64,000 nt of DNA from an uncultured Clostridia bacterium. GTDB taxonomy: Bacteria; Bacillota; Clostridia; Christensenellales; Borkfalkiaceae. The notes under the pieces were generated by a model. It was not told the DNA's origin. It saw only the letters and a list, made by a program, of their open reading frames with translations, and made no database searches. Location: NCBI GenBank assembly GCA_947627575.1, contig CANQWN010000005.1, forward strand, positions 62,001 through 126,000, written 5' to 3'. This document shows positions 1-64,000 of the stretch, in pieces; the stretch's first letter is position 1; each line of letters begins with the position of its first letter. The position numbers and the translations under genes were made by a program.

Positions 1-3000
1 TGTACTCGTTCTGTTGTATCGCGCTACCCGCCAAAACTTCCACAACGGCGTTTCCGCTGCCGCCGGCATAGTTCAGCGTCAGGGGCTCGGAACTGAGGTT
101 TACGGTTATGGCGTCTCCGTCCTTTTCAAGCTGTAACACTTCCTTAAACCGTATGGTAACGGTTATCGTCTGCGGCGTTCCGTAGCTGTAAACGAACATG
201 AGGGGGAAGTCTTCCACAACGTTAATAGTGTATTGCTTTTGCGTTCCGTTTTCGCTGTCGGGGTCCAAAGGCAGATACAATCCCGAATCGTCGCCGTTCA
301 CCACGGTAAGATCGGCAATCACCTCCGCGTCGCCCTCTACGGTGAGGGTATATACGCCGTTAGAGGCGGGGATGAAGTAGTACACCTGATTGTTGATGTC
401 GTTTGAAACTTCTATCTGCTTTGGCTCGTTAAGCCGTATTTCGTATTCGCCCAAAACGCGCTGTTTGGCGATGTTTACCGTTATGGTAAGCTCGCTTACA
501 AGCAAGGTGCTGGTAATTGTAACGGTCACCGTTTCGCCTGCGCCTATTTCCAGCGTGCCGGAAAGTTCGCCGCGGGTTATAACGTTTGCGCCGTTGCAGG
601 TTATCGAAACTCTGCCTGCCGCGTTTTCGGAAAGGGTGAATTCGTACGTGCCGCCGTCCGTAGCCGTGACGAGATAGTTGAGGTTATTTGCGCCCTCCGC
701 AAGCTGTACGGTGTTTGCCTCGCCTATGGCAAGGGTGGGCACGTAAGCCGAAAGATTGATCTTTACGGTTATCATATCGGCGGCGGTGGTTTTAAATGTA
801 ACCGTAGCCGTGCTCGCGCTTACGGTAACGTCGTTTTTGTATCCGTTTGTAGCGGAAAGGGTGTAAACGTTTGCGCCCACCGTGGCTGTTATTTCGGAAT
901 CAAAGCCTGCGGGAGGGGTAATTTCAATCACATATCTGCCTTCGGGCGCGGAGAGAGGCACTTCTATGCCGTCCGCGCTGTTGCCCGTGCCGGGTATGAA
1001 GTAGGTGACGTGTTCCGCGCTTACGGCAAGCGCTGCGGGGGTATAAGCCGCAACGATAACCGTGTTTTCCGCAAGCGCCAACTGTTGCTGTGCGGTGGCT
1101 TCTTCCGTATCTTCGCGGGTGAATTTGAAGTAGATTTTATCCGTCGTAAGCGCTTCGTACGCGCCCGAAGTTTCGCCCGCGGGGATTATAACTTTGCCGT
1201 CCGCGTCGCCGGGATATTCCGTATAAACCGCGACGGAAACGAGGGATGTCACCGCGTTTTCGGGCAAATCTACCCTGTATATTCCCGTTTCGGTAGGAGT
1301 AAAGGCGTAAACCCTCGCTATTTCGCCGCAACCCTCGTAGAATGCGGGGAACAGCATAGGCTGTTCGTTTGCGATACCTACTTCGGGTACAGCCGTCAAA
1401 GCGGGTTCGGCTATGTCGGAAATCTTTTCCAACGTTACGGTATAGTCAACTTCTATGCCCGTACTGCGCCCGCCGAGATGCAACGTTTCCGCGCCGTCCG
1501 GTATAATTACCGTGGCGGTGGTGTAGCTTACGCCCATCTTAATGCTTCCGTTGTCGCTTTGGTCTTCTTCCGAGGTGGCTGCCGTGTAGTAGCCCGCGGA
1601 AAGATAGTATTGGGTTATGAAGGGGTTGGATAATCCCCTTGTCCTGTTGAATTCGTCGTCCTTATAGGTGAACTTTACGTTATACGTGCCCGCTTCCACA
1701 TTGTTGAGCGCAAGGTCTATGTCCACTGCGTAGTTTACGGGGCGGATTTCCAACTCTGCGGCGCTTCCCGTGCCGAGAATGGGCATATCCACGTACTGAA
1801 TGTTTACAAGGTATTCGCCCTCGCTGAATTGAAGAGTGAACGGCGCGGATACGTCTTCCTGATTGAATTCGCCCACCGAACCGTTTACCGTGGCGGAATT
1901 TTTGCCGTAGATAGTTATGCGGTAGAAGCCGGAAGTTTTTTCGCCGGGATTGAATTCCGCATACGCGCCCGCCGCCGTGGCGTTCACCTGATATACGCCC
2001 GTGGCGTTAAGTTGGGTTTTGCTTCCGTCCGTACCGTTTATTTCGGTAAGTTTTTCGGTTACGTTTACGGTATAGGTGCGGTTGCCGCCCGCCACTGCGG
2101 AACCCGTCTCCGTTTCCGTGGTGGAAGTAAGCCTCATCGTAAGATTATATGTGCTTCCGCCCGTGAATTTGGCGTAGTAATAATTGCCTATCTGAACGGG
2201 GTCAAGCCCTGCGTCTTCCCAGCCGTCGAAAGTTATTTTATCCGCGCCGTCGGTTACGCACAGCCCGTAATAACCCGTCTGGTCGGGTGTAAATTTAAGG
2301 TGGGGCTTTATATCGTAAGTGTGCTGTTCTATGACGGTGTTTGCACCCTCGTTAAGCACAAACGGATCGCTTTCCCTGCCCGAACGCACGGGGGTATGTT
2401 CAACGGTAAGCGTAACTTCGCAGTCCCTGTCGGCGTAAATGCCGATAGGGCGGGATTGAAACGCGTTGATTGCAAGATAGCTTAATTTTATGTTGTTTTC
2501 GCCGGTATAAACCGCGCTTACTGCCGCGGAAGCGCCGGAGGGCGCATTGCCCGAAGCGCTTAAAAGATAGGTGTCCGCGGGGGAATCGTCGGAATTGTAG
2601 GTTGCGGGACCTACCGCCGTTTCAAAGCTCCACGCAAAAAGTTTGACGTTGGCGCCGCCGGTTGCCGTAAAACTTATGGTGTATTCGCCCGCGGCGGCGT
2701 ATCTGGCGTTCATCATAACCTTGTCTTTTGCGGCAAGACATTTTTCCAGATCTGCCTGATATTGCGGGTCGTCCTCGCCCAAAGGATATTTTACGGTATC
2801 TTCGGGGTCGGGGTCGTCGATATAGTAATATTGGCTGTAATTACAGGAAGGGCCGAAAGAGTAGTAGCTGTAATATCCCGCCCGCGCGGTAAACGTCGCT
2901 TCCGTGTTTTCGTCTTTCAGCTCGCCCGAGCCTTCTTTCATATCTTCAAATACGGCGTAATAGGGGTGTCCTTCTTCACGATAACCCGCAAACCAACGGT

Positions 3001-3655
3001 TGCTTGCAACTACCTTAAATTGCGTCCGTGCGTTTGCGGGAAACAGTGGGTTTACCTGTTCACCGTCCGCCATATAACCCTGCGGCAGTTCAGCCGAACC
3101 CAACCTCACATAGTACGATGTGTCGGCTTGGGGTCTCATATAATAGGTTGCTATGCCCTGTGCGTTGGTAACTACGTCGGCAACGTCCGAAATAGCCGTG
3201 CCCACTTCGTCAAGGTGGTAATATTCAAGGTGCACGCCCTCTACGGGGGTGTTGTTCTGGTCGGTTACCGTAACGGTGAAGTTTTTGGGCATTACAACCT
3301 TTTCGCTGGTGCCGTCCGTGTAGTGGAACACAAGGTCTCCGTCGGCGTTAAGTTCAACGTGGTCTATGCCTCTGCCGTCGTTGCCCTGCGGTCCCTGCGG
3401 ACCCTGCGGACCCCTGTCGCCTTTGTCGCCCTTGTCGCCTTTATCCCCGACGATGCTTAAAAGCCAATCGTCATAGGAAAGGGGGTCGTCGTTGCCGGAG
3501 CTTTTTTCGGCGGCGACATAGGATTGGTACACCGCGTAGATCTGGGGATCCACGTCGGCGGAATTATTATTCTTTTTCTTGCATGCGGTTATGCCTACAA
3601 CGCCTGCGGAAATCGCAAGCGCGGACAAAACCGCCACTATAATTTTCTTTTTCAT
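1..3655 (-). CDS. Large secreted lipoprotein with a collagen-like stretch (C-terminus beyond window)
   Basis: This minus-strand reading frame is open from an ATG at 3655 to the window edge, more than 1200 codons. The start follows a GAGAGG site. Residues 1-25 form a lipoprotein signal ending in the lipobox ITAC with Cys25. A short charged linker and an AYxxY...SYDDWL segment lead into Gly-X-Y triplets at about residues 69-90 (GDKGDKGDKGDRGPQGPQG), the arrangement seen just before collagen-like domains of Firmicute surface proteins. A prealbumin-like beta domain and a long series of repeated beta-rich domains follow. It is probably anchored outside the membrane. It lies 37 bases after a smaller lipoprotein gene, so the two are likely co-transcribed. 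No enzymatic motif was recognised; adhesion or scaffolding is a guess. It appears paralogous to the 2240-residue lipoprotein at 21147. Confidence 0.85.
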   Translation of the reverse strand, partial: MKKKIIVAVLSALAISAGVVGITACKKKNNNSADVDPQIYAVYQSYVAAEKSSGNDDPLSYDDWLLSIVGDKGDKGDKGDRGPQGPQGPQGNDGRGIDHVELNADGDLVFHYTDGTSEKVVMPKNFTVTVTDQNNTPVEGVHLEYYHLDEVGTAISDVADVVTNAQGIATYYMRPQADTSYYVRLGSAELPQGYMADGEQVNPLFPANARTQFKVVASNRWFAGYREEGHPYYAVFEDMKEGSGELKDENTEATFTARAGYYSYYSFGPSCNYSQYYYIDDPDPEDTVKYPLGEDDPQYQADLEKCLAAKDKVMMNARYAAAGEYTISFTATGGANVKLFAWSFETAVGPATYNSDDSPADTYLLSASGNAPSGASAAVSAVYTGENNIKLSYLAINAFQSRPIGIYADRDCEVTLTVEHTPVRSGRESDPFVLNEGANTVIEQHTYDIKPHLKFTPDQTGYYGLCVTDGADKITFDGWEDAGLDPVQIGNYYYAKFTGGSTYNLTMRLTSTTETETGSAVAGGNRTYTVNVTEKLTEINGTDGSKTQLNATGVYQVNATAAGAYAEFNPGEKTSGFYRITIYGKNSATVNGSVGEFNQEDVSAPFTLQFSEGEYLVNIQYVDMPILGTGSAAELEIRPVNYAVDIDLALNNVEAGTYNVKFTYKDDEFNRTRGLSNPFITQYYLSAGYYTAATSEEDQSDNGSIKMGVSYTTATVIIPDGAETLHLGGRSTGIEVDYTVTLEKISDIAEPALTAVPEVGIANEQPMLFPAFYEGCGEIARVYAFTPTETGIYRVDLPENAVTSLVSVAVYTEYPGDADGKVIIPAGETSGAYEALTTDKIYFKFTREDTEEATAQQQLALAENTVIVAAYTPAALAVSAEHVTYFIPGTGNSADGIEVPLSAPEGRYVIEITPPAGFDSEITATVGANVYTLSATNGYKNDVTVSASTATVTFKTTAADMITVKINLSAYVPTLAIGEANTVQLAEGANNLNYLVTATDGGTYEFTLSENAAGRVSITCNGANVITRGELSGTLEIGAGETVTVTITSTLLVSELTITVNIAKQRVLGEYEIRLNEPKQIEVSNDINNQVYYFIPASNGVYTLTVEGDAEVIADLTVVNGDDSGLYLPLDPDSENGTQKQYTINVVEDFPLMFVYSYGTPQTITVTIRFKEVLQLEKDGDAITVNLSSEPLTLNYAGGSGNAVVEVLAGSAIQQNEY

Positions 3656-3692
3656 TTTTACCTCTCGATAAGTATGCGCCTTTGCGCGTAAT

Positions 3693-4178
3693 TTACGCCT
3701 GTGTAAGCGTTATAACAAGTTCTTTGGGGAAAGACGTTTCGCCGTACTTCCCGTCGGCGTAGGAAGAGCTATCTACCGTGTATGTGCCGTAAGCCTTTTT
3801 GAAGCCCAAATCTTCCGCGCCGAGAATGTGCAGTTCAAAGGGTCCGTCAAAGGTGTGTCCATCGGTGGGCAGGGGTTCAAGCGTGCAAAGCGACGGGTCT
3901 ATGGGGTTGGGGTTGTGGAACACTATCTTTGCGGTTCCGTCCTTGCCTACGGGTACGGGATTGCCGCACGCGCCCTCGTCGCCCATCTTGCAGAACTGTA
4001 CGGAAAGCCCGTCCTTTTCGCCGTCCGCGGCGGTACCGTCGGCGTACAGCACTTTTACGGTGATGCTGTCGGAAGCCTTTTCTTCCTTTTTGCAACCCAT
4101 AAGCGTAAACGCGCACGCGCATACGGCGCACAGCGCAACTACCGCCAGAACGGCAAATCTTTTAAATGTTTTATGCAT
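3693..4178 (-). CDS. Small lipoprotein of unknown function
   Basis: A 161-residue protein starting at an ATG preceded by GGAGGAAAAAACA. The signal peptide has an unusually Cys-rich hydrophobic core and ends in the lipobox LMGC with Cys29. The mature part carries a short beta-rich domain with phrases such as ITVKVLYADGTAADGEKDGL, compatible with a transthyretin/CnaB-like fold. It is the first gene of a two-gene unit: the large lipoprotein starts 37 bases after its stop. A good promoter lies just upstream. No family could be named. Confidence 0.8.
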   Translation of the reverse strand: MHKTFKRFAVLAVVALCAVCACAFTLMGCKKEEKASDSITVKVLYADGTAADGEKDGLSVQFCKMGDEGACGNPVPVGKDGTAKIVFHNPNPIDPSLCTLEPLPTDGHTFDGPFELHILGAEDLGFKKAYGTYTVDSSSYADGKYGETSFPKELVITLTQA

Positions 4179-4208
4179 TGTTTTTTCCTCCGGAAATTGA
4201 TTAGAATC

Positions 4209-4237
4209 ATTATACTTTAATTTATTATATTATGCAA
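4209..4237 (-). promoter_or_regulatory. Promoter of the 4178/3655 lipoprotein operon
   Basis: On the minus strand the hexamers are TTGCAT (4232-4237) and TATAAT (4209-4214) with a 17-base spacer. Transcription would begin about 25 bases upstream of the ATG at 4178, leaving room for the GGAGG site. Confidence 0.7.
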
Positions 4238-4302
4238 CTGAATTGAGAGAAAATCGTATAAATTGCGTTTAATTTTCTATATTTATAAATAGAGTAAAGG
4301 GT

Positions 4303-4338
4303 AAAAAACAAGCGGGACTTTTTTCAAAGCCCCGCTTT
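4303..4338 (-). terminator. Intrinsic terminator of the TlpA-like lipoprotein gene
   Basis: Arms AAGCGGG (4310-4316) and CCCGCTT (4331-4337) pair. On the minus strand the stem is followed by GTTTTTTA. It lies just after the stop codon at 4347. Confidence 0.8.
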
Positions 4339-4346
4339 TCACTTTT

Positions 4347-7202
4347 TTAAGAAACTTCTTCCCATTGGGTTGCGCCGTAATATTCGAAGTAGCAAGCCAA
4401 AGATTCCCAATATCTGTTGGTTACGGTTGCGGGGAAATCAGCATCCTGATCGTATTCGGTTATACAGCTGTTAAGGATATCCACCAATTCCTTTGTGGCT
4501 TCCGCCATTCCGTAAAGCGGGTCGGAAGGCTGTCTGCCCGCTATCGAGGCGTTGTAGTATTCCCTCAACTTTGCGGTTGACGTGCCGCCCCAACCCTGAT
4601 CGAGGAATTCAAGCAGGCTGTGCCCGTTGCCGTCGTAATAGTTGCTGTGCGTGAAATCGATATACATTACGGAACCGGTGTTGCCGTCGTCATACGTCCT
4701 GTAATAGCGGTCGCTTGCAGCGTCGTAATAGCTGGGTACGGAAATGTAGTAAAGCCCGCCGGAGTTGTTGGTTGTAAACGCGCCGTTGCCGGTTGTGGCT
4801 ACACGGAGGAAGTGATAGGTAAGCCCCGTCCATTCTATTTCGAAATCGAACGAAGAGCCTCTGTTGCCCGAAGTGTTGCTTGCGTCGCCGATGAGGAAAT
4901 ATATATAATCGCCTTCTGCGAGATAGAAGTAGTCCTCAAAGTTGTAGCCCAAACGGCGTTCATCCCTGTCGTAGCCGAAATATTCGGCGCAGTCGGCAAC
5001 ATATGCGCCGTCCCATATGTCCTTGCCCCAAAGATCTTCCACGGCTTTGTCGCAGATAATCACGCGGGGATCCATGGTTGCGCTGTCGTTGGGGATAAGC
5101 GAAGCTATCCTGTACGCCCCCGTGAGAGGCGCGGTGAACTTATATATCGAACCTTCGGGCGGGGTGCCGCGTAGGCGCATATTGCTGAACGTGTAAGTTT
5201 TTGCTTCGTTTATCTCGATGGGCGTTTCAAAAGACGTGCCCAAAACGGTGTTGAAGGTGCGCAAACAGCCCGGATGGTTGGGGTTGGGACCTATATGCTG
5301 ATAGTAACTGCAAAATTCAAGCCACTGATCTTCGTAATAGGTTTCGTTGTTCTGTTCGCAGTAATACTTCGTAAATTCGATGATAAGCTGTTTTACGTCC
5401 TCCGTTACGGGTACGAGGTTGGTGTACTGCGTAGAGGAAGAGGCGTAATAGTTATCTATAAGTGTGTGCGTAAGCACGTCGTCCACGTCGTCGAAATAAA
5501 GGTGCAGGGGCGCGTCGTCCTCGGCGCGGTTGCTCATATTCCAAAATGCAAGCAGATACAGGCTGGAAGTTTGCGCGCTTTCGCCGTTCGGCGTAAACGA
5601 TTTTGCCATTCGCAAGTCGGACCAAAGCGTTGTCTGCGTAAGATCTGCGTAGAGGTAGGAATCTTCCGAAGTGTTTATGCGGTAAATTCCGTCCGCGCCG
5701 GGCGCGGCGCTTATTTCCAACTTATCGTACTTTTCGCCGTTATATCCCGTGTACGCGCCGCCCGCGTTATAGCTTATAACGTCGCGCTTTATGTCGTTGT
5801 CCTCGTTGGGGTTAAGCGAAAGGTTTTCAACTTTAAGGTTGCGCACCGCAACTTCTTCCGCCGCGGTGGAACCCGCTTCCTCCGTGTTCATATACATTAT
5901 GCCCACGGTTATGGTGCAGGGACGGGTAGCGGCGTAAACCTGAAGCGTTCTCCATCCGCCCGAATCGCCCGTCAATTGCTCGCCTTCAACGTCGTCTACA
6001 ACTACGTACAGGGTATGTTGCCCCGCCGCAAGGTTGGTTTTGTATTCAAACGAGAACGCCTCGTCGCGGTTAAGCGGAACGTTTACATAGAATGTTGCGT
6101 AGGAATATCTTACGTCGAGGTTGGTGGGCACAACCGTATGCCCGTCCTCTATCTTCCACGCCCACGTGTATGGCGCGTCCTCACCCGTTTCGGAGAAATA
6201 GTTGAAGTCGAAGCCGCTGCTTATCGCCTCGTTGAACTGTTCGGAAGAGGGGTTTTCGTTGCCCTCGGGCGCAAGCGCATAGGCGTTGCTGTCGGGGGCG
6301 TCCGTTCCGCCCTGAACTATGTTCTGCGTATAGTTATCGGAAGTGTAGGTGGCAAAGCCCTGTTCCCAGTTGCTTTGCGCAGGCACCGCGCCGTCGTCGC
6401 GTTTTGCGATAACGCCGTACCTGTCAATCCATATCGACGTGGGGAAGCCCTGCAACGTAAAGCGCTGGTAAAGGCTGTTCACGTCCCGCGCCATAGGGAA
6501 AGTTAAACCCATATCCCTCTTGAACCGCGATATGGCGGAGTTGCTGTCCCTGTCGGAAAGCGCAACTATTTCCACGTCGTCCCTGAACTTTTCGTACGCG
6601 CCCTGTATGGCGGGGAATTCCGTAATGCACCAACTGCATTCCACGTACCAGAAGTTTATAACTACAAGTTTTTTCGTTTCAAACAGTTTGGAAAGCAATA
6701 TCGTGTTGCCGTCGCTGTCCGTCACGCGGAAATCGTACATAATGTCGCCCACCGAATAAATTTTATTCTGGGGCACGGTTTCGCTTATTACCGAAGAGGT
6801 GAAGTACGCCGTAACTTCGGTGGAATCGGGCGTTACCGCAGCTGCCGTATTTTCCGTCTGGCTGTAGCCTGCGGGCAGTGTTTCGTAGGAAAGTTCGTAC
6901 GAACCGGCGGTAAGGGGAAAGGATACCATGCCATCCGAAGAGATGCCGCTGTAAAGGTGCCTGCCGCCCGCGCTTATGTTTACGGTTACGCCGTCAAGGG
7001 GTATGCCGCCGCTCGAGCGGGTGTATACCGTTATGGCTTCATCGCCGTCATCGCCGGGCGTAATAACGCTGCCGGTGGGGTTGATGAAATCGGGCGCGGA
7101 CGACTTGTCTTTATCCTTTTTGCAGGCAACCGCCCCCGCCGCGCACGCCGCAACGCAGCACACAGCGAAAATTATCAATAAAAATTTTTTGATTTTACCC
7201 AT
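4347..7202 (-). CDS. Large lipoprotein with extracytoplasmic thioredoxin (TlpA/ResA-like) domain
   Basis: A 951-residue protein. The ATG at 7202 is chosen because AGGTGA lies 7 bases upstream and a signal peptide follows at once; the reading frame opens further upstream without such features. The lipobox is GAVAC with Cys27. Residues about 55-140 form a CnaB/prealbumin-like beta domain. Residues about 150-285 are a TlpA/AhpC-type thioredoxin fold with the motif VECSWC (Cys189, Cys192) and a cis-Pro loop GFPTS. The remaining 650 residues are beta-rich and Tyr/Asp-rich with no motif I recognise. Family knowledge suggests thiol-disulfide exchange at the outer face of the membrane. The fusion to such a long C-terminal region is unusual, since ResA/TlpA proteins are usually 140-200 residues. 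Confidence 0.85.
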   Translation of the reverse strand: MGKIKKFLLIIFAVCCVAACAAGAVACKKDKDKSSAPDFINPTGSVITPGDDGDEAITVYTRSSGGIPLDGVTVNISAGGRHLYSGISSDGMVSFPLTAGSYELSYETLPAGYSQTENTAAAVTPDSTEVTAYFTSSVISETVPQNKIYSVGDIMYDFRVTDSDGNTILLSKLFETKKLVVINFWYVECSWCITEFPAIQGAYEKFRDDVEIVALSDRDSNSAISRFKRDMGLTFPMARDVNSLYQRFTLQGFPTSIWIDRYGVIAKRDDGAVPAQSNWEQGFATYTSDNYTQNIVQGGTDAPDSNAYALAPEGNENPSSEQFNEAISSGFDFNYFSETGEDAPYTWAWKIEDGHTVVPTNLDVRYSYATFYVNVPLNRDEAFSFEYKTNLAAGQHTLYVVVDDVEGEQLTGDSGGWRTLQVYAATRPCTITVGIMYMNTEEAGSTAAEEVAVRNLKVENLSLNPNEDNDIKRDVISYNAGGAYTGYNGEKYDKLEISAAPGADGIYRINTSEDSYLYADLTQTTLWSDLRMAKSFTPNGESAQTSSLYLLAFWNMSNRAEDDAPLHLYFDDVDDVLTHTLIDNYYASSSTQYTNLVPVTEDVKQLIIEFTKYYCEQNNETYYEDQWLEFCSYYQHIGPNPNHPGCLRTFNTVLGTSFETPIEINEAKTYTFSNMRLRGTPPEGSIYKFTAPLTGAYRIASLIPNDSATMDPRVIICDKAVEDLWGKDIWDGAYVADCAEYFGYDRDERRLGYNFEDYFYLAEGDYIYFLIGDASNTSGNRGSSFDFEIEWTGLTYHFLRVATTGNGAFTTNNSGGLYYISVPSYYDAASDRYYRTYDDGNTGSVMYIDFTHSNYYDGNGHSLLEFLDQGWGGTSTAKLREYYNASIAGRQPSDPLYGMAEATKELVDILNSCITEYDQDADFPATVTNRYWESLACYFEYYGATQWEEVS

Positions 7203-7297
7203 AAAATCACCTCGTCTGCCGTTATGGCAGCTTTTAACTTCAAGCCTGCCCGCGCGCCGCGCGCACGGGGTAAACAATCATACCGATAGATAAAACT

Positions 7298-7327
7298 ATA
7301 ATAACATATGTCGCGCGTATAAATCAA
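7298..7327 (-). promoter_or_regulatory. Promoter of the TlpA-like lipoprotein gene
   Basis: On the minus strand TTGATT (7322-7327) and TATTAT (7298-7303) are separated by 18 bases, about 95 bases upstream of the start at 7202. Confidence 0.55.
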
Positions 7328-7571
7328 GCGCTTTCAATGAAAATTATATGAAAAAATATGTAATTCTGCATAAAAAATATTTTTTTGCCTCCGCCCGACG
7401 GCAATTTATGCATAATTTAATGTTATGATATAAATTTATTCAATTTTTATCCGAAATTTTCGCAAAACGGCGATATTTTGCGGCGGAAGTAAAAAAAATA
7501 GTGATTTTTTTGTTTAACGCGCCGATTAAAGTTTTATATTAATTATGTAGACAAACTTACGAGAGGTTGCC
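7328..7571. other. AT-rich spacer upstream of grpE
   Basis: This spacer lies between the divergent lipoprotein and grpE genes. It holds a weak possible promoter for grpE (TTGTTT at 7510-7515 and TATATT at 7535-7540, spacing 19). I saw no CIRCE inverted repeat (TTAGCACTC/GAGTGCTAA) and no CtsR-type heptamer repeat. No gene is apparent. Confidence 0.5.
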
Positions 7572-8093
7572 ATGTCAAGCGCAAAAAATCCCAAGGATAA
7601 AGGCAAAAAGATTGAAGCCGCGGCGGCTGTGGCGGCTGAACAGCCCGCAGACGCGGAAATAGCGAAGCTGAAAGAACAGTGCGAAGATTATAAGCGCAAA
7701 TGGTATACGGTTACCGCCGAATACGACAATTACAGAAAGCGCAATACGGCGTCTGTTTCGCAGGCTTACCGCGACGGACTTGCGGAAGCGGTGCTTAAAC
7801 TTCTGCCCGTTGCGGATAATTTCGGCTACGCGTACGATTCGGCTTCGGACGAGAGGACGAAAGCGGGCATTGAAAAGATAATAAAAAATTTCAATACCAT
7901 ACTTGCCACCTTCGGCATAGAGGAAATACCCGTGGCTGTGGGCGACAAGTTCGACGAAAAAGTTGCCGAAGCGGTTATGAACGTGCCCTGCGGCGACGGC
8001 GAAAAGCCCAACATCGTAAAGCAGGTGCTTAAAAAGGGCTACCGCTCGGGCGAAAAAGTTATAAGGTTTGCAAACGTTACCGTCACTGTCTGA
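7572..8093 (+). CDS. grpE: GrpE, nucleotide exchange factor of DnaK
   Basis: A 173-residue protein starting after GAGAGG. GrpE promotes ADP release from DnaK in the cytoplasmic Hsp70 cycle. The first 30 residues are charged and low-complexity. A long helix follows, including the family signature YKRKWYTVTAEYDNYRKRN (about residues 40-58), then LLPVADNF and the C-terminal beta domain with VRFANVTV-like strands. Length and order fit the family. It is the first gene of grpE-dnaK-dnaJ, with dnaK 51 bases downstream. No hrcA gene precedes it, unlike the usual Firmicute order hrcA-grpE-dnaK-dnaJ. Confidence 0.97.
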   Translation: MSSAKNPKDKGKKIEAAAAVAAEQPADAEIAKLKEQCEDYKRKWYTVTAEYDNYRKRNTASVSQAYRDGLAEAVLKLLPVADNFGYAYDSASDERTKAGIEKIIKNFNTILATFGIEEIPVAVGDKFDEKVAEAVMNVPCGDGEKPNIVKQVLKKGYRSGEKVIRFANVTVTV

Positions 8094-8144
8094 CGGTTTG
8101 AATAAATAGATAATTAACCGCCATAGGCGGAAGGAGATAAAAAT

Positions 8145-9941
8145 ATGGGAAAAGTTATAGGTATAGATTTAGGCACCACCAATTCGTGCGTGGCGGTTAT
8201 GGAAGGCGGCGAACCCGTCGTTATCCCCAACAGCGAGGGCAGCAGAACTACCCCCTCGGTTGTTTCGTTCAAAGCCGACGGCAGCCGTATAGTAGGGCAG
8301 GCGGCAAAACGCCTTGCCGTGGCGCAACCCGAAAAGACCGTTATATCGATCAAGAGGCATATGGGCGAAGCGTATAAGGTAAACATCGAAAAGGGATATT
8401 CCCCGCAGGAAATTTCCGCGATGATCCTCAATAAACTTAAAACGGAAGCGGAAGCCTACCTCGGCGGAAAAGTTACGGACGCGGTTATCACCTGCCCCGC
8501 ATACTTCAACGACAGCCAGCGTCAGGCAACAAAGGACGCGGGCAAAATAGCCGGGTTAAACGTTTTGCGTATAATAAACGAACCCACCGCGGCGGCGCTT
8601 GCCTACGGTCTGGATAAGCAGGAAGGCAGCCAGAAGGTTATGATTTACGACCTCGGCGGCGGCACTTTCGATGTGTCCATTCTCGAAATAGGCGACGGCG
8701 TGTTTGAAGTTCTTGCAACCAACGGCGACACCCATCTCGGCGGCGACGACTTCGACAACAAGATTATGGATTATCTTGTGGAAACTTTCAAAAAGGAAAG
8801 CGGGGTAGACCTTTCGAAGGATAAGATGGCTATGCAACGCCTTAAAGAGGCGGCGGAAAAGGCGAAGATAGAACTTTCCGGCATGAGCAACACCAACATA
8901 AACCTTCCCTTCATAACGGTTGTGGACGGCGCTCCCCAGCATATGGACATTGACCTTTCCAAACAGAAGTTCGATTCGCTTACCGCGGACCTTGTGGAAC
9001 GCACGGTAGAGCCTATGAAGAAAGCGATGGCGGACGCGGGGCTTACTTACAACGATATTTCCAAAGTTATCATGGTGGGCGGTTCCACGCGTATCCCCGC
9101 CGTGTTCGATAAAGTTAAGGCTATAACGGGCAAGGAACCCTTCAAGGGCATCAACCCCGACGAGTGCGTAGCCATAGGCGCGGCAATACAGGGCGGCGTG
9201 CTTTCCGGCGAAGTTAAGGACGTGCTTTTGCTTGACGTTATGCCCCTTACGTTGGGCATCGAAACGTTGGGCGGCGTATCCACCCCGCTTATCGAAAGGA
9301 ACACCACCATCCCCGTAAAGAAAAGCCAGATATTCTCCACCGCGGCGGATAATCAGCCGGGCGTGGAAATAAACGTGTTGCAGGGCGAAAGAAAATTTGC
9401 CCGCGACAATAAGTCCTTGGGCAGGTTTATGCTTACGGACATTCCTCCCGCACCCCGCGGCGTGCCCCAGATAGAGGTTACGTTCGACGTAGACGCCAAC
9501 GGCATAGTAAACGTTACCGCAAAGGATTTGGGTACGGGCAAGAGCACCAACATAACCATCACCGCTTCCACCAATCTTTCCGACGACGACATAGCCAAAG
9601 CCGTTGCCGACGCGGAAAAGTACGCCGAAGAGGACAAAAAGCGCAAAGAGGCGATGGATAACAGAAACAACCTCGAAAGCATGATAGATAGTTTGGAAAA
9701 GACCTTGAAGGACGCGGGCGACAAGTTCACCGAAGAGGATAAGAAGATAATAGAGGACGCCGTTGCGAAAGCCAAGACGGAGCTTGCTTCCGGCGATGAC
9801 GAGAGGATAAAGGCGGCTATCGATACGATAACTTCCGAAATCCAGCCCGTAATAGCCAAAATGTATCAGCAGGGCGGCGGCGGAAATCCCGACGGCGGCA
9901 ACGCGGCAGGCGGCGACGACGCGGAATTCCACCAGCATTGA
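8145..9941 (+). CDS. dnaK: DnaK, Hsp70 chaperone
   Basis: A 598-residue protein with the full Hsp70 layout. The N-terminus [17 protein letters not shown] is the first phosphate-binding motif of the ATPase domain. [12 protein letters not shown] and [10 protein letters not shown] are the second phosphate and adenosine motifs. The linker [13 protein letters not shown] joins the substrate-binding domain. A helical lid and a Gly-rich C-terminal tail follow. The start has an AAGGAG site 8 bases upstream. Length matches Firmicute DnaK (about 600-620). It works with GrpE upstream and DnaJ downstream to fold proteins in the cytoplasm. Confidence 0.99.
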
Positions 9942-9962
9942 AAGTGATAAAATTTAATTGAA

Positions 9963-9990
9963 TAAGGGGTGTTTTTCGCAACACCCCTTA
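9963..9990 (+). other. Perfect hairpin in the dnaK-dnaJ gap
   Basis: An 11-bp perfect stem (9963-9973 with 9980-9990) closes a 6-base loop 21 bases after the dnaK stop. No T-tract follows, so it is more likely an mRNA-stability or partial-termination element that lowers dnaJ output than a full terminator. Confidence 0.6.
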
Positions 9991-10074
9991 AACTGATTGA
10001 AGGCATAATATGCGCCGACGAACGTAGTTTTTACGCCGCGGCGCGGAATAAAGAACCACTGACGGAAATTTGAT

Positions 10075-11214
10075 ATGGCGCAGAAAAATTATTACGAAGT
10101 GCTCGGCGTACAGCGCAACGCGTCCGCCGACGACATAAAATCCGCATACAGAAAACTTGCAAAGCAGTACCACCCCGATTTTCACCCGGGCGACGCGGCG
10201 GCGGCTGAAAAATTCAAGGAAATTAACGAAGCCAACGCCGTGCTTTCCGACGAACAGAAGAGGAAGCAGTACGATTTCGAGCTGGACCATCCCGGAATGG
10301 GCGGCGGAGCGGGCGGCAACCCATTCAGCGGTTTCGGCGGCGGAATGGGCGGATTCGAGGATATAATTTCCTCTATGTTCGGCGGTTTCGGCGGCGGCAA
10401 CGCCCGCAGGGAGCCGGTACGCGGCAGCGATATACAGCAGACGATAAACCTTTCCTTCCTCGACGCGATAAAGGGCTGTTCCAAGGAAATACGCTATATG
10501 CGCAACGAACCCTGCAACTCTTGCAAGGGCACCGGCGCGAAGGGCGGTACGGCGTTTAAAAAGTGCGTCCGTTGCGACGGAAGCGGCAGGGTGAAGTATC
10601 AGCAGGATTCGCTGTTCGGCAGAACAATTCAGGTAGGCGTATGCCCGGACTGCAACGGCACGGGCAAGCAGATAACCGACAAGTGCCCGGACTGCAAGGG
10701 CAGGGGCTATCAGCGCAACGAAACGCGCTTTATCGTAAACATTCCCGCCGGCGTGGATTCGGACAGCAGTTTAAGGAAGCGCGGCTTCGGCAATGCGGCG
10801 GGTATGGGCGGCGAAAGCGGCGACCTGTACGTGTATTTCAGGATAGAGCCGCATAAGCTGTTGCGCAGGGAAGATAAGGACTTGTTCGTAACCGTGCCCA
10901 TTTCCTACAAAACCGCCGTTTTGGGCGGAAAAATTCAGGTTCCGGGTATAGACGACACGATAGAGTTAAGCGTTCCTTCCGGCACGGCTTCGGGCACGCG
11001 GTTTACTTTGCGCGGCAAGGGCGTAAAGACGGTTAACGGCACGGGCAACCTGTACGTAACGGTAGAGATAGAGGTTCCCACCAAACTTTCGCGCGAGCAG
11101 GAAAAGAAACTTTCCGACAGCGAGGACGAGATAACCATTAAAAACTGTGACAGGATGCAAAAGTTTTCAAACAGCGTTTCGGCAATCTACGGCAAACAGA
11201 TAAACAAACAGTGA
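10075..11214 (+). CDS. dnaJ: DnaJ, Hsp40 co-chaperone
   Basis: A 379-residue type I DnaJ. Residues 1-70 are the J domain with HPD at 33-35. A Gly/Phe-rich linker runs from about 78 to 115. Four CxxCxGxG zinc motifs follow ([32 protein letters not shown]), then the C-terminal substrate-binding domains. It stimulates DnaK ATP hydrolysis and delivers clients. The start has only a weak GGAAA site. The 133-base gap to dnaK contains a hairpin, so it may be expressed below dnaK. A strong terminator follows. Confidence 0.98.
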
Positions 11215-11226
11215 TTTGTAAATTGC

Positions 11227-11261
11227 GCGGGCGGGCATACTATTATGCCCGCCCGCTTTTT
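11227..11261 (+). terminator. Intrinsic terminator of the grpE-dnaK-dnaJ operon
   Basis: A 12-bp GC-rich stem (11227-11238 with 11245-11256) is followed directly by TTTTTG. Confidence 0.95.
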
Positions 11262-11275
11262 GTGTACATTTCAAA

Positions 11276-11905
11276 TAATTAACGGCGCAAGCAAAACCAC
11301 GCTTTTGCGTAGCGCAACACAATTTGCGCATACCTGCGCCTGAGCGAGGTGAATGACTGCGATTATATAATATGCGCGCCCTTATTAATCGCAGTCAGAG
11401 GACGAGTAGTCCTCAACTCACGAAAAATGTAAACGTCCGAAAAGACGTTTTCATTTTTCGTGAACCCTTTAAAATAATTCACGGCGCAAGCAAAATCACA
11501 CTTTTCTTATCCCACAAAACCACTTTGTGCTTTTGCGGGAACCCTATGCGCCGCCCTCTCGGCGGCTGTAAGGAACAACAGCCGCCTCGGTCACCGCTCG
11601 CGCTTTTCACTTTGCGCTCGCTCATCTCGCTTCGGCACGGACAGCGCACTGTGCTGTCCTATGAAATGCCTTGCTCGTCTCAATTTGCGAACCCTTTCGC
11701 CTGAGTAGGGTGAATTTTCGCAATTATATAATACGTCGCTATATTGAAATTGCGAAAAAAGGGACGAGCGCGGACTTCTCAAAACAGCACGGTGCGCTGT
11801 TTTGCCGCGCGAGATGAGTGAGCGCCTAATTTCCGCGCGAACGGTGCCCGAACACGGCGTTGCCCTTACGCCGTGTGAGACAGAGCCGCCAAAACTCACG
11901 AAAAA
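11276..11905. repeat. Non-coding modular repeat block, left copy
   Basis: No gene is supported here. The block is built of hairpin modules: TTCACGGCGCAAGC motifs (near 11279 and 11480), a stem-loop with an ATATAAT-containing loop at 11355-11396 and another at 11715-11758, hairpins bracketed by CACGAAAAA/TTTTTCGTG (near 11423 and 11893), and GC-rich hairpins in 11550-11660 and 11775-11800. Positions 11501-11679 are identical, inverted, to 20438-20616. Short open frames inside come from the repeat sequence itself. Confidence 0.8.
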
Positions 11906-11962
11906 AGCAGACATCGTCTAACGTCTGCTTTTTTGTGAAACCTTTTGTGAACCCATTGTCAT

Positions 11963-12170
11963 TGTGGATAACTTGCCCCAAAACGCCCTTTTTGCGGGCT
12001 GTTCAGATGGTTTATCCACAAAAAGTTATCCACATTTCCGCCTTGAAAAATGTTAAAAATACAATTATACAAAAAAATTATCCACAATTTATCCCCAACG
12101 GGGTGTGGATAATGCGTTTTAATACTTTTTTCGCCAAAAAATACGTAAATTTACTTAAAAGTTATCCACA
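11963..12170. other. Cluster of DnaA boxes (candidate replication origin or DnaA-binding reservoir)
   Basis: Consensus 9-mers TTATCCACA occur at 12012-12020, 12026-12034, 12078-12086 and 12162-12170. The reverse form TGTGGATAA occurs at 11963-11971 and 12104-12112. A one-mismatch box TTATCCCCA is at 12089-12097. The surroundings are AT-rich, including A/T runs near 12060-12080 and 12113-12160 that could unwind. No dnaA or dnaN gene is in the window, so this could be an origin away from dnaA or a DnaA titration/reactivation site. The box count and density are what I see; the role is inferred. Confidence 0.7.
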
Positions 12171-12216
12171 ATACCCGATTTTTTGTATAAAGGCGAAGCA
12201 ACACGGGCGTAAACAA

Positions 12217-12245
12217 TTGTGCGCCCGCGGGATTTGTGGTACAAT
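12217..12245 (+). promoter_or_regulatory. Promoter of the HAD phosphatase gene, predicted leaderless
   Basis: TTGTGC (12217-12222) and TACAAT (12240-12245) are separated by 17 bases. The ATG begins 6 bases after the -10 box, so transcription should start at or next to the start codon. No Shine-Dalgarno is present. Confidence 0.6.
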
Positions 12246-12251
12246 ATATCT

Positions 12252-13106
12252 ATGAAAGATCAGATGGAAAATATGCCCGTTATGGCTATATGTTACGATT
12301 TTGACCGCACTCTTTCCCCGGAAAATATGCAGGCGCAGGGCTACATACAGGCTTTGGGCTACGACGTTGAAGATTTCTGGCTCGAGGCGGACGCGCTTGC
12401 GCACGAAAACGAGATGGACGGCAACCTCGCCTATATGTACGTGATGGCAAAAAACGCCGCAGAAAAGCATTTAAGCAGGGAAGCGCTGATGGAGTACGGC
12501 GGAAAAGTGAAACTTTACGCGGGCGCGGACGAATGGTTCGGGCGGATAAAAAGCTACGGGCTTACGCGTGGCGTTGCGGTGGAACACTACATAGTGTCTT
12601 CGGGGTTGAAGGAGATGATAGAGGGCACTTTGCCCGCAAGGCGCGGCGATTTTAAAAAGATATACGCCGGCAGTTTCTGCTACGATAAAAGCGGCGTAGC
12701 GGTATGGCCGGCGCAGGCGGTAAATTATACAAACAAAACGCAGTTTTTGTTCAGGATAGAAAAGGGCGTTCTCGACGTAAACGACGGCAGGGTAAACGAT
12801 TATTTCCCGCCCGAAAAGTTGCGCGTCCCCTTTGAAAATATGGTGTACATAGGCGACAGCGACACCGACGTGCCCTGTATGAAGCTGGTAAGTTCGCGCG
12901 GGGGACACGCGATAGGCGTGTACGACCCGCATACGGGCAACAGAAAAAAGGTGGATAAACTGCTTGAAGAAAACAGGATAGATTGCGCCGCCGCGGCAGA
13001 CTATACCGAAAATTCGCCGCTTGACGGGCTGGTGAAGCGCATAATTGACGGCATAGCCGCGCGTTACGCGTTTGAAAAACAAAAAAGCGCCTGCCTCAAA
13101 AGTTGA
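12252..13106 (+). CDS. HAD-superfamily phosphatase
   Basis: A 284-residue protein. The ATG at 12252 is chosen from the promoter position; there is no ribosome-binding site for this or the alternative ATG at 12264. HAD motif I is CYDFDRT with the nucleophile and acid Asp16 and Asp18. Motif II is IVSSG (114-118), motif III is a Lys in the NKTQF region (about 162), and motif IV is GDSDTD (201-206). The helical insert between motifs I and II makes a C1-type cap, as in phosphoserine-phosphatase-like enzymes. Substrate cannot be assigned. It is a single-gene unit starting 82 bases after the last DnaA box and ending at a terminator shared with convergent ktrA. Confidence 0.85.
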   Translation: MKDQMENMPVMAICYDFDRTLSPENMQAQGYIQALGYDVEDFWLEADALAHENEMDGNLAYMYVMAKNAAEKHLSREALMEYGGKVKLYAGADEWFGRIKSYGLTRGVAVEHYIVSSGLKEMIEGTLPARRGDFKKIYAGSFCYDKSGVAVWPAQAVNYTNKTQFLFRIEKGVLDVNDGRVNDYFPPEKLRVPFENMVYIGDSDTDVPCMKLVSSRGGHAIGVYDPHTGNRKKVDKLLEENRIDCAAAADYTENSPLDGLVKRIIDGIAARYAFEKQKSACLKS

Positions 13107-13119
13107 GGCGGCGCGTTTT
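13086..13119. terminator. Hairpin between convergent HAD and ktrA genes
   Basis: GCGCC plus GCCTC pair with GAGGC plus GGCGC around a short loop. A-rich and T-rich flanks make it usable from both sides. Confidence 0.65.
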
Positions 13120-13120
13120 A

Positions 13121-13774
13121 TCAGTTGTTCTTGTTTGTAAAAACTATTATGCTTTCGGTATTTCCGAATACAACCATATGATCCCCTTCCTCAAAGACGT
13201 AAGTTGCGGGCGGCAGGGGGATTATTTTTTTCTGTTTTTTGATGGTGAGGATATTTATGCCGTATCTCGCGCGCGGGTTTGTTTCGATAAGCGATTTGCC
13301 GTTCCATTTTTTGGGGACGGCTATTTCGAATATGGAATATTCCGAATCGAGTTCGATATAATCGTAAACTTTTTCGGAATTTAATTTAACCGCAAGTTTT
13401 TCGGCTATGTCGCGGTTGGGGTATACAACTTCGTCCGCGCCCACACGCAACAAAAATTTGCGCTGTATTTCCGTATCCGCGCGGGAAACTACGTATTTCG
13501 CCCCCAAATCTTTCAATATGGAAGTTATTTCCAGCGAGGACTGAAAGTCGTCGCCTATGGCAACTATGCACACGTCGAAGGACGGAATGTCCATCGCGCG
13601 CAGGTTGTCCTCGTTCATACAGTTGGCTATAAGGGCGTTGGTGTACTTGGGCGCAAGGGCGTTTATAACGTCCTCCTCCTTGTCCACAATCATAACTTCG
13701 TCGTCCATGCTCAACAGCTTTTCGCCCAAAGTTTGACCGAATTTGCCCAAACCTATCAAAAGTACGGATTTCAT
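13121..13774 (-). CDS. ktrA: KtrA/TrkA-type potassium channel regulatory subunit
   Basis: A 217-residue cytoplasmic protein. Residues 1-130 are an RCK-N Rossmann domain with the nucleotide-binding motif GLGKFG (8-13) and an acidic residue at the end of strand 2 (VDKEED). Residues about 135-217 are an RCK-C domain. The length fits KtrA rather than the double-length TrkA of proteobacteria. It gates the partner channel KtrB in response to bound nucleotide. The start has GAGGTGA 6 bases upstream. It lies 22 bases after ktrB, so the two are one operon. Assignment as KtrA rather than another single-RCK subunit is from length and context. Confidence 0.92.
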   Translation of the reverse strand: MKSVLLIGLGKFGQTLGEKLLSMDDEVMIVDKEEDVINALAPKYTNALIANCMNEDNLRAMDIPSFDVCIVAIGDDFQSSLEITSILKDLGAKYVVSRADTEIQRKFLLRVGADEVVYPNRDIAEKLAVKLNSEKVYDYIELDSEYSIFEIAVPKKWNGKSLIETNPRARYGINILTIKKQKKIIPLPPATYVFEEGDHMVVFGNTESIIVFTNKNN

Positions 13775-13796
13775 AAAATCACCTCATATTTGCTTT

Positions 13797-15155
13797 TCAG
13801 CCTATAAGCAGCGTATCCACAGGCAATTTTATTTCGGATACGCTCTTTTTTTCGCCCAAAGCGAGGGCAAGGGTAAGTATACCCACCCTGCCCGTATACA
13901 TCAAAAGGATAAGTATTACCTTCGAGGCAACGGCAAGCGTAGGGGTAAGCGAAAGCCCCAACCCCGTAGTTGCAAGCGCGGAAACCACTTCAAACAGCAC
14001 CTGCTTGAAGGTTGCGGAGGAGGGTTCTATCGCGCATATCGCAATCGTCGCCAAAAGCACGATGGTAAGGCAGGCGGCGAATATGGCAAGCGCCTGCGAT
14101 ACAAGCGAATATTCCACGCGGCGTTTGCCTATGTCTATGTCGCGTTTGCCGCGGAAAGCCGAAAGCATACCCATTATAATCACGGCGAAGGTGCCTACCT
14201 TTATCCCGCCCGCGGTGCTTCCTGAACTGCCGCCTATGAACATAAGTATCACGGTAAGCAGATAGCCGCTGTCCGACAGCAGGGAAAGATTTGTGGTGTT
14301 AAAGCCCGCCGTTCTGGGCGAAACCGCGTTGAAAAACGCGCACAGCAACCGTTCGCCCACGCCCTTGCCGGCGTACGCTTCGCTGTTCCGTTCGAAAAGC
14401 ATAAACAGCCCCGTTCCCGCTATTATAAGTATGGCGTTCATGCACAGCACCACTTTGGTGTTCAGCTGAAATTTTTTGAAGTTGAAGCGGCAGTCAATAA
14501 CGTCGCCCCATACGCAGAAGCCCAACCCGCCGAAGATAATCAAAAAGCCTATCGTAAGCGTTACCAACGGGTCGCTCGAATATGCGGTAAGCGAAACAAA
14601 TTCTCCGCCCGTCGCACTGCCCATAAGGTCGAAGCCGGCGTTGCAGAACGCCGAAATCGAGTGCCAAATGCTCATATATATTCCGCGTCCCGCGCCGAAA
14701 TCCGGTATAAAGCGTATACACAGCAGAATTGCGCCCACGCTTTCGCATATCAGCGTGGCGATAAAAATTCTTCTTATAAGCGCGGAAATGCCGTTCAGCT
14801 TTCTGCCGCCGGAGGACGCCATAACCGCCTTGCGGGCGTGCAGTCCCAAACCTTTGCCGAATATCTGAAAGATGACGGAAACAAAAGTCATAAAGCCCAG
14901 CCCGCCCAGCTGGATAAGCGCAAGTATCACCAATTGCCCGAAAAGCGTCCAGTGCGTATTTGTATCGTAAGTTACAAGCCCCGTAACGCAGGTTGCGGAT
15001 GTGGAGGTGAACAGCGCGTTTATATACGAAGTGGACTGCCCGTCCTTCGTGGCGAAAGGCAGGATAAGCAGAACGCTGCCGAATATTATTACGGCGAGGT
15101 AGCCTATCGCAAGCACCTGCCATATCGAAAGTGTAAATTTGCCCTTTTTGCGCAT
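13797..15155 (-). CDS. ktrB: KtrB/TrkH-type potassium-translocating membrane subunit
   Basis: A 452-residue integral membrane protein with the fourfold M1-P-M2 layout of the TrkH/KtrB superfamily. The four P-loops are visible as TSATCVTGLVT, HSISAFCNAGFD, AVSPRTAGFNTT and SALATTGLGLS, each with the conserved Gly of the selectivity filter. The C-terminal TGRVGILT motif is also typical. It imports K+ with KtrA. The ATG at 15155 stands 8 bases after a perfect promoter, giving essentially no 5' leader. It is divergent from the amino-sugar operon. Confidence 0.95.
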   Translation of the reverse strand: MRKKGKFTLSIWQVLAIGYLAVIIFGSVLLILPFATKDGQSTSYINALFTSTSATCVTGLVTYDTNTHWTLFGQLVILALIQLGGLGFMTFVSVIFQIFGKGLGLHARKAVMASSGGRKLNGISALIRRIFIATLICESVGAILLCIRFIPDFGAGRGIYMSIWHSISAFCNAGFDLMGSATGGEFVSLTAYSSDPLVTLTIGFLIIFGGLGFCVWGDVIDCRFNFKKFQLNTKVVLCMNAILIIAGTGLFMLFERNSEAYAGKGVGERLLCAFFNAVSPRTAGFNTTNLSLLSDSGYLLTVILMFIGGSSGSTAGGIKVGTFAVIIMGMLSAFRGKRDIDIGKRRVEYSLVSQALAIFAACLTIVLLATIAICAIEPSSATFKQVLFEVVSALATTGLGLSLTPTLAVASKVILILLMYTGRVGILTLALALGEKKSVSEIKLPVDTLLIG

Positions 15156-15163
15156 ACGCCTAC

Positions 15164-15192
15164 ATTATATAGTTTAACCTTTTTTTTGTCAA
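15164..15192 (-). promoter_or_regulatory. Consensus promoter of ktrBA, predicted leaderless
   Basis: On the minus strand TTGACA (15187-15192) and TATAAT (15164-15169) are separated by exactly 17 bases. Only 8 bases separate the -10 box from the ktrB ATG, so the mRNA leader would be 0-2 bases. Confidence 0.8.
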
Positions 15193-15215
15193 TATATTTT
15201 AACTTAAAACACCTT

Positions 15216-15245
15216 TTGCCCCCGCCGCGCATATTTTTGTATAGT
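15216..15245 (+). promoter_or_regulatory. Promoter of the glmU-like/glmM/glmS operon
   Basis: TTGCCC (15216-15221) and TATAGT (15240-15245) are spaced by 18 bases. They lie in the 100-base gap between the divergent ktrB and glmU-like genes. Confidence 0.5.
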
Positions 15246-15255
15246 ACGCAGAAAG

Positions 15256-15894
15256 ATGGGGGTGGCTATGGCGGAAAGGGTAAAAACGTTCGGCAAAGGG
15301 ATATACGTTTCGCCGGACAGCGTGGTGGAAGAGGGGGCTACGATATATGCGCCCGCGCAGATATTGAAGGGCACGCATATTTGCCGCGGCGCAACCGTGA
15401 TGCCGTTTTGTTGCCTTTCGGCGGCATATGTGGGCGAAAACACAACTGTGTTTTCAAGCACGTTGACGGATTCGCAAGTGGGAAAAAACTGTACGGTAGG
15501 TCCTTACGCGTATCTGCGCGCAGGTACAAAAACGGGCGATTTCTGCCGCATAGGCGATTTTGCGGAAATAAAAAATTCCGTCCTCGGCAACGGTTGCCGC
15601 GCCGCACACTTGTGCTATATCGGCGACGCGGTTTTGGGCGAAAACGTAAACGTGGGTTGCGGCGTGGTATTCGCAAATTTCGACGGAAAGGAAAAAAAGC
15701 GCACGTATGTGGGCGACAACGTTTTTATAGGCTGCAACAGCAACCTCGTTGCCCCTCTGAAAATAGGTTCGGGGGCATATATTGCCGCGGGAACGACGCT
15801 TACGCGCGATCTCGAAGCGGGCGATTTCTGCATAGCCCGCCCGCGGGAAACGGTTAAAAAAGGCGGCGCGGCGGGCAGGTATAAAGATGGGTAA
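15256..15894 (+). CDS. Stand-alone GlmU acetyltransferase-like left-handed beta-helix protein
   Basis: A 212-residue protein made of hexapeptide repeats, matching only the C-terminal half of bifunctional GlmU, which acetylates glucosamine-1-phosphate with acetyl-CoA. Residues equivalent to the E. coli active site are present: Arg88 (YLRAG), Lys106 (AEIKNS), His118 and Tyr121 (AAHLCY), and Asn141 (ANFDG), where Phe replaces the usual Tyr. No uridylyltransferase domain (LAAGxGTRM) is encoded here. The stop overlaps the glmM start by 8 bases, and glmS follows, which supports amino-sugar synthesis. A second ATG at 15268, with GGGGGTGG just upstream, is an equally likely or better start. Confidence 0.88.
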   Translation: MGVAMAERVKTFGKGIYVSPDSVVEEGATIYAPAQILKGTHICRGATVMPFCCLSAAYVGENTTVFSSTLTDSQVGKNCTVGPYAYLRAGTKTGDFCRIGDFAEIKNSVLGNGCRAAHLCYIGDAVLGENVNVGCGVVFANFDGKEKKRTYVGDNVFIGCNSNLVAPLKIGSGAYIAAGTTLTRDLEAGDFCIARPRETVKKGGAAGRYKDG

Positions 15895-17209
15895 ATATTT
15901 CGGAACGGACGGCTTCCGCGGCAGGGCGGGCGTAACGCTTACTTCCGCCCGCGCGTTTAAAGTGGGCGAGGCGTTGGGTTGGTATTTCGGCGCAAGGTTA
16001 GGCGGAAAATGCCGCGCTGTAATCGGCAAGGACGCGCGCCTCTCCTCGTATACTCTCGAATACGCTTTGGCGGCGGGGCTTACTTCCGCCGGCGCCGACG
16101 CGTATATTCTGCACGTCACCCCCACCGCTTCCGTCAGCTATATAGCGCGTTGCGACGGGTTCGACTGCGGGGTGATGATTTCGGCAAGCCACAACGATTA
16201 CCGCGACAACGGGATAAAAATTTTCAACGCGCAGGGCGAAAAGACGGAGGACGCGGTGATAAATTTCGTGGAGGATTGCCTCGACGGAAAGTTTACCGTG
16301 CCCTGCGCTTCAGACGACAGAATGGGGCGCACGGTGGACTATGTTTCGGGCAGAAACAGATATATAGGGCATCTTATCTCCCTTTCCACCTGTTCCTATA
16401 AAGGTATGCGCATAGGGCTTGACGGCGCCAACGGAAGCGCCTTTTCCATAGCCCGCAACGTTTTCGACGCGCTTGGGGCAAAGACCTATTGCATCGGATG
16501 CGAGCCGGACGGACTAAACGAAAATTACGGCGTGGGCTCCACCCACCCGGAGGCGCTTAAAAATCTTGTAATAGGCAACGGGCTGGATATGGGCTTCGCC
16601 TTCGACGGCGACGCGGACAGGTGCATAGCCGTGGACGGCAACGGCAGGATAATCACGGGCGACGAGATACTGTATATCGCCGCAAACCATCTTAAAGCGC
16701 GCGGCGAGCTGAACAAGAACAAAGTTGTATGCACCGTCCTCTCAAACGGCGGGCTTATAAAAAGTCTTGAAGGCATAGGCGTAAAATGCGAAGTGTGCGA
16801 CGTGGGCGACAGAAACGTTTGCGCGGCTATGGCGGAAACGGGCGCGCGCCTCGGCGGGGAAAGAAGCGGGCACGTAGTGTTTTCCAAATACGAAAGCACG
16901 GGCGACGGGCTTGTTACGGCAATAATGCTTATGGAAGCGGCTGTGGACGGCAAAAAAAGCCTTTCACAGCTTTTAAAGGGCTATTGCTCCCTTCCCCAAC
17001 ACACAATAAACATTCCCGCCGACGGCGAGCGCAAGCGCATTGCCGCAAAGTTCGATACGCGCGAAATTTGCCGCAGGTACGGCGTGAGAATGATAGTCCG
17101 CCCATCCGGCACGGAGCGCGTTGTAAGGATAATGGCGGAAAGCGAGGACATCGAAAATTGCAAAAAAGCCTGCGCGGAAGTTGCCGAATTTTTCGATATG
17201 CATACTTGA
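15887..17209 (+). CDS. glmM: Phosphoglucosamine mutase
   Basis: A 440-residue alpha-D-phosphohexomutase that converts glucosamine-6-phosphate to glucosamine-1-phosphate. The start GKYFGTDGFRG is the family N-terminus. The phosphoserine loop is ISASHN with Ser101; it continues as ND rather than the usual NP. The metal loop is DGDADR (240-245), and the phosphate-binding loop near the C-terminus is RPSGTERVVR. Length is typical (440-450). It overlaps the glmU-like gene by 8 bases and is followed 12 bases later by glmS, so three successive steps toward N-acetylglucosamine-1-phosphate are co-transcribed. Confidence 0.96.
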   Translation: MGKYFGTDGFRGRAGVTLTSARAFKVGEALGWYFGARLGGKCRAVIGKDARLSSYTLEYALAAGLTSAGADAYILHVTPTASVSYIARCDGFDCGVMISASHNDYRDNGIKIFNAQGEKTEDAVINFVEDCLDGKFTVPCASDDRMGRTVDYVSGRNRYIGHLISLSTCSYKGMRIGLDGANGSAFSIARNVFDALGAKTYCIGCEPDGLNENYGVGSTHPEALKNLVIGNGLDMGFAFDGDADRCIAVDGNGRIITGDEILYIAANHLKARGELNKNKVVCTVLSNGGLIKSLEGIGVKCEVCDVGDRNVCAAMAETGARLGGERSGHVVFSKYESTGDGLVTAIMLMEAAVDGKKSLSQLLKGYCSLPQHTINIPADGERKRIAAKFDTREICRRYGVRMIVRPSGTERVVRIMAESEDIENCKKACAEVAEFFDMHT

Positions 17210-17221
17210 AAAGGTGAATAT

Positions 17222-18976
17222 ATGTGCGGAATTATAGGTTATATCGGCAAAAAAGCCGCCGCGCCGACGATATACGGCGGGCTGTTGCGGCTGGAATACC
17301 GCGGGTACGATTCCGCGGGCATAGCCGTATCCGACGGGCGCAAGGTGCGGCAGGTTAAACTTGCCGGGCGGGTGAACTTGCTTGAAGGCAGGCTTTCCGC
17401 CCTCTGCGGCAACGCGGGCATAGGGCATACGCGCTGGGCAACGCACGGCGCGCCCGACGACGTAAACGCCCACCCCCACCGCGCGGGCAAGATAACGATA
17501 GTGCACAACGGGATAATAGAAAATTACGCCGAATTGAAGAGGGAAGCGCTTGCCCTCGGCGAAACATTTCTTTCCGAAACGGACAGCGAGGTGATAGCCT
17601 GCCTGATAAACCGCTACTACCGCGGCAAAATTCTGCCCGCCCTGAAAGAGGCGTGCGGCAGACTGCGCGGTTCGTATGCAATACTTGCCATATGCGAAGG
17701 CGAGGACGGCATAGCCGTGGCAAAGAACAAAAGCCCCGTGGTGATAGGTTGCGGGGCGGACGGCACGTACGTTTCCAGCGATATACCCGCGCTGGCGGGG
17801 CTGTGCGGCGAGGTGTGCATAGCGGAGGACGGCGATTACGCTTTTCTCACGGCGGAGGGCTTTGAAATTTACGACGGCGCGCTTAACCGCGTATCCCGCC
17901 CCATGCAAAAAAACCGCGCCCTTCCGGAGGACGTGGATAAGGGCGGTTACCCGCATTTTATGCTTAAAGAAATATACCGTTCCCCCCGCGCGGCGGAAGA
18001 TACCGTGCGGGCGTTCGGCGGGGTAAAGCAAAAATTTTGCAAGTATGCGGAGGGAACGGGCAGGGTAATACTTGCGGGGTGCGGCACGGCGTACAACAGC
18101 TGTCTTGCCGCGCGCAGGTATTTTGAAAGTTTTGCGCGCGTCCCCTGCGAGGTTGAAACCGCGGGCGAATACAGATATAAAAACCCCGTTATAACCCCCT
18201 CGACGCTGGTGATAGCCGTAAGCCAAAGCGGCGAAACGGCGGATACGGTGGAAGCCGCGGCGTTGGCGCGCGGGCGCGGGGCGAAAGTGATTGCCGTAAC
18301 CAACGCGCCCTTTTCCGCTTTGACGCGCATAGCAGGGCTTACGGTGCCCGTAGCGGCGGGGTTTGAAGTGTGCGTGGCGGCTACCAAAAGTTATACCGGG
18401 CAGCTTGCCGCGCTGTACCTTATGGCAAAGGCGTTGGGCGGCGGAGACCCCTCTCCTCTGGAAGAAGCCCCGTCCAAAATAAAAGCCGCGCTTGACGATA
18501 TGGACATATGCGCCGTTGCGGATATGTGCGTACATTCCCGCGGGGTGTATTTTTTGGGCAGGGATCTCGATTACGCCACCGCGCTTGAAGCAAGCCTGAA
18601 ATTAAAAGAGGTAAGCTATATCCAATGCGAGGGCTATGCCGCGGGCGAGCTTAAACACGGCGCGCTTGCCCTTATAGACGGCGAAAAGACGGCGGTTACG
18701 ATAATAAGCGACCCCGCGCTGGCGGGCAAGTGCGAAAACGCGGTTGAACAGGTTATATCCCGCGGCGGAAAAGTTGCGGTTATCACCACTTTGGCGCAGG
18801 TTGCAAGCGCGTTCGGCGGCAGGGCGGAGGTGGTTTTACTGCCGCAGTGCGATAAGTACGTTGCGCCGCTTGTTACGGCGGCGGCAGTGCAGGTTTTGGC
18901 GTACAGGTGCGCCGTGCTTCTCGGCAGAAACCCCGATATGCCGCGCAACCTTGCAAAAAGCGTAACGGTGGAATAG
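17222..18976 (+). CDS. glmS: Glutamine:fructose-6-phosphate aminotransferase (isomerizing)
   Basis: A 584-residue enzyme making glucosamine-6-phosphate from fructose-6-phosphate and glutamine. Met1 is followed by the N-terminal nucleophile Cys2 in MCGIIGYIG. The glutaminase domain also shows RYDSAG-type (YRGYDSAG) and GHTRWATHG motifs. Two SIS sugar-isomerase domains follow, with AVSQSGETADT and the C-terminal LAKSVTVE. It is slightly shorter than the usual 600-610 residues. It sits 12 bases after glmM, so there is no room for a glmS ribozyme leader, the usual Firmicute control. Control must act at the operon promoter or elsewhere. Confidence 0.97.
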   Translation: MCGIIGYIGKKAAAPTIYGGLLRLEYRGYDSAGIAVSDGRKVRQVKLAGRVNLLEGRLSALCGNAGIGHTRWATHGAPDDVNAHPHRAGKITIVHNGIIENYAELKREALALGETFLSETDSEVIACLINRYYRGKILPALKEACGRLRGSYAILAICEGEDGIAVAKNKSPVVIGCGADGTYVSSDIPALAGLCGEVCIAEDGDYAFLTAEGFEIYDGALNRVSRPMQKNRALPEDVDKGGYPHFMLKEIYRSPRAAEDTVRAFGGVKQKFCKYAEGTGRVILAGCGTAYNSCLAARRYFESFARVPCEVETAGEYRYKNPVITPSTLVIAVSQSGETADTVEAAALARGRGAKVIAVTNAPFSALTRIAGLTVPVAAGFEVCVAATKSYTGQLAALYLMAKALGGGDPSPLEEAPSKIKAALDDMDICAVADMCVHSRGVYFLGRDLDYATALEASLKLKEVSYIQCEGYAAGELKHGALALIDGEKTAVTIISDPALAGKCENAVEQVISRGGKVAVITTLAQVASAFGGRAEVVLLPQCDKYVAPLVTAAAVQVLAYRCAVLLGRNPDMPRNLAKSVTVE

Positions 18977-19007
18977 CTTTTTCGGCGCGGAAGTTGTGTG
19001 CGTAGCG

Positions 19008-19036
19008 TTGACAACGCCGCCGAATACTGATATATT
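19008..19036 (+). promoter_or_regulatory. Promoter of the TtcA-like gene
   Basis: TTGACA (19008-19013) and TATATT (19031-19036) are separated by 17 bases. The ATG is 26 bases further downstream, preceded by GGTGA. Confidence 0.8.
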
Positions 19037-19061
19037 TTTAAATAAGGTATACGGTGAATAT

Positions 19062-19919
19062 ATGTCAACTTTCGGGGAAATATCCGCGGGCAACGCGGAT
19101 GGGCTTGCAAAAAAGGTAGAGGAAGGCATACGCGGCAAATTCCGCAGGCGGCTGTTTTCCGCCTTTGCAAAGGGTATTGTTACTTACGGACTGCTTGAAG
19201 AGGGCGACAGCGTGGCGGTGTGCGTATCCGGCGGGAAAGATTCCTTCCTGATGGCAAAACTTTTTCAGGAACTGAAAAGGCACAACAAAATTGCGTTTTC
19301 GCTCAAATTTATTTCGATGGACCCGGGATATTCCCCCGCGAACAGGCAATTGATTGAAAAAAACGCCGCCGCGCTGGATATCCCGTTAGAGATATTTTCC
19401 ACCGACGTTTTCGCCGACGCGTACGCCGCGGGCAAATCACCCTGCTATCTCTGCGCGCGCATGCGCCGCGGGCACCTGTATGCGCAGGCGCAAAAGTTGG
19501 GTTGCAACAAGATAGCTTTGGGGCACCACTTTGACGACGTTATAGAAACCACGCTTATGGGTATGCTGTACGGCGGGCAGATGCAGACGATGATGCCGCG
19601 CGTGGACAGCGCAAACTTCAAGGGTATGCGCCTTATCCGTCCGATGTACCTCGTGCGGGAACGCGACATAAAGGCGTGGCAGGAGGAATACGGGCTTAAA
19701 TTTTTGCAATGCGCCTGCAAATTTACCGAGCAACAAATTTCCGCCAACGGCGAAGAGGGCAAGCGGCTTAAAGTTAAAAACCTTATACGCAGTCTTGCGG
19801 CGGAGGACCCGGAAATAGAAATGAACATTTTCCGTAGCGCGGAAAACGTAAACCTGGGCACAGTGATTGCATATAAGGACAAAGAGGGAGTAAAACACCG
19901 CTTTGACGAAAATATATAA
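19062..19919 (+). CDS. TtcA-family PP-loop tRNA thiolation enzyme
   Basis: A 285-residue cytoplasmic ATP-pyrophosphatase. The PP-loop is VCVSGGKDSF (SGGKDS at 56-61). A CxxC pair lies at Cys128/Cys131 (PCYLCARMRRG). GHHFDDVIETTLM is the family motif, and Cys217/Cys219 (LQCACKF) are near the place of the third iron-sulfur ligand. These features match the TtcA/TtuA group, which activates tRNA bases for 2-thiolation using a 4Fe-4S cluster. The substrate position (C32 or other) is not decidable here. The start at 19062 follows GGTGA and lies downstream of a clear promoter; an upstream in-frame codon at 18996 precedes the promoter and is rejected. Confidence 0.85.
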   Translation: MSTFGEISAGNADGLAKKVEEGIRGKFRRRLFSAFAKGIVTYGLLEEGDSVAVCVSGGKDSFLMAKLFQELKRHNKIAFSLKFISMDPGYSPANRQLIEKNAAALDIPLEIFSTDVFADAYAAGKSPCYLCARMRRGHLYAQAQKLGCNKIALGHHFDDVIETTLMGMLYGGQMQTMMPRVDSANFKGMRLIRPMYLVRERDIKAWQEEYGLKFLQCACKFTEQQISANGEEGKRLKVKNLIRSLAAEDPEIEMNIFRSAENVNLGTVIAYKDKEGVKHRFDENI

Positions 19920-19936
19920 ACGCGCGCGACAAAAAA

Positions 19937-19975
19937 CGGGCGGCTGACGAATTTTCGTCAGCCGCCCGCCTTTGT
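19937..19975. terminator. Bidirectional terminator between TtcA-like gene and small minus-strand gene
   Basis: A perfect 14-bp stem (19937-19950 with 19955-19968) closes a 4-base loop. A TTTGTTT tract lies on the plus side, and six T residues follow on the minus strand. Confidence 0.9.
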
Positions 19976-20155
19976 TTACAGTTCTTTAAGGGACAGCGCA
20001 AATTTCTGTCCGTTCTTGAAGCCGAGGGTTAAACCTCCGTCGGTTTCGGTAAAGTCGCATAAAAGATAGTCTTCAAGTATTACGCGGATTTCATCAAGCA
20101 GGCTTACGCCGCTTATGTTGGGTTCAGTTTCAGCTTCTTTGTACAAGTTTTCCAT
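19976..20155 (-). CDS. Small conserved-looking protein of unknown function
   Basis: A 59-residue acidic protein beginning MENLYKEAETEP and ending GQKFALSLKEL. GTGAGG lies 6 bases upstream of the ATG at 20155. The frame also opens at a GTG four codons upstream, but that codon overlaps the ribosome site. The predicted structure is one helix followed by a short beta sheet. No family recognised. It ends at the shared terminator and is followed upstream by the non-coding repeat block. Confidence 0.65.
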   Translation of the reverse strand: MENLYKEAETEPNISGVSLLDEIRVILEDYLLCDFTETDGGLTLGFKNGQKFALSLKEL

Positions 20156-20289
20156 ATCGTACCTCACAAAATTTTTTCTTAAGCGCGCTTTGTATTTAAA
20201 TTATAACATAATCCGCCGTTTTTATCAAGGTTGCCTACCTTTTCCGCCGCCTGTTTTTTTGTCGTATAAGCACTGCGTTTGTCGAAAAA

Positions 20290-20880
20290 AAGATGGTTCA
20301 CGAAAATCTCGGCAAGCCGTGCCTGCGATTTTCCGTGAGTTTTGGCGGCTCTGCCGCCCTTGCCGCCATTTATAGGGGCGCACGATAATATAATGGCGGC
20401 AATTCCCACCGCTGAGGCGCAGGTGTGCGCAAATTGGGACGAGCAAGGCATTTCATAGGACAGCACAGTGCGCTGTCCGTGCCGAAGCGAGATGAGCGAG
20501 CGCAAAGTGAAAAGCGCGAGCGGTGACCGAGGCGGCTGTTGTTCCTTACAGCCGCCGAGAGGGCGGCGCATAGGGTTCCCGCAAAAGCACAAAGTGGTTT
20601 TGTGGGATAAGAAAAGCGTGGTTTTGCTTGCAACGTAAATTATTTTAAAGGGTTCACGAAAATCTCGGGCGGTTGCGCGCCCTGCGATTTTTCGTGAGTT
20701 GAGGACTACTCGTCCTCTGACTGCGATATTTAAGGGCGCGCGAATATATAATCGCAGTCATTCACCTCGCTCAGGCGAAAGGGTTCGCAAATTGTGTTGC
20801 GCTGCGCAAAAATGCGATTTTGCTTGCGCCGTGAAATATTTTGGAAGTGCGATTTTGCTTGCGCAGTGGATTATTTGGAA
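20290..20880. repeat. Non-coding modular repeat block, right (inverted) copy
   Basis: This block mirrors 11276-11905. Positions 20438-20616 are a 179-base exact inverted copy of 11501-11679. Stem-loops with the conserved ATATAAT/GCGC loop lie at 20360-20402 and 20719-20759. CACGAAAAT/ATTTTCGTG hairpins lie near 20298-20336 and 20655-20697. TTGCTTGCGCCGTGAA motifs near 20820 match the TTCACGGCGCAAGC of the left block. No gene is supported. Confidence 0.8.
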
Positions 20881-21003
20881 AGTTCACAAAAATAAAAACG
20901 GAAGGCGATAACCGTGCCGTGATAATTATATATAAGGTAATAACCGTTCCGTGGGGATAATATATTTTGTGCAAATTGTTTTTAAACAAATGCGATAAAA
21001 TGC

Positions 21004-21033
21004 TTGACATATGCGCCTTTTGAATGATAATAT
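21004..21033 (+). promoter_or_regulatory. Promoter of the 2240-residue lipoprotein gene
   Basis: TTGACA (21004-21009) is followed by GATAATAT; the -10 can be GATAAT (spacing 16) or TAATAT (spacing 18). The leader is about 110 bases. Confidence 0.7.
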
Positions 21034-21146
21034 ATGATTAATTATTCACTACTGGTAATTTTATGCATAAATTTATGCAATCTACGCCGTAGTAAAAAAG
21101 GGAAAAATTTTAAAAAAGGGAAATAAATAAGTAGAGGATAAGAAAG

Positions 21147-24100
21147 ATGAATCGATTAAAGAAGATTCTCGTCACGCTGCTTATTGCACTTTGCGCGATT
21201 GCCGGGATAATCGGTATAGTTGCGTGCTCGGGGGGGGGTAATACCACGCCTCCGCAGCAACAACAGCCCGGCAACGACAATGACGATAACGACGATGACA
21301 ACACAGGCGACGCTATAAGCGACGCCTACAAGCAGGCGTACACGCAGTATGCCGCCGTAATGGGCGGCGAGGCAAAATCGCTGGAAGATTGGTACGCGGA
21401 AGTATCCGCAAAGGTAACCGCGCTGGGCGCGGGCGCCCCCGCCGAAATTAAAGTTTTTGACGAATTGGGCGACGACGAGTACTATCTTTGGGTTTCGTTT
21501 TCCGGCGAGAAGCTGTATCTTGCACCGCTTGCGGGAGGAGATTTCGAACAGTACGGACATTATGTTATTACCGCGAAGAAGGGCGGCGCTATACAAAGCG
21601 GCGTCTACTTTGACGTGTACTATTTTGACGCGCAAGAAGCAAAACAAGTTGTTCAAACCCCCCGCACCGACACGCGCGGACAGATAGAGCTTTATCTTAA
21701 AGCCTCTGTTGCCACAACATATTATGTAAGCGTGGCGGCAACTTCCGCCGCAGATTACGGCATACCTTACGGCGACGATCCCGTGCTTGTAGTAGGCACA
21801 ACGGCTTCCGCCGTAAATGTAGAGCTGGGCACGCCCATGCAGTATACCGTAACCGTGCAGGAGATAAACGGGGTAAAAGTTTCGGGCGTTAAGGTAACCC
21901 TGCGTTACGCCGCCACAACGGAATCCCCCGCTATGGATATTGCCAACGCAACCACCGATACCAACGGCGTTGTAACCTTTACGTTCACCAAAAAGGACGC
22001 GGCTTACCAACTTGTAGTTGATAACGCCACCGTTCCCGCTACGTACGAAAGGCTTACCGAAACGGTTTTCGTGCCCGACTTTGAAGAAAACAGCACCACG
22101 ATAACCGTCACCCAAGCCAAAAAATATGTGGACGACGTTATAGCTTCCGTCCACACCGATCTGGCGCAGGCGGATGATCGCCTTAAAAACGATTTTAAGG
22201 GTATAAACTATTCAATGCCTGAAACTTCTATAACGAAGGACGGCGATAACGACAGTTATAAGTTCTCCGGCAGCGAAGTGGTTTACTTTGCATTTGACGC
22301 CCCGGGCAACCGCGCGTTTGCAAACGGCAAAACGATGAGGGAGATTTTGGAAGACGACGAGTACTACTTCTCCTATGAAGAGCTTACCGACGAGCAAACC
22401 AATACCTGGACGCGCCACGTATACACCGATATGCTTTTGTCATATTGCGCAAAACTTAATTCCCGCGGGTATTATCCCCTCAACGAGGAATTGTATAATT
22501 TTGCCCATACGGCGGCGGAACACAACTGGTTTAAACCTTCCTCTTCTGACGCCACGAATATGGCAGGCAAAGAGTGGATGCTTCCCCTCGTAGTTTTGGA
22601 TAACACCGACAAACTTGCCGTAGGCGAAGAAAATTCCTACACGGCAAATATCGGCGCCGCTACAAAATCGGGCAATACGTATACACCGTATGGTATAGGC
22701 GTACCCGGTACAAATCTCTCTGTTTCCAATTCGGTTAAGCCCGGGTATTACACACTTACCGCAAACGTGCCCGACGGGGTTATCAATTTTGAAACCTATA
22801 ACAACGGCACCACGGCAAACTCTTCCGCGGGCATAACTACCAGCAACAAGTTCGACCACGTGTTCTACGGCTATACCGGCGATACGGGCGGCGTGAAGCG
22901 TTCGTTCAGCTTGTTCCGCGAGGGCGAAACCAACAAACTTTCCGGTATGATCTATTACACCGGTAGCGGAAATATATGGGTATATCACCAGATTATTTCT
23001 CCCAACTGGACTAATAAATCGGGTAGCTCCACCCCGATAGAATTCACGCTTACCCCTTGCGATTATACCGCACCCGCAAAGATAAACGTAAAGGGTTCGG
23101 GCAAACTTACCGTTATACCCGTAAGCTGGCTTGACAGAACCTGGACGACAAGCGAGGACGAAAAAGCCGTATTCGGCGCAGGGTCGGTATCAAGCTCCAC
23201 CTATGCTTTGGGCAACGTTCCCACCTATATGACGGAATTTGACGACGGCAGAAGGGCATATTGCACTTATACTTTGTCGTTTACTATGCCCGACAGCATC
23301 CCCGGCGGCAAAGACAGCTTTATGATTTCCGGCGTTAAGGTAGATTGCAGTAATGTGGCATACTATGGCGACGGTACGATTAAAGCCCCCGCAACCATTT
23401 CGGCAGAAAATCTTACCTATGAAACTGCCGAGTTTACTACCAGAACAAATGCTCTCAACGGCATAATAGCTTATTACGACGGCGACGTACCTTTCGAGGT
23501 GGATTACACCGTAACGGGAACATTCAGCAAGTATCAGGTTGAATACCATCCCGGCGAGGGCGCAACGGGCGACGTTTACTATGACAGACGTTCAGGTAAC
23601 TACTATGATACATCATCAGCCACTCGTTCTAGAGCTACTGTAAAAACGTTAGAAGACGCAGGCTTTACAAATCCCGGCAAGCAATTTGCATATTGGGAAT
23701 GTAACGAAGGCGGAGTGGTTACGCGTTACAAGCCCGGCGACATTATCGAGCCGGTAGACCACGATATCATACTCACCGCGGTATGGCGTAGCACAACCGA
23801 AAACGTTGCCGCCGACAAGTTGGCGGCAGGCGAGGACGGCAAGGTGACTGTGGAAATAGATTCCGCACTGTACACAGGCACAATGGTTGAATTTGCCTCC
23901 TCTGTTACGGCAGGGCTTTACAAGCTGACCATAAACCTCGGCAAGAATTCCATCGAAGGGTTCTTCCTCGTTGTGGGCGATTACACCGTATACTTCTCTC
24001 ACGTGCTTAATTCCGCGGACGACAATATCTATGTGGGCTACATCCTTGTAGAGGACGGCGTAACAAGCCTTTCCTTCCCCACCAACAACCCCGAATACGG

Positions 24101-27100
24101 CACTGCCACGGCTGTGATTTTGCTTGAACAGTACGTTCAGCCCACGCTTGCCGCGGACGGCGGCGAAGTTGAATTTGCCGTCAACCCCAAGGATACCGCA
24201 GACGAAAATCTGTTTAAGGTTAAACTTGCGGAAGGGCTTGTAGACGGTTCTTACAAGATAACCGTAACAAACAATTATACCAACGCCTCTACGGTAAGCA
24301 TAACAATTGCCGCGGATAACGCAACCGCAAAATCCCAGTCCGGATATTACCTTATCAACCTTATTGAAGAGGATGAATATATCTGGGTAAAGGCTTACGT
24401 CACGGGCAACAATTACACGGCTGTAAACATTGCTATGGAACGTTGCTATACCGTATCCTTCGATAAAGGCGATATGGCGGTTACGGGCGGAACTTCCAAC
24501 GATCTGAAAGCGATAGAGGGTTGCGCAACCGGCGACGAAATAACTTTGCCCGCAAACCCCGCAACAGGCGGCTTTGTATACAGAGATCACGTATTCAGGG
24601 GCTGGAAATTGAAGGGCGATACCGGCGGCAAAATTTATAAGGCGGGCGATACCTTCAACGTGGGCGAAAGCGACGCCGTATTCGAAGCGTATTGGGTAGT
24701 GGAAGTATTTGCTACCGAGCAGTTCACGGGCTTCGGCTGGAGCTGGAACGGCAGTGAAAAAACCGCCAATATGTCCATTACCAAGGATACCACAACCATA
24801 CAAATTAAGTATGATATAGGCAATCAGACAAAGATAATGATTACGCTCGATTTGGGCAAGTATACGGTTGACGGACCTATTGTGGCGAACGACCTCAGCG
24901 GCAGATCGGCTAACGACGTGTATAACGTTGCGTTCACTTACAGCGAAGCGTTAAGCTACGGCGCGGGTGAAGACAGGCACAATATCTACGTTACCTATGT
25001 GTCGCCCAAGGACGGCTTCAGCCTCTCGGACAGAACGCTGACGATAGACGGCGCGATATTCGATCCCATTCTCGAAACGTTGGAAGACGGCGGTTCTTTG
25101 GAAATTCCAGGTTCGTTGGTAGGATATAAAGACGCCGAGCATATACTTAAAGCCGACGGGACGAAGATAAACGTAGGCGCAGTTGCCACAGGCTACGTTT
25201 CCAGCCATTACACGGAAGTTATTAGGCATTTCGGCTTCAGTCTGGACGAAAGCGTGCTTCGCGGCGCAGAATATAATATGCATATAATGTCTTACAATAT
25301 CTATAAGCCTACTCTCTACAGTGTACCCACCATAGGCGAGGAAGTTGTACAGGGCAACGAGGTAATAAGGCGTATAAAGATAGCCACGGGTGCGACGACG
25401 ATGTTCTTCACGTTAAGCAGCAGAACGTACTGCGGGTACGATATCTGGCTTGAACCCATTGCCGACAGCGAAGCGCTTAAACTCGACGTTGAAAAGGATT
25501 ACACCGTAAACGCTACGGACGGCGTTAAAGTCAACCTCGATGTTTCGCAGTTCAAGGGCGGCGAAGACTACGGCATAACCGTAACCGTAAAGGGCGGCAC
25601 AACGCCTACGCTGACGTTGACGGGCTTATCAAAGCCCACCACGGCTACCCTTTCGCAGGAAAACGGCTATCACTTCAAACCCGTAAGGTTTGCAAACAAC
25701 AGCTTTACCATAACCACGGACGGCGGTTCCGACGTTGAAATTACTATAAAAATAGGCAGTTACGCGGTTGGCTCGCTTAATTCTTCGGCGGAAGGCACAA
25801 CCTTCACCATACCCGCGGGCGGCACTGCGGAATTGTTGCCCGAAGGGCTTGTAACGGGCGCAAACTATTACTTCAGACTTTGGGTTACGGGCGCTTCCAA
25901 CTCTAATGTTATAGTTGTAAAGGAATTGAATACCGAACCGGAAAAGCAGTGGACGCTTGAACAGAGCAACGGCTTTACCGAATTGGTGCTTCAACTTACA
26001 GACGGCAAGTACTATCAGTTCAGCTGTCAGGACGGAAGCGAAGTTACCATTACGGTACACGTAATGGCGTACACCACCGTAAGCACACTTGCGGTTAATT
26101 CAAGACCCGATGAATATGAATTTGACGAGTTCGGTGAAGAGACGCCGTTTGTTTACGGTTCAACCAACTACCTCAACGGCGCTAACAGAAACAAATTCAC
26201 CGTATATGTTGAAGACGCCAACGCGGCGGACGCAACGATAACCATGCACTACAACGGCGATCAGCAGGTTCAGCTTACAAAGGGCGACAGTGCGGACGGT
26301 TACACGGCGTTCTATGCGAACATAGCGCTTACCGAACAGTACTTCTACTTCACCTGTTCCGACGGGTTGAAGGATAAGTGGGGCAAACTTACAGTAATAC
26401 CCACGTACGACGTTGCGCTTTCCGTATTCGAAGGCGCAGAATACAATCACTTAACCTTAACTGCCGAACAAGACGTATATTACGTATGGCGTCACTCGCA
26501 GTTTGTCTCGACGGACGGTTTCCAGCTTGAAATAATAGCCAAACCCACTTCGGACGATTACGATATGAGTTCCGTAACCTTCACTTTAAGTTACGGCGCA
26601 GACTCCGGCGACGGGCATTATTACAGCCCCGTGGTATTTACAAGTCCCACCAAGGACGCGGACGGCTATCATTACTTTGCGTTCTTCCACGGTGAAAGCG
26701 GCGTAAGCGATACAACGCCTACCTACTTCACCCTTACGGTAGACGTAAACCAGACGGTTGCGGTTAATATCAAGGTGCGCAAGGTTGTAAACGTTCAGAC
26801 GTATACAGATAACGCCCCCAGATTCAACAGTATGGACTTCAACGAAATCGTGTTGAAGTTGCCCGATGGGTTCGATCTTTCAAAGCAGTATAACGTAAGC
26901 ATAACCTCTTGGGAGACTGTCCATGCCTCCGACGATCTTAAGTTGACGATAGTTAAAGGCGCGGAAGAGCAAACCGTATTCACCTACGGCGCAACGGAAA
27001 CCGCTACCGTTAAGTTTACAGCCAACCTCGTTTTCATCCGCTTCGAAGGTTGCCACTATAGTGCCGGCGGGCATACCTTAAAAATCAGGATAGAGGGTAT

Positions 27101-27869
27101 AATCGATAAACTTAACGTAGATAGTCAAATTACCGCAACGATGCCCACGTCTACTGCGGCTGTGAAAGTAGAGCTTGACGACGGCGTGGATATTTCCAAG
27201 GTATATACGTTGGAAATCACTATACCGTCGACGTTAAGCAGAGACATTTACTTCGTACAGGGCGGCACTGTCAGCGATTATATGTCGGCGCTTTACACCG
27301 GCTTTCTTGCAAGCGAAAGCGTTGATGGCGGAAAGAAGTACAGCTTCCCCGTAAAGTTTGAGGAAGGCAATAAAAACTTCACGTTGCAGTGGAGTAGCAG
27401 TGTTTCCGACGAAAAAGCGGCTGACTGCAAGGTAGATTTAAAGCTGACCGAATATACGGGCGATACCCTTAAAGCGGACGAAACCGGCATAGACATAACT
27501 TTCGTAAAAGCGAAGCATTTTATTGGTGGTAAGTATACAAGATTCTGTCCGATAGTTATCGATTCTTCCGTTGATTTGACGGATAAGACGCTGACGATAG
27601 GTACCAGCACTTCCGATGGTTCAAAATTCACGGATACCGTCTATTTGAGAATGTATTCGCCGTATAAGTCTTTGAAGGTAGGCACCGCCTCTACAGAAGC
27701 AGGCGCTGTCTCTGTGGCGAAGACTAATTCGGTTAACAATATTACGGTAGATACAAAAGCAGATACTACCAAAAAATCAAGGGTATATTACTTGGCGTTG
27801 AAGTCTTCGTATAACATAAGCTATTCCGCTAGTGAGATTACTTTCCATCTTACCCTTACGGTAGCGTAA
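21147..27869 (+). CDS. Giant secreted lipoprotein (2240 residues) with InlB-like repeats
   Basis: The start follows AGAGGA. Residues 1-27 are a lipoprotein signal with lipobox IVAC (Cys27), then an acidic Asp/Asn linker. A DAYKQAYTQYAA...SLEDWYAEV segment and a prealbumin-like domain resemble the lipoprotein at 1-3655. Residues about 794-880 and 1098-1190 look like InlB-type beta-grasp repeats (VSFDKGDM... and TAVW/EAYW ends). The rest is a chain of beta domains of 100-150 residues with recurring Tyr/Thr/Val-rich strands. No catalytic motif was seen; a surface adhesin or cell-wall scaffold is plausible. A run of nine G bases at 21230-21238, just after the lipobox, could slip and switch the frame. 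Confidence 0.9.
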   Translation: MNRLKKILVTLLIALCAIAGIIGIVACSGGGNTTPPQQQQPGNDNDDNDDDNTGDAISDAYKQAYTQYAAVMGGEAKSLEDWYAEVSAKVTALGAGAPAEIKVFDELGDDEYYLWVSFSGEKLYLAPLAGGDFEQYGHYVITAKKGGAIQSGVYFDVYYFDAQEAKQVVQTPRTDTRGQIELYLKASVATTYYVSVAATSAADYGIPYGDDPVLVVGTTASAVNVELGTPMQYTVTVQEINGVKVSGVKVTLRYAATTESPAMDIANATTDTNGVVTFTFTKKDAAYQLVVDNATVPATYERLTETVFVPDFEENSTTITVTQAKKYVDDVIASVHTDLAQADDRLKNDFKGINYSMPETSITKDGDNDSYKFSGSEVVYFAFDAPGNRAFANGKTMREILEDDEYYFSYEELTDEQTNTWTRHVYTDMLLSYCAKLNSRGYYPLNEELYNFAHTAAEHNWFKPSSSDATNMAGKEWMLPLVVLDNTDKLAVGEENSYTANIGAATKSGNTYTPYGIGVPGTNLSVSNSVKPGYYTLTANVPDGVINFETYNNGTTANSSAGITTSNKFDHVFYGYTGDTGGVKRSFSLFREGETNKLSGMIYYTGSGNIWVYHQIISPNWTNKSGSSTPIEFTLTPCDYTAPAKINVKGSGKLTVIPVSWLDRTWTTSEDEKAVFGAGSVSSSTYALGNVPTYMTEFDDGRRAYCTYTLSFTMPDSIPGGKDSFMISGVKVDCSNVAYYGDGTIKAPATISAENLTYETAEFTTRTNALNGIIAYYDGDVPFEVDYTVTGTFSKYQVEYHPGEGATGDVYYDRRSGNYYDTSSATRSRATVKTLEDAGFTNPGKQFAYWECNEGGVVTRYKPGDIIEPVDHDIILTAVWRSTTENVAADKLAAGEDGKVTVEIDSALYTGTMVEFASSVTAGLYKLTINLGKNSIEGFFLVVGDYTVYFSHVLNSADDNIYVGYILVEDGVTSLSFPTNNPEYGTATAVILLEQYVQPTLAADGGEVEFAVNPKDTADENLFKVKLAEGLVDGSYKITVTNNYTNASTVSITIAADNATAKSQSGYYLINLIEEDEYIWVKAYVTGNNYTAVNIAMERCYTVSFDKGDMAVTGGTSNDLKAIEGCATGDEITLPANPATGGFVYRDHVFRGWKLKGDTGGKIYKAGDTFNVGESDAVFEAYWVVEVFATEQFTGFGWSWNGSEKTANMSITKDTTTIQIKYDIGNQTKIMITLDLGKYTVDGPIVANDLSGRSANDVYNVAFTYSEALSYGAGEDRHNIYVTYVSPKDGFSLSDRTLTIDGAIFDPILETLEDGGSLEIPGSLVGYKDAEHILKADGTKINVGAVATGYVSSHYTEVIRHFGFSLDESVLRGAEYNMHIMSYNIYKPTLYSVPTIGEEVVQGNEVIRRIKIATGATTMFFTLSSRTYCGYDIWLEPIADSEALKLDVEKDYTVNATDGVKVNLDVSQFKGGEDYGITVTVKGGTTPTLTLTGLSKPTTATLSQENGYHFKPVRFANNSFTITTDGGSDVEITIKIGSYAVGSLNSSAEGTTFTIPAGGTAELLPEGLVTGANYYFRLWVTGASNSNVIVVKELNTEPEKQWTLEQSNGFTELVLQLTDGKYYQFSCQDGSEVTITVHVMAYTTVSTLAVNSRPDEYEFDEFGEETPFVYGSTNYLNGANRNKFTVYVEDANAADATITMHYNGDQQVQLTKGDSADGYTAFYANIALTEQYFYFTCSDGLKDKWGKLTVIPTYDVALSVFEGAEYNHLTLTAEQDVYYVWRHSQFVSTDGFQLEIIAKPTSDDYDMSSVTFTLSYGADSGDGHYYSPVVFTSPTKDADGYHYFAFFHGESGVSDTTPTYFTLTVDVNQTVAVNIKVRKVVNVQTYTDNAPRFNSMDFNEIVLKLPDGFDLSKQYNVSITSWETVHASDDLKLTIVKGAEEQTVFTYGATETATVKFTANLVFIRFEGCHYSAGGHTLKIRIEGIIDKLNVDSQITATMPTSTAAVKVELDDGVDISKVYTLEITIPSTLSRDIYFVQGGTVSDYMSALYTGFLASESVDGGKKYSFPVKFEEGNKNFTLQWSSSVSDEKAADCKVDLKLTEYTGDTLKADETGIDITFVKAKHFIGGKYTRFCPIVIDSSVDLTDKTLTIGTSTSDGSKFTDTVYLRMYSPYKSLKVGTASTEAGAVSVAKTNSVNNITVDTKADTTKKSRVYYLALKSSYNISYSASEITFHLTLTVA

Positions 27870-27924
27870 TTAAAACAGTCTATACATTCACCTTCTAAAC
27901 TTTGCCCGCAGTCACGCAAGTGAT

Positions 27925-28009
27925 GTTCCTCCGCCGCAAGGCGGAGGAACGCGCGGGTAAAAAAAGCGAAAAAAACAATATTCCGCCGCGGTTCGGCGGA
28001 ATATTTATT
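27925..28009 (+). terminator. Two hairpins ending the giant lipoprotein gene
   Basis: The first is an 11-bp stem with a GCAA tetraloop (27925-27950). The second is a 12-bp stem (27977-27988 with 27994-28005) followed by a T-rich tail TATTT. The second is the likely terminator. Confidence 0.8.
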
Positions 28010-28027
28010 TAATTTATATGTGGGTAA

Positions 28028-28197
28028 TAACCTGAAACAGGTTAAAATTCACTTTCTGCGGGCGCGCTTCGGGCATTTTGCGGCGTATAGGTTTTAACCT
28101 GAAACGGGTTAAAATCTGCCGTAATTTTCACATAATACAAAACAGATTATGCGCATACTCTTAAACAGGTTACGCCATAGCCCAAAACAGGTTAAAG
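28028..28197. repeat. Four copies of an AAACAGGTTA motif in a gene-free stretch
   Basis: Related sites at 28035-28048, 28102-28115, 28163-28172 and 28184-28197 share AAAC(A/G)GGTTA. The first two are halves of small palindromes of the type AACCTG-AAA-C(A/G)GGTT. They precede the promoter of the seven-gene operon at 28421, so a regulator-binding role is possible. Nothing else is seen between 27870 and 28290. Confidence 0.45.
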
Positions 28198-28291
28198 GTT
28201 GCCAAAACGGGCTTATAGTGAAAATGATATTTACATTTTATGTAATAATTTGTCCCGCGCGTGAAAAATACTTCAACAAAGCCCTCATTGC

Positions 28292-28320
28292 TTGACAAAG
28301 CAGACGGTTTATAATATTAT
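28292..28320 (+). promoter_or_regulatory. Promoter of the seven-gene MoxR/VWA operon
   Basis: TTGACA (28292-28297) and TATTAT (28315-28320) are separated by 17 bases. They lie about 100 bases upstream of the first ATG. Confidence 0.8.
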
Positions 28321-28420
28321 ATGATTAGTCGTTTTTATACAATAATTCGGATATTATAAGTTTTATATGCGGTTTTGTATAAATAATAACATTTTCATAA
28401 AAAAATGCATTGAGGTTTGT

Positions 28421-29491
28421 ATGAAAAAATATATTGTCGCACTGCTGTCCGTTATGGGCGCCGCCTTGCTTTCGGCGGGGCTTGCGGCGTGCGCAAAAAA
28501 GGAAGAACAGCATAATTGGGATACCGAATGGAAACACAATGCCGAGGGACATTGGCATATCTGCCTTAACGACGGCTGTTACGAGAGGGGAGATTTAACC
28601 GCGCACGATTGGAAACTTACCGAGGATATTTCCACGCCGCCTACCTGTTACGAAAAGGGCGAGGGCGTTTACGCCTGCACCGTCTGCGGCGAAAAGAAGA
28701 CGGACGAAATTCCGCCCACGGAAGAACACGATTTTGCAAGTTCGGCGTGGAAGACGGACGATCCCGACGTACACTACCGCAAGTGCGCCACGCCCGGCTG
28801 TCAGGCGGTGGAAAGGGAAGCGCACGTTGCGGGCGAATCGCAGTTGGTTTTGGGCGCGCAACCTTACAGAAACGGCAGAAGGGAAACGCGCTGTACAATA
28901 TGCGACGGTTTGCTTCGCACCGAAGTGGTGCCGGCTTCGCAGGTTCCGCTGTCCTTTACGGTGGATATACAAAAGCGTAGCGGCGGCAAGTGGAAAAGTT
29001 CGGATATTCAACCCGTAGTTGTGTGGGATGACGAACCTATCAAGGACGGGGATATATGGGTTACCCGCGGCAGAACAAAGCTGGTAAAAAGCGACAGCGG
29101 CAACATTGATTACGGCTATGTATACACCTATCCCAAGGGACGTACCGAAAGGGGTTCTTTGGTGGACGTGTTCGATTATAACGACAGCGCAGAAGCGGGC
29201 GTAGAGAGGGAACTTGTAGACCCCGTTACGGGCGCCACCGAAAAGCTGAATATGAACAACACGTCAAAGGTGACGGGCTACGGCGGCTACCTCACAATGT
29301 GGGAAAGAGGGAACTTTATAATCAGGTTCACCTTCTTCGCCGCAACGGACGAAGTTTCGAGGATGGAGCTGGAAATAGAGTGCGTAAGTTATAACGAATG
29401 GAGCGCCGCCCCCAACCCCGCGGGCGCGGCAAGCGCGGCAAGCCTGCCCGTTGCGGTTTTGCCCGAACATATCAAAAAACAAAAAACATAA
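28421..29491 (+). CDS. Lipoprotein with Cys-pair repeats, first gene of the MoxR/VWA operon
   Basis: A 356-residue protein. The ATG at 28421 is chosen because GAGG lies 5 bases upstream and a signal peptide begins there; lipobox LAAC has Cys24. Residues about 30-165 carry repeated HxW and CxxC units (CLNDGCY, ACTVCGE, CATPGC, CTICDG), a pattern common in secreted proteins of gut Clostridia. Whether it binds metal is unknown. The C-terminal 190 residues are beta-rich. It is followed 12 bases later by a membrane protein and six genes in all, so it probably forms the outside part of the system. Confidence 0.8.
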   Translation: MKKYIVALLSVMGAALLSAGLAACAKKEEQHNWDTEWKHNAEGHWHICLNDGCYERGDLTAHDWKLTEDISTPPTCYEKGEGVYACTVCGEKKTDEIPPTEEHDFASSAWKTDDPDVHYRKCATPGCQAVEREAHVAGESQLVLGAQPYRNGRRETRCTICDGLLRTEVVPASQVPLSFTVDIQKRSGGKWKSSDIQPVVVWDDEPIKDGDIWVTRGRTKLVKSDSGNIDYGYVYTYPKGRTERGSLVDVFDYNDSAEAGVERELVDPVTGATEKLNMNNTSKVTGYGGYLTMWERGNFIIRFTFFAATDEVSRMELEIECVSYNEWSAAPNPAGAASAASLPVAVLPEHIKKQKT

Positions 29492-29503
29492 TCCGAGGCG
29501 GAT

Positions 29504-31030
29504 ATGGGCGAAAATTTCAAAAAATTAAAGCGCAGATATATTTATGCGGCAATAATCAAATCGGTTGTCTGCGGCGTGGCTTTCGGGCTGTTCGCCATGG
29601 GCGCGGTTATGCTTGCCCTTAAACTTTCCGCGCGGGAAGCGCAGACCTATCTGTACGTCCTTACAGCCGTCGGCGGCGCAATACTGTGCGGCGGCGTGTG
29701 CTTCGCGTTCTTCAAGCCGTCGGATAAAGCGGTGGCGCGCAGTCTGGACGAAAGGTACGCTTTGGGCGAACGCGCGCAGACGGCGTTGCAATATTCCGGC
29801 AAGGACGGGGTAATTGTGGAAATACAGCGCGCGGACGCGGAAACGCGACTTTCGGCGTTGCCCTCGCCCTCCGGCGCGGCGGCGGCAAAACTTTGGTTTT
29901 TGCAGGCGTGGAAGTTTATACTTGTACTTCTTATCGGCGCGGGACTGCTTATAGCGGCGTTTATTACGCCCGCCAAGGCTTCCGTATACGACCCCAAGTT
30001 TTCCGTTTCGGAATATCAGGTTATCGCCGTAAGGGAACTTATTGACGACGTTTCGGATAGCGACCTTGCCGAAAGCGTAAAACAATCCGCGGTGGAAAGG
30101 TTGCAAAAACTTCTCGACGATTTGTACGCGGCGGAAACGCAAAGCGCAATGGTGCGCGCCGTAAGCGGCGCAATAGAGGACGTGAAGGAGGGGATAAGTT
30201 CTCCCCTTTCGTACAGGGCTGTTTCCACGGCTTTGGGCACGGCGGGGCTTACTTACCTCGTGCGCGTGGTAAGGTACAGCGTACTCGTCTATCAAAATTA
30301 CACGTTCGATTCGTACGACGTGGTTAAAAATTTCGGCAGGGAAAAGATAAACCTCGTAATTTCCGCGGCGGTTGGGCAATTTGAAAGGTATCACACCTCG
30401 CTTGCCGCCGACGAGGACGAAAGCGAGGCGGAAAAATGTCTTGCCGCGGCAAATACGATAAGCGGCGCGCTGGTAATTTCCGCCGTGGACGAAAGCGACG
30501 CGCTTGTAACCGCGTTCAGGGCTTTCGCCGCGGATATATCAGATTATTCCGGCGAAGCGGGCGGCTTGAACGAGGATGAAGCGCATTCCGCCCTGCAAAG
30601 GATATTCGACGTTGCCGAAACGTCCGTATCGGAAGCGATTGCCGCGCAGGCGTACTCGCTTGCCGTCGCGCGGTATGCCGAGGTTAAGCTGTGCAACACC
30701 TTCGGGCTGGAAATTTCGCCGTACGACCCCACCGACGGGTTCAGCGACGGATTTACCGGTTTGGGCGGCGATTCGGACGACCCTGCCGACGATTCCGACC
30801 CGGATGAAACCCAATCTGGCGGCTACGGCACGGGCGACACCGTGTACGGCAGCGACGATTTGATTTACGACCCCGATACGGGCGATTACGTCACGTACGG
30901 GCAACTTCTGGACAGGTACTACGCGGCTATGCAGGAATATCTCCGCGGCGGTACGCTAACGCCCGAACAGGAAGCTACTGTCAGGGCATACTTTGCGACA
31001 CTTTACAGCGGCTTTGACGCTGAAAATTGA
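29504..31030 (+). CDS. Membrane protein of the MoxR/VWA operon
   Basis: A 508-residue protein of no recognised family. Hydrophobic segments lie at about residues 13-38, 45-66 and 125-148. A long, mostly helical region follows (about 150-420), probably outside the cytoplasm or folded against the membrane. Then comes an acidic Asp/Gly-rich linker and a C-terminal segment with YDPDTGDYVTYGQLLDRYY. The start follows CGAGGCGGAT. The gene is only 10 bases from the MoxR gene, so the product is likely a partner of the ATPase machine. It occupies the place that other uncharacterised membrane subunits take in MoxR operons. Confidence 0.75.
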   Translation: MGENFKKLKRRYIYAAIIKSVVCGVAFGLFAMGAVMLALKLSAREAQTYLYVLTAVGGAILCGGVCFAFFKPSDKAVARSLDERYALGERAQTALQYSGKDGVIVEIQRADAETRLSALPSPSGAAAAKLWFLQAWKFILVLLIGAGLLIAAFITPAKASVYDPKFSVSEYQVIAVRELIDDVSDSDLAESVKQSAVERLQKLLDDLYAAETQSAMVRAVSGAIEDVKEGISSPLSYRAVSTALGTAGLTYLVRVVRYSVLVYQNYTFDSYDVVKNFGREKINLVISAAVGQFERYHTSLAADEDESEAEKCLAAANTISGALVISAVDESDALVTAFRAFAADISDYSGEAGGLNEDEAHSALQRIFDVAETSVSEAIAAQAYSLAVARYAEVKLCNTFGLEISPYDPTDGFSDGFTGLGGDSDDPADDSDPDETQSGGYGTGDTVYGSDDLIYDPDTGDYVTYGQLLDRYYAAMQEYLRGGTLTPEQEATVRAYFATLYSGFDAEN

Positions 31031-31040
31031 GGATATTTAT

Positions 31041-32237
31041 ATGAAAAAATTTAAAAAATCGAAGAAGAACAACGAAGCGGTGGAAAGCGAGGTTTTAAAC
31101 CCCGCCGAAGAAGCCGCACAGCCCGAACAGGCGGAAGCCGCAGAGGAAGCAGTGCAGGCGGAGCAGACTGAAACCGCCGCCGAAGCCGTTGCGGAAACCG
31201 CAGAGGAAGCCGCGCAGGCGGAGCAGGCGGAAGCCTATGCGGAAGAGGAAATTCCGCAGGTGGAAACGCCGGAGCAGGTTAAGCTGTTCAGCGAAAAGGT
31301 GGAAATTATCAAGCGCGAACTTTCAAAAGATATCGTCGGCATGGGCGACATCATAGACAACGTGCTTTGCGCCATAATCGCCGGCGGCAACGTATTGCTT
31401 GAAGGCGTTCCCGGCGTAGGTAAAACGCGTTTGGTAAGATCTTTGGGCAAAACCTTGCGCCTGCCTTTCTCGCGTATACAGTTCACGCCCGACCTTATGC
31501 CTTCCGACGTTACGGGTACAAACATTATCGAGCAGGACGAAAAGGGCAAGATGAATATGACCTTCCAGCGCGGACCCATATTCGCAAACCTCGTGCTTGC
31601 GGACGAAATCAACCGCGCCACGCCCAAAACGCAGTCCGCCATGCTTGAAGTTATGCAGGAGCATAAAGTTACCGTTGCAAAACAGACCTACCGTCTGGAA
31701 GAGCCGTTCTTCGTGCTTGCAACCGAAAACCCCATCGAACAGGACGGCACTTACCCCCTGCCCGAGGCGCAGATCGACCGATTTATGTTTAAACTTATCG
31801 TCGGCTTCCCTTCCGCGGCAGAGATAGCGGACATAGTTAATATGACGCAGGTTACGATGGATGAAACGGCGGAAGCGGTTATCGACGGCGAAACCATCCT
31901 CGCCATGCGCGAGCTTGCCAAAAGCGTGCCCGTTTTCGACGGCGTGCTTAAATTTACCGTAAACCTCGTTTCCAACACCCATCCGGAGCTGGACGGCGCA
32001 ACTTCCACAGCCAAAAAGTACGTAAAGTACGGCGCTTCACCCCGTGCGGCGCAGGCGCTTATCACTTGCGCAAAGGTGCGCGCGCTTATGCACGGCAATT
32101 ACAACGTTTCGTACGAGGATATCAAGGCGCTTGCCTATCCCGTATTGAGGCACAGAATTAAATTAAACTATAACGCAATCAACGATAAACTTACGGTAGA
32201 CGACGTAATTAAACAGCTTATAAGCGAAACAAAATAA
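31041..32237 (+). CDS. MoxR-family AAA+ ATPase
   Basis: A 398-residue cytoplasmic ATPase. The ATG at 31041 follows TTGAGGAT. Residues about 20-70 are a Glu/Ala/Gln low-complexity extension not usual in the family. The AAA+ core has Walker A GVPGVGKT (122-129), Walker B LVLADEINR (Asp188-Glu189), the MoxR motif FQRGPIFANL, and sensor region ATENPIEQDGTYPLPEAQIDRF. MoxR proteins act as chaperones that remodel or activate VWA-domain partners. The DUF58 and VWA genes next door are the expected partners. The N-terminal acidic arm could act in recruitment, which is inference. Confidence 0.95.
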   Translation: MKKFKKSKKNNEAVESEVLNPAEEAAQPEQAEAAEEAVQAEQTETAAEAVAETAEEAAQAEQAEAYAEEEIPQVETPEQVKLFSEKVEIIKRELSKDIVGMGDIIDNVLCAIIAGGNVLLEGVPGVGKTRLVRSLGKTLRLPFSRIQFTPDLMPSDVTGTNIIEQDEKGKMNMTFQRGPIFANLVLADEINRATPKTQSAMLEVMQEHKVTVAKQTYRLEEPFFVLATENPIEQDGTYPLPEAQIDRFMFKLIVGFPSAAEIADIVNMTQVTMDETAEAVIDGETILAMRELAKSVPVFDGVLKFTVNLVSNTHPELDGATSTAKKYVKYGASPRAAQALITCAKVRALMHGNYNVSYEDIKALAYPVLRHRIKLNYNAINDKLTVDDVIKQLISETK

Positions 32238-32245
32238 TTTAAAAT

Positions 32246-33130
32246 ATGAGTTCATTGGTGGTAAACGAAGAGCTTCTTGAACAGATAGAACTGTTACAGA
32301 CCCTTCTTAAAAATTGCGTGGCGGGCGCGTTCGGCGGCAGTCATCAAAGCAAAACTTTCGGTTCCAGCTGCGATTTTGCCGATTACCGCGATTATATGGC
32401 GGGCGACGATATTACCAAAATCGATTGGAACGCTTTTGCGCGCTTTGAAAAATTATATCTTAAATTATATCTTGACGAGCGGCAAGTCCGCACGCGGATT
32501 TATATCGACGCAAGCCGTTCAATGGCTTACGGCAAAAGCAACAAGCATGTGCAGGCGATAAAGATAGCCGCCGCCATAGCTTATATTTCCGTGTGCGAAA
32601 TGGACAGAGTTTCGGTATACGCCGTCCACGGCGACCATACGGAAGAAATTATTTCCAATATGCTGGGCAAAGAGGATTTCTATAACAACATAAACAAGCT
32701 GAACGATATCCGGTTTGACGGCGAAAGCAACATTTCGGAGGCGATACTGCCCTCCGCGGTGGGCTACGGCGACGGACTTTCGGTTATAATTTCGGATTTT
32801 TTAACCGACAACGACCTTACGCCTGCTATCGATCATCTTGCAAGTAAAAAAAAGGATATACTTTGTATTCAGGTTCTTTCCAAATCCGAACTTTCACCCA
32901 AAGTGCGCGGTAAAATGCACTTTTACGACAGTGAAAACGCGGACCTTGTGTACAGGAAGAACATCAACAGGGAAATTATAAACGCCTACAAACGCGCGCT
33001 GGAATACGCCACGGGCAGCATAAGCGATTTATGCCATTCCCGCGGGGGCAGTTACGCGCTGGTTTCGGATACGGAAACTTTAAACGGAATATTTTTAGAC
33101 AAGTTGCTTACGGCGGGGGTATTTAAATGA
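32246..33130 (+). CDS. DUF58 (VWA-like) protein, MoxR partner
   Basis: A 294-residue cytoplasmic protein. The DUF58 signature region is DFADYRDYMAGDDITKIDWN (about residues 43-62). A VWA-type fold follows with the metal site DASRS (88-92). It starts 8 bases after the MoxR stop without a clear ribosome site, so translation may be coupled. The stop overlaps the next start by 4 bases. DUF58 proteins nearly always accompany MoxR ATPases and are thought to be the proteins they act on. Confidence 0.92.
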   Translation: MSSLVVNEELLEQIELLQTLLKNCVAGAFGGSHQSKTFGSSCDFADYRDYMAGDDITKIDWNAFARFEKLYLKLYLDERQVRTRIYIDASRSMAYGKSNKHVQAIKIAAAIAYISVCEMDRVSVYAVHGDHTEEIISNMLGKEDFYNNINKLNDIRFDGESNISEAILPSAVGYGDGLSVIISDFLTDNDLTPAIDHLASKKKDILCIQVLSKSELSPKVRGKMHFYDSENADLVYRKNINREIINAYKRALEYATGSISDLCHSRGGSYALVSDTETLNGIFLDKLLTAGVFK

Positions 33131-35025
33131 CGCTTTTATATGCCCTTGGACTTCTCGGGCTTATCGGCATACCCGTGCTGATATTAATTTACATAATCAA
33201 AAACAAGTACACCGAACAGACGGTGTCCTCAACCTACCTGTGGCGTTTAAGCGAAAAGTTTTTAAAACGCCGCCTGCCCATAAACAGGCTGGTGGGTATT
33301 ATAAGCCTGATTTTGCAGATTCTGGCGGTTATACTTGTTTCAATCCTTATTGCGCACCCCGTGATTATCCTGCACGATTCGGCGTACGCTTATTGTTATG
33401 TGCTGGACGGTTCCGGCAGTATGAACATTGCCCAAAACGGCGAAACGCGCTTTGAAGCGGGCAAACGCGCCATAAAAAATATGATAGAGGACGCCGCCGA
33501 CGGCAGCACTTACACGCTTATCTATGCCGGCAACACTTCCGAAACTATTTTCAAGGACATAACCGACAAGGACAGGGCGATAAGCACGCTTGAATCTTTG
33601 GACGTAACCTACATTTCGCCCGAAATCGTCCCCCTTCTCGACGTCACGCAGGAATATTTCGACGGCAACAATTACGCGCATATATACTACGTTACCGATA
33701 AAAATTACGAAAAAATAAAGAACGTGGAAATAGTGAACGTTGCCGAAGGCGCGCCCGTAGCGGAAAATTACGCTGTCACGGGCGTAGAGTACGAATTTTC
33801 AGGCACGGAACTTACGGTTACGGGCAAGATAATTTCCTACCACAGCGAAGATACCGTAAACGTGCGGCTTTCGATGGGCAGGAATATCGCAGGCAGGCAA
33901 ATTTTCAGGACAACCGAAGACAAAGAGGTGGAAGTTCCCGCCGCCGGCGAAGAAGCGTACGGCGAGGCGGAGTTTTCGTTCGTGACGTCGGCTACCGATT
34001 TCCAATCGTTCAAGGTGGAACTTACGGGCGACGACGATTTGCCGCTTGACGACGAAATTATAATAAACAACGTAAAGTACGAAAATATAGCGCAAACTCT
34101 TATAGTAAGCGACGGCGAATTTTTTATCACGGCGCCTATGGCTGCCGCGGGTAACACCAACTATACGGTGGTTACCTCGGAGGAATACGCCGAAAATCCC
34201 GCCGAAGGTTACGGATTATATGTGTTCGACACATATGTTCCCGCGGAATTGCCCTCGGACGGCGCGGTTTGGTTTATAAACCCGCAAGGTTCGGTAAAGG
34301 GTTCCAACTTTGCCTATCAGGGCGTGGGCACCGCGCGCGAATCGGCAAAGTATTCCACCACAACTTCGCTTGCGGAAAAACTTGCTTCGGGCACGTCCGG
34401 CAGGGATTTTGAAATTTACCGCTATTCCAAATGCAGTTTAAGCGGCGGCGGTAAATTCACCACCATAGCCAGATGCGACAACAATCCCGTCATTTTCGCC
34501 GGCAGCAATATGTACGGCAACCGCGAGGTTGTGTTCGCGTTCTCCTTGCACGATTCCGCGCCGTTCACCCTTTCGGCGGACTGCGCCGTGCTGTTTTCCA
34601 ATTTCATAAACTATTCATTCCCTTCCGTGATTGAAAATACCGCGTATTACTGCGGCGAGCAGTTGCAGGTAAACGTGGTTGCCGGTTGCGAAACCCTGCG
34701 GGTGATAACCCCAGCGGGCACGGAAGTGTTCCTCGATGCGTCTTCCACGGTAAGCGAATATCAGCTTCCCGAAGTGGGCGCATATAAAATCATAATGACG
34801 TTTGAAAACGGCACGGAACAGCGTACGTTCAACATCTTCGCGTCCCTGCCGGAAGAAGAGCGCGTTCCCTACGTAACCGATTACGACTTTACCATAAGCG
34901 GCATTGCGCTTGACGGCAAATTCGACGGCGTTTACGATAACTTACTTATAATCTTTATTCTGCTTGCCGTGATAGCGGTGGCGGACTACGGGGTGTATTG
35001 TTATGAGCAGTATCAACTTCGATAA
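33127..35025 (+). CDS. BatA-like membrane protein with VWA domain
   Basis: A 632-residue protein. Residues 1-25 and 52-80 are membrane helices in the arrangement of BatA N-termini, with TYLWRLSEKFLKRRLP between them. A VWA domain begins at about residue 88 with an intact metal site DGSGS (94-98). Residues 270-600 are beta-rich and probably extracytoplasmic, and a C-terminal helix (about 610-628) returns to the membrane. The ATG overlaps the DUF58 stop by 4 bases. Bat-type proteins were first described as Bacteroides aerotolerance factors, but the role here is unknown. Confidence 0.9.
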   Translation: MTLLYALGLLGLIGIPVLILIYIIKNKYTEQTVSSTYLWRLSEKFLKRRLPINRLVGIISLILQILAVILVSILIAHPVIILHDSAYAYCYVLDGSGSMNIAQNGETRFEAGKRAIKNMIEDAADGSTYTLIYAGNTSETIFKDITDKDRAISTLESLDVTYISPEIVPLLDVTQEYFDGNNYAHIYYVTDKNYEKIKNVEIVNVAEGAPVAENYAVTGVEYEFSGTELTVTGKIISYHSEDTVNVRLSMGRNIAGRQIFRTTEDKEVEVPAAGEEAYGEAEFSFVTSATDFQSFKVELTGDDDLPLDDEIIINNVKYENIAQTLIVSDGEFFITAPMAAAGNTNYTVVTSEEYAENPAEGYGLYVFDTYVPAELPSDGAVWFINPQGSVKGSNFAYQGVGTARESAKYSTTTSLAEKLASGTSGRDFEIYRYSKCSLSGGGKFTTIARCDNNPVIFAGSNMYGNREVVFAFSLHDSAPFTLSADCAVLFSNFINYSFPSVIENTAYYCGEQLQVNVVAGCETLRVITPAGTEVFLDASSTVSEYQLPEVGAYKIIMTFENGTEQRTFNIFASLPEEERVPYVTDYDFTISGIALDGKFDGVYDNLLIIFILLAVIAVADYGVYCYEQYQLR

Positions 35026-37780
35026 CGTCTATCTGTTGTTTATAGCGATACCGCTTGTAGTGCTGTTCGTAGTTCCGTTCGCGCTTGCGGTTCGCAAGGA
35101 TAACGCCAACGGGCACAACATAACCTCTTTGGTTTTGCACGTGCTTATGGCGGTGATAATCGCGTTTGCGGCGGCGGGCACCTCGATAAACACGGTGCTT
35201 ACCGAAACAAACGTGTTTGTTGTGGCGGACGTATCCTATTCCGCCGAAAAAAATCTGGATACGATAGATAGCTATATAAAAAATCTGGATCTTCCCCGCA
35301 ACTGCAAGTTGGGGTTGGTATGCTTCGGCAAAGACGCGCAGATAGTTTCCAACATGGGCGATCCCAAAAAGGTTAAAAGCGTAAAGCAAGCCACCGTGGA
35401 CGACAGCGAAACAAACATTGCCGAGGCTTTGGAATACACGGGCGAACTTTTCAAGGGCGACGCGATAAAGCGCATAGTGCTTATCACCGACGGCAAACAG
35501 ACCGATTCGCGCGACGATTACGCCATAACCCGCGCCGTGGACGGGCTGGAATCCAAAAAGATAAAGGTTGACGCCATATATCTTGACGACAATATTTCTT
35601 CCGACGCCCGCGAGGTGCAGATTTCCTCCGTGGAATACACAAAAAGCTCGTTTATAGGGCGCGAGGAAGTTGCCAACGTCAGCATAGACAGCACTTTCGC
35701 CACGCAGGCGATAGTTGAACTTAAAAGCGGAGACGAAATTTTAAGGCAGAGATCGGTTTCCGTACTCGAAGGTTCAAACAACGTAAGTTTCGACCTCGAT
35801 ACTTCCGTTGCGGGCGAATACGATTACGAGGTGACCATAAACGCCGAAGGGGACGAAAGCGACTACAACAACAGGTATCTCTTCACGCAGAAAGTTGTTT
35901 CCGAAATGCGAGTGCTTATTATTTCGGGCAGCTGGGGCGATACGGTAGACGCGATTGAAAAGTACGGCGAACAGGTTGAAATAGAGGCGTACGACCTCGA
36001 TACAAGCGGAGATTACAGCCGAAGCAGCAAGGTGGATTACGTAAACGCGCATGCGGATAACGAAAATCTCAATATCCACGTGTTAAGCACGCAGATACCT
36101 CTGGACCTCGAAACGCTTTCTTCGTACGATGAATATATAATTGCCGAGCTGGATATATCCAAAATATCGGGATATGAGGAATTTATAACAAATCTGCGTA
36201 CAAGCGTTCAGCTTTTCGGCAAAAGCCTGATAACGATAGGCAACCTGTATTTGCAGAACAGCGAGGACGAGGCGCTTATTCAGCTTGAGGATATGTTGCC
36301 CGTAAATTACGGCAACCGCGGCAACGACCCCAAACTGTACACGATAGTAATCGACTCGTCCCGCAGTATGGGCTGGTTATACCACCTCACCGTGGCAAAA
36401 CAGCTTGTGTTCAACCTGATGGATTTGCTTGACGAAAAGGACGAAATTTGTATAACAACGTTCTTCGGCGAAGTGCGAATGGTGCAGGCTCCCACGCCCG
36501 TAACCGCAGGCAACCGCCAAAGAATTATCGAACTTATAAACAATCTTTCCGTAACGCAGGGCACCATGATAGGCGCCGGGCTGGATATGGCGTACAAAGC
36601 CATCGAACCTTTAAATTACAGCGATAAGCAGGTTATGCTTATATCCGACGGACTTGAATACACCGACGAAAGCGACGACCCCGTCCGCATAGCAACCGAT
36701 ATGTACGAATCCGGCATAGTTACCTCCGTATTCGACGTAGGGCGTCAGGGCGACAGCTCTACGGGCGGCAATCAAAACGATACCGCTCTTGCGGCGAGGG
36801 ATTTGCTTAAAAACGTGGCAAGCGCGGGGCACGGCGAATACTACTATTCCAACAATGCCGAAAAGCTGGACGAAGTTACTTTCGGCAAGATAGCCGATAA
36901 GGCTTCCCTCACGGTGGTGGAAAAGACGGCTACGGTAACCGTAAACCGCCTTACCGACAGTGTGCTCGACGGCGTTGAAACGCTTAACTTCCCCGAAGTG
37001 GACGGCTATATGTACAGCGGCATAAAGTACAGCGCAACCAACGTGCTTACAATAAACCACAAAAAGGTTTCCGGAACTTCTTCCGTTCCGCTGTATGCGT
37101 ATTGGGATTTCGGCGAGGGCAAGGTTGCCACGTTCACCAGCAAAATCGGCGACGGTTGGCTTAAAAAATGGAAAGATTCGGGTATGGACGAACGGTTTTT
37201 CACCAACGTGTTCAATGAAAATATGCCCGACGAAAAGTTGGACGTTCCCTTCAACTACCGTATAGACAGAAACGGCACGGTAAGCACTCTCACCGTAACG
37301 CCGCCCAACTACCAGTTCGACGGGGTTGTTACGGTAAAGATAACCGACCCCGAGGGCGAAACTTACACCGAACGCCTTGTGCGCGACAGTAACTTCTTCT
37401 ATAGGGATATAGAAAGCAACCTCACGGGCAAGTATTCCCTTGAAATCACCTACGAATTTGCCGAAAAGACGTATGTCGTATCCACGTCGATGACAAATTC
37501 GTATGCGGAAGAATACAACGCGTTTTCGGCGTATTCCCCTTCGGAGCTGTACAAAGCGCTTAACGGCAGGGGCGAGGTAAGCCTCGACGGAAAACTTTCC
37601 GTGGAAAACGACGAAAGCGAAATAGCGATGTACAAACGGGAACTTGCGGTGCCTCTTCTCATAACGGTTGCGGCGCTGTACGTGATAGATATAATCATAC
37701 GTAAACTTAAATGGGAGGATATAAAAAGTTTCTTTGGTTTTGGCGGAAAATCCAAAAAGAAGGGGGATAAAAAATCGTGA
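35003..37780 (+). CDS. Membrane protein with two VWA domains
   Basis: A 925-residue protein starting within the preceding gene (23-base overlap). Helices at about 9-30 and 42-62 lead into a VWA domain with metal site DVSYS (76-80). A middle region resembles the glutamine-amidotransferase-like fold found in related VWA membrane proteins, but I cannot confirm it. A second VWA domain starts near residue 445 with DSSRS. A C-terminal helix near 875-890 is followed by a basic, Lys-rich tail. Two MIDAS-type sites in one chain suggest paired protein ligands. It is the largest member of the MoxR/VWA operon. Confidence 0.88.
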   Translation: MSSINFDNVYLLFIAIPLVVLFVVPFALAVRKDNANGHNITSLVLHVLMAVIIAFAAAGTSINTVLTETNVFVVADVSYSAEKNLDTIDSYIKNLDLPRNCKLGLVCFGKDAQIVSNMGDPKKVKSVKQATVDDSETNIAEALEYTGELFKGDAIKRIVLITDGKQTDSRDDYAITRAVDGLESKKIKVDAIYLDDNISSDAREVQISSVEYTKSSFIGREEVANVSIDSTFATQAIVELKSGDEILRQRSVSVLEGSNNVSFDLDTSVAGEYDYEVTINAEGDESDYNNRYLFTQKVVSEMRVLIISGSWGDTVDAIEKYGEQVEIEAYDLDTSGDYSRSSKVDYVNAHADNENLNIHVLSTQIPLDLETLSSYDEYIIAELDISKISGYEEFITNLRTSVQLFGKSLITIGNLYLQNSEDEALIQLEDMLPVNYGNRGNDPKLYTIVIDSSRSMGWLYHLTVAKQLVFNLMDLLDEKDEICITTFFGEVRMVQAPTPVTAGNRQRIIELINNLSVTQGTMIGAGLDMAYKAIEPLNYSDKQVMLISDGLEYTDESDDPVRIATDMYESGIVTSVFDVGRQGDSSTGGNQNDTALAARDLLKNVASAGHGEYYYSNNAEKLDEVTFGKIADKASLTVVEKTATVTVNRLTDSVLDGVETLNFPEVDGYMYSGIKYSATNVLTINHKKVSGTSSVPLYAYWDFGEGKVATFTSKIGDGWLKKWKDSGMDERFFTNVFNENMPDEKLDVPFNYRIDRNGTVSTLTVTPPNYQFDGVVTVKITDPEGETYTERLVRDSNFFYRDIESNLTGKYSLEITYEFAEKTYVVSTSMTNSYAEEYNAFSAYSPSELYKALNGRGEVSLDGKLSVENDESEIAMYKRELAVPLLITVAALYVIDIIIRKLKWEDIKSFFGFGGKSKKKGDKKS

Positions 37781-39180
37781 AAAAGTTATTTATAATAATT
37801 TTATCGCTTGTTATCGCTCTGTTCTGCGCCGGTTGTTCTTCCTATATCGCGCCCACCAATCCTACCGGCGGCGCCACGTCGGGTACTGAAGAACCGGACG
37901 ATCCGCAAAACCCCGATGATCCCTCGCAAGACGACGAAGGCGACGTATTCAGCGTAACGCTTATGTACGGCGGCAAGATATATGCGCCCAAGCGCGTACA
38001 GATGACCGCGCAATGGACGGGCGAGGACGGAAGCACTTACCGCGCCGAATTCAATGGCGGCGTGGCTTCCGTAACGGGGTTGGACGGCGTGTATTCCGTA
38101 ACCGTTTCCGGTCTGCCGGAAGATAAAGGATATAACCCTACGGCTTATACCACCGATAACAATCACCGCGACATTAACGTGGAAGTTATGGACGTTGTGG
38201 TGTTACATTCGGCGAAGCTGGAAGAAAGTACTTCGTTGCCCAGAAACGAAAATATCAGTATAAGCCAGGGAAATATTTACCGGATGATTGTATACGGCGA
38301 CGGGCAGGGCTGTTCGCTGCGCTTCGGCTCTTTGAACGGGCTTGAAACGTGGTGCGACACGGTTGCAAACGATTTGAACCCCAAAATCACGGGATATGTT
38401 TGCAATTCGGTATCCGGTTTCGTAAATTTAGGCACAGCCACGGTTGCCGCAGGCGGCGGAAAAAGTTCGTCTTTCACCAAAAATATCAAATGCGATTTCG
38501 GCGCCGACGCGGAATTTGACGGATTAACCCTTTGGCATCTGGTAGTGGAATCGCGCACGCATCAATTCCCCACGTATTTTGATTTCTGCCTGTTTGAATC
38601 AGCCGGACGTCCCGGCGGCGACGGCGGCGGGGAATCGCAGCAGCCCACTTATACCACAAAGCATGCAGATGCTTCGCTTTTGCAGTTGGTAAGCCCGCCC
38701 GGCAGTTTTGTATACAATTACCGCGATACAGATAATTTGTTGGACGCAAGCCGCTTCAAGCTGTTTGAAATAGGAACTACCGATTCCGACGGGAATGAGG
38801 GCGACGGCTACTATCACATTTACGATAGCGCAAACGACGTTTACGGCGCGATACTTTTCGCCGTAATATCGAAGGATTGCGAGATAATAGAATCCGAGGG
38901 CACCAACACGGGGTTCCTGTTTGAAAAAATCAGTCTGCAAGCGAACAACGTCAATTACGGACCTATGGTACGCGAATACGCCGAATATTGCAACGATATG
39001 GGCGCGCATCCCGTCACCGAGGAATTGAAAGAGTTTTTGCAGGCATATGCGACGAGAGAAAGATTTTTCGACGACGGCAACGGTTGGGCGGAAGGCGGCG
39101 GCTATTCCGGCTCGCCGAGGTTAAAATCCAACGAGGACAATCAGTGGTTGTTCGCGTGCGGATATTATGTAGTGGATTAA
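37777..39180 (+). CDS. Lipoprotein, last gene of the MoxR/VWA operon
   Basis: A 467-residue protein starting at GTG 37777, which overlaps the previous stop; GGGGGAT lies upstream. Lipobox is FCAGC with Cys20. A Pro/Asp-rich linker leads to a prealbumin-like domain (about 55-125), then beta-rich domains. The C-terminal 90 residues contain YAEYC...EELKEFL...W, which resembles a segment in the 2240-residue lipoprotein, so these surface proteins share building blocks. Position as the operon's last gene, with a terminator right after, suggests a secreted partner of the VWA machine. Confidence 0.85.
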   Translation: MKKLFIIILSLVIALFCAGCSSYIAPTNPTGGATSGTEEPDDPQNPDDPSQDDEGDVFSVTLMYGGKIYAPKRVQMTAQWTGEDGSTYRAEFNGGVASVTGLDGVYSVTVSGLPEDKGYNPTAYTTDNNHRDINVEVMDVVVLHSAKLEESTSLPRNENISISQGNIYRMIVYGDGQGCSLRFGSLNGLETWCDTVANDLNPKITGYVCNSVSGFVNLGTATVAAGGGKSSSFTKNIKCDFGADAEFDGLTLWHLVVESRTHQFPTYFDFCLFESAGRPGGDGGGESQQPTYTTKHADASLLQLVSPPGSFVYNYRDTDNLLDASRFKLFEIGTTDSDGNEGDGYYHIYDSANDVYGAILFAVISKDCEIIESEGTNTGFLFEKISLQANNVNYGPMVREYAEYCNDMGAHPVTEELKEFLQAYATRERFFDDGNGWAEGGGYSGSPRLKSNEDNQWLFACGYYVVD

Positions 39181-39208
39181 AAAAAGGCGGCTTTCAGCCG
39201 CCTTTTTG
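39181..39208 (+). terminator. Terminator of the MoxR/VWA operon
   Basis: AAAAAGGCGGCT pairs with AGCCGCCTTTTT around a TTC loop, directly after the stop at 39180. Confidence 0.95.
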
Positions 39209-39219
39209 GTATGTAAAGT

Positions 39220-39693
39220 ATGGAAATCTGGAACGCTTACGACGAAAATTTCAACCTTGTAAAGGGCGTAACCCTTGTCCGCGGAAAGGCTATTCCGCAG
39301 GGCTTATATCACCTTGTATGCGACGTTGTGGTGCGGCATAAGGACGGCGAATATCTGCTTATGAAGCGCCATCCAGCAAAGCACGGCGGCGGCAAATGGC
39401 AGGCAACGGCGGGCGGTTCGGCAATCTTCGGCGAAACGCCATTGCAGTGCGCCTTACGCGAGCTTGCCGAAGAGACGGGCATATGCGCAAAGCAATTGAT
39501 ATATCTCGGGCGCACTTTGTCCGCAGGGGCGATATATTGCGGATACCTGTGCATAACCGACAGAAAGGACGGGATAGTACTATGCGAGGGCGAAACGGTG
39601 GATTACAAATGGGTGGGCAGGGATTGCCTGTTTTCAATGACGGAAGATCGGCTTATAACGCGCCGCTTTCTTCCCCTTGCGGACGCAAAATAA
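39220..39693 (+). CDS. NUDIX hydrolase
   Basis: A 157-residue protein with the complete NUDIX box GSAIFGETPLQCALRELAEE followed by TGI (about residues 66-88). The box fits Gx5Ex7REUxEExGU. Such enzymes hydrolyse nucleoside diphosphates linked to another group; the substrate cannot be read from the sequence. The start lies 11 bases past the operon terminator and lacks a visible ribosome site or a convincing promoter, so it may be expressed by read-through. A GC hairpin after the stop may end it. Confidence 0.9.
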   Translation: MEIWNAYDENFNLVKGVTLVRGKAIPQGLYHLVCDVVVRHKDGEYLLMKRHPAKHGGGKWQATAGGSAIFGETPLQCALRELAEETGICAKQLIYLGRTLSAGAIYCGYLCITDRKDGIVLCEGETVDYKWVGRDCLFSMTEDRLITRRFLPLADAK

Positions 39694-39720
39694 TTTAACC
39701 CGCTTTTATATTTACGCCTT

Positions 39721-39760
39721 CCCCGCGGCGCAGTCTTGCCCGCGGGGATTTCTGTTTTTT
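39721..39760 (+). terminator. Probable terminator of the NUDIX gene
   Basis: CCCCGCG (39721-39727) pairs with CGCGGGG across a 13-base loop, followed by ATTTCTGTTTTTT. Confidence 0.6.
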
Positions 39761-39833
39761 GGCGCTGTTATAAGGTATCAAAAACGCCTGCAAATAATTT
39801 AATTATGTTTATAATGTCAAAAAGTAGTTTCAC

Positions 39834-39863
39834 TTGATTAAGATGGCTGCTTTATGGTATAAT
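39834..39863 (+). promoter_or_regulatory. Promoter of the papain-like protease gene
   Basis: TTGATT (39834-39839) and TATAAT (39858-39863) with an 18-base spacer and a TGG extension before the -10. Confidence 0.75.
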
Positions 39864-39931
39864 TATAACCGCGGATGTGATAGCAGGTTTGCCTGTATTT
39901 GTTGTGTCGCAAGCAAATAATAGAGATTATT

Positions 39932-42886
39932 ATGGCGAATAAAAAGACAAAAATTTTTTACTGCATATTGTGCTTATTATTGTTTTCTTTAATAGGCATT
40001 TTTTGTATTGGAATTTATAATCTGACGTACATTTCTGCAAGCGCATCTGCCCGGGAAGTTGAGGTCTTCAAAGACGACGCTCCGCAAAACCTTAAAGAAC
40101 TTCAAGGCGCAAGCGATGGGCAACTTGACCATTGGGCAAGTAATCTTGAAAGTTTTGATGGAAGAGAGTATGATTACATAACGCCCGTAAGAAATCAATA
40201 TAGCAAAAATACTTGTTGGGCGTTTGCGGCGGTTGGAGCGGCAGAGGCGAGTATTTTGCGTAACGGAATAGACGAAGATGTAACAAATCAAACTCTTGAC
40301 CTTGATGAAACGATAACTGCATACAATCGGCATGTCCGTGATGGAAGTCAGGATCCCTTATTATTAACTACAAATGATACATATAATTTCGGAACTTGGA
40401 ATCAGGGCGATTCCGGCGCGGCAACTGCATTTTCGGTTATGACGCAAGGATATACCCTTTTGAATGAAAACAATTTTAACACCGCCGAAGATGTAAATAA
40501 AATTAAAAGCGCACTTAAACAATCCAAATATTATGTCAAAAGTTATCAAAATATTTCAGATGATGTAAATTCAATCAAGCGTGCCGTTTTACAATACGGT
40601 GCGGTTACATTTAATTATGCCGCTCCATCCGATATAAAATTTTATAGCCCGTTTGCCGAGTCAAACCACACTTCAATCATTGTGGGGTGGGACGATACTG
40701 TGGCAAGTTCCGATTTCCATCCAAAGAAACCGGATAATGACGGTGCGTGGATAATCAAAAACAGTTGGGGGAAATATATGGGAGAGGAAGGTTACTTTTA
40801 TATTTCCTACAAGCAACCGATAGGCGGTTTGTATGCTATAGATATAGCAATGCAAAAGGATTATCAAAACATCTATCATTATGACGGAAATGTAACATTA
40901 AACATGGCCAAACGCGCAGGCGAAGCCCAGGCGGCAATTTATGAGGCAAAACTTTCAAGTCCCACAAAGCAAGAACAATTAAAAGCGGTTATGATATATG
41001 TGTCGGAAGGAAATTTAGACGTAAATGTTAAGATATATAAAAACTTAACGGTAAATCCCGGCAATGTTAATGACAAAATAAATATACCGGAACAAGATGA
41101 GCCCGCCTTGAATATGGATACAAAAATAATGCGAAACGGAATGCATACCATTGACCTGCCAACCCCTATAAATCTTGAACAGGGCGAATATTTTTCAATT
41201 GTAGTCAGGTGTAAGGGGAGTTCCGGCGCGTCGGTTTCGGTTAAATGCGCGGTTGACGGCAACAGTTCAATCAATGATATGACTTATTATCTTGAAAATG
41301 GACAATGGATTAGTTTTAAAAACAGCGATTTTTATGCCGATAGTTCAACTGTCAGTAAGACGGCTAAAATCAGAGCGATAACTAACACGGTGGAAAGAAC
41401 AACCGAAGCAGATAACCAATTAAAGTATGCCAGGGTGGAAATTGCAAACCGACTTGTCTATTATGTAAAAGGCGAGCAGTTAGTTCCGGAACCGAAAGTT
41501 TATTTGGACGGGGAATTGCTTGATAGCGAGCAGGATTACAGGGTAGAGATTGCAAATATTGCCGCACCCGGCATGACAGCAATAAGAATTGTCGGTACGG
41601 GGAACTATGAAGGTGAGAGAACAACTTATTTTGAAGTTGCAAAAGCCAAATATCCGCCAAACAGAACAACCGACGCTATTGTTGTTTACAATGATAAAAT
41701 TTCCTTACGCGATGTTCCGACGCCCACTGATTGGAAATGGGTTGAAGAGGACAAAAAACTTGAAAACGGAACTAATGCGGTTTCAATGATTTATGTTGGA
41801 GAAGATAAGGCTTTTTATCAAAACATAACTTGCAGCGTCAATGTTAATAAAATTAATGAAAATCCGATCCCGGATACTAATATTTCAACAGCAGTAGTGG
41901 AAATCATCGGTAATTGTGTTTACACGGGTGAGCAAATTATTCCAAGTGTTAAAGTCACATACGAAAACAGCGAATTGCGCTTAGGCGCAGACTATACTTT
42001 AACATTTCAGAACAATACAAATGCGGGAACCGCTACGGTAATTGTCAAAGGGAACGGACGTTATTTTGGTCAAGTAAGCCAAACATTTGTAATACAAAAG
42101 GCAGAGCATCCAAAGGAAATGCCAAACAGCACAATTAATGTCAGTTACAGAACTAAAAATTTGAATCAAATCTCTTTAAATTGCAATAATTGGGCATGGC
42201 AAACGCCAAATCTCGAATTAGAAAGCGATAATTTTCAAACTACAGCAATTTACATCGGGCAAGATGTAAACAACTATATCAACACGCAGATGCAAATTAC
42301 AATAATTAGAGAGCCGCAGTTGGAAATTTCATCGTTAACAGAGTTGGCGCTGGACGTAACTTCCTTTGTCTATGACGGATATGAAAAGGTGCCGAATGTA
42401 ATTGCAAAAGACGGAGCATATAGCCTTGTAAAAGGTGCCGACTATGAAGCGGAATATAAAAATAATACTTTTGCCGGTCAGGCAAGCGTTATTGTTAAAG
42501 GTAAAAATGCCTATACAGGCACAAAAGAACTTACCTTCATAATATACAAGGCAGAAAAGCCAAATGTTGATACAACAATACGCATAAATCAAAATATAAC
42601 TAAATTGTCTGACATACAACTTCCAAATGGATTTGTTTGGGAAAATGAAAATATCGAAATAGCGGATAATAAAATAACCGCAACAGCTATCTACAAGGGC
42701 GTCGACGCAAGCTGTTACGTAACAACTGAACTTACATTTGAAATTATCATTGAAGAACAACAAAATCTACCTCAAAAGTCAAAGCAAGGTAGCATGCTGG
42801 GGTTGGCGATAGGAATTCCGGTCTCAGTATTGCTGATTGCCGTAATTGTTGGATTTGCGGTAGCAAAACATAAGCGCAAAAAATAG
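39932..42886 (+). CDS. Surface-anchored papain-family (C1) cysteine protease
   Basis: A 984-residue protein. The ATG at 39932 is preferred over a TTG eleven codons upstream. An N-terminal hydrophobic segment (8-30) exports it. The C1 catalytic set is present: Gln89 and Cys95 in RNQYSKNTCWAFA, His near 247 in NHTSIIVGWDD, and Asn near 275 in WIIKNSWGK. Three or more beta repeats follow with the pattern YTGEQIIPSVKV...GADYTLTFQNNTNAG...IVKGNG. A C-terminal helix with KHKRKK at the end anchors it in the membrane. Base composition is visibly AT-richer than flanking genes and codon choice differs (AAT, AAA, ATT frequent), suggesting transfer. Role may be breakdown of peptides or host proteins at the surface. 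Confidence 0.9.
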   Translation: MANKKTKIFYCILCLLLFSLIGIFCIGIYNLTYISASASAREVEVFKDDAPQNLKELQGASDGQLDHWASNLESFDGREYDYITPVRNQYSKNTCWAFAAVGAAEASILRNGIDEDVTNQTLDLDETITAYNRHVRDGSQDPLLLTTNDTYNFGTWNQGDSGAATAFSVMTQGYTLLNENNFNTAEDVNKIKSALKQSKYYVKSYQNISDDVNSIKRAVLQYGAVTFNYAAPSDIKFYSPFAESNHTSIIVGWDDTVASSDFHPKKPDNDGAWIIKNSWGKYMGEEGYFYISYKQPIGGLYAIDIAMQKDYQNIYHYDGNVTLNMAKRAGEAQAAIYEAKLSSPTKQEQLKAVMIYVSEGNLDVNVKIYKNLTVNPGNVNDKINIPEQDEPALNMDTKIMRNGMHTIDLPTPINLEQGEYFSIVVRCKGSSGASVSVKCAVDGNSSINDMTYYLENGQWISFKNSDFYADSSTVSKTAKIRAITNTVERTTEADNQLKYARVEIANRLVYYVKGEQLVPEPKVYLDGELLDSEQDYRVEIANIAAPGMTAIRIVGTGNYEGERTTYFEVAKAKYPPNRTTDAIVVYNDKISLRDVPTPTDWKWVEEDKKLENGTNAVSMIYVGEDKAFYQNITCSVNVNKINENPIPDTNISTAVVEIIGNCVYTGEQIIPSVKVTYENSELRLGADYTLTFQNNTNAGTATVIVKGNGRYFGQVSQTFVIQKAEHPKEMPNSTINVSYRTKNLNQISLNCNNWAWQTPNLELESDNFQTTAIYIGQDVNNYINTQMQITIIREPQLEISSLTELALDVTSFVYDGYEKVPNVIAKDGAYSLVKGADYEAEYKNNTFAGQASVIVKGKNAYTGTKELTFIIYKAEKPNVDTTIRINQNITKLSDIQLPNGFVWENENIEIADNKITATAIYKGVDASCYVTTELTFEIIIEEQQNLPQKSKQGSMLGLAIGIPVSVLLIAVIVGFAVAKHKRKK

Positions 42887-42897
42887 AAACACAGCCG

Positions 42898-42930
42898 AAC
42901 GGCGCAACTTAAAAGGTTGCGCCGTTTTTG
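42898..42930 (+). terminator. Terminator of the protease gene
   Basis: AACGGCGCAAC (42898-42908) pairs with GTTGCGCCGTT (42916-42926), followed by TTTG. Confidence 0.9.
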
Positions 42931-42969
42931 TGCCAACCGCAACTATATTCCAATATTTTCAGGTACTCT

Positions 42970-43060
42970 GCCGTTTCCCATAAATGGGAGCCCTCGGCAG
43001 GGCGTCGGCGGCAAAGCCGCCTCGCGCGAACGAGGGGTTCGAGAGTGGCTGAAAATTTAC
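42970..43060. other. Structured non-coding segment beside the integration site
   Basis: CTGCCG and CGGCAG enclose an inner CCCAT/ATGGG hairpin. A GGCGGC/GCCGCC hairpin and a CTCG/CGAG hairpin follow. A GGGTTCGA heptamer recalls a tRNA T-loop, but no cloverleaf can be drawn. Function unknown. Confidence 0.4.
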
Positions 43061-44556
43061 CAAAAAAAGAAGCGCATATATGCGCTTCTTTTTTTTGGTG
43101 CACCTACGCATTTTATATCCGAACTTTTTGCGCTTTCCAACTCGGAAAGCGTTATTGTTTCCGTTCCGTCCTTGTAATTGTATGTAAAAGTTATCCTATC
43201 GTCATACACATAGATCGCATTGATAAAACCGTCTATCAATCGCTGTTTTCCTTCTTGTGTGGTTAAATCTAACTTTTTGTACTTTTCTATTCCGAATAAA
43301 ATCTGTTCTTTCGTAAGAAACGGCTTTTTTATCTTTTCCTGCAAGATTGTGATTTCTATTTCTTTTTTCTTTGCTTCCAACTGCGAAAGTCTGTCTTTCG
43401 TACTGTCTGTTATAATTCCTTGTTCGATTGCGGAAAGCATATTTTCGATACGTTTTTCTATATCTGCCTTTTGCTCGTTCAAACGAGGCAATCTCGGATT
43501 TTCTTCGCCTTGTAAAGCGTATAATTTATCCACAAGCAGATTGACCAATTCCGCATTTTCCAAAACGCCGAGAGCCTTTTGGATTGCGATTTCTTCCATC
43601 CATTCTTTGCGAACGGCTTTTTTATCACACAGTTTTCCTTTCTTTGCCCGTGCGCATTTATAATAGCGGTATGTTCTCGACGTTCCCGTGCCGCTCTCTC
43701 CAAACATATGCGCTCCGCATTTACCGCAAAACAATTTCAAAGTCAGAATATAGTCGTCCTCAGCCTTATGGCGTGCAGGCGCTTTTTTATTTTTGGCAAG
43801 GCGTTTTTGAACGCGCTCAAATAAATCGTCGTCTATAAGTGCAGGAATGCCGTGTTCGATGATTGTATCACGGAATTTGTACTCACCGATGTATCTGCGG
43901 TTTGACAGCATACGCTGAACAATGTTGATCGTCATTTTGCCGCCGCGGATCGTCAATATATTTTTCTCGTTCAGATAGTCTGTGATTTGCTTTATCGTCT
44001 TTCCGTCGGCATATCGTGTAAAAATTTCTTTTACGATCGGTGCGGTCGTAGGGTTGGGGTGGAAATACATTTCTTCATCGATTTCATAGCCGAATGTTAC
44101 CTGCCCGCCGTTGTTTTTTCCCTTTAAGACGTTTTCTGTCATTCCGCGCACAACTTTTTCGGCAAGTTCCGCCGAATAGTATTCTGCCATTCCTTCCAAA
44201 ACCGATTCAAGCAAGATTCCTTCCGAACCGTTTGCTATTGTTTCCTTTGCGGATATAACCTTTACGCCGTTCTTTTTGAGCAGCGTTTTATAATGTGCGC
44301 TGTCATAGCGGTTGCGGGCAAAACGGTCTAATTTCCAGACGATAATGCAATCGAAGGCGTGTTTATAGCTGTCTTTGATCATTCGCTGAAATTCGGGGCG
44401 GTTATCCGTCTTTGCGGAAAGCGCACGGTCTATATAATTGCCGATAACGTCTATGCCCGTATGTTCCGCAAATTCCATACATTCGCGGAGCTGCCCTTCG
44501 ATAGAGGCTTCCGTTTGATTGTCCGAAGAATATCGGGCGTAAATAACAGCTTTCAT
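43057..44556 (-). CDS. Large serine recombinase (integrase) of the mobilizable element
   Basis: A 499-residue recombinase. The resolvase-type catalytic domain starts MKAVIYARYSSDNQTE with the nucleophile Ser10 and has DRFAR later. A recombinase domain, a zinc ribbon (CGKCG near 280 and two further Cys) and a coiled-coil (about 370-420) follow, as in large serine integrases. GGGAGA lies upstream of the ATG. The last 16 or so codons, after VGAPK, are not the element's own: they read through the 13-bp attachment core (43093-43105) and the hairpin terminator of the former tRNA operon. In the circular element the C-terminus would differ. It is the first gene at the left end of the element. Confidence 0.93.
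   Translation of the reverse strand: MKAVIYARYSSDNQTEASIEGQLRECMEFAEHTGIDVIGNYIDRALSAKTDNRPEFQRMIKDSYKHAFDCIIVWKLDRFARNRYDSAHYKTLLKKNGVKVISAKETIANGSEGILLESVLEGMAEYYSAELAEKVVRGMTENVLKGKNNGGQVTFGYEIDEEMYFHPNPTTAPIVKEIFTRYADGKTIKQITDYLNEKNILTIRGGKMTINIVQRMLSNRRYIGEYKFRDTIIEHGIPALIDDDLFERVQKRLAKNKKAPARHKAEDDYILTLKLFCGKCGAHMFGESGTGTSRTYRYYKCARAKKGKLCDKKAVRKEWMEEIAIQKALGVLENAELVNLLVDKLYALQGEENPRLPRLNEQKADIEKRIENMLSAIEQGIITDSTKDRLSQLEAKKKEIEITILQEKIKKPFLTKEQILFGIEKYKKLDLTTQEGKQRLIDGFINAIYVYDDRITFTYNYKDGTETITLSELESAKSSDIKCVGAPKKRSAYMRFFFW
43062..43096. terminator. Displaced terminator of the tRNA operon
   Basis: A perfect dyad with core GAAGCGCATATATGCGCTTC lies between A7 and T8 tracts. On the minus strand it follows the attachment core directly. 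Before insertion it would have stood just after the CCA end of the tRNA-Lys gene now at 49797. Confidence 0.8.
43093..43105 (+). repeat. Left attachment core of the integrated element
   Basis: TTTTGGTGCACCT, identical and in direct orientation to 49794-49806, where it is the 3' end of tRNA-Lys. Its centre GGTGCACC is palindromic. Confidence 0.85.
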
Positions 44557-44597
44557 CGTTTATCTCCCTTTTTTTCTTTGTGTGCATTATACCATAG

Positions 44598-44603
44598 AAA
44601 ACT
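44598..44603 (-). promoter_or_regulatory. Extended -10 promoter of the recombinase gene (approximate position)
   Basis: On the minus strand TGGTATAAT lies about 35 bases upstream of the recombinase ATG. The -35 region is weak, so the TGN extension probably matters. The XRE gene lies just upstream and may regulate it. Confidence 0.45.
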
Positions 44604-44628
44604 TGACAGATATAGTCATATATAGAAA

Positions 44629-44988
44629 TTATTTCTGATTTTCTTGCAATAATTTCAAAATAGACTCTTTTAGCTTTGCATTAGCAGGAGATTTCGGATC
44701 AAAACACATTTCGATAAATTCTTTCATCTTTTTGTCATCCAAGGTTTTAGGGTTATAGTCATACAAAATTCCTTGCGGCTTATCAGTGCGCCCGAAAATA
44801 TAATCGAGAGAAACATCAAAATAATCGGCGTACCACAATAAAATAGCATTCGGAACATCGCTTTGACCACTTTCATAACGAAAAATTGCTGGCTGTGCTA
44901 CTGTTCCAATCTCTTTTGCAATAAATGATTGTGACTTTCCGATGCTCTCGCGCAATGTCTTTAATCTGTTTCCAATTGTATTATTCAT
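44629..44988 (-). CDS. XRE-family transcriptional regulator
   Basis: A 119-residue protein. Residues about 5-62 form a Cro/CI-type helix-turn-helix: IGNRLKTLRES, KSQSFIAKEIG, and FRYESGQSDVPNAILLWYAD, ending in the usual FDVSLDYIFGRTDKP. The C-terminal 45 residues are helical and charged. It lies between the recombinase gene (same strand) and the divergent Lsa-type gene, so it may control excision, element genes, or itself. Target sites were not identified. Confidence 0.9.
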   Translation of the reverse strand: MNNTIGNRLKTLRESIGKSQSFIAKEIGTVAQPAIFRYESGQSDVPNAILLWYADYFDVSLDYIFGRTDKPQGILYDYNPKTLDDKKMKEFIEMCFDPKSPANAKLKESILKLLQENQK

Positions 44989-45080
44989 TATTGATATCCT
45001 CGAGTATTTATTATATACTTTTTCTAAATTAAAATCAATACGAAAATAGAATTATTTTCTAAAACTTCTCTAATAAATGC

Positions 45081-45109
45081 TTGATTAAATTGAAATGTTA
45101 TGGTATACT
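45081..45109 (+). promoter_or_regulatory. Promoter of the Lsa-type gene leader
   Basis: TTGATT (45081-45086) and TATACT (45104-45109), spacing 17. The predicted leader RNA is about 220 bases long. Confidence 0.7.
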
Positions 45110-45139
45110 GTGGCATAGAAAATGTTTGAGGTGAACGGA

Positions 45140-45160
45140 GTGATTAAATTTTCTTGCTAA
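45140..45160 (+). CDS. Possible six-codon leader peptide of the attenuator
   Basis: GTG ATT AAA TTT TCT TGC TAA, preceded by GAGGTGA at a good distance. An in-frame GTG at 45131 is an alternative start. A short peptide in this place is typical of inducible ABC-F genes, where a drug-stalled ribosome changes the leader fold. The peptide itself is only inferred from position and ribosome site. Confidence 0.45.
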   Translation: MIKFSC

Positions 45161-45275
45161 ATCATTATATTGCAAATTTCGAAAGTAGTTATGCTTTTGT
45201 GGTTTGCGTTATTGCAAGAAAGTGAAATCTGTCTATATCTCAAATATAAGTATAAAATTATTTTGAGCATTTACC

Positions 45276-45312
45276 GAACTATGAGAGATTACTTTCTCAT
45301 AGTTCTTTTTTA
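45276..45312 (+). terminator. Attenuator terminator in the leader of the Lsa-type gene
   Basis: GAACTATGAGA (45276-45286) pairs exactly with TCTCATAGTTC (45295-45305) and is followed by TTTTTTA. It stands 23 bases before the ATG, inside the transcription unit, so it should stop transcription unless an alternative fold forms. Confidence 0.85.
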
Positions 45313-45334
45313 CTTTTAAGGAGGTTTTTTATCC

Positions 45335-46813
45335 ATGTCAGTCATAAAAATTGAAAATCTTACTTTTGCCTACCCATCGAGCTTCGATAATATATTTGAA
45401 GATGTCAGTTTTCAGATAGATACGAATTGGAAACTCGGTTTTATTGGCAGAAATGGCAGAGGAAAAACAACTTTTTTGAATATCTTGCAAGGTAAATATG
45501 AATATCAAGGAAAAATAACATCTTCCGTTCAATTTGATTATTTTCCATACAGTGTACCAGATAGAAGCAAATTAACAAATTCTATTTTACAGGGAATTTG
45601 TCCTATAGCCGAAGAATGGCAAATTATGCGTGAATTATCCTATTTGGAAGTGGATGAAAATTGTTTATACAGACCATTTGATACTTTATCAAATGGAGAA
45701 CAGACAAAGGTTTTACTTGCAGCACTGTTCTTGAATGAAGGGCATTTCTTGCTTATAGACGAGCCTACCAATCATTTGGATATGCGAGCAAGAGAATTAG
45801 TTTCAGCATATTTGCGTAAGAAAAAAAGTTTTATATTAGTATCCCACGACAGATGTTTTTTGGATGGTTGTATCGACCATGTGCTTTCCATCAATCGTTC
45901 CAATATTGAAGTTCAAAGCGGAAACTATTCTTCTTATATGGAAAATTTTGAACGTCAGCAAGATTTTGAACGCAGACAAAACAGTCGATTACAAAGCGAT
46001 ATTCAACGGCTGCAAGAAACGACAAAACGCACCGCAAATTGGGCAAATAAGGTAGAAAAAACAAAAAATGGCATTTTAGATTCCGGATTAAAACCAGATA
46101 AGGGATATATAGGACATAAGTCAGCCAAGATGATGAAAAGAGCGAAGGTTGTAGAAGCAAGGCAGCAAAAAGAAATTGAGCAAAAATCAACATTGCTCAA
46201 AAATGTTGAAATTGAAAGCGGTCTCAAAATCTCACCATTGACATACCGTTCTGAACGGTTAATTTCTCTCTCTGACGTTGTACCGTTTTATGGCAATAAC
46301 AAGGTATGTAAGCCTGTAACATTTGATATTATGCGCGGAGATAGAATTGCCCTTGAAGGTAAAAACGGTTGCGGTAAAAGCAGTATATTAAAATTGTTGT
46401 ACGGACATTCAATAGATTATTTGGGGATAATAGAAAGAGGTTCAAATCTTACTATTTCTTACGTTCCGCAAGACACATCACACTTACGGGGTACACTTTC
46501 CGATTTTGCGTTTTCGGAGCATATAGATGAAAGTTTGTTTAAGGCCATTCTTCATAAAATGGGGTTTCAAAGACAACAATTTGAAAAAGATATAACAAAC
46601 TTTTCGGAAGGACAGAAAAAAAAGGCTTTGATCGCTAAAAGTCTTTGCCAACAAGCACACCTATATATTTGGGATGAACCTTTGAACTTTATAGATATTT
46701 ATTCGCGTATTCAAATTGAAAATTTGCTCATGCAGTTTCGGCCCACAATGATTTTTGTCGAACATGATAAAACATTTCAGAATAAAATTGCAACACGTAT
46801 AATCAAATTTTAG
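45335..46813 (+). CDS. lsa: Lsa-type ABC-F ribosomal protection protein (LSA-P resistance)
   Basis: A 492-residue cytoplasmic protein with two ABC ATPase domains and no membrane segments, the ABC-F layout. Domain 1 has Walker A GRNGRGKT (38-45), signature LSNGEQ and LIDEPTNHLD. A charged linker (about 200-285) is the antibiotic-resistance arm that reaches the ribosome P-site. Domain 2 has Walker A GKNGCGKS, signature FSEGQKKK and WDEPLNFID. The N-terminus NLTFAYPSSFDNIFEDVSFQ and the C-terminal half strongly resemble Lsa proteins as I remember them, which protect against lincosamides, streptogramin A and pleuromutilins. AAGGAGG precedes the ATG, and an attenuator precedes that. The subtype cannot be fixed by eye. 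Confidence 0.88.
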   Translation: MSVIKIENLTFAYPSSFDNIFEDVSFQIDTNWKLGFIGRNGRGKTTFLNILQGKYEYQGKITSSVQFDYFPYSVPDRSKLTNSILQGICPIAEEWQIMRELSYLEVDENCLYRPFDTLSNGEQTKVLLAALFLNEGHFLLIDEPTNHLDMRARELVSAYLRKKKSFILVSHDRCFLDGCIDHVLSINRSNIEVQSGNYSSYMENFERQQDFERRQNSRLQSDIQRLQETTKRTANWANKVEKTKNGILDSGLKPDKGYIGHKSAKMMKRAKVVEARQQKEIEQKSTLLKNVEIESGLKISPLTYRSERLISLSDVVPFYGNNKVCKPVTFDIMRGDRIALEGKNGCGKSSILKLLYGHSIDYLGIIERGSNLTISYVPQDTSHLRGTLSDFAFSEHIDESLFKAILHKMGFQRQQFEKDITNFSEGQKKKALIAKSLCQQAHLYIWDEPLNFIDIYSRIQIENLLMQFRPTMIFVEHDKTFQNKIATRIIKF

Positions 46814-46873
46814 CATCGAAATACGAACAAATGTTTGTATTTTATTGACAAACGGAAATAGATATGATATAAT

Positions 46874-46912
46874 AAAAGAGTACAGGTGTAGATGTCGCCT
46901 GTACTCTTTTGC
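46874..46912 (+). terminator. Terminator of the Lsa-type gene
   Basis: A 13-bp stem AAAAGAGTACAGG (46874-46886) with CCTGTACTCTTTT (46898-46910). Confidence 0.85.
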
Positions 46913-47638
46913 CATACTTTGAAATGTGTATGGCGTAGTTCTCCTCTTACAGAGGGGGAGCAGAATTTTCTGCGCAGTAGAGCGGGATTTGCCCGCGAGG
47001 TTTTCAGCGCGTATTGCGCTGCACCCGAGCCGTCTGAAAGACGAGCCGTTATGGGCTTTGTAAGCGTACAAATTTTTGAACGTGTAAAGCCCTTGTATGG
47101 TTGTTGTTTTTCGTCAGGCAATGAGGGGCTTTTTTGTGATACAATTTTTCCGAAAAAGCCGACGTTCTCTTTGCTTGAAAAAGATGTGCGATGAAAGGCT
47201 TTTTTAAGTGTACTCTTTTTATGGAGTTGAGCCTGTTTTATCTCGCATTTTTGGACGCGCGATTATGGGTTTTATTTGCGTACAATTTTAGATGTCGGGG
47301 CGCGAAAGCGTATTCAACAGTCGGCATCACAATAGAATGGCTAACCACCATAGAGCAATACGAAGTTGCTAAATACGGTTAAGGTCGGTGATATGCGAAA
47401 AGCTGTCAGCGACTTTTTTGCACACTTTTTTAGTTATCGTAGCCCTCTCCTTTCGGCGTGGGTAAAGATAAAAACAAATCAGATAAGGAGGAAGATATGA
47501 ACAAACAAAGAACGATCAGACCGCCATAAAACGGCAAGCAAACAACAAAAAACGGAAAGCAAAACAGACGAAGACAGCCTGTTCCGTAGTGTGTTACACA
47601 AGCGGAGCAGACTGCCGCTTTTCGTAATGGCGAGGTAC
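46913..47638. other. Gene-poor segment of the element
   Basis: About 725 bases with no convincing gene. It holds several small hairpins (for example GCCATAC/GTATGGC near 46912-46935) and two related phrases TTATGGGyTTT...GCGTACAA near 47049 and 47265. A strong GGAGGA site leads only into a ten-codon frame (47497-47529, beginning MNKQRTIRPP), which may be a broken gene start. It may be decayed element DNA. Confidence 0.4.
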
Positions 47639-47699
47639 GCAAGTGGCAAGCCACTTGCCGAGCGTTCCGCTCGCCTCGTTAGGGGAAATACTTTCCCCT
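47639..47699. other. Candidate oriT: three consecutive hairpins upstream of mobC
   Basis: GCAAGTGGC-AA-GCCACTTGC (47639-47658) is followed by GAGCG-TTC-CGCTC and AGGGGAAA...TTTCCCCT (47681-47699). Inverted repeats directly upstream of mobC and relaxase genes are the usual form of oriT. The nick site is not recognised. Confidence 0.5.
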
Positions 47700-47710
47700 A
47701 ATACCCTTTT

Positions 47711-48070
47711 ATGGAAGTACAAAAAACTTTGGAGGAAAAAATTATCGAGAAGAAAACAGTAAAACGAAACAGACCAATAACCTATTCTTTCCGCGTATCG
47801 GAACGGGAACGGCGCATCATTGATGAGAAGGTAAAGACAAGCGGATTGAGCCGAACAGACTTTCTGATCCGCGCATTGACGGACAAGCCCGTTGTTGTAT
47901 TCGAACGCAGCGGAGAGATATTGCAGGAACTTAAACGGCAAGGCAATAACTTAAATCAAGCGGTTCGGCGTTGTCACTTCCACCCGAATGAGAAAGAACA
48001 AGTATTGTCTGCCGCGGCAGAGTGCAAGAGAGCGTATCGCGCTTTGCTCTCCATTATCGGAGGGAACTGA
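47711..48070 (+). CDS. mobC: MobC-like relaxosome accessory protein
   Basis: A 119-residue basic protein. The first 45 residues are a ribbon-helix-helix-like region (ITYSFRVSERERRIIDEKV). The bacterial mobilisation signature LKRQGNNLNQAVRR lies at about 77-90. MobC proteins bind near oriT and help the relaxase open the DNA. The start lacks a visible ribosome site. The relaxase start follows the stop within two bases, so the genes are an operon. Confidence 0.88.
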   Translation: MEVQKTLEEKIIEKKTVKRNRPITYSFRVSERERRIIDEKVKTSGLSRTDFLIRALTDKPVVVFERSGEILQELKRQGNNLNQAVRRCHFHPNEKEQVLSAAAECKRAYRALLSIIGGN

Positions 48071-48071
48071 A

Positions 48072-49121
48072 ATGCCGCTTTTGAAAGGTACGGCGGGCAA
48101 AGCCATGCCTGATATGGCTATCGGCTATATTACCCGCAAGGATAAGGCAAAGTATATCGACGTGCAAAACCTTTTCATAGACGAGGATTATTCAGCGCAG
48201 TTCAAAGAAACGGCGGCGAGGTTCGGAAAATATACAGACTACGACGAGAGAAAGTATTATCATTTCAAACTTTCTCCCGACAGGAAAGATAGAGCTGATC
48301 CTCGCATGGTACATGAGTATGCGAGAGCTTGCGCGGAAAAGATGTTCAAGGGTTGCGAGTGCGTCATAGCCACGCATACGGATACGCAGACCGTTCACAG
48401 TCATATCGTGGTCAATGCCGTCCACCCTATTACGGGAAAGAAACTGCATTTTAACGACAGTGATTATACGAGGCTGAAAGATATGGCGAATGAGATCGGA
48501 GAAGAGTTCGGATTTTCCTCTTTGGATTTTCGGAAGAAAGCCGAGAACAACCGAACACAGGACGAGCAGCATATCATTCTCAAAGGCGGTACATCGTGGA
48601 AGGAAGATTTAAGAGAGGTCATTGAGGAAGGAAAACTTTTGGCAAGCGACGAGAGCGAATTTTTCGCTCATCTCGCAAAGTACGGGGTAAGCGTTACGAG
48701 AAGCAAGACGGAATACTCCTACCTGCACCCCGAAAAGAAAAAAGCTATCCGAGGGCTGAAACTCGGACAAAATTATACGAAAAGTGAGGTATTAAATGTC
48801 ATTGAAAAATATGGAAACAGGACAAACTGCAACACCGCTTGCGATGTTGCAGGAAATGAACGAACAGGACAGGCAGCATATCAAAACCGATTTACTCAAA
48901 GAAGCGTTGGCGATATCGAACGAGAAATGCAACAAATTGATCGAGACGCAGAACAAGCTCATCGAGGAAATGCGGGCGGATATGGCGGCGACGGAATACG
49001 ATCTGACAACAACCGTGGACAAAGCGGTACGGGAAATCAAAACGGAAACCGCGAAAACAGAGAAACTCAACGAGAGCATCGGAATACAAGTCAAAAAGGC
49101 GGTTTCGACTTCTGTAAATGA
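48072..49121 (+). CDS. MOBP-type relaxase
   Basis: A 349-residue protein. ATG 48072 follows GGAGGG. The relaxase domain shows a Tyr in GYITR (Tyr19, candidate nicking residue), HFKLSPD, and the metal triad around His102, His109 and His111 in HTDTQTVHSHIVVNAV. Residues after about 245 are Gln/Asn/Arg/Gly-rich and low in complexity. The protein is short compared with many MobA relaxases because the tail is brief. Its last 326 bases also encode a separate protein in another frame. It would nick oriT and pilot the strand into a helper conjugation system. Confidence 0.9.
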   Translation: MPLLKGTAGKAMPDMAIGYITRKDKAKYIDVQNLFIDEDYSAQFKETAARFGKYTDYDERKYYHFKLSPDRKDRADPRMVHEYARACAEKMFKGCECVIATHTDTQTVHSHIVVNAVHPITGKKLHFNDSDYTRLKDMANEIGEEFGFSSLDFRKKAENNRTQDEQHIILKGGTSWKEDLREVIEEGKLLASDESEFFAHLAKYGVSVTRSKTEYSYLHPEKKKAIRGLKLGQNYTKSEVLNVIEKYGNRTNCNTACDVAGNERTGQAAYQNRFTQRSVGDIEREMQQIDRDAEQAHRGNAGGYGGDGIRSDNNRGQSGTGNQNGNRENRETQREHRNTSQKGGFDFCK

Positions 49122-49317
49122 TATGAAAGCGGAAATGCTGCTAAATGTGCGGGAAACATTATTCAAAACGCAGGAAGAAATCCGAAAGACCGAAAAAGAA
49201 ATGGAACAGTTACGGGAGAATATCCGTTTCGAGAGCGGGTTTCGCAAATTCCTGCTGTGGCTTACACCTGCATTGCTTGTCGTGCAGACGATCGTACTTG
49301 CAATTTCATTGCTTTGA
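48796..49317 (+). CDS. Coiled-coil membrane protein nested in the relaxase gene (MobB-like)
   Basis: A 173-residue protein starting inside the relaxase gene in another frame, with GTGAGG upstream of its ATG. Residues about 25-145 are charged and helical with heptad spacing; a membrane helix LLWLTPALLVVQTIVLAISLL ends the protein. The 326-base overlap recalls RSF1010, where mobB lies inside mobA and encodes a membrane protein that helps transfer; that likeness is structural, not from a sequence match. Both frames look coding: the relaxase frame has a typical polar tail, and this one an orderly coiled coil. Confidence 0.8.
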   Translation: MSLKNMETGQTATPLAMLQEMNEQDRQHIKTDLLKEALAISNEKCNKLIETQNKLIEEMRADMAATEYDLTTTVDKAVREIKTETAKTEKLNESIGIQVKKAVSTSVNDMKAEMLLNVRETLFKTQEEIRKTEKEMEQLRENIRFESGFRKFLLWLTPALLVVQTIVLAISLL

Positions 49318-49364
49318 CCACAACTGAATAATCGCTGAAAAGGAGAAAATGCTATCGGGAAAAA

Positions 49365-49553
49365 ATGTCGAGAAAGAAAAAGAACACCACAGGCATACCA
49401 GATTATGAAATTGACTCGCTCGCAAGAGCATTGCTGCCCGCCATTCAATCACTCTTTGAAACGGAAGAAGGAAAAAGAGAGTTTGAAGAATGGAAGGCAG
49501 AAAGACAAAAACGACAACTGAATACAAAATTGAATAAGAAAGAGTCCTGTTGA
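49365..49553 (+). CDS. Small element-borne protein of unknown function
   Basis: A 62-residue charged protein: MSRKKKNTTGIPDYEIDSLA, then a helix ALLPAIQSLFETEEGKREFEEW. I recall similar small proteins downstream of relaxase genes in Firmicute conjugative and mobilizable elements. GGAGAAAA upstream is 17 bases from this ATG and closer to another ATG (49348) that opens only a 19-codon frame, so translation initiation is uncertain. Confidence 0.65.
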   Translation: MSRKKKNTTGIPDYEIDSLARALLPAIQSLFETEEGKREFEEWKAERQKRQLNTKLNKKESC

Positions 49554-49682
49554 ATACATAAGGACAGACCGCATAGACGGTATTTGAAAAGATCCGCAAT
49601 AAAGAGGCGGATTCTGAAAAAATAAGATAATATGTGAATTTCAGAAAGGTTGAGCCGAATATCATAAACCTTGAACAACGGC

Positions 49683-49715
49683 AAAAGGGCTTGCGGATAT
49701 CCCGCAAGCCCTTTT
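49683..49715. terminator. Bidirectional terminator at the right end of the element
   Basis: A 14-bp stem AAAAGGGCTTGCGG (49683-49696) with CCGCAAGCCCTTTT (49702-49715). It can end the mob operon and, from the other side, the tRNA operon whose own terminator was displaced. Confidence 0.9.
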
Positions 49716-49793
49716 ACTTTATTGTAAATCCGAAAATAAAAAAGTAAATCCGAACCAATCACCCGTGATGAGTAAAAAGTTCGGATTATACCC

Positions 49794-49806
49794 TTTTGGT
49801 GCACCT
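49794..49806 (+). repeat. Right attachment core, overlapping the tRNA-Lys 3' end
   Basis: TTTTGGTGCACCT, an exact direct repeat of 43093-43105. It covers the CCA end and the last acceptor bases of the minus-strand tRNA-Lys gene. Confidence 0.85.
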
Positions 49807-49872
49807 TCAGGGACTCGAACCCTGGGCCCACTGATTAAGAGTCAGTTGCTCTACCAACTGAGCTAAAGGTGC
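49797..49872 (-). tRNA. tRNA-Lys (CUU)
   Basis: A 76-nt cloverleaf. Acceptor GCACCTT pairs with AAGGTGC, the anticodon loop is CTCTTAA, and CCA is encoded. It is last in the operon and is the insertion target of the mobilizable element, which restores its 3' end. Confidence 0.97.
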
Positions 49873-49898
49873 GACAATTTATAAAAATAAATTGTGTG

Positions 49899-49974
49899 TG
49901 GTGATCCATCCGAGATTCGAACCCGGGACACCGTGATTAAAAGTCACGTGCTCTGCCGACTGAGCTAATGGACC
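49899..49974 (-). tRNA. tRNA-Lys (UUU)
   Basis: A 76-nt cloverleaf with anticodon loop CTTTTAA, acceptor GGTCCAT/ATGGATC with one G-T pair, and encoded CCA. Confidence 0.97.
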
Positions 49975-49981
49975 GAAATTT

Positions 49982-50056
49982 TGGCTGGGGTGGCAGGATT
50001 TGAACCTACGGATGCGGGAATCAAAATCCCGTGCCTTACCGCTTGGCGACACCCCA
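49982..50056 (-). tRNA. tRNA-Gln (UUG)
   Basis: A 75-nt cloverleaf with anticodon loop TTTTGAT between CGGGA and TCCCG, acceptor beginning TGGGGTG, and encoded CCA. Confidence 0.97.
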
Positions 50057-50081
50057 ATAAAGTGCGCCTTTCGGTTTAGTA

Positions 50082-50158
50082 TGGGGCGGGCGACAAGTTT
50101 CGAACTTGCTGCCTCCAGAGCCACAATCTGGCGCTCTACCGATTGAGCTACGCCCGCC
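50082..50158 (-). tRNA. tRNA-His (GUG)
   Basis: A 77-nt gene with anticodon loop TTGTGGC. The extra 5' G typical of tRNA-His pairs opposite C73, and CCA is encoded. Confidence 0.97.
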
Positions 50159-50166
50159 ATACTTTT

Positions 50167-50243
50167 TGGTGCGCCCGGAGAGATTCGAACCCCCGACACA
50201 CGGCTTAGAAGGCCGTTGCTCTATCCTACTGAGCTACGGGCGC
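50167..50243 (-). tRNA. tRNA-Arg (UCU)
   Basis: A 77-nt cloverleaf with anticodon loop CTTCTAA, acceptor GCGCCCG/CGGGCGC, and encoded CCA. Confidence 0.97.
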
Positions 50244-50272
50244 ATAGGCATTGCGCCTGCCGTCAAAGCCAA

Positions 50273-50346
50273 TGGAGCGGGTGATGGGAATCGGACCCAC
50301 GCAACCAGCTTGGAAGGCTAGTGTTCTACCATTGAACTACACCCGC
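50273..50346 (-). tRNA. tRNA-Gly (UCC)
   Basis: A 74-nt cloverleaf with anticodon loop CTTCCAA, acceptor GCGGGTG, and encoded CCA. First gene of the operon. Confidence 0.97.
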
Positions 50347-50406
50347 ATAGTTTGTCTGTTCACAAACGCACGAGCGGTACGTTACGCAACAACTCAATGC
50401 CTATGA

Positions 50407-50435
50407 ATTATAACAAATACAAAATTTGCTGTCAA
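50407..50435 (-). promoter_or_regulatory. Consensus promoter of the tRNA operon
   Basis: On the minus strand TTGACA (50430-50435) and TATAAT (50407-50412) are spaced by exactly 17 bases, as expected for a strong stable-RNA promoter. It drives Gly-Arg-His-Gln-Lys-Lys. Confidence 0.92.
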
Positions 50436-50667
50436 GTTATTTTCCGTTTAATGCGCATTATTTTGCATTTTTTTAAAGTGCGTAAATTTGCGCTTTTGCC
50501 GCTTTGCGCGCGGGCTTTCCGCTTTGCGCGCATAGATACGCCCCGCGGCGAAACGTCGTCGAAAACAGGCGCGTGTTCCGCGGGGATGAAAACTTTTTCC
50601 GCGCACGCTTCGCGGCGGATAGAGGGGGAGGTAAGATTATCCCCTTTTTAAACCGCGCCTGCGCAAC
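50436..50667. other. Gene-free stretch upstream of the tRNA promoter
   Basis: GC-rich with repeated TTTGCGCGC and CCGCTTTGCGCGC phrases near 50500-50530 and a CCCCGCGG/CCGCGGGG pair (near 50541 and 50578). No gene is convincing; a plus-strand frame here has no start signal. Confidence 0.4.
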
Positions 50668-50700
50668 AAAAAATCCACCCTTCCGGCGGGTGGATTTTTA
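50668..50700 (-). terminator. Terminator of the secreted protein gene at 50717
   Basis: A 12-bp stem (50669-50680 with 50688-50699), ending in a T6 tract on the minus strand. Confidence 0.9.
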
Positions 50701-50716
50701 TATTCCGTCTGAACGG

Positions 50717-52039
50717 TTATTCTTTTTCTTCGGGGGGAGTTTGCTTTTCTTCTTCGTCGGGCGTTGTTTTCTTTTTCTTCTTTCCGCCCGTTATCACGTA
50801 TACAAGATAGCCCGCCGCAATAAGCACAAGTATCACTACAAGCATGATAAGTACCACCGTGCGCACGTTGTTGCCGTGGCTTTCGTTTTCGTCGGGAACT
50901 TCCACCGGCTTTTTATTGTCCTCGAACACCTGTTTGGAGAGGAAACCTTCCGCAACGTATGCGGTGTGCGTAACCGAATCTCCGTCGGTATATTCCACCT
51001 CGTAGTATGCGGCGTTAAGCACGTCGCCGAAGTTGAGGATGCTTTTCACTTTAAGATATTGCCCCGCGGAAATATTTTCAACTTCCGTCCTGCGGCATAC
51101 AAAGGGGCAGGTGTAAACCTTACTGCCCGTAAGCGTGCCGCTTTCAAAATCCGTTTCTTCGCCTGCAATATATTCCGGCGTGCAGTTGGAGGTAAGGGTT
51201 ATGTAGCTTTTGCCCTTAACCGAAAACACCGTGGCGTTTCCGTATTCGCATAAAAACAGCCCGCGCATTCCGCTTACCGTCTTGCGCGTGGGGTTTTCGC
51301 CCGCGGTTTTAATCACGCTGTCCGAACTTACGTCGTCAAGGTCTATTTCCGTGACAAACGATTGCGCGGCGACGTTTACAAACTTCAAACGGTAATCCTT
51401 CAGGTTGTCGAAAATAAGCCCCGCGGGGATATTTTCGGCAAGGGTATAATCGTAATATTTAAGCGCTATCGGCGTTTCGGCAGCCTGTTCAAAGCTGTAC
51501 AGACGGTTGTCCTTTACGGCGTAAACCAAATCGCCGTATTTTTTCAGCAGGGAATATTCCCCCTCGAAGTGGTGGGGCGCCTCGTCGCCCTGCGCGTAGG
51601 TATAGCTTAATTTGCCGTCGTTCAGATAATAAATTTTTCCGTCGAAAGTAATCGTGTCGCCGAACGTTTTAAGCGTATAATCCACCGCCTTGCCGTCCAG
51701 AGTGAAAACGTTACCTTCAACGTCGCCGTAAACAAATTCGCCGTCCTCCGCGTCGTAATCCAACGCTACGGCGGGCAAAGCCTTTTCGGACAATTTTTCG
51801 TGTTTGCCGTCGTGTACGGTAACGGTGGAAACGCTTTCCCCTTCCGTAATCACGTCGTGCAAAAAGGCGTATTCGCCGTCTGCGGACACCGCGTAGTCCG
51901 TAACGGAAACAAATTCAAGCTCCGCCTCGAACATTTCGTCGGTAGGGTAGGGCTCCGCCGTATCGGCAAAAGCCGCCGCGCCTCCCGCCGCCGTAAGCGC
52001 CGCCAATATACATAACGCCGTAACCGCAAATTTTTTCAT
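50717..52039 (-). CDS. Exported protein with C-terminal membrane anchor
   Basis: A 440-residue protein. The ATG at 52039 begins a Sec signal peptide (KKFAVTALCILAALTAAGGAAAFA). The mature region is beta-rich with WD/propeller-like strands (FVYGDVEGNVFTLDGK, FDGKIYYLNDGKLSY). A segment around residues 330-385 (YLKVKSILNFGDVLNAAYYEVEY) recalls an SH3-like domain. A membrane helix (about 395-420) and a Lys/Glu-rich tail follow. A promoter with TATAAT six bases before the ATG suggests a leaderless message. Function unknown. Confidence 0.82.
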   Translation of the reverse strand: MKKFAVTALCILAALTAAGGAAAFADTAEPYPTDEMFEAELEFVSVTDYAVSADGEYAFLHDVITEGESVSTVTVHDGKHEKLSEKALPAVALDYDAEDGEFVYGDVEGNVFTLDGKAVDYTLKTFGDTITFDGKIYYLNDGKLSYTYAQGDEAPHHFEGEYSLLKKYGDLVYAVKDNRLYSFEQAAETPIALKYYDYTLAENIPAGLIFDNLKDYRLKFVNVAAQSFVTEIDLDDVSSDSVIKTAGENPTRKTVSGMRGLFLCEYGNATVFSVKGKSYITLTSNCTPEYIAGEETDFESGTLTGSKVYTCPFVCRRTEVENISAGQYLKVKSILNFGDVLNAAYYEVEYTDGDSVTHTAYVAEGFLSKQVFEDNKKPVEVPDENESHGNNVRTVVLIMLVVILVLIAAGYLVYVITGGKKKKKTTPDEEEKQTPPEEKE

Positions 52040-52045
52040 GCGTAA

Positions 52046-52074
52046 ATTATAACACACCTTACGGATATTGTAAA
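52046..52074 (-). promoter_or_regulatory. Promoter at 52039 gene, predicted leaderless
   Basis: On the minus strand TTTACA (52069-52074), a 17-base spacer and TATAAT (52046-52051), then 6 bases to the ATG. No ribosome site is present. Confidence 0.75.
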
Positions 52075-52222
52075 CTGTTTGCGAGTTCGATTTTCCACTC
52101 AACGTCACACCTTTTTTTATTGCAAAATTTTATTTTATTTTTAATTACCATAATTTCTGTCATATTTAACGGTTATAATACCCTTGTAAAACAAACAAAC
52201 GTTTATTTATTTGAGGTCGGAA

Positions 52223-52615
52223 ATGAAAATAAAACGTATTTTAAGGTTTTATTTCCGTGCGGAAGGGCTTAACGCCGTGCTTGACGGGCTTGCGGGGAAG
52301 GTAGCGTGCGATTCGCGGGGCGGGGAAGCCGAAATGTATGCCGAAAAACTTATTGCGCTTATAGACGCGAAGGCGAAGCTGCAGTCGCTGTGGGCGTATC
52401 TCGACGAGGTGGCGGAGGGGATGACGGAGGAAGAGATGCGGCGTTTGAAGAGGTACGCGGAACTGCGGCGCGGCATACGGCGGCTCCCCGACGAAGAGAG
52501 GCGCGCGATAAAGCGCGCCGCCGTTAAATTTGTAAGGCATGCGCGCGTGCTTGAAGATTTTGCTTCCGCGCTGGAGGTTATGGACGTGTATTACGCCCTG
52601 TTGCCGCCCTGTTAG
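52223..52615 (+). CDS. Small helical protein upstream of the phage-like cassette
   Basis: A 130-residue, strongly helical and basic protein (ILRFYFRAEGLNAVLDGLAG, MRRLKRYAELRRGIRRLPDE). GAGG lies before the ATG at 52223. Its last bases overlap the stop of the convergent gene at 52612 (TAG and the opposite TAA share bases). The pattern resembles small phage regulators or sigma-like helical proteins, but I cannot assign it. Its position 700 bases upstream of the terminase gene, in the same direction, hints at a link with the phage-like cassette. Confidence 0.65.
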   Translation: MKIKRILRFYFRAEGLNAVLDGLAGKVACDSRGGEAEMYAEKLIALIDAKAKLQSLWAYLDEVAEGMTEEEMRRLKRYAELRRGIRRLPDEERRAIKRAAVKFVRHARVLEDFASALEVMDVYYALLPPC

Positions 52616-53271
52616 CCGTCCCCGCGTTTGACAAAATACCGCTTGCCCGAAAAGTATAAAAACAGCAGCGCGCCCGCGGCAAGCGCGCACAGCGCGCACG
52701 CAACTATGGCTTTGGTCTTTCCGCTTTTTGCGCTTCCGCCGCTTGCGGGTTTGCTTTCTTCCTCGGGGATTTCGTTCAGGGGATATTCGTCGTTTGCCCC
52801 GTATATATAGCCGAACGAACCCTCGTAACTTACGTATGAAAGAGCCGTTCCGTCGGAATCGTAAGTTCCGTAATACGCCGCCGTCACGTTCATTTCCGAA
52901 AGCACGGGCAAAGAGGTGGGCGGCTCGTCCGGGCGGTATGTAACCGTGACGGGCATATTCAGGTAAATGTTTTCGGGCGGGACGGAAACGGGGGTTAAAC
53001 CTTCTTTCAGGCAGTAGCCGTACAAGGCGGTGTAAAGCCCCTCGTCCTCGGCGTAGCGCACGCGGTACCAATCGCCGTCCTCGTGCAAAATTTCAACGCA
53101 GTACGTATAAGGTATGGCGAAAAGGGCGCGTCCGCCGTTCTTTTCCTTGTAAAAGTAACAGCTTTTCGTCGTAGCCATTGCGTACGGTTCGCCGGAGGCG
53201 AAAGCGGGCGCGGGGCGCGGCAATACCGCCGCCGCGGCGGCAAGCGCGCAAAGTATAATTTTAGCTTTCAT
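52612..53271 (-). CDS. Exported protein with SH3-like region and membrane anchor
   Basis: A 219-residue protein. The signal peptide ends near AFASGEPYA. Residues about 30-90 (SCYFYKEKNGG, YVEILHEDGDWYRVRY-like) fit a bacterial SH3 fold, which often binds cell wall. A low-complexity linker precedes a C-terminal helix (about 187-207) and a basic tail. The design matches the exported protein at 50717, so they may be related partners. A TATAAT box ends eight bases before the ATG, again with no ribosome site; its -35 is weak. Function unknown. Confidence 0.75.
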   Translation of the reverse strand: MKAKIILCALAAAAAVLPRPAPAFASGEPYAMATTKSCYFYKEKNGGRALFAIPYTYCVEILHEDGDWYRVRYAEDEGLYTALYGYCLKEGLTPVSVPPENIYLNMPVTVTYRPDEPPTSLPVLSEMNVTAAYYGTYDSDGTALSYVSYEGSFGYIYGANDEYPLNEIPEEESKPASGGSAKSGKTKAIVACALCALAAGALLFLYFSGKRYFVKRGDG

Positions 53272-53333
53272 ACCACGTAATTATAAAGGTTAAATAATCG
53301 AATTTACGGTAATATTTTGTCATAAAAAGTCTT

Positions 53334-54773
53334 ATGCAAAGGGAAGATTTGTTGAACAGGTTGGCGGCTATAGACGCCGAACTTAAAAGGCGCCGCGCGG
53401 CGGACAGGCTGGCGGGCTATAACGCGGGCAGGAAAAAGCACGCAAAACAGCTTAAATTTCACAGATGCAAAAAGCGCAACCGCTGGATTTTCGGCGGCAA
53501 CCGTTCGGGGAAAACCGAATGCGGCGCGGTGGAATGTCTTTGGATGTTGCGCGGTTCGCACCCTTACAGAAAGAACAGAAAGGACGTGTTCGGTTGGGTT
53601 GTTTCGCTTTCCCAACAAGTTCAGCGCGACGTGGCGCAGGCGAAAATATTGTACTATCTCCCCAAAAGCTGGATAGCGGATATCACGATGATATCTGGCA
53701 GGAAGGACAGCCCCGCAAGCGGGATAATAGATCAGATAAAGATAAAAAACGTATTCGGCGGCATATCCACGCTGGGCTTTAAAAGTTGCGATCAGGGCAG
53801 GGAAAAATTTCAGGGCAGTTCGCTGGATTTCGTATGGTTCGACGAAGAGCCGCCGCGCGATATATACGAGGAATGTCTGATGCGCGTGATGGATAAGCGG
53901 GGCGACATATTCGGCACTATGACGCCTTTGAAGGGAAAAACGTTTATATATAACGAAATTTACCTCAACAGGCGCAACAATCCCGAAATATGGTGCGAGA
54001 CGATGTGTTGGGAGGACAACCCCTTTCTTTCCCGCAGGGAAGCGGCGCTTCTCGAAAGCGCGCTGGACGAAAACGCGCTGGACGCGCGCAAGTACGGCAA
54101 ATTTTCCGACGGGGCGGGGCTTGTGTATCCCGAATTCGACGAAAGCGTGCACGTGATAGCCCCCTTCAAAGTCCCCGCGGAGTGGCAGGACGTAATTTCG
54201 ATTGACCCGGGGCTTAACAATCCCCTGTCCGCGCATTGGTATTGCGTGGATTGGGACGGCAACGTGTACGTGGTGGCGGAACATTTCGAAGCGGGCAGGG
54301 ACGTGGATTATCACGCGGAAAAAATTCTCGAAATTTCCCGCGGGCTGGGTTGGAAAAGCGATACGCGCGGCAGGGTGCGCGCCCTTATAGACAGCGCGGC
54401 AAACCAGCGCACTCTGGCTTCGTCGAAGTCCGTCACAGAACTGTTCTACGAGCGGGGGATATTGGCGGACCCGCAGGTGGACAAGGATATGTTCGCGGGT
54501 ATTGCGCGGGTGAAAAGCTATCTTAAACGGGGCAACGGCACGGGCAACCTCTATATATTTTCCTGTTGCGTAAATATGATAGAGGAATTCAAGGGGTATT
54601 TCTGGGGAAGCGGCGACCTGCCCGTCAAGCGCGACGACCACTGTATGGACGAGTTGAGGTATTATCTTATGAGCCGCCCCGTGGCGCCGTCCGCGCCCGC
54701 GGCGGAACTTACCGAAATAAGCCGCGACAAACTGCGGCGCATGCGCAAGGGCAGACGCGGTTGGGAACTGTAA
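53334..54773 (+). CDS. Phage terminase large subunit
   Basis: A 479-residue packaging motor. The ATPase has Walker A GGNRSGKT (54-61) and Walker B FVWFDEEPP (Asp170-Glu171). The C-terminal RNase-H-like nuclease has its acidic residues at Asp291 (ISIDPGLN), Asp353 (ALIDSAANQ) and Asp439 region (DDHCMDELRYY). It cuts and pumps DNA into a prohead. No ribosome site is visible before the ATG. Codon use and GC look like the host genes. It is the first gene of an eight-gene head cassette with short gaps or overlaps throughout. Confidence 0.95.
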   Translation: MQREDLLNRLAAIDAELKRRRAADRLAGYNAGRKKHAKQLKFHRCKKRNRWIFGGNRSGKTECGAVECLWMLRGSHPYRKNRKDVFGWVVSLSQQVQRDVAQAKILYYLPKSWIADITMISGRKDSPASGIIDQIKIKNVFGGISTLGFKSCDQGREKFQGSSLDFVWFDEEPPRDIYEECLMRVMDKRGDIFGTMTPLKGKTFIYNEIYLNRRNNPEIWCETMCWEDNPFLSRREAALLESALDENALDARKYGKFSDGAGLVYPEFDESVHVIAPFKVPAEWQDVISIDPGLNNPLSAHWYCVDWDGNVYVVAEHFEAGRDVDYHAEKILEISRGLGWKSDTRGRVRALIDSAANQRTLASSKSVTELFYERGILADPQVDKDMFAGIARVKSYLKRGNGTGNLYIFSCCVNMIEEFKGYFWGSGDLPVKRDDHCMDELRYYLMSRPVAPSAPAAELTEISRDKLRRMRKGRRGWEL

Positions 54774-54792
54774 TTTGCCGCAAGGGGGAAAT

Positions 54793-55053
54793 ATGATAGA
54801 AGAAAATATTAAAAACGCGCTTTTGAAATGCGCCGTCGGCTTCGGCACAAACGAAGTGGTGGAAGAATTCGCCGTGGAAGAGGGGGAACTTAAACTCGTC
54901 AAAAAGAAGGTGACAAAGCGCGACGTTCCGCCGGATATAAAGGCGGTTAAACTTTTGATGGGCGATTGTTCCGCGGATCAGCTGTCCGACGAACAGCTTG
55001 AAGAGGAACGGGAAAATCTATTGAAACTGTTGAAGGAGGAAAAATTTGACTGA
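54793..55053 (+). CDS. Small-terminase-like phage protein
   Basis: An 86-residue protein. The ATG at 54793 follows GGGGGAA; an earlier frame start at 54775 is less likely. The segment LLKCAVGFGTNEVVEEFAVE and VTKRDVPPDIKAVKLLM matches the C-terminal layout I know from phage small terminase subunits (LKxAxGY..EV...TKxxxPPDxxAxxFxL). The DNA-binding N-terminus usual in those proteins is absent. It follows the large subunit rather than preceding it and overlaps the portal gene by 8 bases. Confidence 0.6.
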   Translation: MIEENIKNALLKCAVGFGTNEVVEEFAVEEGELKLVKKKVTKRDVPPDIKAVKLLMGDCSADQLSDEQLEEERENLLKLLKEEKFD

Positions 55054-56878
55054 AAAAGAAAATTCCGCCGACCTTTTGGCGGAGGAAGTTACCAATCTTT
55101 TCTGCGCCTTGCGCGAAAAGCGGAGAAAGACCGAAAGGACGTGGCAGCTTTGCGTAAACTTTTTAAAGGGCAACCAATATTGCGACGTCAACGATTCGGG
55201 CGAAATTTACGAGGAAGAGAAAAAGTATTTCTGGCAGAACCGCAGAACGTTCAACCATATCGCGGCGATAGTGGATATGCGCTGTTCAAAGTTGAGCAGA
55301 ATACGCCCCGCGCTTACCGTGCGCGCCGCAAGCGACGACGAAAGCGACAGGCGTTCCGCGGAAATAGCTTCCGCGGTGCTTGCCTCGGCGGGGGACGAGT
55401 GCGATATAGACGGGGTGATAAACGACGCCACGGTCTGGTCGGAAACGTGCGGCACCGCGTTTTACAAAATAGTGTGGGATTCCGACGCGGGCGCAACCGT
55501 TGCGTTCAGCGCGGACAGGGCGGTAAAACAGGGGAATGTGCGCGTGTTCGCCGTGTCGCCCTTTGAAATTTATCCCTATTCCCTCCGCGAGGAAAAACTG
55601 CAAAACCAGCCGGGGATAATACACGCCCGCGCCATACCCGTAGAGGACATATACGCCGCCTACGGCGTGCGCCTCTTCGGCAGGACGCAGGAGGAAACCG
55701 AACTTATGCAGGATAACGGCAAAAAGCAGCCCAAAGTAGGCGCGGAGGGGCAATCCGCCGCAACCCGCTACGAGATACTTATCGAAAGGTACGAAAGGCA
55801 GTCGCCCACCCGCCCGGACGGCAGATATACGGTTGTCGCCGGGGGAAAACTGCTGTACGACGGAGACCTTCCCTACGTCAACGCGGAGGACAACAGGCGT
55901 GGATATCCCTTCGTCAAGCAAACTTCAAACCCCGTGGCGGGCTCGTTCTTCGGTTCCTCTATGGTGGAAAGGCTTATCCCCGTCCAGCGCGCGTACAACG
56001 CGGTAAAAAACCGCAAACACGAATTTCTGAACAGGATATCGATGGGCACGGTTGCCGTGGAGGACGGCTCTTTAGACGTAGACGAACTTGCGGAGGACGG
56101 GCTTATGCCCGGCAAGGTGATAGTTTACAGGCAGGGCGGAAAGCCGCCCGAAATGCTTACGATGGGCAGCGTGCCCGACGAATTCGACGTGGAAGAGGAA
56201 AGGCTTTTGGAAGAATTTGAAAAAGTTTCGGGCACAAGCGAACTTTCCCAAAAGCACGGCGGGCTTACGGGCGTAACTTCCGCCACGGGGTTGCAGTTGC
56301 TTATCGAACAGGACGACGCGCGCCTCAACTGCGCATATCAGCAGGTGCGCAGGGCTTTGAAGGAAATAGGCAAGCAGATATTGCGCCTTTACAGGCAATT
56401 TGCCACCGATTTGCGCCTTTTGAAGTTCGCTGGGGAAAACAACGGGTTGGGGCTGTTCTATTTCAAAGGCAGCGACATATCTTCCGACGACGTTGTGCTT
56501 GAAGCCGATTCCGATTCCAACCTCACGCCCGCCCAACGCAGGACGGTGCTGTACGAAATTATAGACAGGGGGCTGTTTTCGGGCGAGGACGGCAAAATTT
56601 CAAACGGCGTTAAAAGCAAACTTTTGCAAATACTCGGCTACGACGGTTTTTCCGCCGGGCGGGATATGAAGGCTTTGCATACGGCGCGCGCCGGCGAGGA
56701 AAACCTTGCTATGCGCACGGAAGAATGCGAAGTTAAACAATACGACGACCATGCGGCGCATATAGACGAACATGTCGCGTTTATGCTTACGGAAAAACTT
56801 CCGCCCGAAACGGAACGCCGCATATGCGCACACGTGCGCGAACATAAAAATAAATTGAAAGAGGTGCAAAATGGATAA
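55046..56878 (+). CDS. Phage portal protein (podovirus/P22-like)
   Basis: A 610-residue protein. The N-terminus has ALREKRRKTERTWQLCVNFLKGNQY and NRRTFNHIAAIVDMRCSKLSRIRP, typical of portals that seed head assembly and form the DNA channel. The middle (PFEIYPYS, GYPFVKQTSNPVAGSFFGSS) and the long C-terminal helices fit P22-type portals in order and length. It overlaps the gene before by 8 bases and the gene after by 8. No protease domain is fused. Confidence 0.9.
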   Translation: MTEKENSADLLAEEVTNLFCALREKRRKTERTWQLCVNFLKGNQYCDVNDSGEIYEEEKKYFWQNRRTFNHIAAIVDMRCSKLSRIRPALTVRAASDDESDRRSAEIASAVLASAGDECDIDGVINDATVWSETCGTAFYKIVWDSDAGATVAFSADRAVKQGNVRVFAVSPFEIYPYSLREEKLQNQPGIIHARAIPVEDIYAAYGVRLFGRTQEETELMQDNGKKQPKVGAEGQSAATRYEILIERYERQSPTRPDGRYTVVAGGKLLYDGDLPYVNAEDNRRGYPFVKQTSNPVAGSFFGSSMVERLIPVQRAYNAVKNRKHEFLNRISMGTVAVEDGSLDVDELAEDGLMPGKVIVYRQGGKPPEMLTMGSVPDEFDVEEERLLEEFEKVSGTSELSQKHGGLTGVTSATGLQLLIEQDDARLNCAYQQVRRALKEIGKQILRLYRQFATDLRLLKFAGENNGLGLFYFKGSDISSDDVVLEADSDSNLTPAQRRTVLYEIIDRGLFSGEDGKISNGVKSKLLQILGYDGFSAGRDMKALHTARAGEENLAMRTEECEVKQYDDHAAHIDEHVAFMLTEKLPPETERRICAHVREHKNKLKEVQNG

Positions 56879-57302
56879 TCTTGAAGATCCCGTAAAAAAA
56901 GTTACGGCGGAATCCGCGGAAGCGGAAAAAAGTATGCTCGCCGCGGCAGGACTTGAAAAATTCAGGGACTTAAAGACCCTTGCGGAGGCTTATCGCAATC
57001 TCGAAGCGGAATTCACCCGTCGCAGTCAGAGATTGCGCGAGCTGGAAGAGGGGAACAAGGCGGAAGCCGCGCCCGACGGGGCGCCCCTGCCGTCCTCCCA
57101 AAACAAAGCCGGGGGCGGCGAACCCGCCGCGGAGCGCGAAGCGGTGATAGGCGAATATCTTAAAAATCTCGCCGCAAACCGCGGGGTGCCCGTAATGATA
57201 GGCGGAAGCGCCGTCGCCGCCCCCGTAAACCGTCCCGCAACCGTAAAGGAAGCGGGCAAACTTGCGCAGATATTTTTAAACGGTAAGGAGGAAAACAATT
57301 GA
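56871..57302 (+). CDS. Probable capsid scaffolding protein
   Basis: A 143-residue acidic, helical protein between portal and capsid, the usual place of a scaffold. A coiled-coil segment (KTLAEAYRNLEAEFTRRSQR, about 34-60) is followed by a Pro/Ala/Gly-rich linker and a short C-terminal helix. Sequence gives no family name. The assignment rests on position and composition. The stop overlaps the TTG start of the capsid gene. Confidence 0.7.
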   Translation: MDNLEDPVKKVTAESAEAEKSMLAAAGLEKFRDLKTLAEAYRNLEAEFTRRSQRLRELEEGNKAEAAPDGAPLPSSQNKAGGGEPAAEREAVIGEYLKNLAANRGVPVMIGGSAVAAPVNRPATVKEAGKLAQIFLNGKEENN

Positions 57303-58456
57303 TCACTATCCAGAACGCGGACAAGGCTTTGAAGGAATATTATCTGCAAGCCGTTTCCGCACAGCTTAACGACGGGATATCCCCGTTCTATTCGGCAATC
57401 GAAAAAAACGCCAATTCGGTATACGGCAAGGAAGTTAAACTTGCGGTAGTGCGCGGGGCGTGCGGCAATATTATGGCGGGCGACGAGGACGGAGATTTGC
57501 CCGACCCGCACAAGAACAGGTACATAAACATAACCGCGCCCCTCAAAAACATTTACGGCACGATAGAAATAAGCGACAAAGCCATCCGCGCTTCCCGCGA
57601 TTCCGCCGGCGCGTTCGTAAATCTGCTTAACGCGGAAATGGAAGGGCTTATAGCAAGCGCAAAGCAGAACTTCCAGAGGATGCTGTACGGCGACGGCACG
57701 GGCTTTCTCGCCGACATAACCGACAAAAAGGACATAAGCACGTATATGCTTTCGCCCCTGAAAGAGTATATGTTGGGTATGCAGGTAGACTGCACCACCA
57801 GCGAGGATACTTTTTCCGATCAGGGCGTGGGCGTGTACATCGAAAAAATCGACCGCAACGAGGGTACGGCAAAGTTCAGCGCGTTGCTTCTCGATAACCC
57901 CAAATTGGGCAAAGTTTACGTCCACGGCTCCCGCGATAAGGAGCTTACGGGGCTTGGCGCAATTTTCGGCAATGGCGACCTCTACGGCAATTCCCGCGAG
58001 GAAGAGCCCTACCTCGTTCCCTATACTGCGGATTTGGGCGGCACGCTTACCGAAGAGGGCATTTGCGACGCCATTGATTTCCTCGAAGAAAATTTCAACA
58101 GCAAAATCAATATGATACTCTGCTCGTTCAAAACGAGGAAGAAGATAGCCGCGCTTATTTCCGACGAACGCCGCGTGGTGAACACGATAGACGCCGCCAC
58201 GGGCACGGGCGCGGTGACGGTGAACGGCATACCCGTCTATGCGGATAAATACTGCCCCGAAGATACGATATATCTTCTCAATACCGAAGATTTTTCGCTT
58301 AACCAGCTTTGCGATTGGGAATGGCTTGAGGACGAGGAAGGCAAAATTCTCCGCCAGATTCCCGGCAAAGCCGCGTATACCGCCACGCTTGTAAAGTACG
58401 CCGAACTCATCTGCAAAAAGCCCTGCGGACAGGGCAAACTGTTCAACCTCGGCTGA
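57299..58456 (+). CDS. Phage major capsid protein
   Basis: A 385-residue protein starting at TTG 57299 with AAGGAGG upstream, overlapping the previous stop. Its place after portal and scaffold, its length and phrases such as YGTIEISDKAIRASRD and QNFQRMLYGDGTG fit an HK97-fold coat protein. No N-terminal delta/prohead domain is seen, which agrees with a separate scaffold gene. The gene order TerL-portal-scaffold-MCP is typical of podovirus-like heads. Confidence 0.88.
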   Translation: MITIQNADKALKEYYLQAVSAQLNDGISPFYSAIEKNANSVYGKEVKLAVVRGACGNIMAGDEDGDLPDPHKNRYINITAPLKNIYGTIEISDKAIRASRDSAGAFVNLLNAEMEGLIASAKQNFQRMLYGDGTGFLADITDKKDISTYMLSPLKEYMLGMQVDCTTSEDTFSDQGVGVYIEKIDRNEGTAKFSALLLDNPKLGKVYVHGSRDKELTGLGAIFGNGDLYGNSREEEPYLVPYTADLGGTLTEEGICDAIDFLEENFNSKINMILCSFKTRKKIAALISDERRVVNTIDAATGTGAVTVNGIPVYADKYCPEDTIYLLNTEDFSLNQLCDWEWLEDEEGKILRQIPGKAAYTATLVKYAELICKKPCGQGKLFNLG

Positions 58457-58467
58457 CGGAGGCGCGG

Positions 58468-59034
58468 ATGAAAGTAAAGGACGTTATAATCCGCGCTTTC
58501 CGCCTTGCCGGCAGGGAAGATTTAAGCGCCGCGCTGACCGGCGGGGAAAGTTTTGAGGAGGGCGGCGAGGCGGCGCATGCGGTAAACGCTATGCTGTATT
58601 GCTACAACGCCGTCGAGGACGAGCTTGCCCGCAATTATTTTCCGCTTCCGTCGTCCGCCGAACTCAGTTCGTCAAGCGGCAAATATTATTACAGAACTTT
58701 CCCCAAAACGCCCGTCAGGATAAAATCCGTAACGGAAAACGGTTCCCCCGCACAGTACGGATTGTTTCCCGAATATCTCGCGTCGGAAAGCAGAAAAATC
58801 TGCGTGGAATACGATTATTCGCCCGACAAAAAGACCATCGACGACGATTGCGAATACGGCGACCCGAAAATGGGCGAAGCGCTGTTCGCGCTGGGTTGCG
58901 CCGCGGAATATTGCCTGATAAACGGCGAAATGCAGGCTTCGGAAAGTTGGGAATGCAGGTACAGGGAAGAGATTGACGCCGCCCGCGCCCGCATGCCGCG
59001 CTATGCCTATATGCCTCCGAGGCGGTGGGTATGA
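58468..59034 (+). CDS. Head-tail connector/adaptor-like phage protein
   Basis: A 188-residue protein with GGAGG before its ATG. It is helical at both ends, with VKDVIIRAFRLAGR at the start and a YNAVEDELARNYFPLP segment. Such proteins between the capsid and the DNA-stabilisation protein commonly cap the portal (gp4/gp6-like adaptors). The stop shares ATGA with the next start. The assignment is from order and helical design. Confidence 0.7.
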   Translation: MKVKDVIIRAFRLAGREDLSAALTGGESFEEGGEAAHAVNAMLYCYNAVEDELARNYFPLPSSAELSSSSGKYYYRTFPKTPVRIKSVTENGSPAQYGLFPEYLASESRKICVEYDYSPDKKTIDDDCEYGDPKMGEALFALGCAAEYCLINGEMQASESWECRYREEIDAARARMPRYAYMPPRRWV

Positions 59035-60239
59035 GCGGGCGGTTTGTTTCCACGGAACTTAAAAGCGCGCCGCTTTCCGGGGGGATATGTTTCAACGGAT
59101 ATGAAAAGGACGGGGAATTTTTCCCCGCCCTCGCCCCGCGCAGGATAGAGGGCGAACCCGTACAGGACGTTATCTTCGCCGCGCACAGCTTTACCGTGGA
59201 CAGGTTTTTCGCGGCTACGGCGGACGCAGTGTACGTCTCTGTGCAGGGTACGCGGATGGTGCAGATGTTCGACGAATTCCCCGGCGACGACCCCTTCTTT
59301 TACGAGGAACAGCAGACCGATTCCGCGGGCTACGCCGTAATAGGCAAACTTTACACGGGCGTGCGGCACAGGGGCACGGACTTCGAGGGGTTGCGGTATA
59401 CCGACCCGCTCCGTTGCGCCGTAATGCGCCGCCACAGGCTGTTCGGCGCTTCGGACGAGGACGGTTACAAGCTGGTATGGACGGCGTGCGGCACAACTTT
59501 CGGCAAAAAGGTGGGCTTGCGGGACGGCGGCTGGATGAAACTTACCCCCGACCTCGGCGAAATACTTGCGCTGGCGGAATACGGCGACGGGATAGTAGCC
59601 CTGCGGGAATACGGGCTTACCGCGCTTAAAACGTTCGGCTCGCCCGAAACTTTCTCTCTGGCAGGCAATGATTTCAAATGCGACAGACCCCTGCCCAAAA
59701 CGCTTGCCAAAGTGGGCGGCGAGTTGTTTTTCTTCACGCAGTCGGGTTTGAAAGCCTTCGACGGCGCAAACGTGCGCAGGGTGGATTTCGCCTATGCGGA
59801 CGTAATTTCAGACCCGCGTTCCGCCGTGACGTTCGGCGACGGGTATTACGTCGTATGCAAATGCAATCCCGCAGACAGGTACTGCGTGCTTAAATTGGGT
59901 GGCGGAAGCGAATATTTCGTGGATATCGCGCCTAACGCGCTGTGCGCGGCGGACGGGGTGTACTGTTTTTGCAACGACGGGCTGTTCAAATTGGAACAGG
60001 GCGACGAATACGTCTGCAACTTTTACGGGCTGGATTTCGGCGACCCGCGCAAAAAGACCATAAAATACGTGCAAATGCGGGGTAAAGGCACGGTGGAAAT
60101 TTCCAACGGCAGTTTTTCGCGCACGTTCGCGGGCGGAATAACGCGCGCGGGGTTTGCCGGCACGCGCTTTTCCGCAAAACTTACGGGCAAGGGCAAAACT
60201 TCGGTAAAACTGACGGCGGAGGTAAAAAATGGAATTTGA
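59031..60239 (+). CDS. Beta-propeller-like phage protein (gp10-type DNA stabilisation candidate)
   Basis: A 402-residue protein starting at ATG 59031 (ATGA overlap). It is made of repeated beta blades: FFAATADAVYVSV, RLFGASDEDGYKLVWTA, GDGIVALREYGLTALKTFGS, GELFFFTQSGLKAFDG, GDGYYVVCKCNPADRYCVLK. P22 gp10, which plugs the portal channel to hold packaged DNA, has a similar propeller-like nature and the same gene neighbourhood. That equivalence is inference. It overlaps the next gene by 11 bases. Confidence 0.65.
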   Translation: MSGRFVSTELKSAPLSGGICFNGYEKDGEFFPALAPRRIEGEPVQDVIFAAHSFTVDRFFAATADAVYVSVQGTRMVQMFDEFPGDDPFFYEEQQTDSAGYAVIGKLYTGVRHRGTDFEGLRYTDPLRCAVMRRHRLFGASDEDGYKLVWTACGTTFGKKVGLRDGGWMKLTPDLGEILALAEYGDGIVALREYGLTALKTFGSPETFSLAGNDFKCDRPLPKTLAKVGGELFFFTQSGLKAFDGANVRRVDFAYADVISDPRSAVTFGDGYYVVCKCNPADRYCVLKLGGGSEYFVDIAPNALCAADGVYCFCNDGLFKLEQGDEYVCNFYGLDFGDPRKKTIKYVQMRGKGTVEISNGSFSRTFAGGITRAGFAGTRFSAKLTGKGKTSVKLTAEVKNGI

Positions 60240-60729
60240 CATACTCGACCTTACAAAACCTATGTTGGACGAGATGAACGTGGTGCAGATGAAAATGCTG
60301 CGCACGGCGCAACAGAAGAAGAACGAGCTTGTGCACAAGGCGGAAAAGGAGATGGAAAATTTCGAACTTACGCTGGCGGGCAACGGCACGCTTAATTCTT
60401 CGCTTATACAGCAGAAAAAGGAGGATCTGGACGCCGAACTCGAATACCAATGCGCCATAATAGTAGACCAGCTTTTGTACAATATGTCGCTTAACGAGCC
60501 GACTAACGACGAGGATATGCCCCCGAAGGAGGAAAACCCCGATACGGGATATATAGTAGACTATTCGCTTTCCTATCAGGAAAGATACACCATAGTGCGC
60601 GACTACTATATGTCGATAGAGGACAAGCAGGAACGAATGGCTATGTTCAAAGCCGACGAGGTTGCAAAAAAATATCTCGACAGCTATTATTCCACTCTGT
60701 TCGACGTGCTTACGGTGTACAGCCGTTAA
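60229..60729 (+). CDS. Coiled-coil protein, last gene of the phage-like cassette
   Basis: A 166-residue charged, helical protein (DEMNVVQMKMLRTAQQKKNE, LIQQKKEDLDAELEYQ). It overlaps the propeller gene by 11 bases and is followed by a strong terminator. No family recognised. Position suggests a tail-hub or head-completion part, or a leftover fragment of a once longer cluster. Confidence 0.6.
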   Translation: MEFDILDLTKPMLDEMNVVQMKMLRTAQQKKNELVHKAEKEMENFELTLAGNGTLNSSLIQQKKEDLDAELEYQCAIIVDQLLYNMSLNEPTNDEDMPPKEENPDTGYIVDYSLSYQERYTIVRDYYMSIEDKQERMAMFKADEVAKKYLDSYYSTLFDVLTVYSR

Positions 60730-60736
60730 AAACGGC

Positions 60737-60770
60737 GGGCGGGGGCGCAAACGCGCCCCCGCCCTTATTA
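60737..60770 (+). terminator. Terminator of the phage-like cassette
   Basis: A 12-bp GC stem (60737-60748 with 60753-60764) followed by TTATTAAA. Confidence 0.85.
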
Positions 60771-60785
60771 AATCCTTATGATAAT

Positions 60786-60812
60786 AAAACGCCGCGCGGC
60801 ATACGCGCGGCG
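60786..60812 (-). terminator. Terminator of hpt
   Basis: GCCGCGCG pairs with CGCGCGGC around a 5-base loop, followed on the minus strand by GTTTTATTAT. Confidence 0.8.
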
Positions 60813-60817
60813 CATTT

Positions 60818-61345
60818 TCAGTTTTCAAGCGCGCCCACGTACGGCAAATCGCGGTATTTCTGCGCAAAATCCAGCCCGTAGCCCACCACAAACTCGTCGC
60901 CGGCGGTAAAGCAGTAAAAATCCGCGCTTACGGGCGCCTCCCTGCGGGAAGGCTTGTCCAAAAGCGTGACGCACACAACCGATTTCGCGCCCGCCTCCTC
61001 AAAATAGCTTTTCGTAGCGGCAAGCGTCAGCCCGGAATCCACAACGTCCTCAACTATTATCACGTCCCTGCCGCTTATTTCGGCGGATGGGAGGCGGGTT
61101 ATTTCGGGCTTGCCCGAACTTTGCTTCCCGTCCCCGTAGGAAGAGACGGAAATAAAATCTATCTGCACGGGAACGCGCATCGCCCGCACCAGATCGCAGA
61201 AGAAAAACACGCTTCCTTTCAGCACGCATATCGCCAGCGGGGGCTGCGCACAGCCGTAAAATTTCCCGTCCAGCCATTTTGCCGCTTGCCTTACTTTACG
61301 CGCTATTTTGTTTTTGCCGAAAAGTTTTTTTATATTTTCCCGCAT
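60818..61345 (-). CDS. hpt: Hypoxanthine phosphoribosyltransferase
   Basis: A 175-residue purine salvage enzyme that joins hypoxanthine or guanine to PRPP. The PRPP-binding motif is VIIVEDVVDSGLTL (VEDVVDSG at 98-105). CVLKGSVFF and DFISVSSYG are the other hallmark loops, and FVVGYGLDF lies near the C-terminus. The ATG at 61345 follows GCGAGG; an upstream in-frame codon would add 11 residues and lacks such a site. Length agrees with bacterial Hpt (about 175-185). Transcribed alone, convergent to the phage-like cassette. Confidence 0.95.
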   Translation of the reverse strand: MRENIKKLFGKNKIARKVRQAAKWLDGKFYGCAQPPLAICVLKGSVFFFCDLVRAMRVPVQIDFISVSSYGDGKQSSGKPEITRLPSAEISGRDVIIVEDVVDSGLTLAATKSYFEEAGAKSVVCVTLLDKPSRREAPVSADFYCFTAGDEFVVGYGLDFAQKYRDLPYVGALEN

Positions 61346-61463
61346 ATGTACCTCGCAAGTGCCGCGCTTTCCGCGCACCGTAAAGATTATATCACAAACG
61401 CCGCGGTTTGTAAACGTCAGGCGCGTATTATGCCCAAAGAATGTTCAAACGCCGTTAAATTAC

Positions 61464-61492
61464 TTTACAACTTCAACCTTTCGCGGTATAAT
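61464..61492 (+). promoter_or_regulatory. Promoter of the methyltransferase gene, predicted leaderless
   Basis: TTTACA (61464-61469), 17-base spacer, TATAAT (61487-61492), then 7 bases to the ATG. No ribosome site is present. Confidence 0.78.
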
Positions 61493-61499
61493 TTTTGCT

Positions 61500-62363
61500 A
61501 TGAAAATCGCTGACGATTGGCGGGATTACCGTATTCTGGCTACTTCCTGCGGAATGAAATTGGAAAGGTGGAAGGACGTGGTTCTGCTGCGCCCCGACCC
61601 GCAGGTTATCTGGAAGGGAGAGGACCTTTCCCTCCGCGGCGGAATAAACGCGGTATACCACCGCAGCAACAAGGGCGGCGGCGGATGGGAAAAGCGTTCG
61701 CCTTTCCCCGAAGAGTGGGTGGTAAGCTACCGCGACCTGAAGTTCAAAGTAAAGCCCATGGGCTTCAAGCACACGGGGCTTTTCCCCGAGCAAGCCGTAA
61801 ATTGGAACGCGTTGCGCGCCCTCATTTCCGCGGCTTCTGCACAGGGGAAAAAGATAAAAGCGCTTAACCTTTTCGCCTATACGGGCGCGGCTTCCGTCGC
61901 GTGCGCAAAGGCGGGCGCGGCAGTCACTCACGTGGACGCGGCGAAGGGAATGGTGGAGCGCGCGGGCGAAAACGCCGCGCTTTCCGGCGTGGAAAGCGGA
62001 ATACGTTACATAGTTGACGATTGCGTTAAGTTCGTCCGCAGGGAACTGCGGCGCGGAAATCGCTACGACGGGATAATAATGGACCCGCCCAGCTACGGCA
62101 GGGGACCCGGCGGCGAAATGTGGAAGATAGAGGACGACTTGTACGAATTTGTATGCCTCTGCCGCGGACTGCTTTCCGAAAAGCCGCTGTTTTTTCTCAT
62201 CAACAGCTACACCACGGGCTTACAGCCGGGCGTGCTTGAAAATATTTTAAAACTTGCGCTTAAAGGTATAGGCGGCAAGTGCGAGGCGTACGAGGTGGGT
62301 ATCGCCACCGACGAGGGGATAGCCCTGCCCTGCGGCGCCAGCGGACTTTTCACGGGCGAATAA
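61500..62363 (+). CDS. Class I SAM-dependent RNA methyltransferase (RlmI-like)
   Basis: A 287-residue enzyme. The SAM-binding motif I is ALNLFAYTGAASVACAKAGA (121-140). VTHVDAAKGMVERAGENA is motif II, and DPPSYGRG (from Asp195) is the catalytic loop. The fold order matches the RlmI/RlmK group that methylates rRNA bases, but there is no PUA domain. The ATG at 61500 is dictated by the promoter; the open frame extends 64 codons upstream through the promoter and is rejected. It heads a two-gene unit with a pseudouridine synthase 15 bases downstream, consistent with RNA modification. Confidence 0.88.
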   Translation: MKIADDWRDYRILATSCGMKLERWKDVVLLRPDPQVIWKGEDLSLRGGINAVYHRSNKGGGGWEKRSPFPEEWVVSYRDLKFKVKPMGFKHTGLFPEQAVNWNALRALISAASAQGKKIKALNLFAYTGAASVACAKAGAAVTHVDAAKGMVERAGENAALSGVESGIRYIVDDCVKFVRRELRRGNRYDGIIMDPPSYGRGPGGEMWKIEDDLYEFVCLCRGLLSEKPLFFLINSYTTGLQPGVLENILKLALKGIGGKCEAYEVGIATDEGIALPCGASGLFTGE

Positions 62364-62378
62364 AAGCGAGGTGGATTT

Positions 62379-63068
62379 ATGGACGAAAAAGAGCTTGTTA
62401 TACTGCACGAGGACAATCACATAATTGTCGTGCTTAAACCCCGCAACCTGCCCTGCTGTCCCGACGAAACGGGGGACGACAACCTGCTTGACTGCGTAAA
62501 GAGGTATCTTAAAACAACTTACAACAAGCCGGGCAACGCCTTTGCCGGGCTTATCCACAGGTTGGACAGACCCACGGGCGGGGTTATGGTGTTTGCAAAA
62601 ACTTCCAAGGCGGCGGCAAGACTTTCCGCGGCTATGCGCACGGGCGGCTTTGAAAAGCGCTATCTCGCCGTGCTCTGCGGCAAACTTCCCCGCGAAAAGG
62701 GCGTGCTTGAAAATTGGCTGCGCAAAAGCGTTATAAACAACACGGTATACGTCTGCACCCGCACGGAAGACGGGGCGAAGTACGCCTCGCTCGATTACGA
62801 GGTAAAAGACATAAAGGACGGGCTTACCCTTGCGGAACTTAACTTACATACCGGCAGAACCCATCAGATACGCGTGCAGACGGCGGCGATGAACTGCCCC
62901 GTGTACGGCGATATGCGTTACGGCGGCGAAAAGGCGGTAAAGGGCAAACTTGCGCTTTGGGCGTATTCATTGCGGTTTAACCACCCCGTCTCCGGTGAGG
63001 CGATGCGCTTTATATGCGAACCTCCCACCGACGAATTCCCGTGGAGCGCGTTTGAAATTAAACTTTAA
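62379..63068 (+). CDS. RluA-family pseudouridine synthase
   Basis: A 229-residue enzyme that isomerises uridine in rRNA or tRNA. The catalytic motif is HRLDRPTGG with Asp63. LHTGRTHQIRVQ, the second conserved segment, and the C-terminal LRFNHPVSGE are also present. No S4 domain is fused. The start follows GAGGTGG. It is co-transcribed with the methyltransferase. The exact target base cannot be told. Confidence 0.93.
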   Translation: MDEKELVILHEDNHIIVVLKPRNLPCCPDETGDDNLLDCVKRYLKTTYNKPGNAFAGLIHRLDRPTGGVMVFAKTSKAAARLSAAMRTGGFEKRYLAVLCGKLPREKGVLENWLRKSVINNTVYVCTRTEDGAKYASLDYEVKDIKDGLTLAELNLHTGRTHQIRVQTAAMNCPVYGDMRYGGEKAVKGKLALWAYSLRFNHPVSGEAMRFICEPPTDEFPWSAFEIKL

Positions 63069-63092
63069 AATGCGTTTCCGCCCGAAAAGCGT

Positions 63093-63121
63093 TTGACAAC
63101 GCTGTACTATTATAGTAAAAT
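63093..63121 (+). promoter_or_regulatory. Promoter of the secreted protein gene at 63165
   Basis: TTGACA (63093-63098), 17-base spacer, TAAAAT (63116-63121). The leader is about 37 bases. Confidence 0.75.
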
Positions 63122-63164
63122 AGAAACGTTAATTTAAAAAAATCACTTTTCCGAAAGGTTTGTT

Positions 63165-64000
63165 ATGAAAGTTATAAGCATTAAAAAGGCAATAATCGCG
63201 CTTGCGCTTACGCTTGCGGCGGTAATATTCGCCGTGACGGGCGGCTATCTGTTCGCCCGTGCTGAAAGGACAAATATAACCGTGGACAAGGACCACGTGT
63301 TCACCGGCACGTCCGGCGCGTTGGGCTCCGACGTAATCGTCTCCGACCCCATAGGCGAGGGCGACGCGGCAAAACAATACACCGAATTTACGATAGCTTA
63401 CGCGGAAGGTCCCGTCTCTTACAGGAAGAACCTCGCATACCGCTGGATAGAGGCGGTTGAAGTTGAGGAAGGCGAAGAAGAGGGCGCAGAGGGCGAAGAA
63501 ACCGAAGGCGAAACCGTCGAACTTTTGTCCGAAGAACACGCGGAAAAGATGTTCGATATGCGCATAGGCTTTGAAAAAGGCAAAAACGGACAGCTAAATT
63601 TCCAAAAGTTCACAATCCGTTTCCAGTCGCAGCAGTACAGCATGACGGAGGACGGCGTTACCGATAACTTCATAATCTTCTATCCCGCCGACGGCGAGGG
63701 CGAAGAGGGCAAACTTTACGCGGTTATAAGCGACGACGAGGACGCCAAGCCGGAAGCGGATAAAACTTACGCCGCGCTTGATCCCATCGATATAGACATA
63801 TCCTTTACCGATTATTCTTCGGGCGATTATACCGTGCTTGTTTCCGACGGAACGGCTTCCGAAAGCGGTACGTTTACCAACATAGGCGGCACATACGCAA
63901 AATACGTTTCCGCTTCAAGGAACAATTCCGCCACGCCGCTTACTTTCAGCGCCGAGTTTGAGGACGAGGACGCGGACGACAGGGAAGCCGCCCAGATGAT
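63165..64000 (+). CDS. Secreted protein, N-terminal part (continues beyond window)
   Basis: At least 278 codons, open to the window end. GAAAGG lies 6 bases before the ATG. A basic start (MKVISIKK) and a hydrophobic stretch to about residue 32 (AIIALALTLAAVIFAVTGG) form a signal peptide or anchor. There is no lipobox Cys. The exported part is acidic and beta-rich, with a Glu/Gly low-complexity stretch at about residues 101-124 (EEGEEEGAEGEETEGE). No family recognised; the rest of the protein is outside the window. Confidence 0.75.
   Translation, partial: MKVISIKKAIIALALTLAAVIFAVTGGYLFARAERTNITVDKDHVFTGTSGALGSDVIVSDPIGEGDAAKQYTEFTIAYAEGPVSYRKNLAYRWIEAVEVEEGEEEGAEGEETEGETVELLSEEHAEKMFDMRIGFEKGKNGQLNFQKFTIRFQSQQYSMTEDGVTDNFIIFYPADGEGEEGKLYAVISDDEDAKPEADKTYAALDPIDIDISFTDYSSGDYTVLVSDGTASESGTFTNIGGTYAKYVSASRNNSATPLTFSAEFEDEDADDREAAQM

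Follow-up and report, generated by a model that had tools for sequence, protein, structure and literature searches.

The tRNA-Lys(CUU) gene in the stretch of DNA analysed here (64 kb, hereafter the window) carries at its 3' end a mobile element that is presumably moved by a large serine recombinase, whose family, as judged by sequence comparison, uses tRNA 3' ends generally. With good confidence we interpret it as an integrative and mobilizable element (IME) whose integrase would use the tRNA T-loop as attB half-site, exchange strands most likely at tRNA bases 71/72 and have its own C-terminal tail swapped in the process. The features are as follows:

43057..44556, minus strand: integrase open reading frame, extending into host DNA and ending at a host-derived stop codon
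43062..43095, minus strand: hairpin terminator beyond the integrase-side repeat (terminator scan; fold -19.3 kcal/mol, z -7.0)
43096..43104, minus strand: copy of the tRNA 3' end, GGTGCACCA, integrase side
43101..49801, no strand: predicted integrated mobilizable element, about 6.7 kb; the bounds are the presumed overlap, and the boundaries agree with 35 other elements
43106..44556, minus strand: large serine recombinase up to the att core (Pfam Resolvase, Recombinase, Zn_ribbon_recom)
43117..43123, minus strand: P arm TTCGGAT, 21 bases from the end of CCA, within the integrase coding frame
44629..44988, minus strand: HTH_3 regulator
45335..46813, plus strand: Lsa-family ABC-F protein, cargo (NCBIfam NF000167, 756.1 bits against a cut-off of 750)
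47711..48070, plus strand: NikA/MobC-like mobilization protein (Pfam PF21983, PF05713)
48072..49121, plus strand: MobA/VirD2-like relaxase (Pfam PF03432; a MobP-type NCBIfam match lies under its cut-off)
48796..49317, plus strand: open reading frame overlapping the relaxase in another frame (no Pfam match; one weak NCBIfam match far under its cut-off)
49365..49553, plus strand: small open reading frame of 62 codons by the right end (no Pfam family)
49683..49715, plus strand: second terminator-like hairpin of the right end (terminator scan)
49719..49796, minus strand: detached last 25 integrase codons and stop, in frame with the P-side CCA codon
49738..49797, minus strand: hairpin with the P' arm and its inverted copy, on the tRNA strand (-26.6 kcal/mol, z -6.7)
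49780..49786, minus strand: P' arm ATCCGAA, beginning after 10 bases beyond CCA
49797..49872, minus strand: tRNA-Lys(CUU), the target gene
49801..49802, minus strand: probable overlap dinucleotide GC, tRNA bases 71/72
49813..49820, minus strand: T-loop GTTCGAGT, proposed as attB half-site; it lies 5 bp closer to the crossover than the arm does in attP

A sequence-only reading had already proposed a serine-integrase mobilizable element with a readable attP in the 3' end of tRNA-Lys, and its repeats, arms and spacings were all recovered. The direct repeat TTTTGGTGCACCT occurs in exactly two copies on the plus strand of the window, starting at 43093 and 49794, the arms AAAAAGTTCGGAT (49774-49786) and ATCCGAACTTTTT (43117-43129) are each present once, and they lie 11 and 12 bases from the core GGTGCACC. 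The two CCA ends are 6701 bases apart. In a comparison of the 50-base ends an inverted match of at least 13 bases arose in 1 of 3000 shuffles, and also in 1 of 3000 random pairs of places within the window, while a 13-base direct repeat within 64 kb, taken alone, is by our estimate weak evidence. The integrase combines PF00239, PF07508 and PF13408 in one protein, all above the Pfam cut-offs, which is the domain set of a large serine recombinase, and it is the only recombinase recognised among the seven scanned ORFs of the element. Its own integrase and precise ends are as expected of an integrative and mobilizable element; it carries a relaxase and a NikA-like protein, and the Pfam scan of the seven ORFs yielded no mating-pore protein.

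We compared this arrangement with 80 homologous integrase loci selected by protein only. At the integrase end, 74 of the 80 show the arm followed by N18 and CCA in frame. In 71 of the 73 loci with enough sequence the CCA is followed within the next 60 bases by a hairpin of -9 kcal/mol or below, against a mean of 39.4 of 73 in shuffles, and it is this excess, not the presence of hairpins as such, that constitutes the evidence. Both ends could be delimited in 36 elements at various tRNA genes, which are related to each other and were found partly via the arm pattern; they include one without an integrase match (L205), one with a broken integrase (L202) and one without CCA on the integrase side (L068), while L009, at a tRNA-Arg gene, was excluded as it has no P' arm. 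ARAGORN typed 16 of the 36 target tRNAs, as Lys, Leu, Pro, Ala and Glu. The P' arm begins after 10 bases in all 36. The integrase-side letter equals the tRNA-side letter at position -6 in 35 of 36 elements (shuffles: mean 18.8, maximum 26 in 2000) and at -5 and -4 in all of them; at -7 the match falls to 10 of 36, where 8.5 are expected by chance, and after CCA it is likewise back to chance level. The block common to both ends is thus the last six tRNA bases only. The 13-bp repeat of the sequence-only reading is present twice as claimed but overstates this block, and its outer TTTT and T are probably incidental, since the ends of the relatives share nothing else beyond chance. Nor is the palindromic core, which had been put forward as a special feature, a trait of the family: we rejected it as such because it is the acceptor end of tRNA-Lys and changes with the target tRNA.

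Junctions of a tRNA with a P' arm are not all full elements. Of 100 matches 79 were fetched, the rest being mostly contig edges or places that are not tRNA-like, and for 69 of the 79 no integrase scored above the cut-off in the stretch examined, which spanned at most 16 kb and was often shorter, broken off by a contig end. Another such junction in the genome of the window itself is followed by sporulation and housekeeping genes, named by eye.

For the attP arm GTTCGGAT, the best match across 234 tRNA genes is at the T-loop, exactly 5 bp nearer the crossover (start at -24, against -29 in attP). The same inward displacement by 5 bp from attP to attB is described for the zinc-domain motif of LI integrase in the part of that report available to us (PMC3783163). 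Because the arm matches the T-loop with this known shift, the T-loop is probably what the integrase recognises as one half of attB. Within the other half, on the terminator side, no arm-like motif exceeded the shuffle maximum in the 36 elements, so that attB would be read mostly via one half. The sequence-only reading had overlooked both the T-loop at the place expected for an attB half-site and the location of attP inside the integrase gene.

It had also suggested looking for the joined ends of a circular form, and intact attP-like sites of the same geometry do exist in related phages. The joined-end site predicted from the window is intact in at least 80 viral contigs, and among the matches listed 72 of 80 have a homologous integrase (26-49% identical), with the joined-end pattern at the integrase end on the same strand in 69 of these 72 and on the other strand in 3. 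One contig (G008:C63) has an intact attP, but its ends do not overlap and it is no proof of a circle.

Because attP falls inside the integrase gene, about 25 conserved codons are cut off from it upon integration, and host codons take their place; here this alteration of the C-terminus is read at the DNA level. In 130 pairs among 53 distinct viral tails the BLOSUM62 score per residue is 2.98 when the tails are read in frame with the integrase but 1.25 and 1.29 in the two alternative frames, and differences fall 568/344/834 on the three codon positions. In all 36 elements the right end, read in frame with the integrase, stays free of stops for 20 codons or more; all 36 encode FG and 34 encode NPN. 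Openness by itself is weak evidence for a tail, and the arm itself accounts for part of the conservation. Frame +1 stays open for almost as long (median 23.5 codons, compared with 25), and the codons for NPN and FG fall on the arm and its inverted copy, as they would if the in-frame tail were a by-product, with P' arm and terminator hairpin kept as DNA and the peptide without a role. We consider this improbable, as beyond the arm the viral tails show protein-level conservation in the frame of the integrase, with an excess of third-position differences, and 41 of the 53 stop at 16 or 24-26 codons. Moreover, the match between the family profile and A118 integrase stops at position 461 of 506, which makes the tail an added segment. 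In the predicted structure of a full-length viral integrase the tail forms a beta hairpin, albeit with low confidence (pLDDT block means of 45-60). The tail swap may alter the activity of the integrase.

In the mechanism that we propose, the integrase would bind both the P and the P' arm of the circular form, and in the host the T-loop (GTTCRANY), which would serve as attB half-site and lies 5 bp closer to the crossover than the arm in attP. Strand exchange would take place among the final bases of the acceptor end, with 71/72 as the likeliest position. The P' side would then join the tRNA, restore its last bases and add a replacement hairpin terminator, probably the one at 49738..49797, while the P side would join the old terminator, now downstream of the integrase gene, and the hairpin at 43062..43095 may be read as this displaced terminator of the tRNA operon. 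Since attP sits inside its gene, the integrase would lose its last ~25 conserved codons upon integration in favour of host-derived ones, and excision would restore them. The 3' ends of tRNA genes are the classic target of tyrosine integrases, and a tyrosine integrase, another recombinase or homologous recombination might have placed the element instead; fragments of tRNA-Lys in congeners may on one reading derive from tyrosine-integrase elements. Such an origin is nevertheless extremely improbable, given that a serine recombinase is the sole recombinase recognised in the seven scanned ORFs, that the common block in relatives comprises just six bases, and that an intact attP adjoins a homologous integrase in the viral contigs.

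The position of the overlap bears on a further question raised by the sequence-only reading, namely how the direction of integration is fixed at a palindromic core. It proved a good question: polarity of att is identical in 36 of 36 delimited elements although the putative overlap 71/72 is self-complementary in 21 of them. The overlap is probably formed by bases 71/72, and the common block from -6 to -4 fits a matching 2-bp overlap, with L069 differing at -6. This one element, matched at -5 and -4, would suit an overlap at bases 72/73, which is CA in tRNA-Lys and not self-complementary, so that the dinucleotide would set the orientation, in keeping with the constant polarity, and the palindrome would be irrelevant. 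We regard this as unlikely, because -6 matches in 35 of 36 elements while varying with the target tRNA (G, C, T or A), the match drops sharply to chance at -7, and both arms are centred on base 71. The integrase end of L061, a locus known from that end alone, has C at -4 in place of the A of its sisters, which also suits 71/72.

If bases 71/72 are the overlap, what fixes the polarity we can but infer. The enzyme might make both orientations at GC overlaps, reversed inserts being purged as the tRNA loses its terminator and encoded CCA; we would give this an even chance. A reversed insert should leave a tRNA without terminator and with an altered end, and in the available text of Rutherford et al. 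synapsis is equal in both alignments of the central dinucleotide, with efficient exchange only if they are parallel (PMC3783163). On the other hand, the integrase ends of L068 and L361 suggest that in two hosts the tRNA gene did not encode its CCA, so that losing CCA by itself is not necessarily lethal. Beyond the integrase none of the 80 loci showed a reversed tRNA, 4 of them having fewer than 100 bases there, but this count cannot separate purging from a preference of the enzyme.

Convergent integrases (L362, L367, L369, L372, L373, L364, L125, L129-L132, L135, L154-L156 and L003, for example) were at first read as reversed inserts, and this reading was dropped. In L156 the P arm remains on the far side, so that there the gene has been turned round while the att polarity is unchanged; among ten convergent loci examined the far end was readable in L156 and not found in the others. 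In a tree built from 68 normal, 34 viral, 12 unlabelled and 11 convergent integrases, 125 in all, the convergent state requires at least 5 changes, with unlabelled ones counted as not convergent. Note that in L362, L367, L369, L372 and L373 the tRNA-adjacent arm has, by eye, the spacing typical of a P arm, which is longer by one base, and in these five a true reversal may have occurred.

Element-free sites, which the sequence-only reading had proposed to seek, were found in congeners. Out of 18 searched, 11 have a readable tRNA-Lys 3' flank, and 7 of these flanks lack the arm; one of the 7 arm-free sites lies near homologues of the window's neighbouring genes. Hairpin-like sequence directly follows the CCA of tRNA-Lys in congeners. 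Fragments of the tRNA-Lys 3' end, 23-50 bases long, occur elsewhere in these genomes.

Among known systems, the A118/LI-type large serine recombinases (4KIS) are similar in domain order, in the profile match of the C-terminal domain and, according to the accessible part of the LI study, probably also, for the tRNA half of attB, in the zinc-domain motif moving 5 bp inward from attP to attB (PMC3783163). They differ in that here the target would be the T-loop together with the acceptor end, in many tRNA genes, attP lies within the integrase gene and a C-terminal segment extends beyond the A118 match. The use of a tRNA gene by a serine recombinase, called uncommon in the sequence-only reading, is indeed termed rare in the portion of the literature available (PMC3218068), but is the rule within the present family. 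That source, as far as accessible, lists phage phiRSM1 (tRNA-Ser) and eight Mycobacterium AICEs (tRNA-Leu), likened here by description only and each reported for one tRNA gene (PMC3218068). In mycobacteriophage BPs, with its integration-dependent immunity, attP also lies in a gene, whose product is 33 residues shorter upon integration (PMC4557955, available part), but that gene encodes the repressor and not the integrase itself. Streptococcal IMEs with serine integrases are likewise small elements with integrase and relaxase; in the part of the survey at hand their sites are rumA, traG, maff2, snf2 and intergenic, tRNA sites belonging to tyrosine integrases (PMC5357655). The Faecalibacterium phages FP_Taranis and Pioen have a homologous integrase but are phages, not mobilizable elements. 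Pioen shows the N18-CCA-N10 geometry with arms TTCGTTT/AAACGAA, and in FP_Taranis the integrase end is the same but runs on into different DNA that resembles a hairpin; the available text of the FP_Taranis paper reports att repeats solely for prophages with tyrosine integrases (PMC5883640). Neither a T-loop-reading serine integrase nor an attP inside a serine-integrase gene was found in the literature searched by title and opening lines, large serine-recombinase surveys being outside its reach.

Serine integrases are prized tools, and their choice of site is hard to predict. In the present family the att sites can be read by comparison alone, both intact and recombined, and the proposed target sequence is found on nearly every tRNA gene. 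The comparison also supplies att sites for phages and elements for which none could be found, such as prophages of the FP_Taranis type as described in the accessible part of that paper. Three questions become testable: by what means a serine integrase finds a whole family of targets via a single conserved half-site, what sets the orientation at a self-complementary overlap, and whether the splitting of an integrase gene by the attP within it acts as a direction switch. Our broadest reading, which we offer tentatively and hold to be somewhat doubtful, is that T-loop-reading integrases are widespread and have many tRNA targets, that their polarity may arise from the asymmetry of the sites rather than from the overlap, and that a beta-hairpin tail, clipped and restored, would provide a built-in state switch.

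Re-examination of the window sequence matched exactly the 13-bp repeats, arms and spacings from which a sequence-only reading had derived a serine-integrase attP at tRNA-Lys(CUU), and inverted arms of at least 13 bases were obtained in 1 of 3000 shuffles. The tRNA is the final gene in a minus-strand run of six tRNA genes. The element has the build of an integrative and mobilizable element: besides a large serine recombinase and a relaxase, it carries an HTH regulator, a NikA/MobC-like protein and an Lsa-family ABC-F gene. The following features lie in or beside it:

43101..49801: integrated mobilizable element, about 6.7 kb
49797-49872, minus strand: tRNA-Lys(CUU)
45276-45305: terminator-like hairpin immediately ahead of the Lsa-family ABC-F gene, which starts at 45335
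48072-49317: relaxase ORF, overlapped for more than 300 bases by another ORF (48796-49317) in a different frame
39899-42886: large, secreted-looking protein (papain-family peptidase, lectin-like domain), adjoining the integrase end of the element

Note that ABC-F genes of the Lsa type have leader attenuators with a comparable hairpin.

We composed the joined-end pattern TTCGGAT-N18-CCA-N10-ATCCGAA from the two ends of the element and searched for it as continuous DNA in viral contigs, where at least 80 stretches contain it. Among the 80 listed, 72 encode a homologous integrase (26-49% identical). Its match runs up to the pattern, on that same strand, in 69 cases; in the remaining three it lies on the other strand. 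Four of the eight stretches lacking the integrase have the pattern close to the end of the available DNA, and the other four, which form two identical pairs, resemble chance matches. In 391 genomes from the class Clostridia the intact pattern was found once, at the end of an integrase that is 58% identical; a search for terminal overlap of this contig found none. The Faecalibacterium phage Pioen record shows the same geometry with different arms, TTCGTTT and AAACGAA, and FP_Taranis shares the integrase end of Pioen before continuing into other DNA. The predicted joined site thus does exist in relatives, while no circle was observed for the window's own element. The element in the window and its attP are real and well supported.

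The integrase family was sampled in one scan of genome contigs that gave at least 570 relatives among 593 candidate stretches listed; the best 80 were kept, none of them selected by site. In 74 of these the gene ends in an arm, 18 bases and an in-frame CCA, the arms being TTCGGAT (66), TTCAACT (4), TTCGGGT (3) and TTCGTCT (1). The six loci outside this pattern are:

L008 (contig end), L061, L068, L075, L077 and L083

A hairpin of -9 kcal/mol or lower follows within 60 bases past CCA in 71 of the 73 loci with enough sequence, where shuffles average 39.4. Within the 391 genomes, 20 encode the integrase at E <= 1e-150 and 69, the window's own included, contain the junction of tRNA T-loop and P' arm (the tRNA-side arm); the junction pattern gave 100 matches versus 6 for a reversed control, and 65 of 79 fetched matches have the window's spacing out of seven permitted. 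The source genome of the window encodes two further serine integrases, one (C5:40234-44598, 43% identical) followed by TTCGAAT-N18-CCA and hairpin-like sequence, the other (C6:69002-73360, 41% identical) facing the 3' part of an incomplete-looking tRNA gene. A homologous integrase also occurs on OY725851.1, a circular record of 25.7 kb labelled as a plasmid; the gene ends in arm and CCA, with hairpin-like sequence after it, as integrated copies do.

Both ends could be delimited in 36 elements, including the window's; a tRNA-Arg locus, L009, was left out as it has no P' arm. These counts take in L205, without an integrase match, and L202, with a broken one; two later complete elements (L234, L235) stand outside them. 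ARAGORN typed 16 targets as tRNA-Lys, Leu, Pro, Ala or Glu, and the others were read as tRNA ends by T-loop, spacing and CCA. CCA and P' arm are 10 bases apart in all 36, with 9 to 11 permitted, and the two elements with GCTTGAA instead of ATCCGAA as P' arm both have TTCAACT as P arm. Counting back from the CCA end, integrase-side and tRNA-side letters are equal in 10 elements at -7 (chance 8.5), in 35 at -6 (chance 18.8; maximum 26 in 2000 shuffles) and in all 36 at -5 and -4, and agreement returns to chance directly after CCA; as the elements are related, these are not 36 independent events. In L068 the CCA is present on the tRNA side and absent on the integrase side, which suggests a host gene without CCA to which the element supplied it, and the integrase side of L361 resembles that of L068; with such ends, exchange would lie 5' of CCA. 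As the exchange site, tRNA bases 71/72 fit best, with L069, whose letters differ at -6, as the exception. The L205 island itself (144-4232, 4.1 kb) has both att ends, with LysR-type and metabolic-looking genes named by eye, and was possibly moved in trans. One tRNA gene, in L156, holds two elements in tandem, and one site, L364, has two convergent integrase genes.

The palindromic core had raised the question of how integration direction is fixed. Of the 36 elements, 21, among them the window's, have GC or CG as the 71/72 dinucleotide. According to PMC3783163, which cites Ghosh et al. 2003, sites synapse in both alignments and exchange is efficient only with parallel central dinucleotides. Att polarity is nevertheless identical throughout the 36, and among the 80 loci, four of which have fewer than 100 bases beyond, none was seen with an integrase end that faces a tRNA. 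The integrase gene of more distant relatives sometimes lies beside the tRNA and faces it, with at least five changes on the tree; L156, the single such case with a readable far end, keeps the att polarity. The sequences fit each of three candidate explanations for the constant polarity: purging of reversed inserts, an overlap at 72/73 instead, or asymmetry of the sites.

After insertion, the P' end gives back the last tRNA bases; its hairpin, formed by the P' arm and its own inverted copy, has -26.6 kcal/mol (z -6.7), and what looks like the original terminator of the tRNA now lies 3' of the integrase gene. In 11 of 18 congeners searched the tRNA-Lys(CUU) 3' flank was readable and was sorted by eye. 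Seven (L237, L241, L242, L243, L247, L248, L259) show CCA and then hairpin-like sequence without an arm, one (L240) has, at a contig edge, a P' end of this family, and three (L238, L239, L246) have arms resembling other subfamilies; no clear case of 49683-49793 kept beside tRNA-Lys without the element was found among the 11. Other elements may be present in some of the seven, which contain additional tRNA-Lys fragments. In genome G395, the window genes 31041-39177 have homologues at 4194-12287, and tRNA-Lys follows 3 kb further at about 15350. Solo right ends occur in other genomic places; one in the window's own genome (C1:240280-256300) has a tRNA and the P'-arm hairpin of the family without an integrase match, followed by sporulation- and housekeeping-like ORFs, as judged by eye.

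In serine integrases the zinc-domain motif sits 5 bp closer to the centre of attB than to that of attP, as shown for the LI integrase (PMC3783163). When the arm GTTCGGAT was shifted base by base along the 234 tRNA genes of the fetched loci, its best match fell at -24, on the T-loop (GTTCRANY), where 5.88 of 8 letters agree versus 3.72 at the next position; in attP the same arm begins at -29, a shift of exactly 5. In the terminator half of attB, none of the offsets tested gave an arm-like motif above shuffles. The T-loop and its distance from CCA are common to tRNA genes, which would account for the many targets of one integrase design.

The attP is part of the integrase coding frame. Where that frame is open, as it is in 53 distinct viral sites, it continues past CCA into a tail; 41 of the 53 tails stop at 16 or at 24-26 codons, and stops are equal in 234 of 1378 pairs versus 108 in shuffles. 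Beyond the arm, it is the integrase frame in which the tails are conserved: in the 130 pairs that share a stop and are 45-85% identical, BLOSUM62 is 2.98 per residue there, versus 1.25 and 1.29 in the other frames, and the differences at codon positions 1, 2 and 3 number 568, 344 and 834. The right ends are open in this frame for at least 20 codons in 36/36 (25% of shuffles), with FG in 36/36 and NPN in 34/36; frame +1 is nearly as open, and conservation therefore weighs more than openness. In a structure model of full-length L299, a viral integrase, the tail shows a beta hairpin (strands 499-502 and 505-513) at low confidence (block pLDDT 45-60), with a poorly predicted linker ahead of it. 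The match between the family profile and the A118 integrase extends to position 461 of 506. In the window the detached tail codons lie at 49719-49796, and more than 5 kb of element separates them from the remainder of the gene, which in its integrated form ends in codons and a stop supplied by host DNA. The nearest printed parallel we found is phage BPs (PMC4557955), with an attP within the repressor gene and a repressor shortened by integration, whereas here the gene is the integrase. It is this combination of generic tRNA targeting and a split integrase gene that makes the element of interest.
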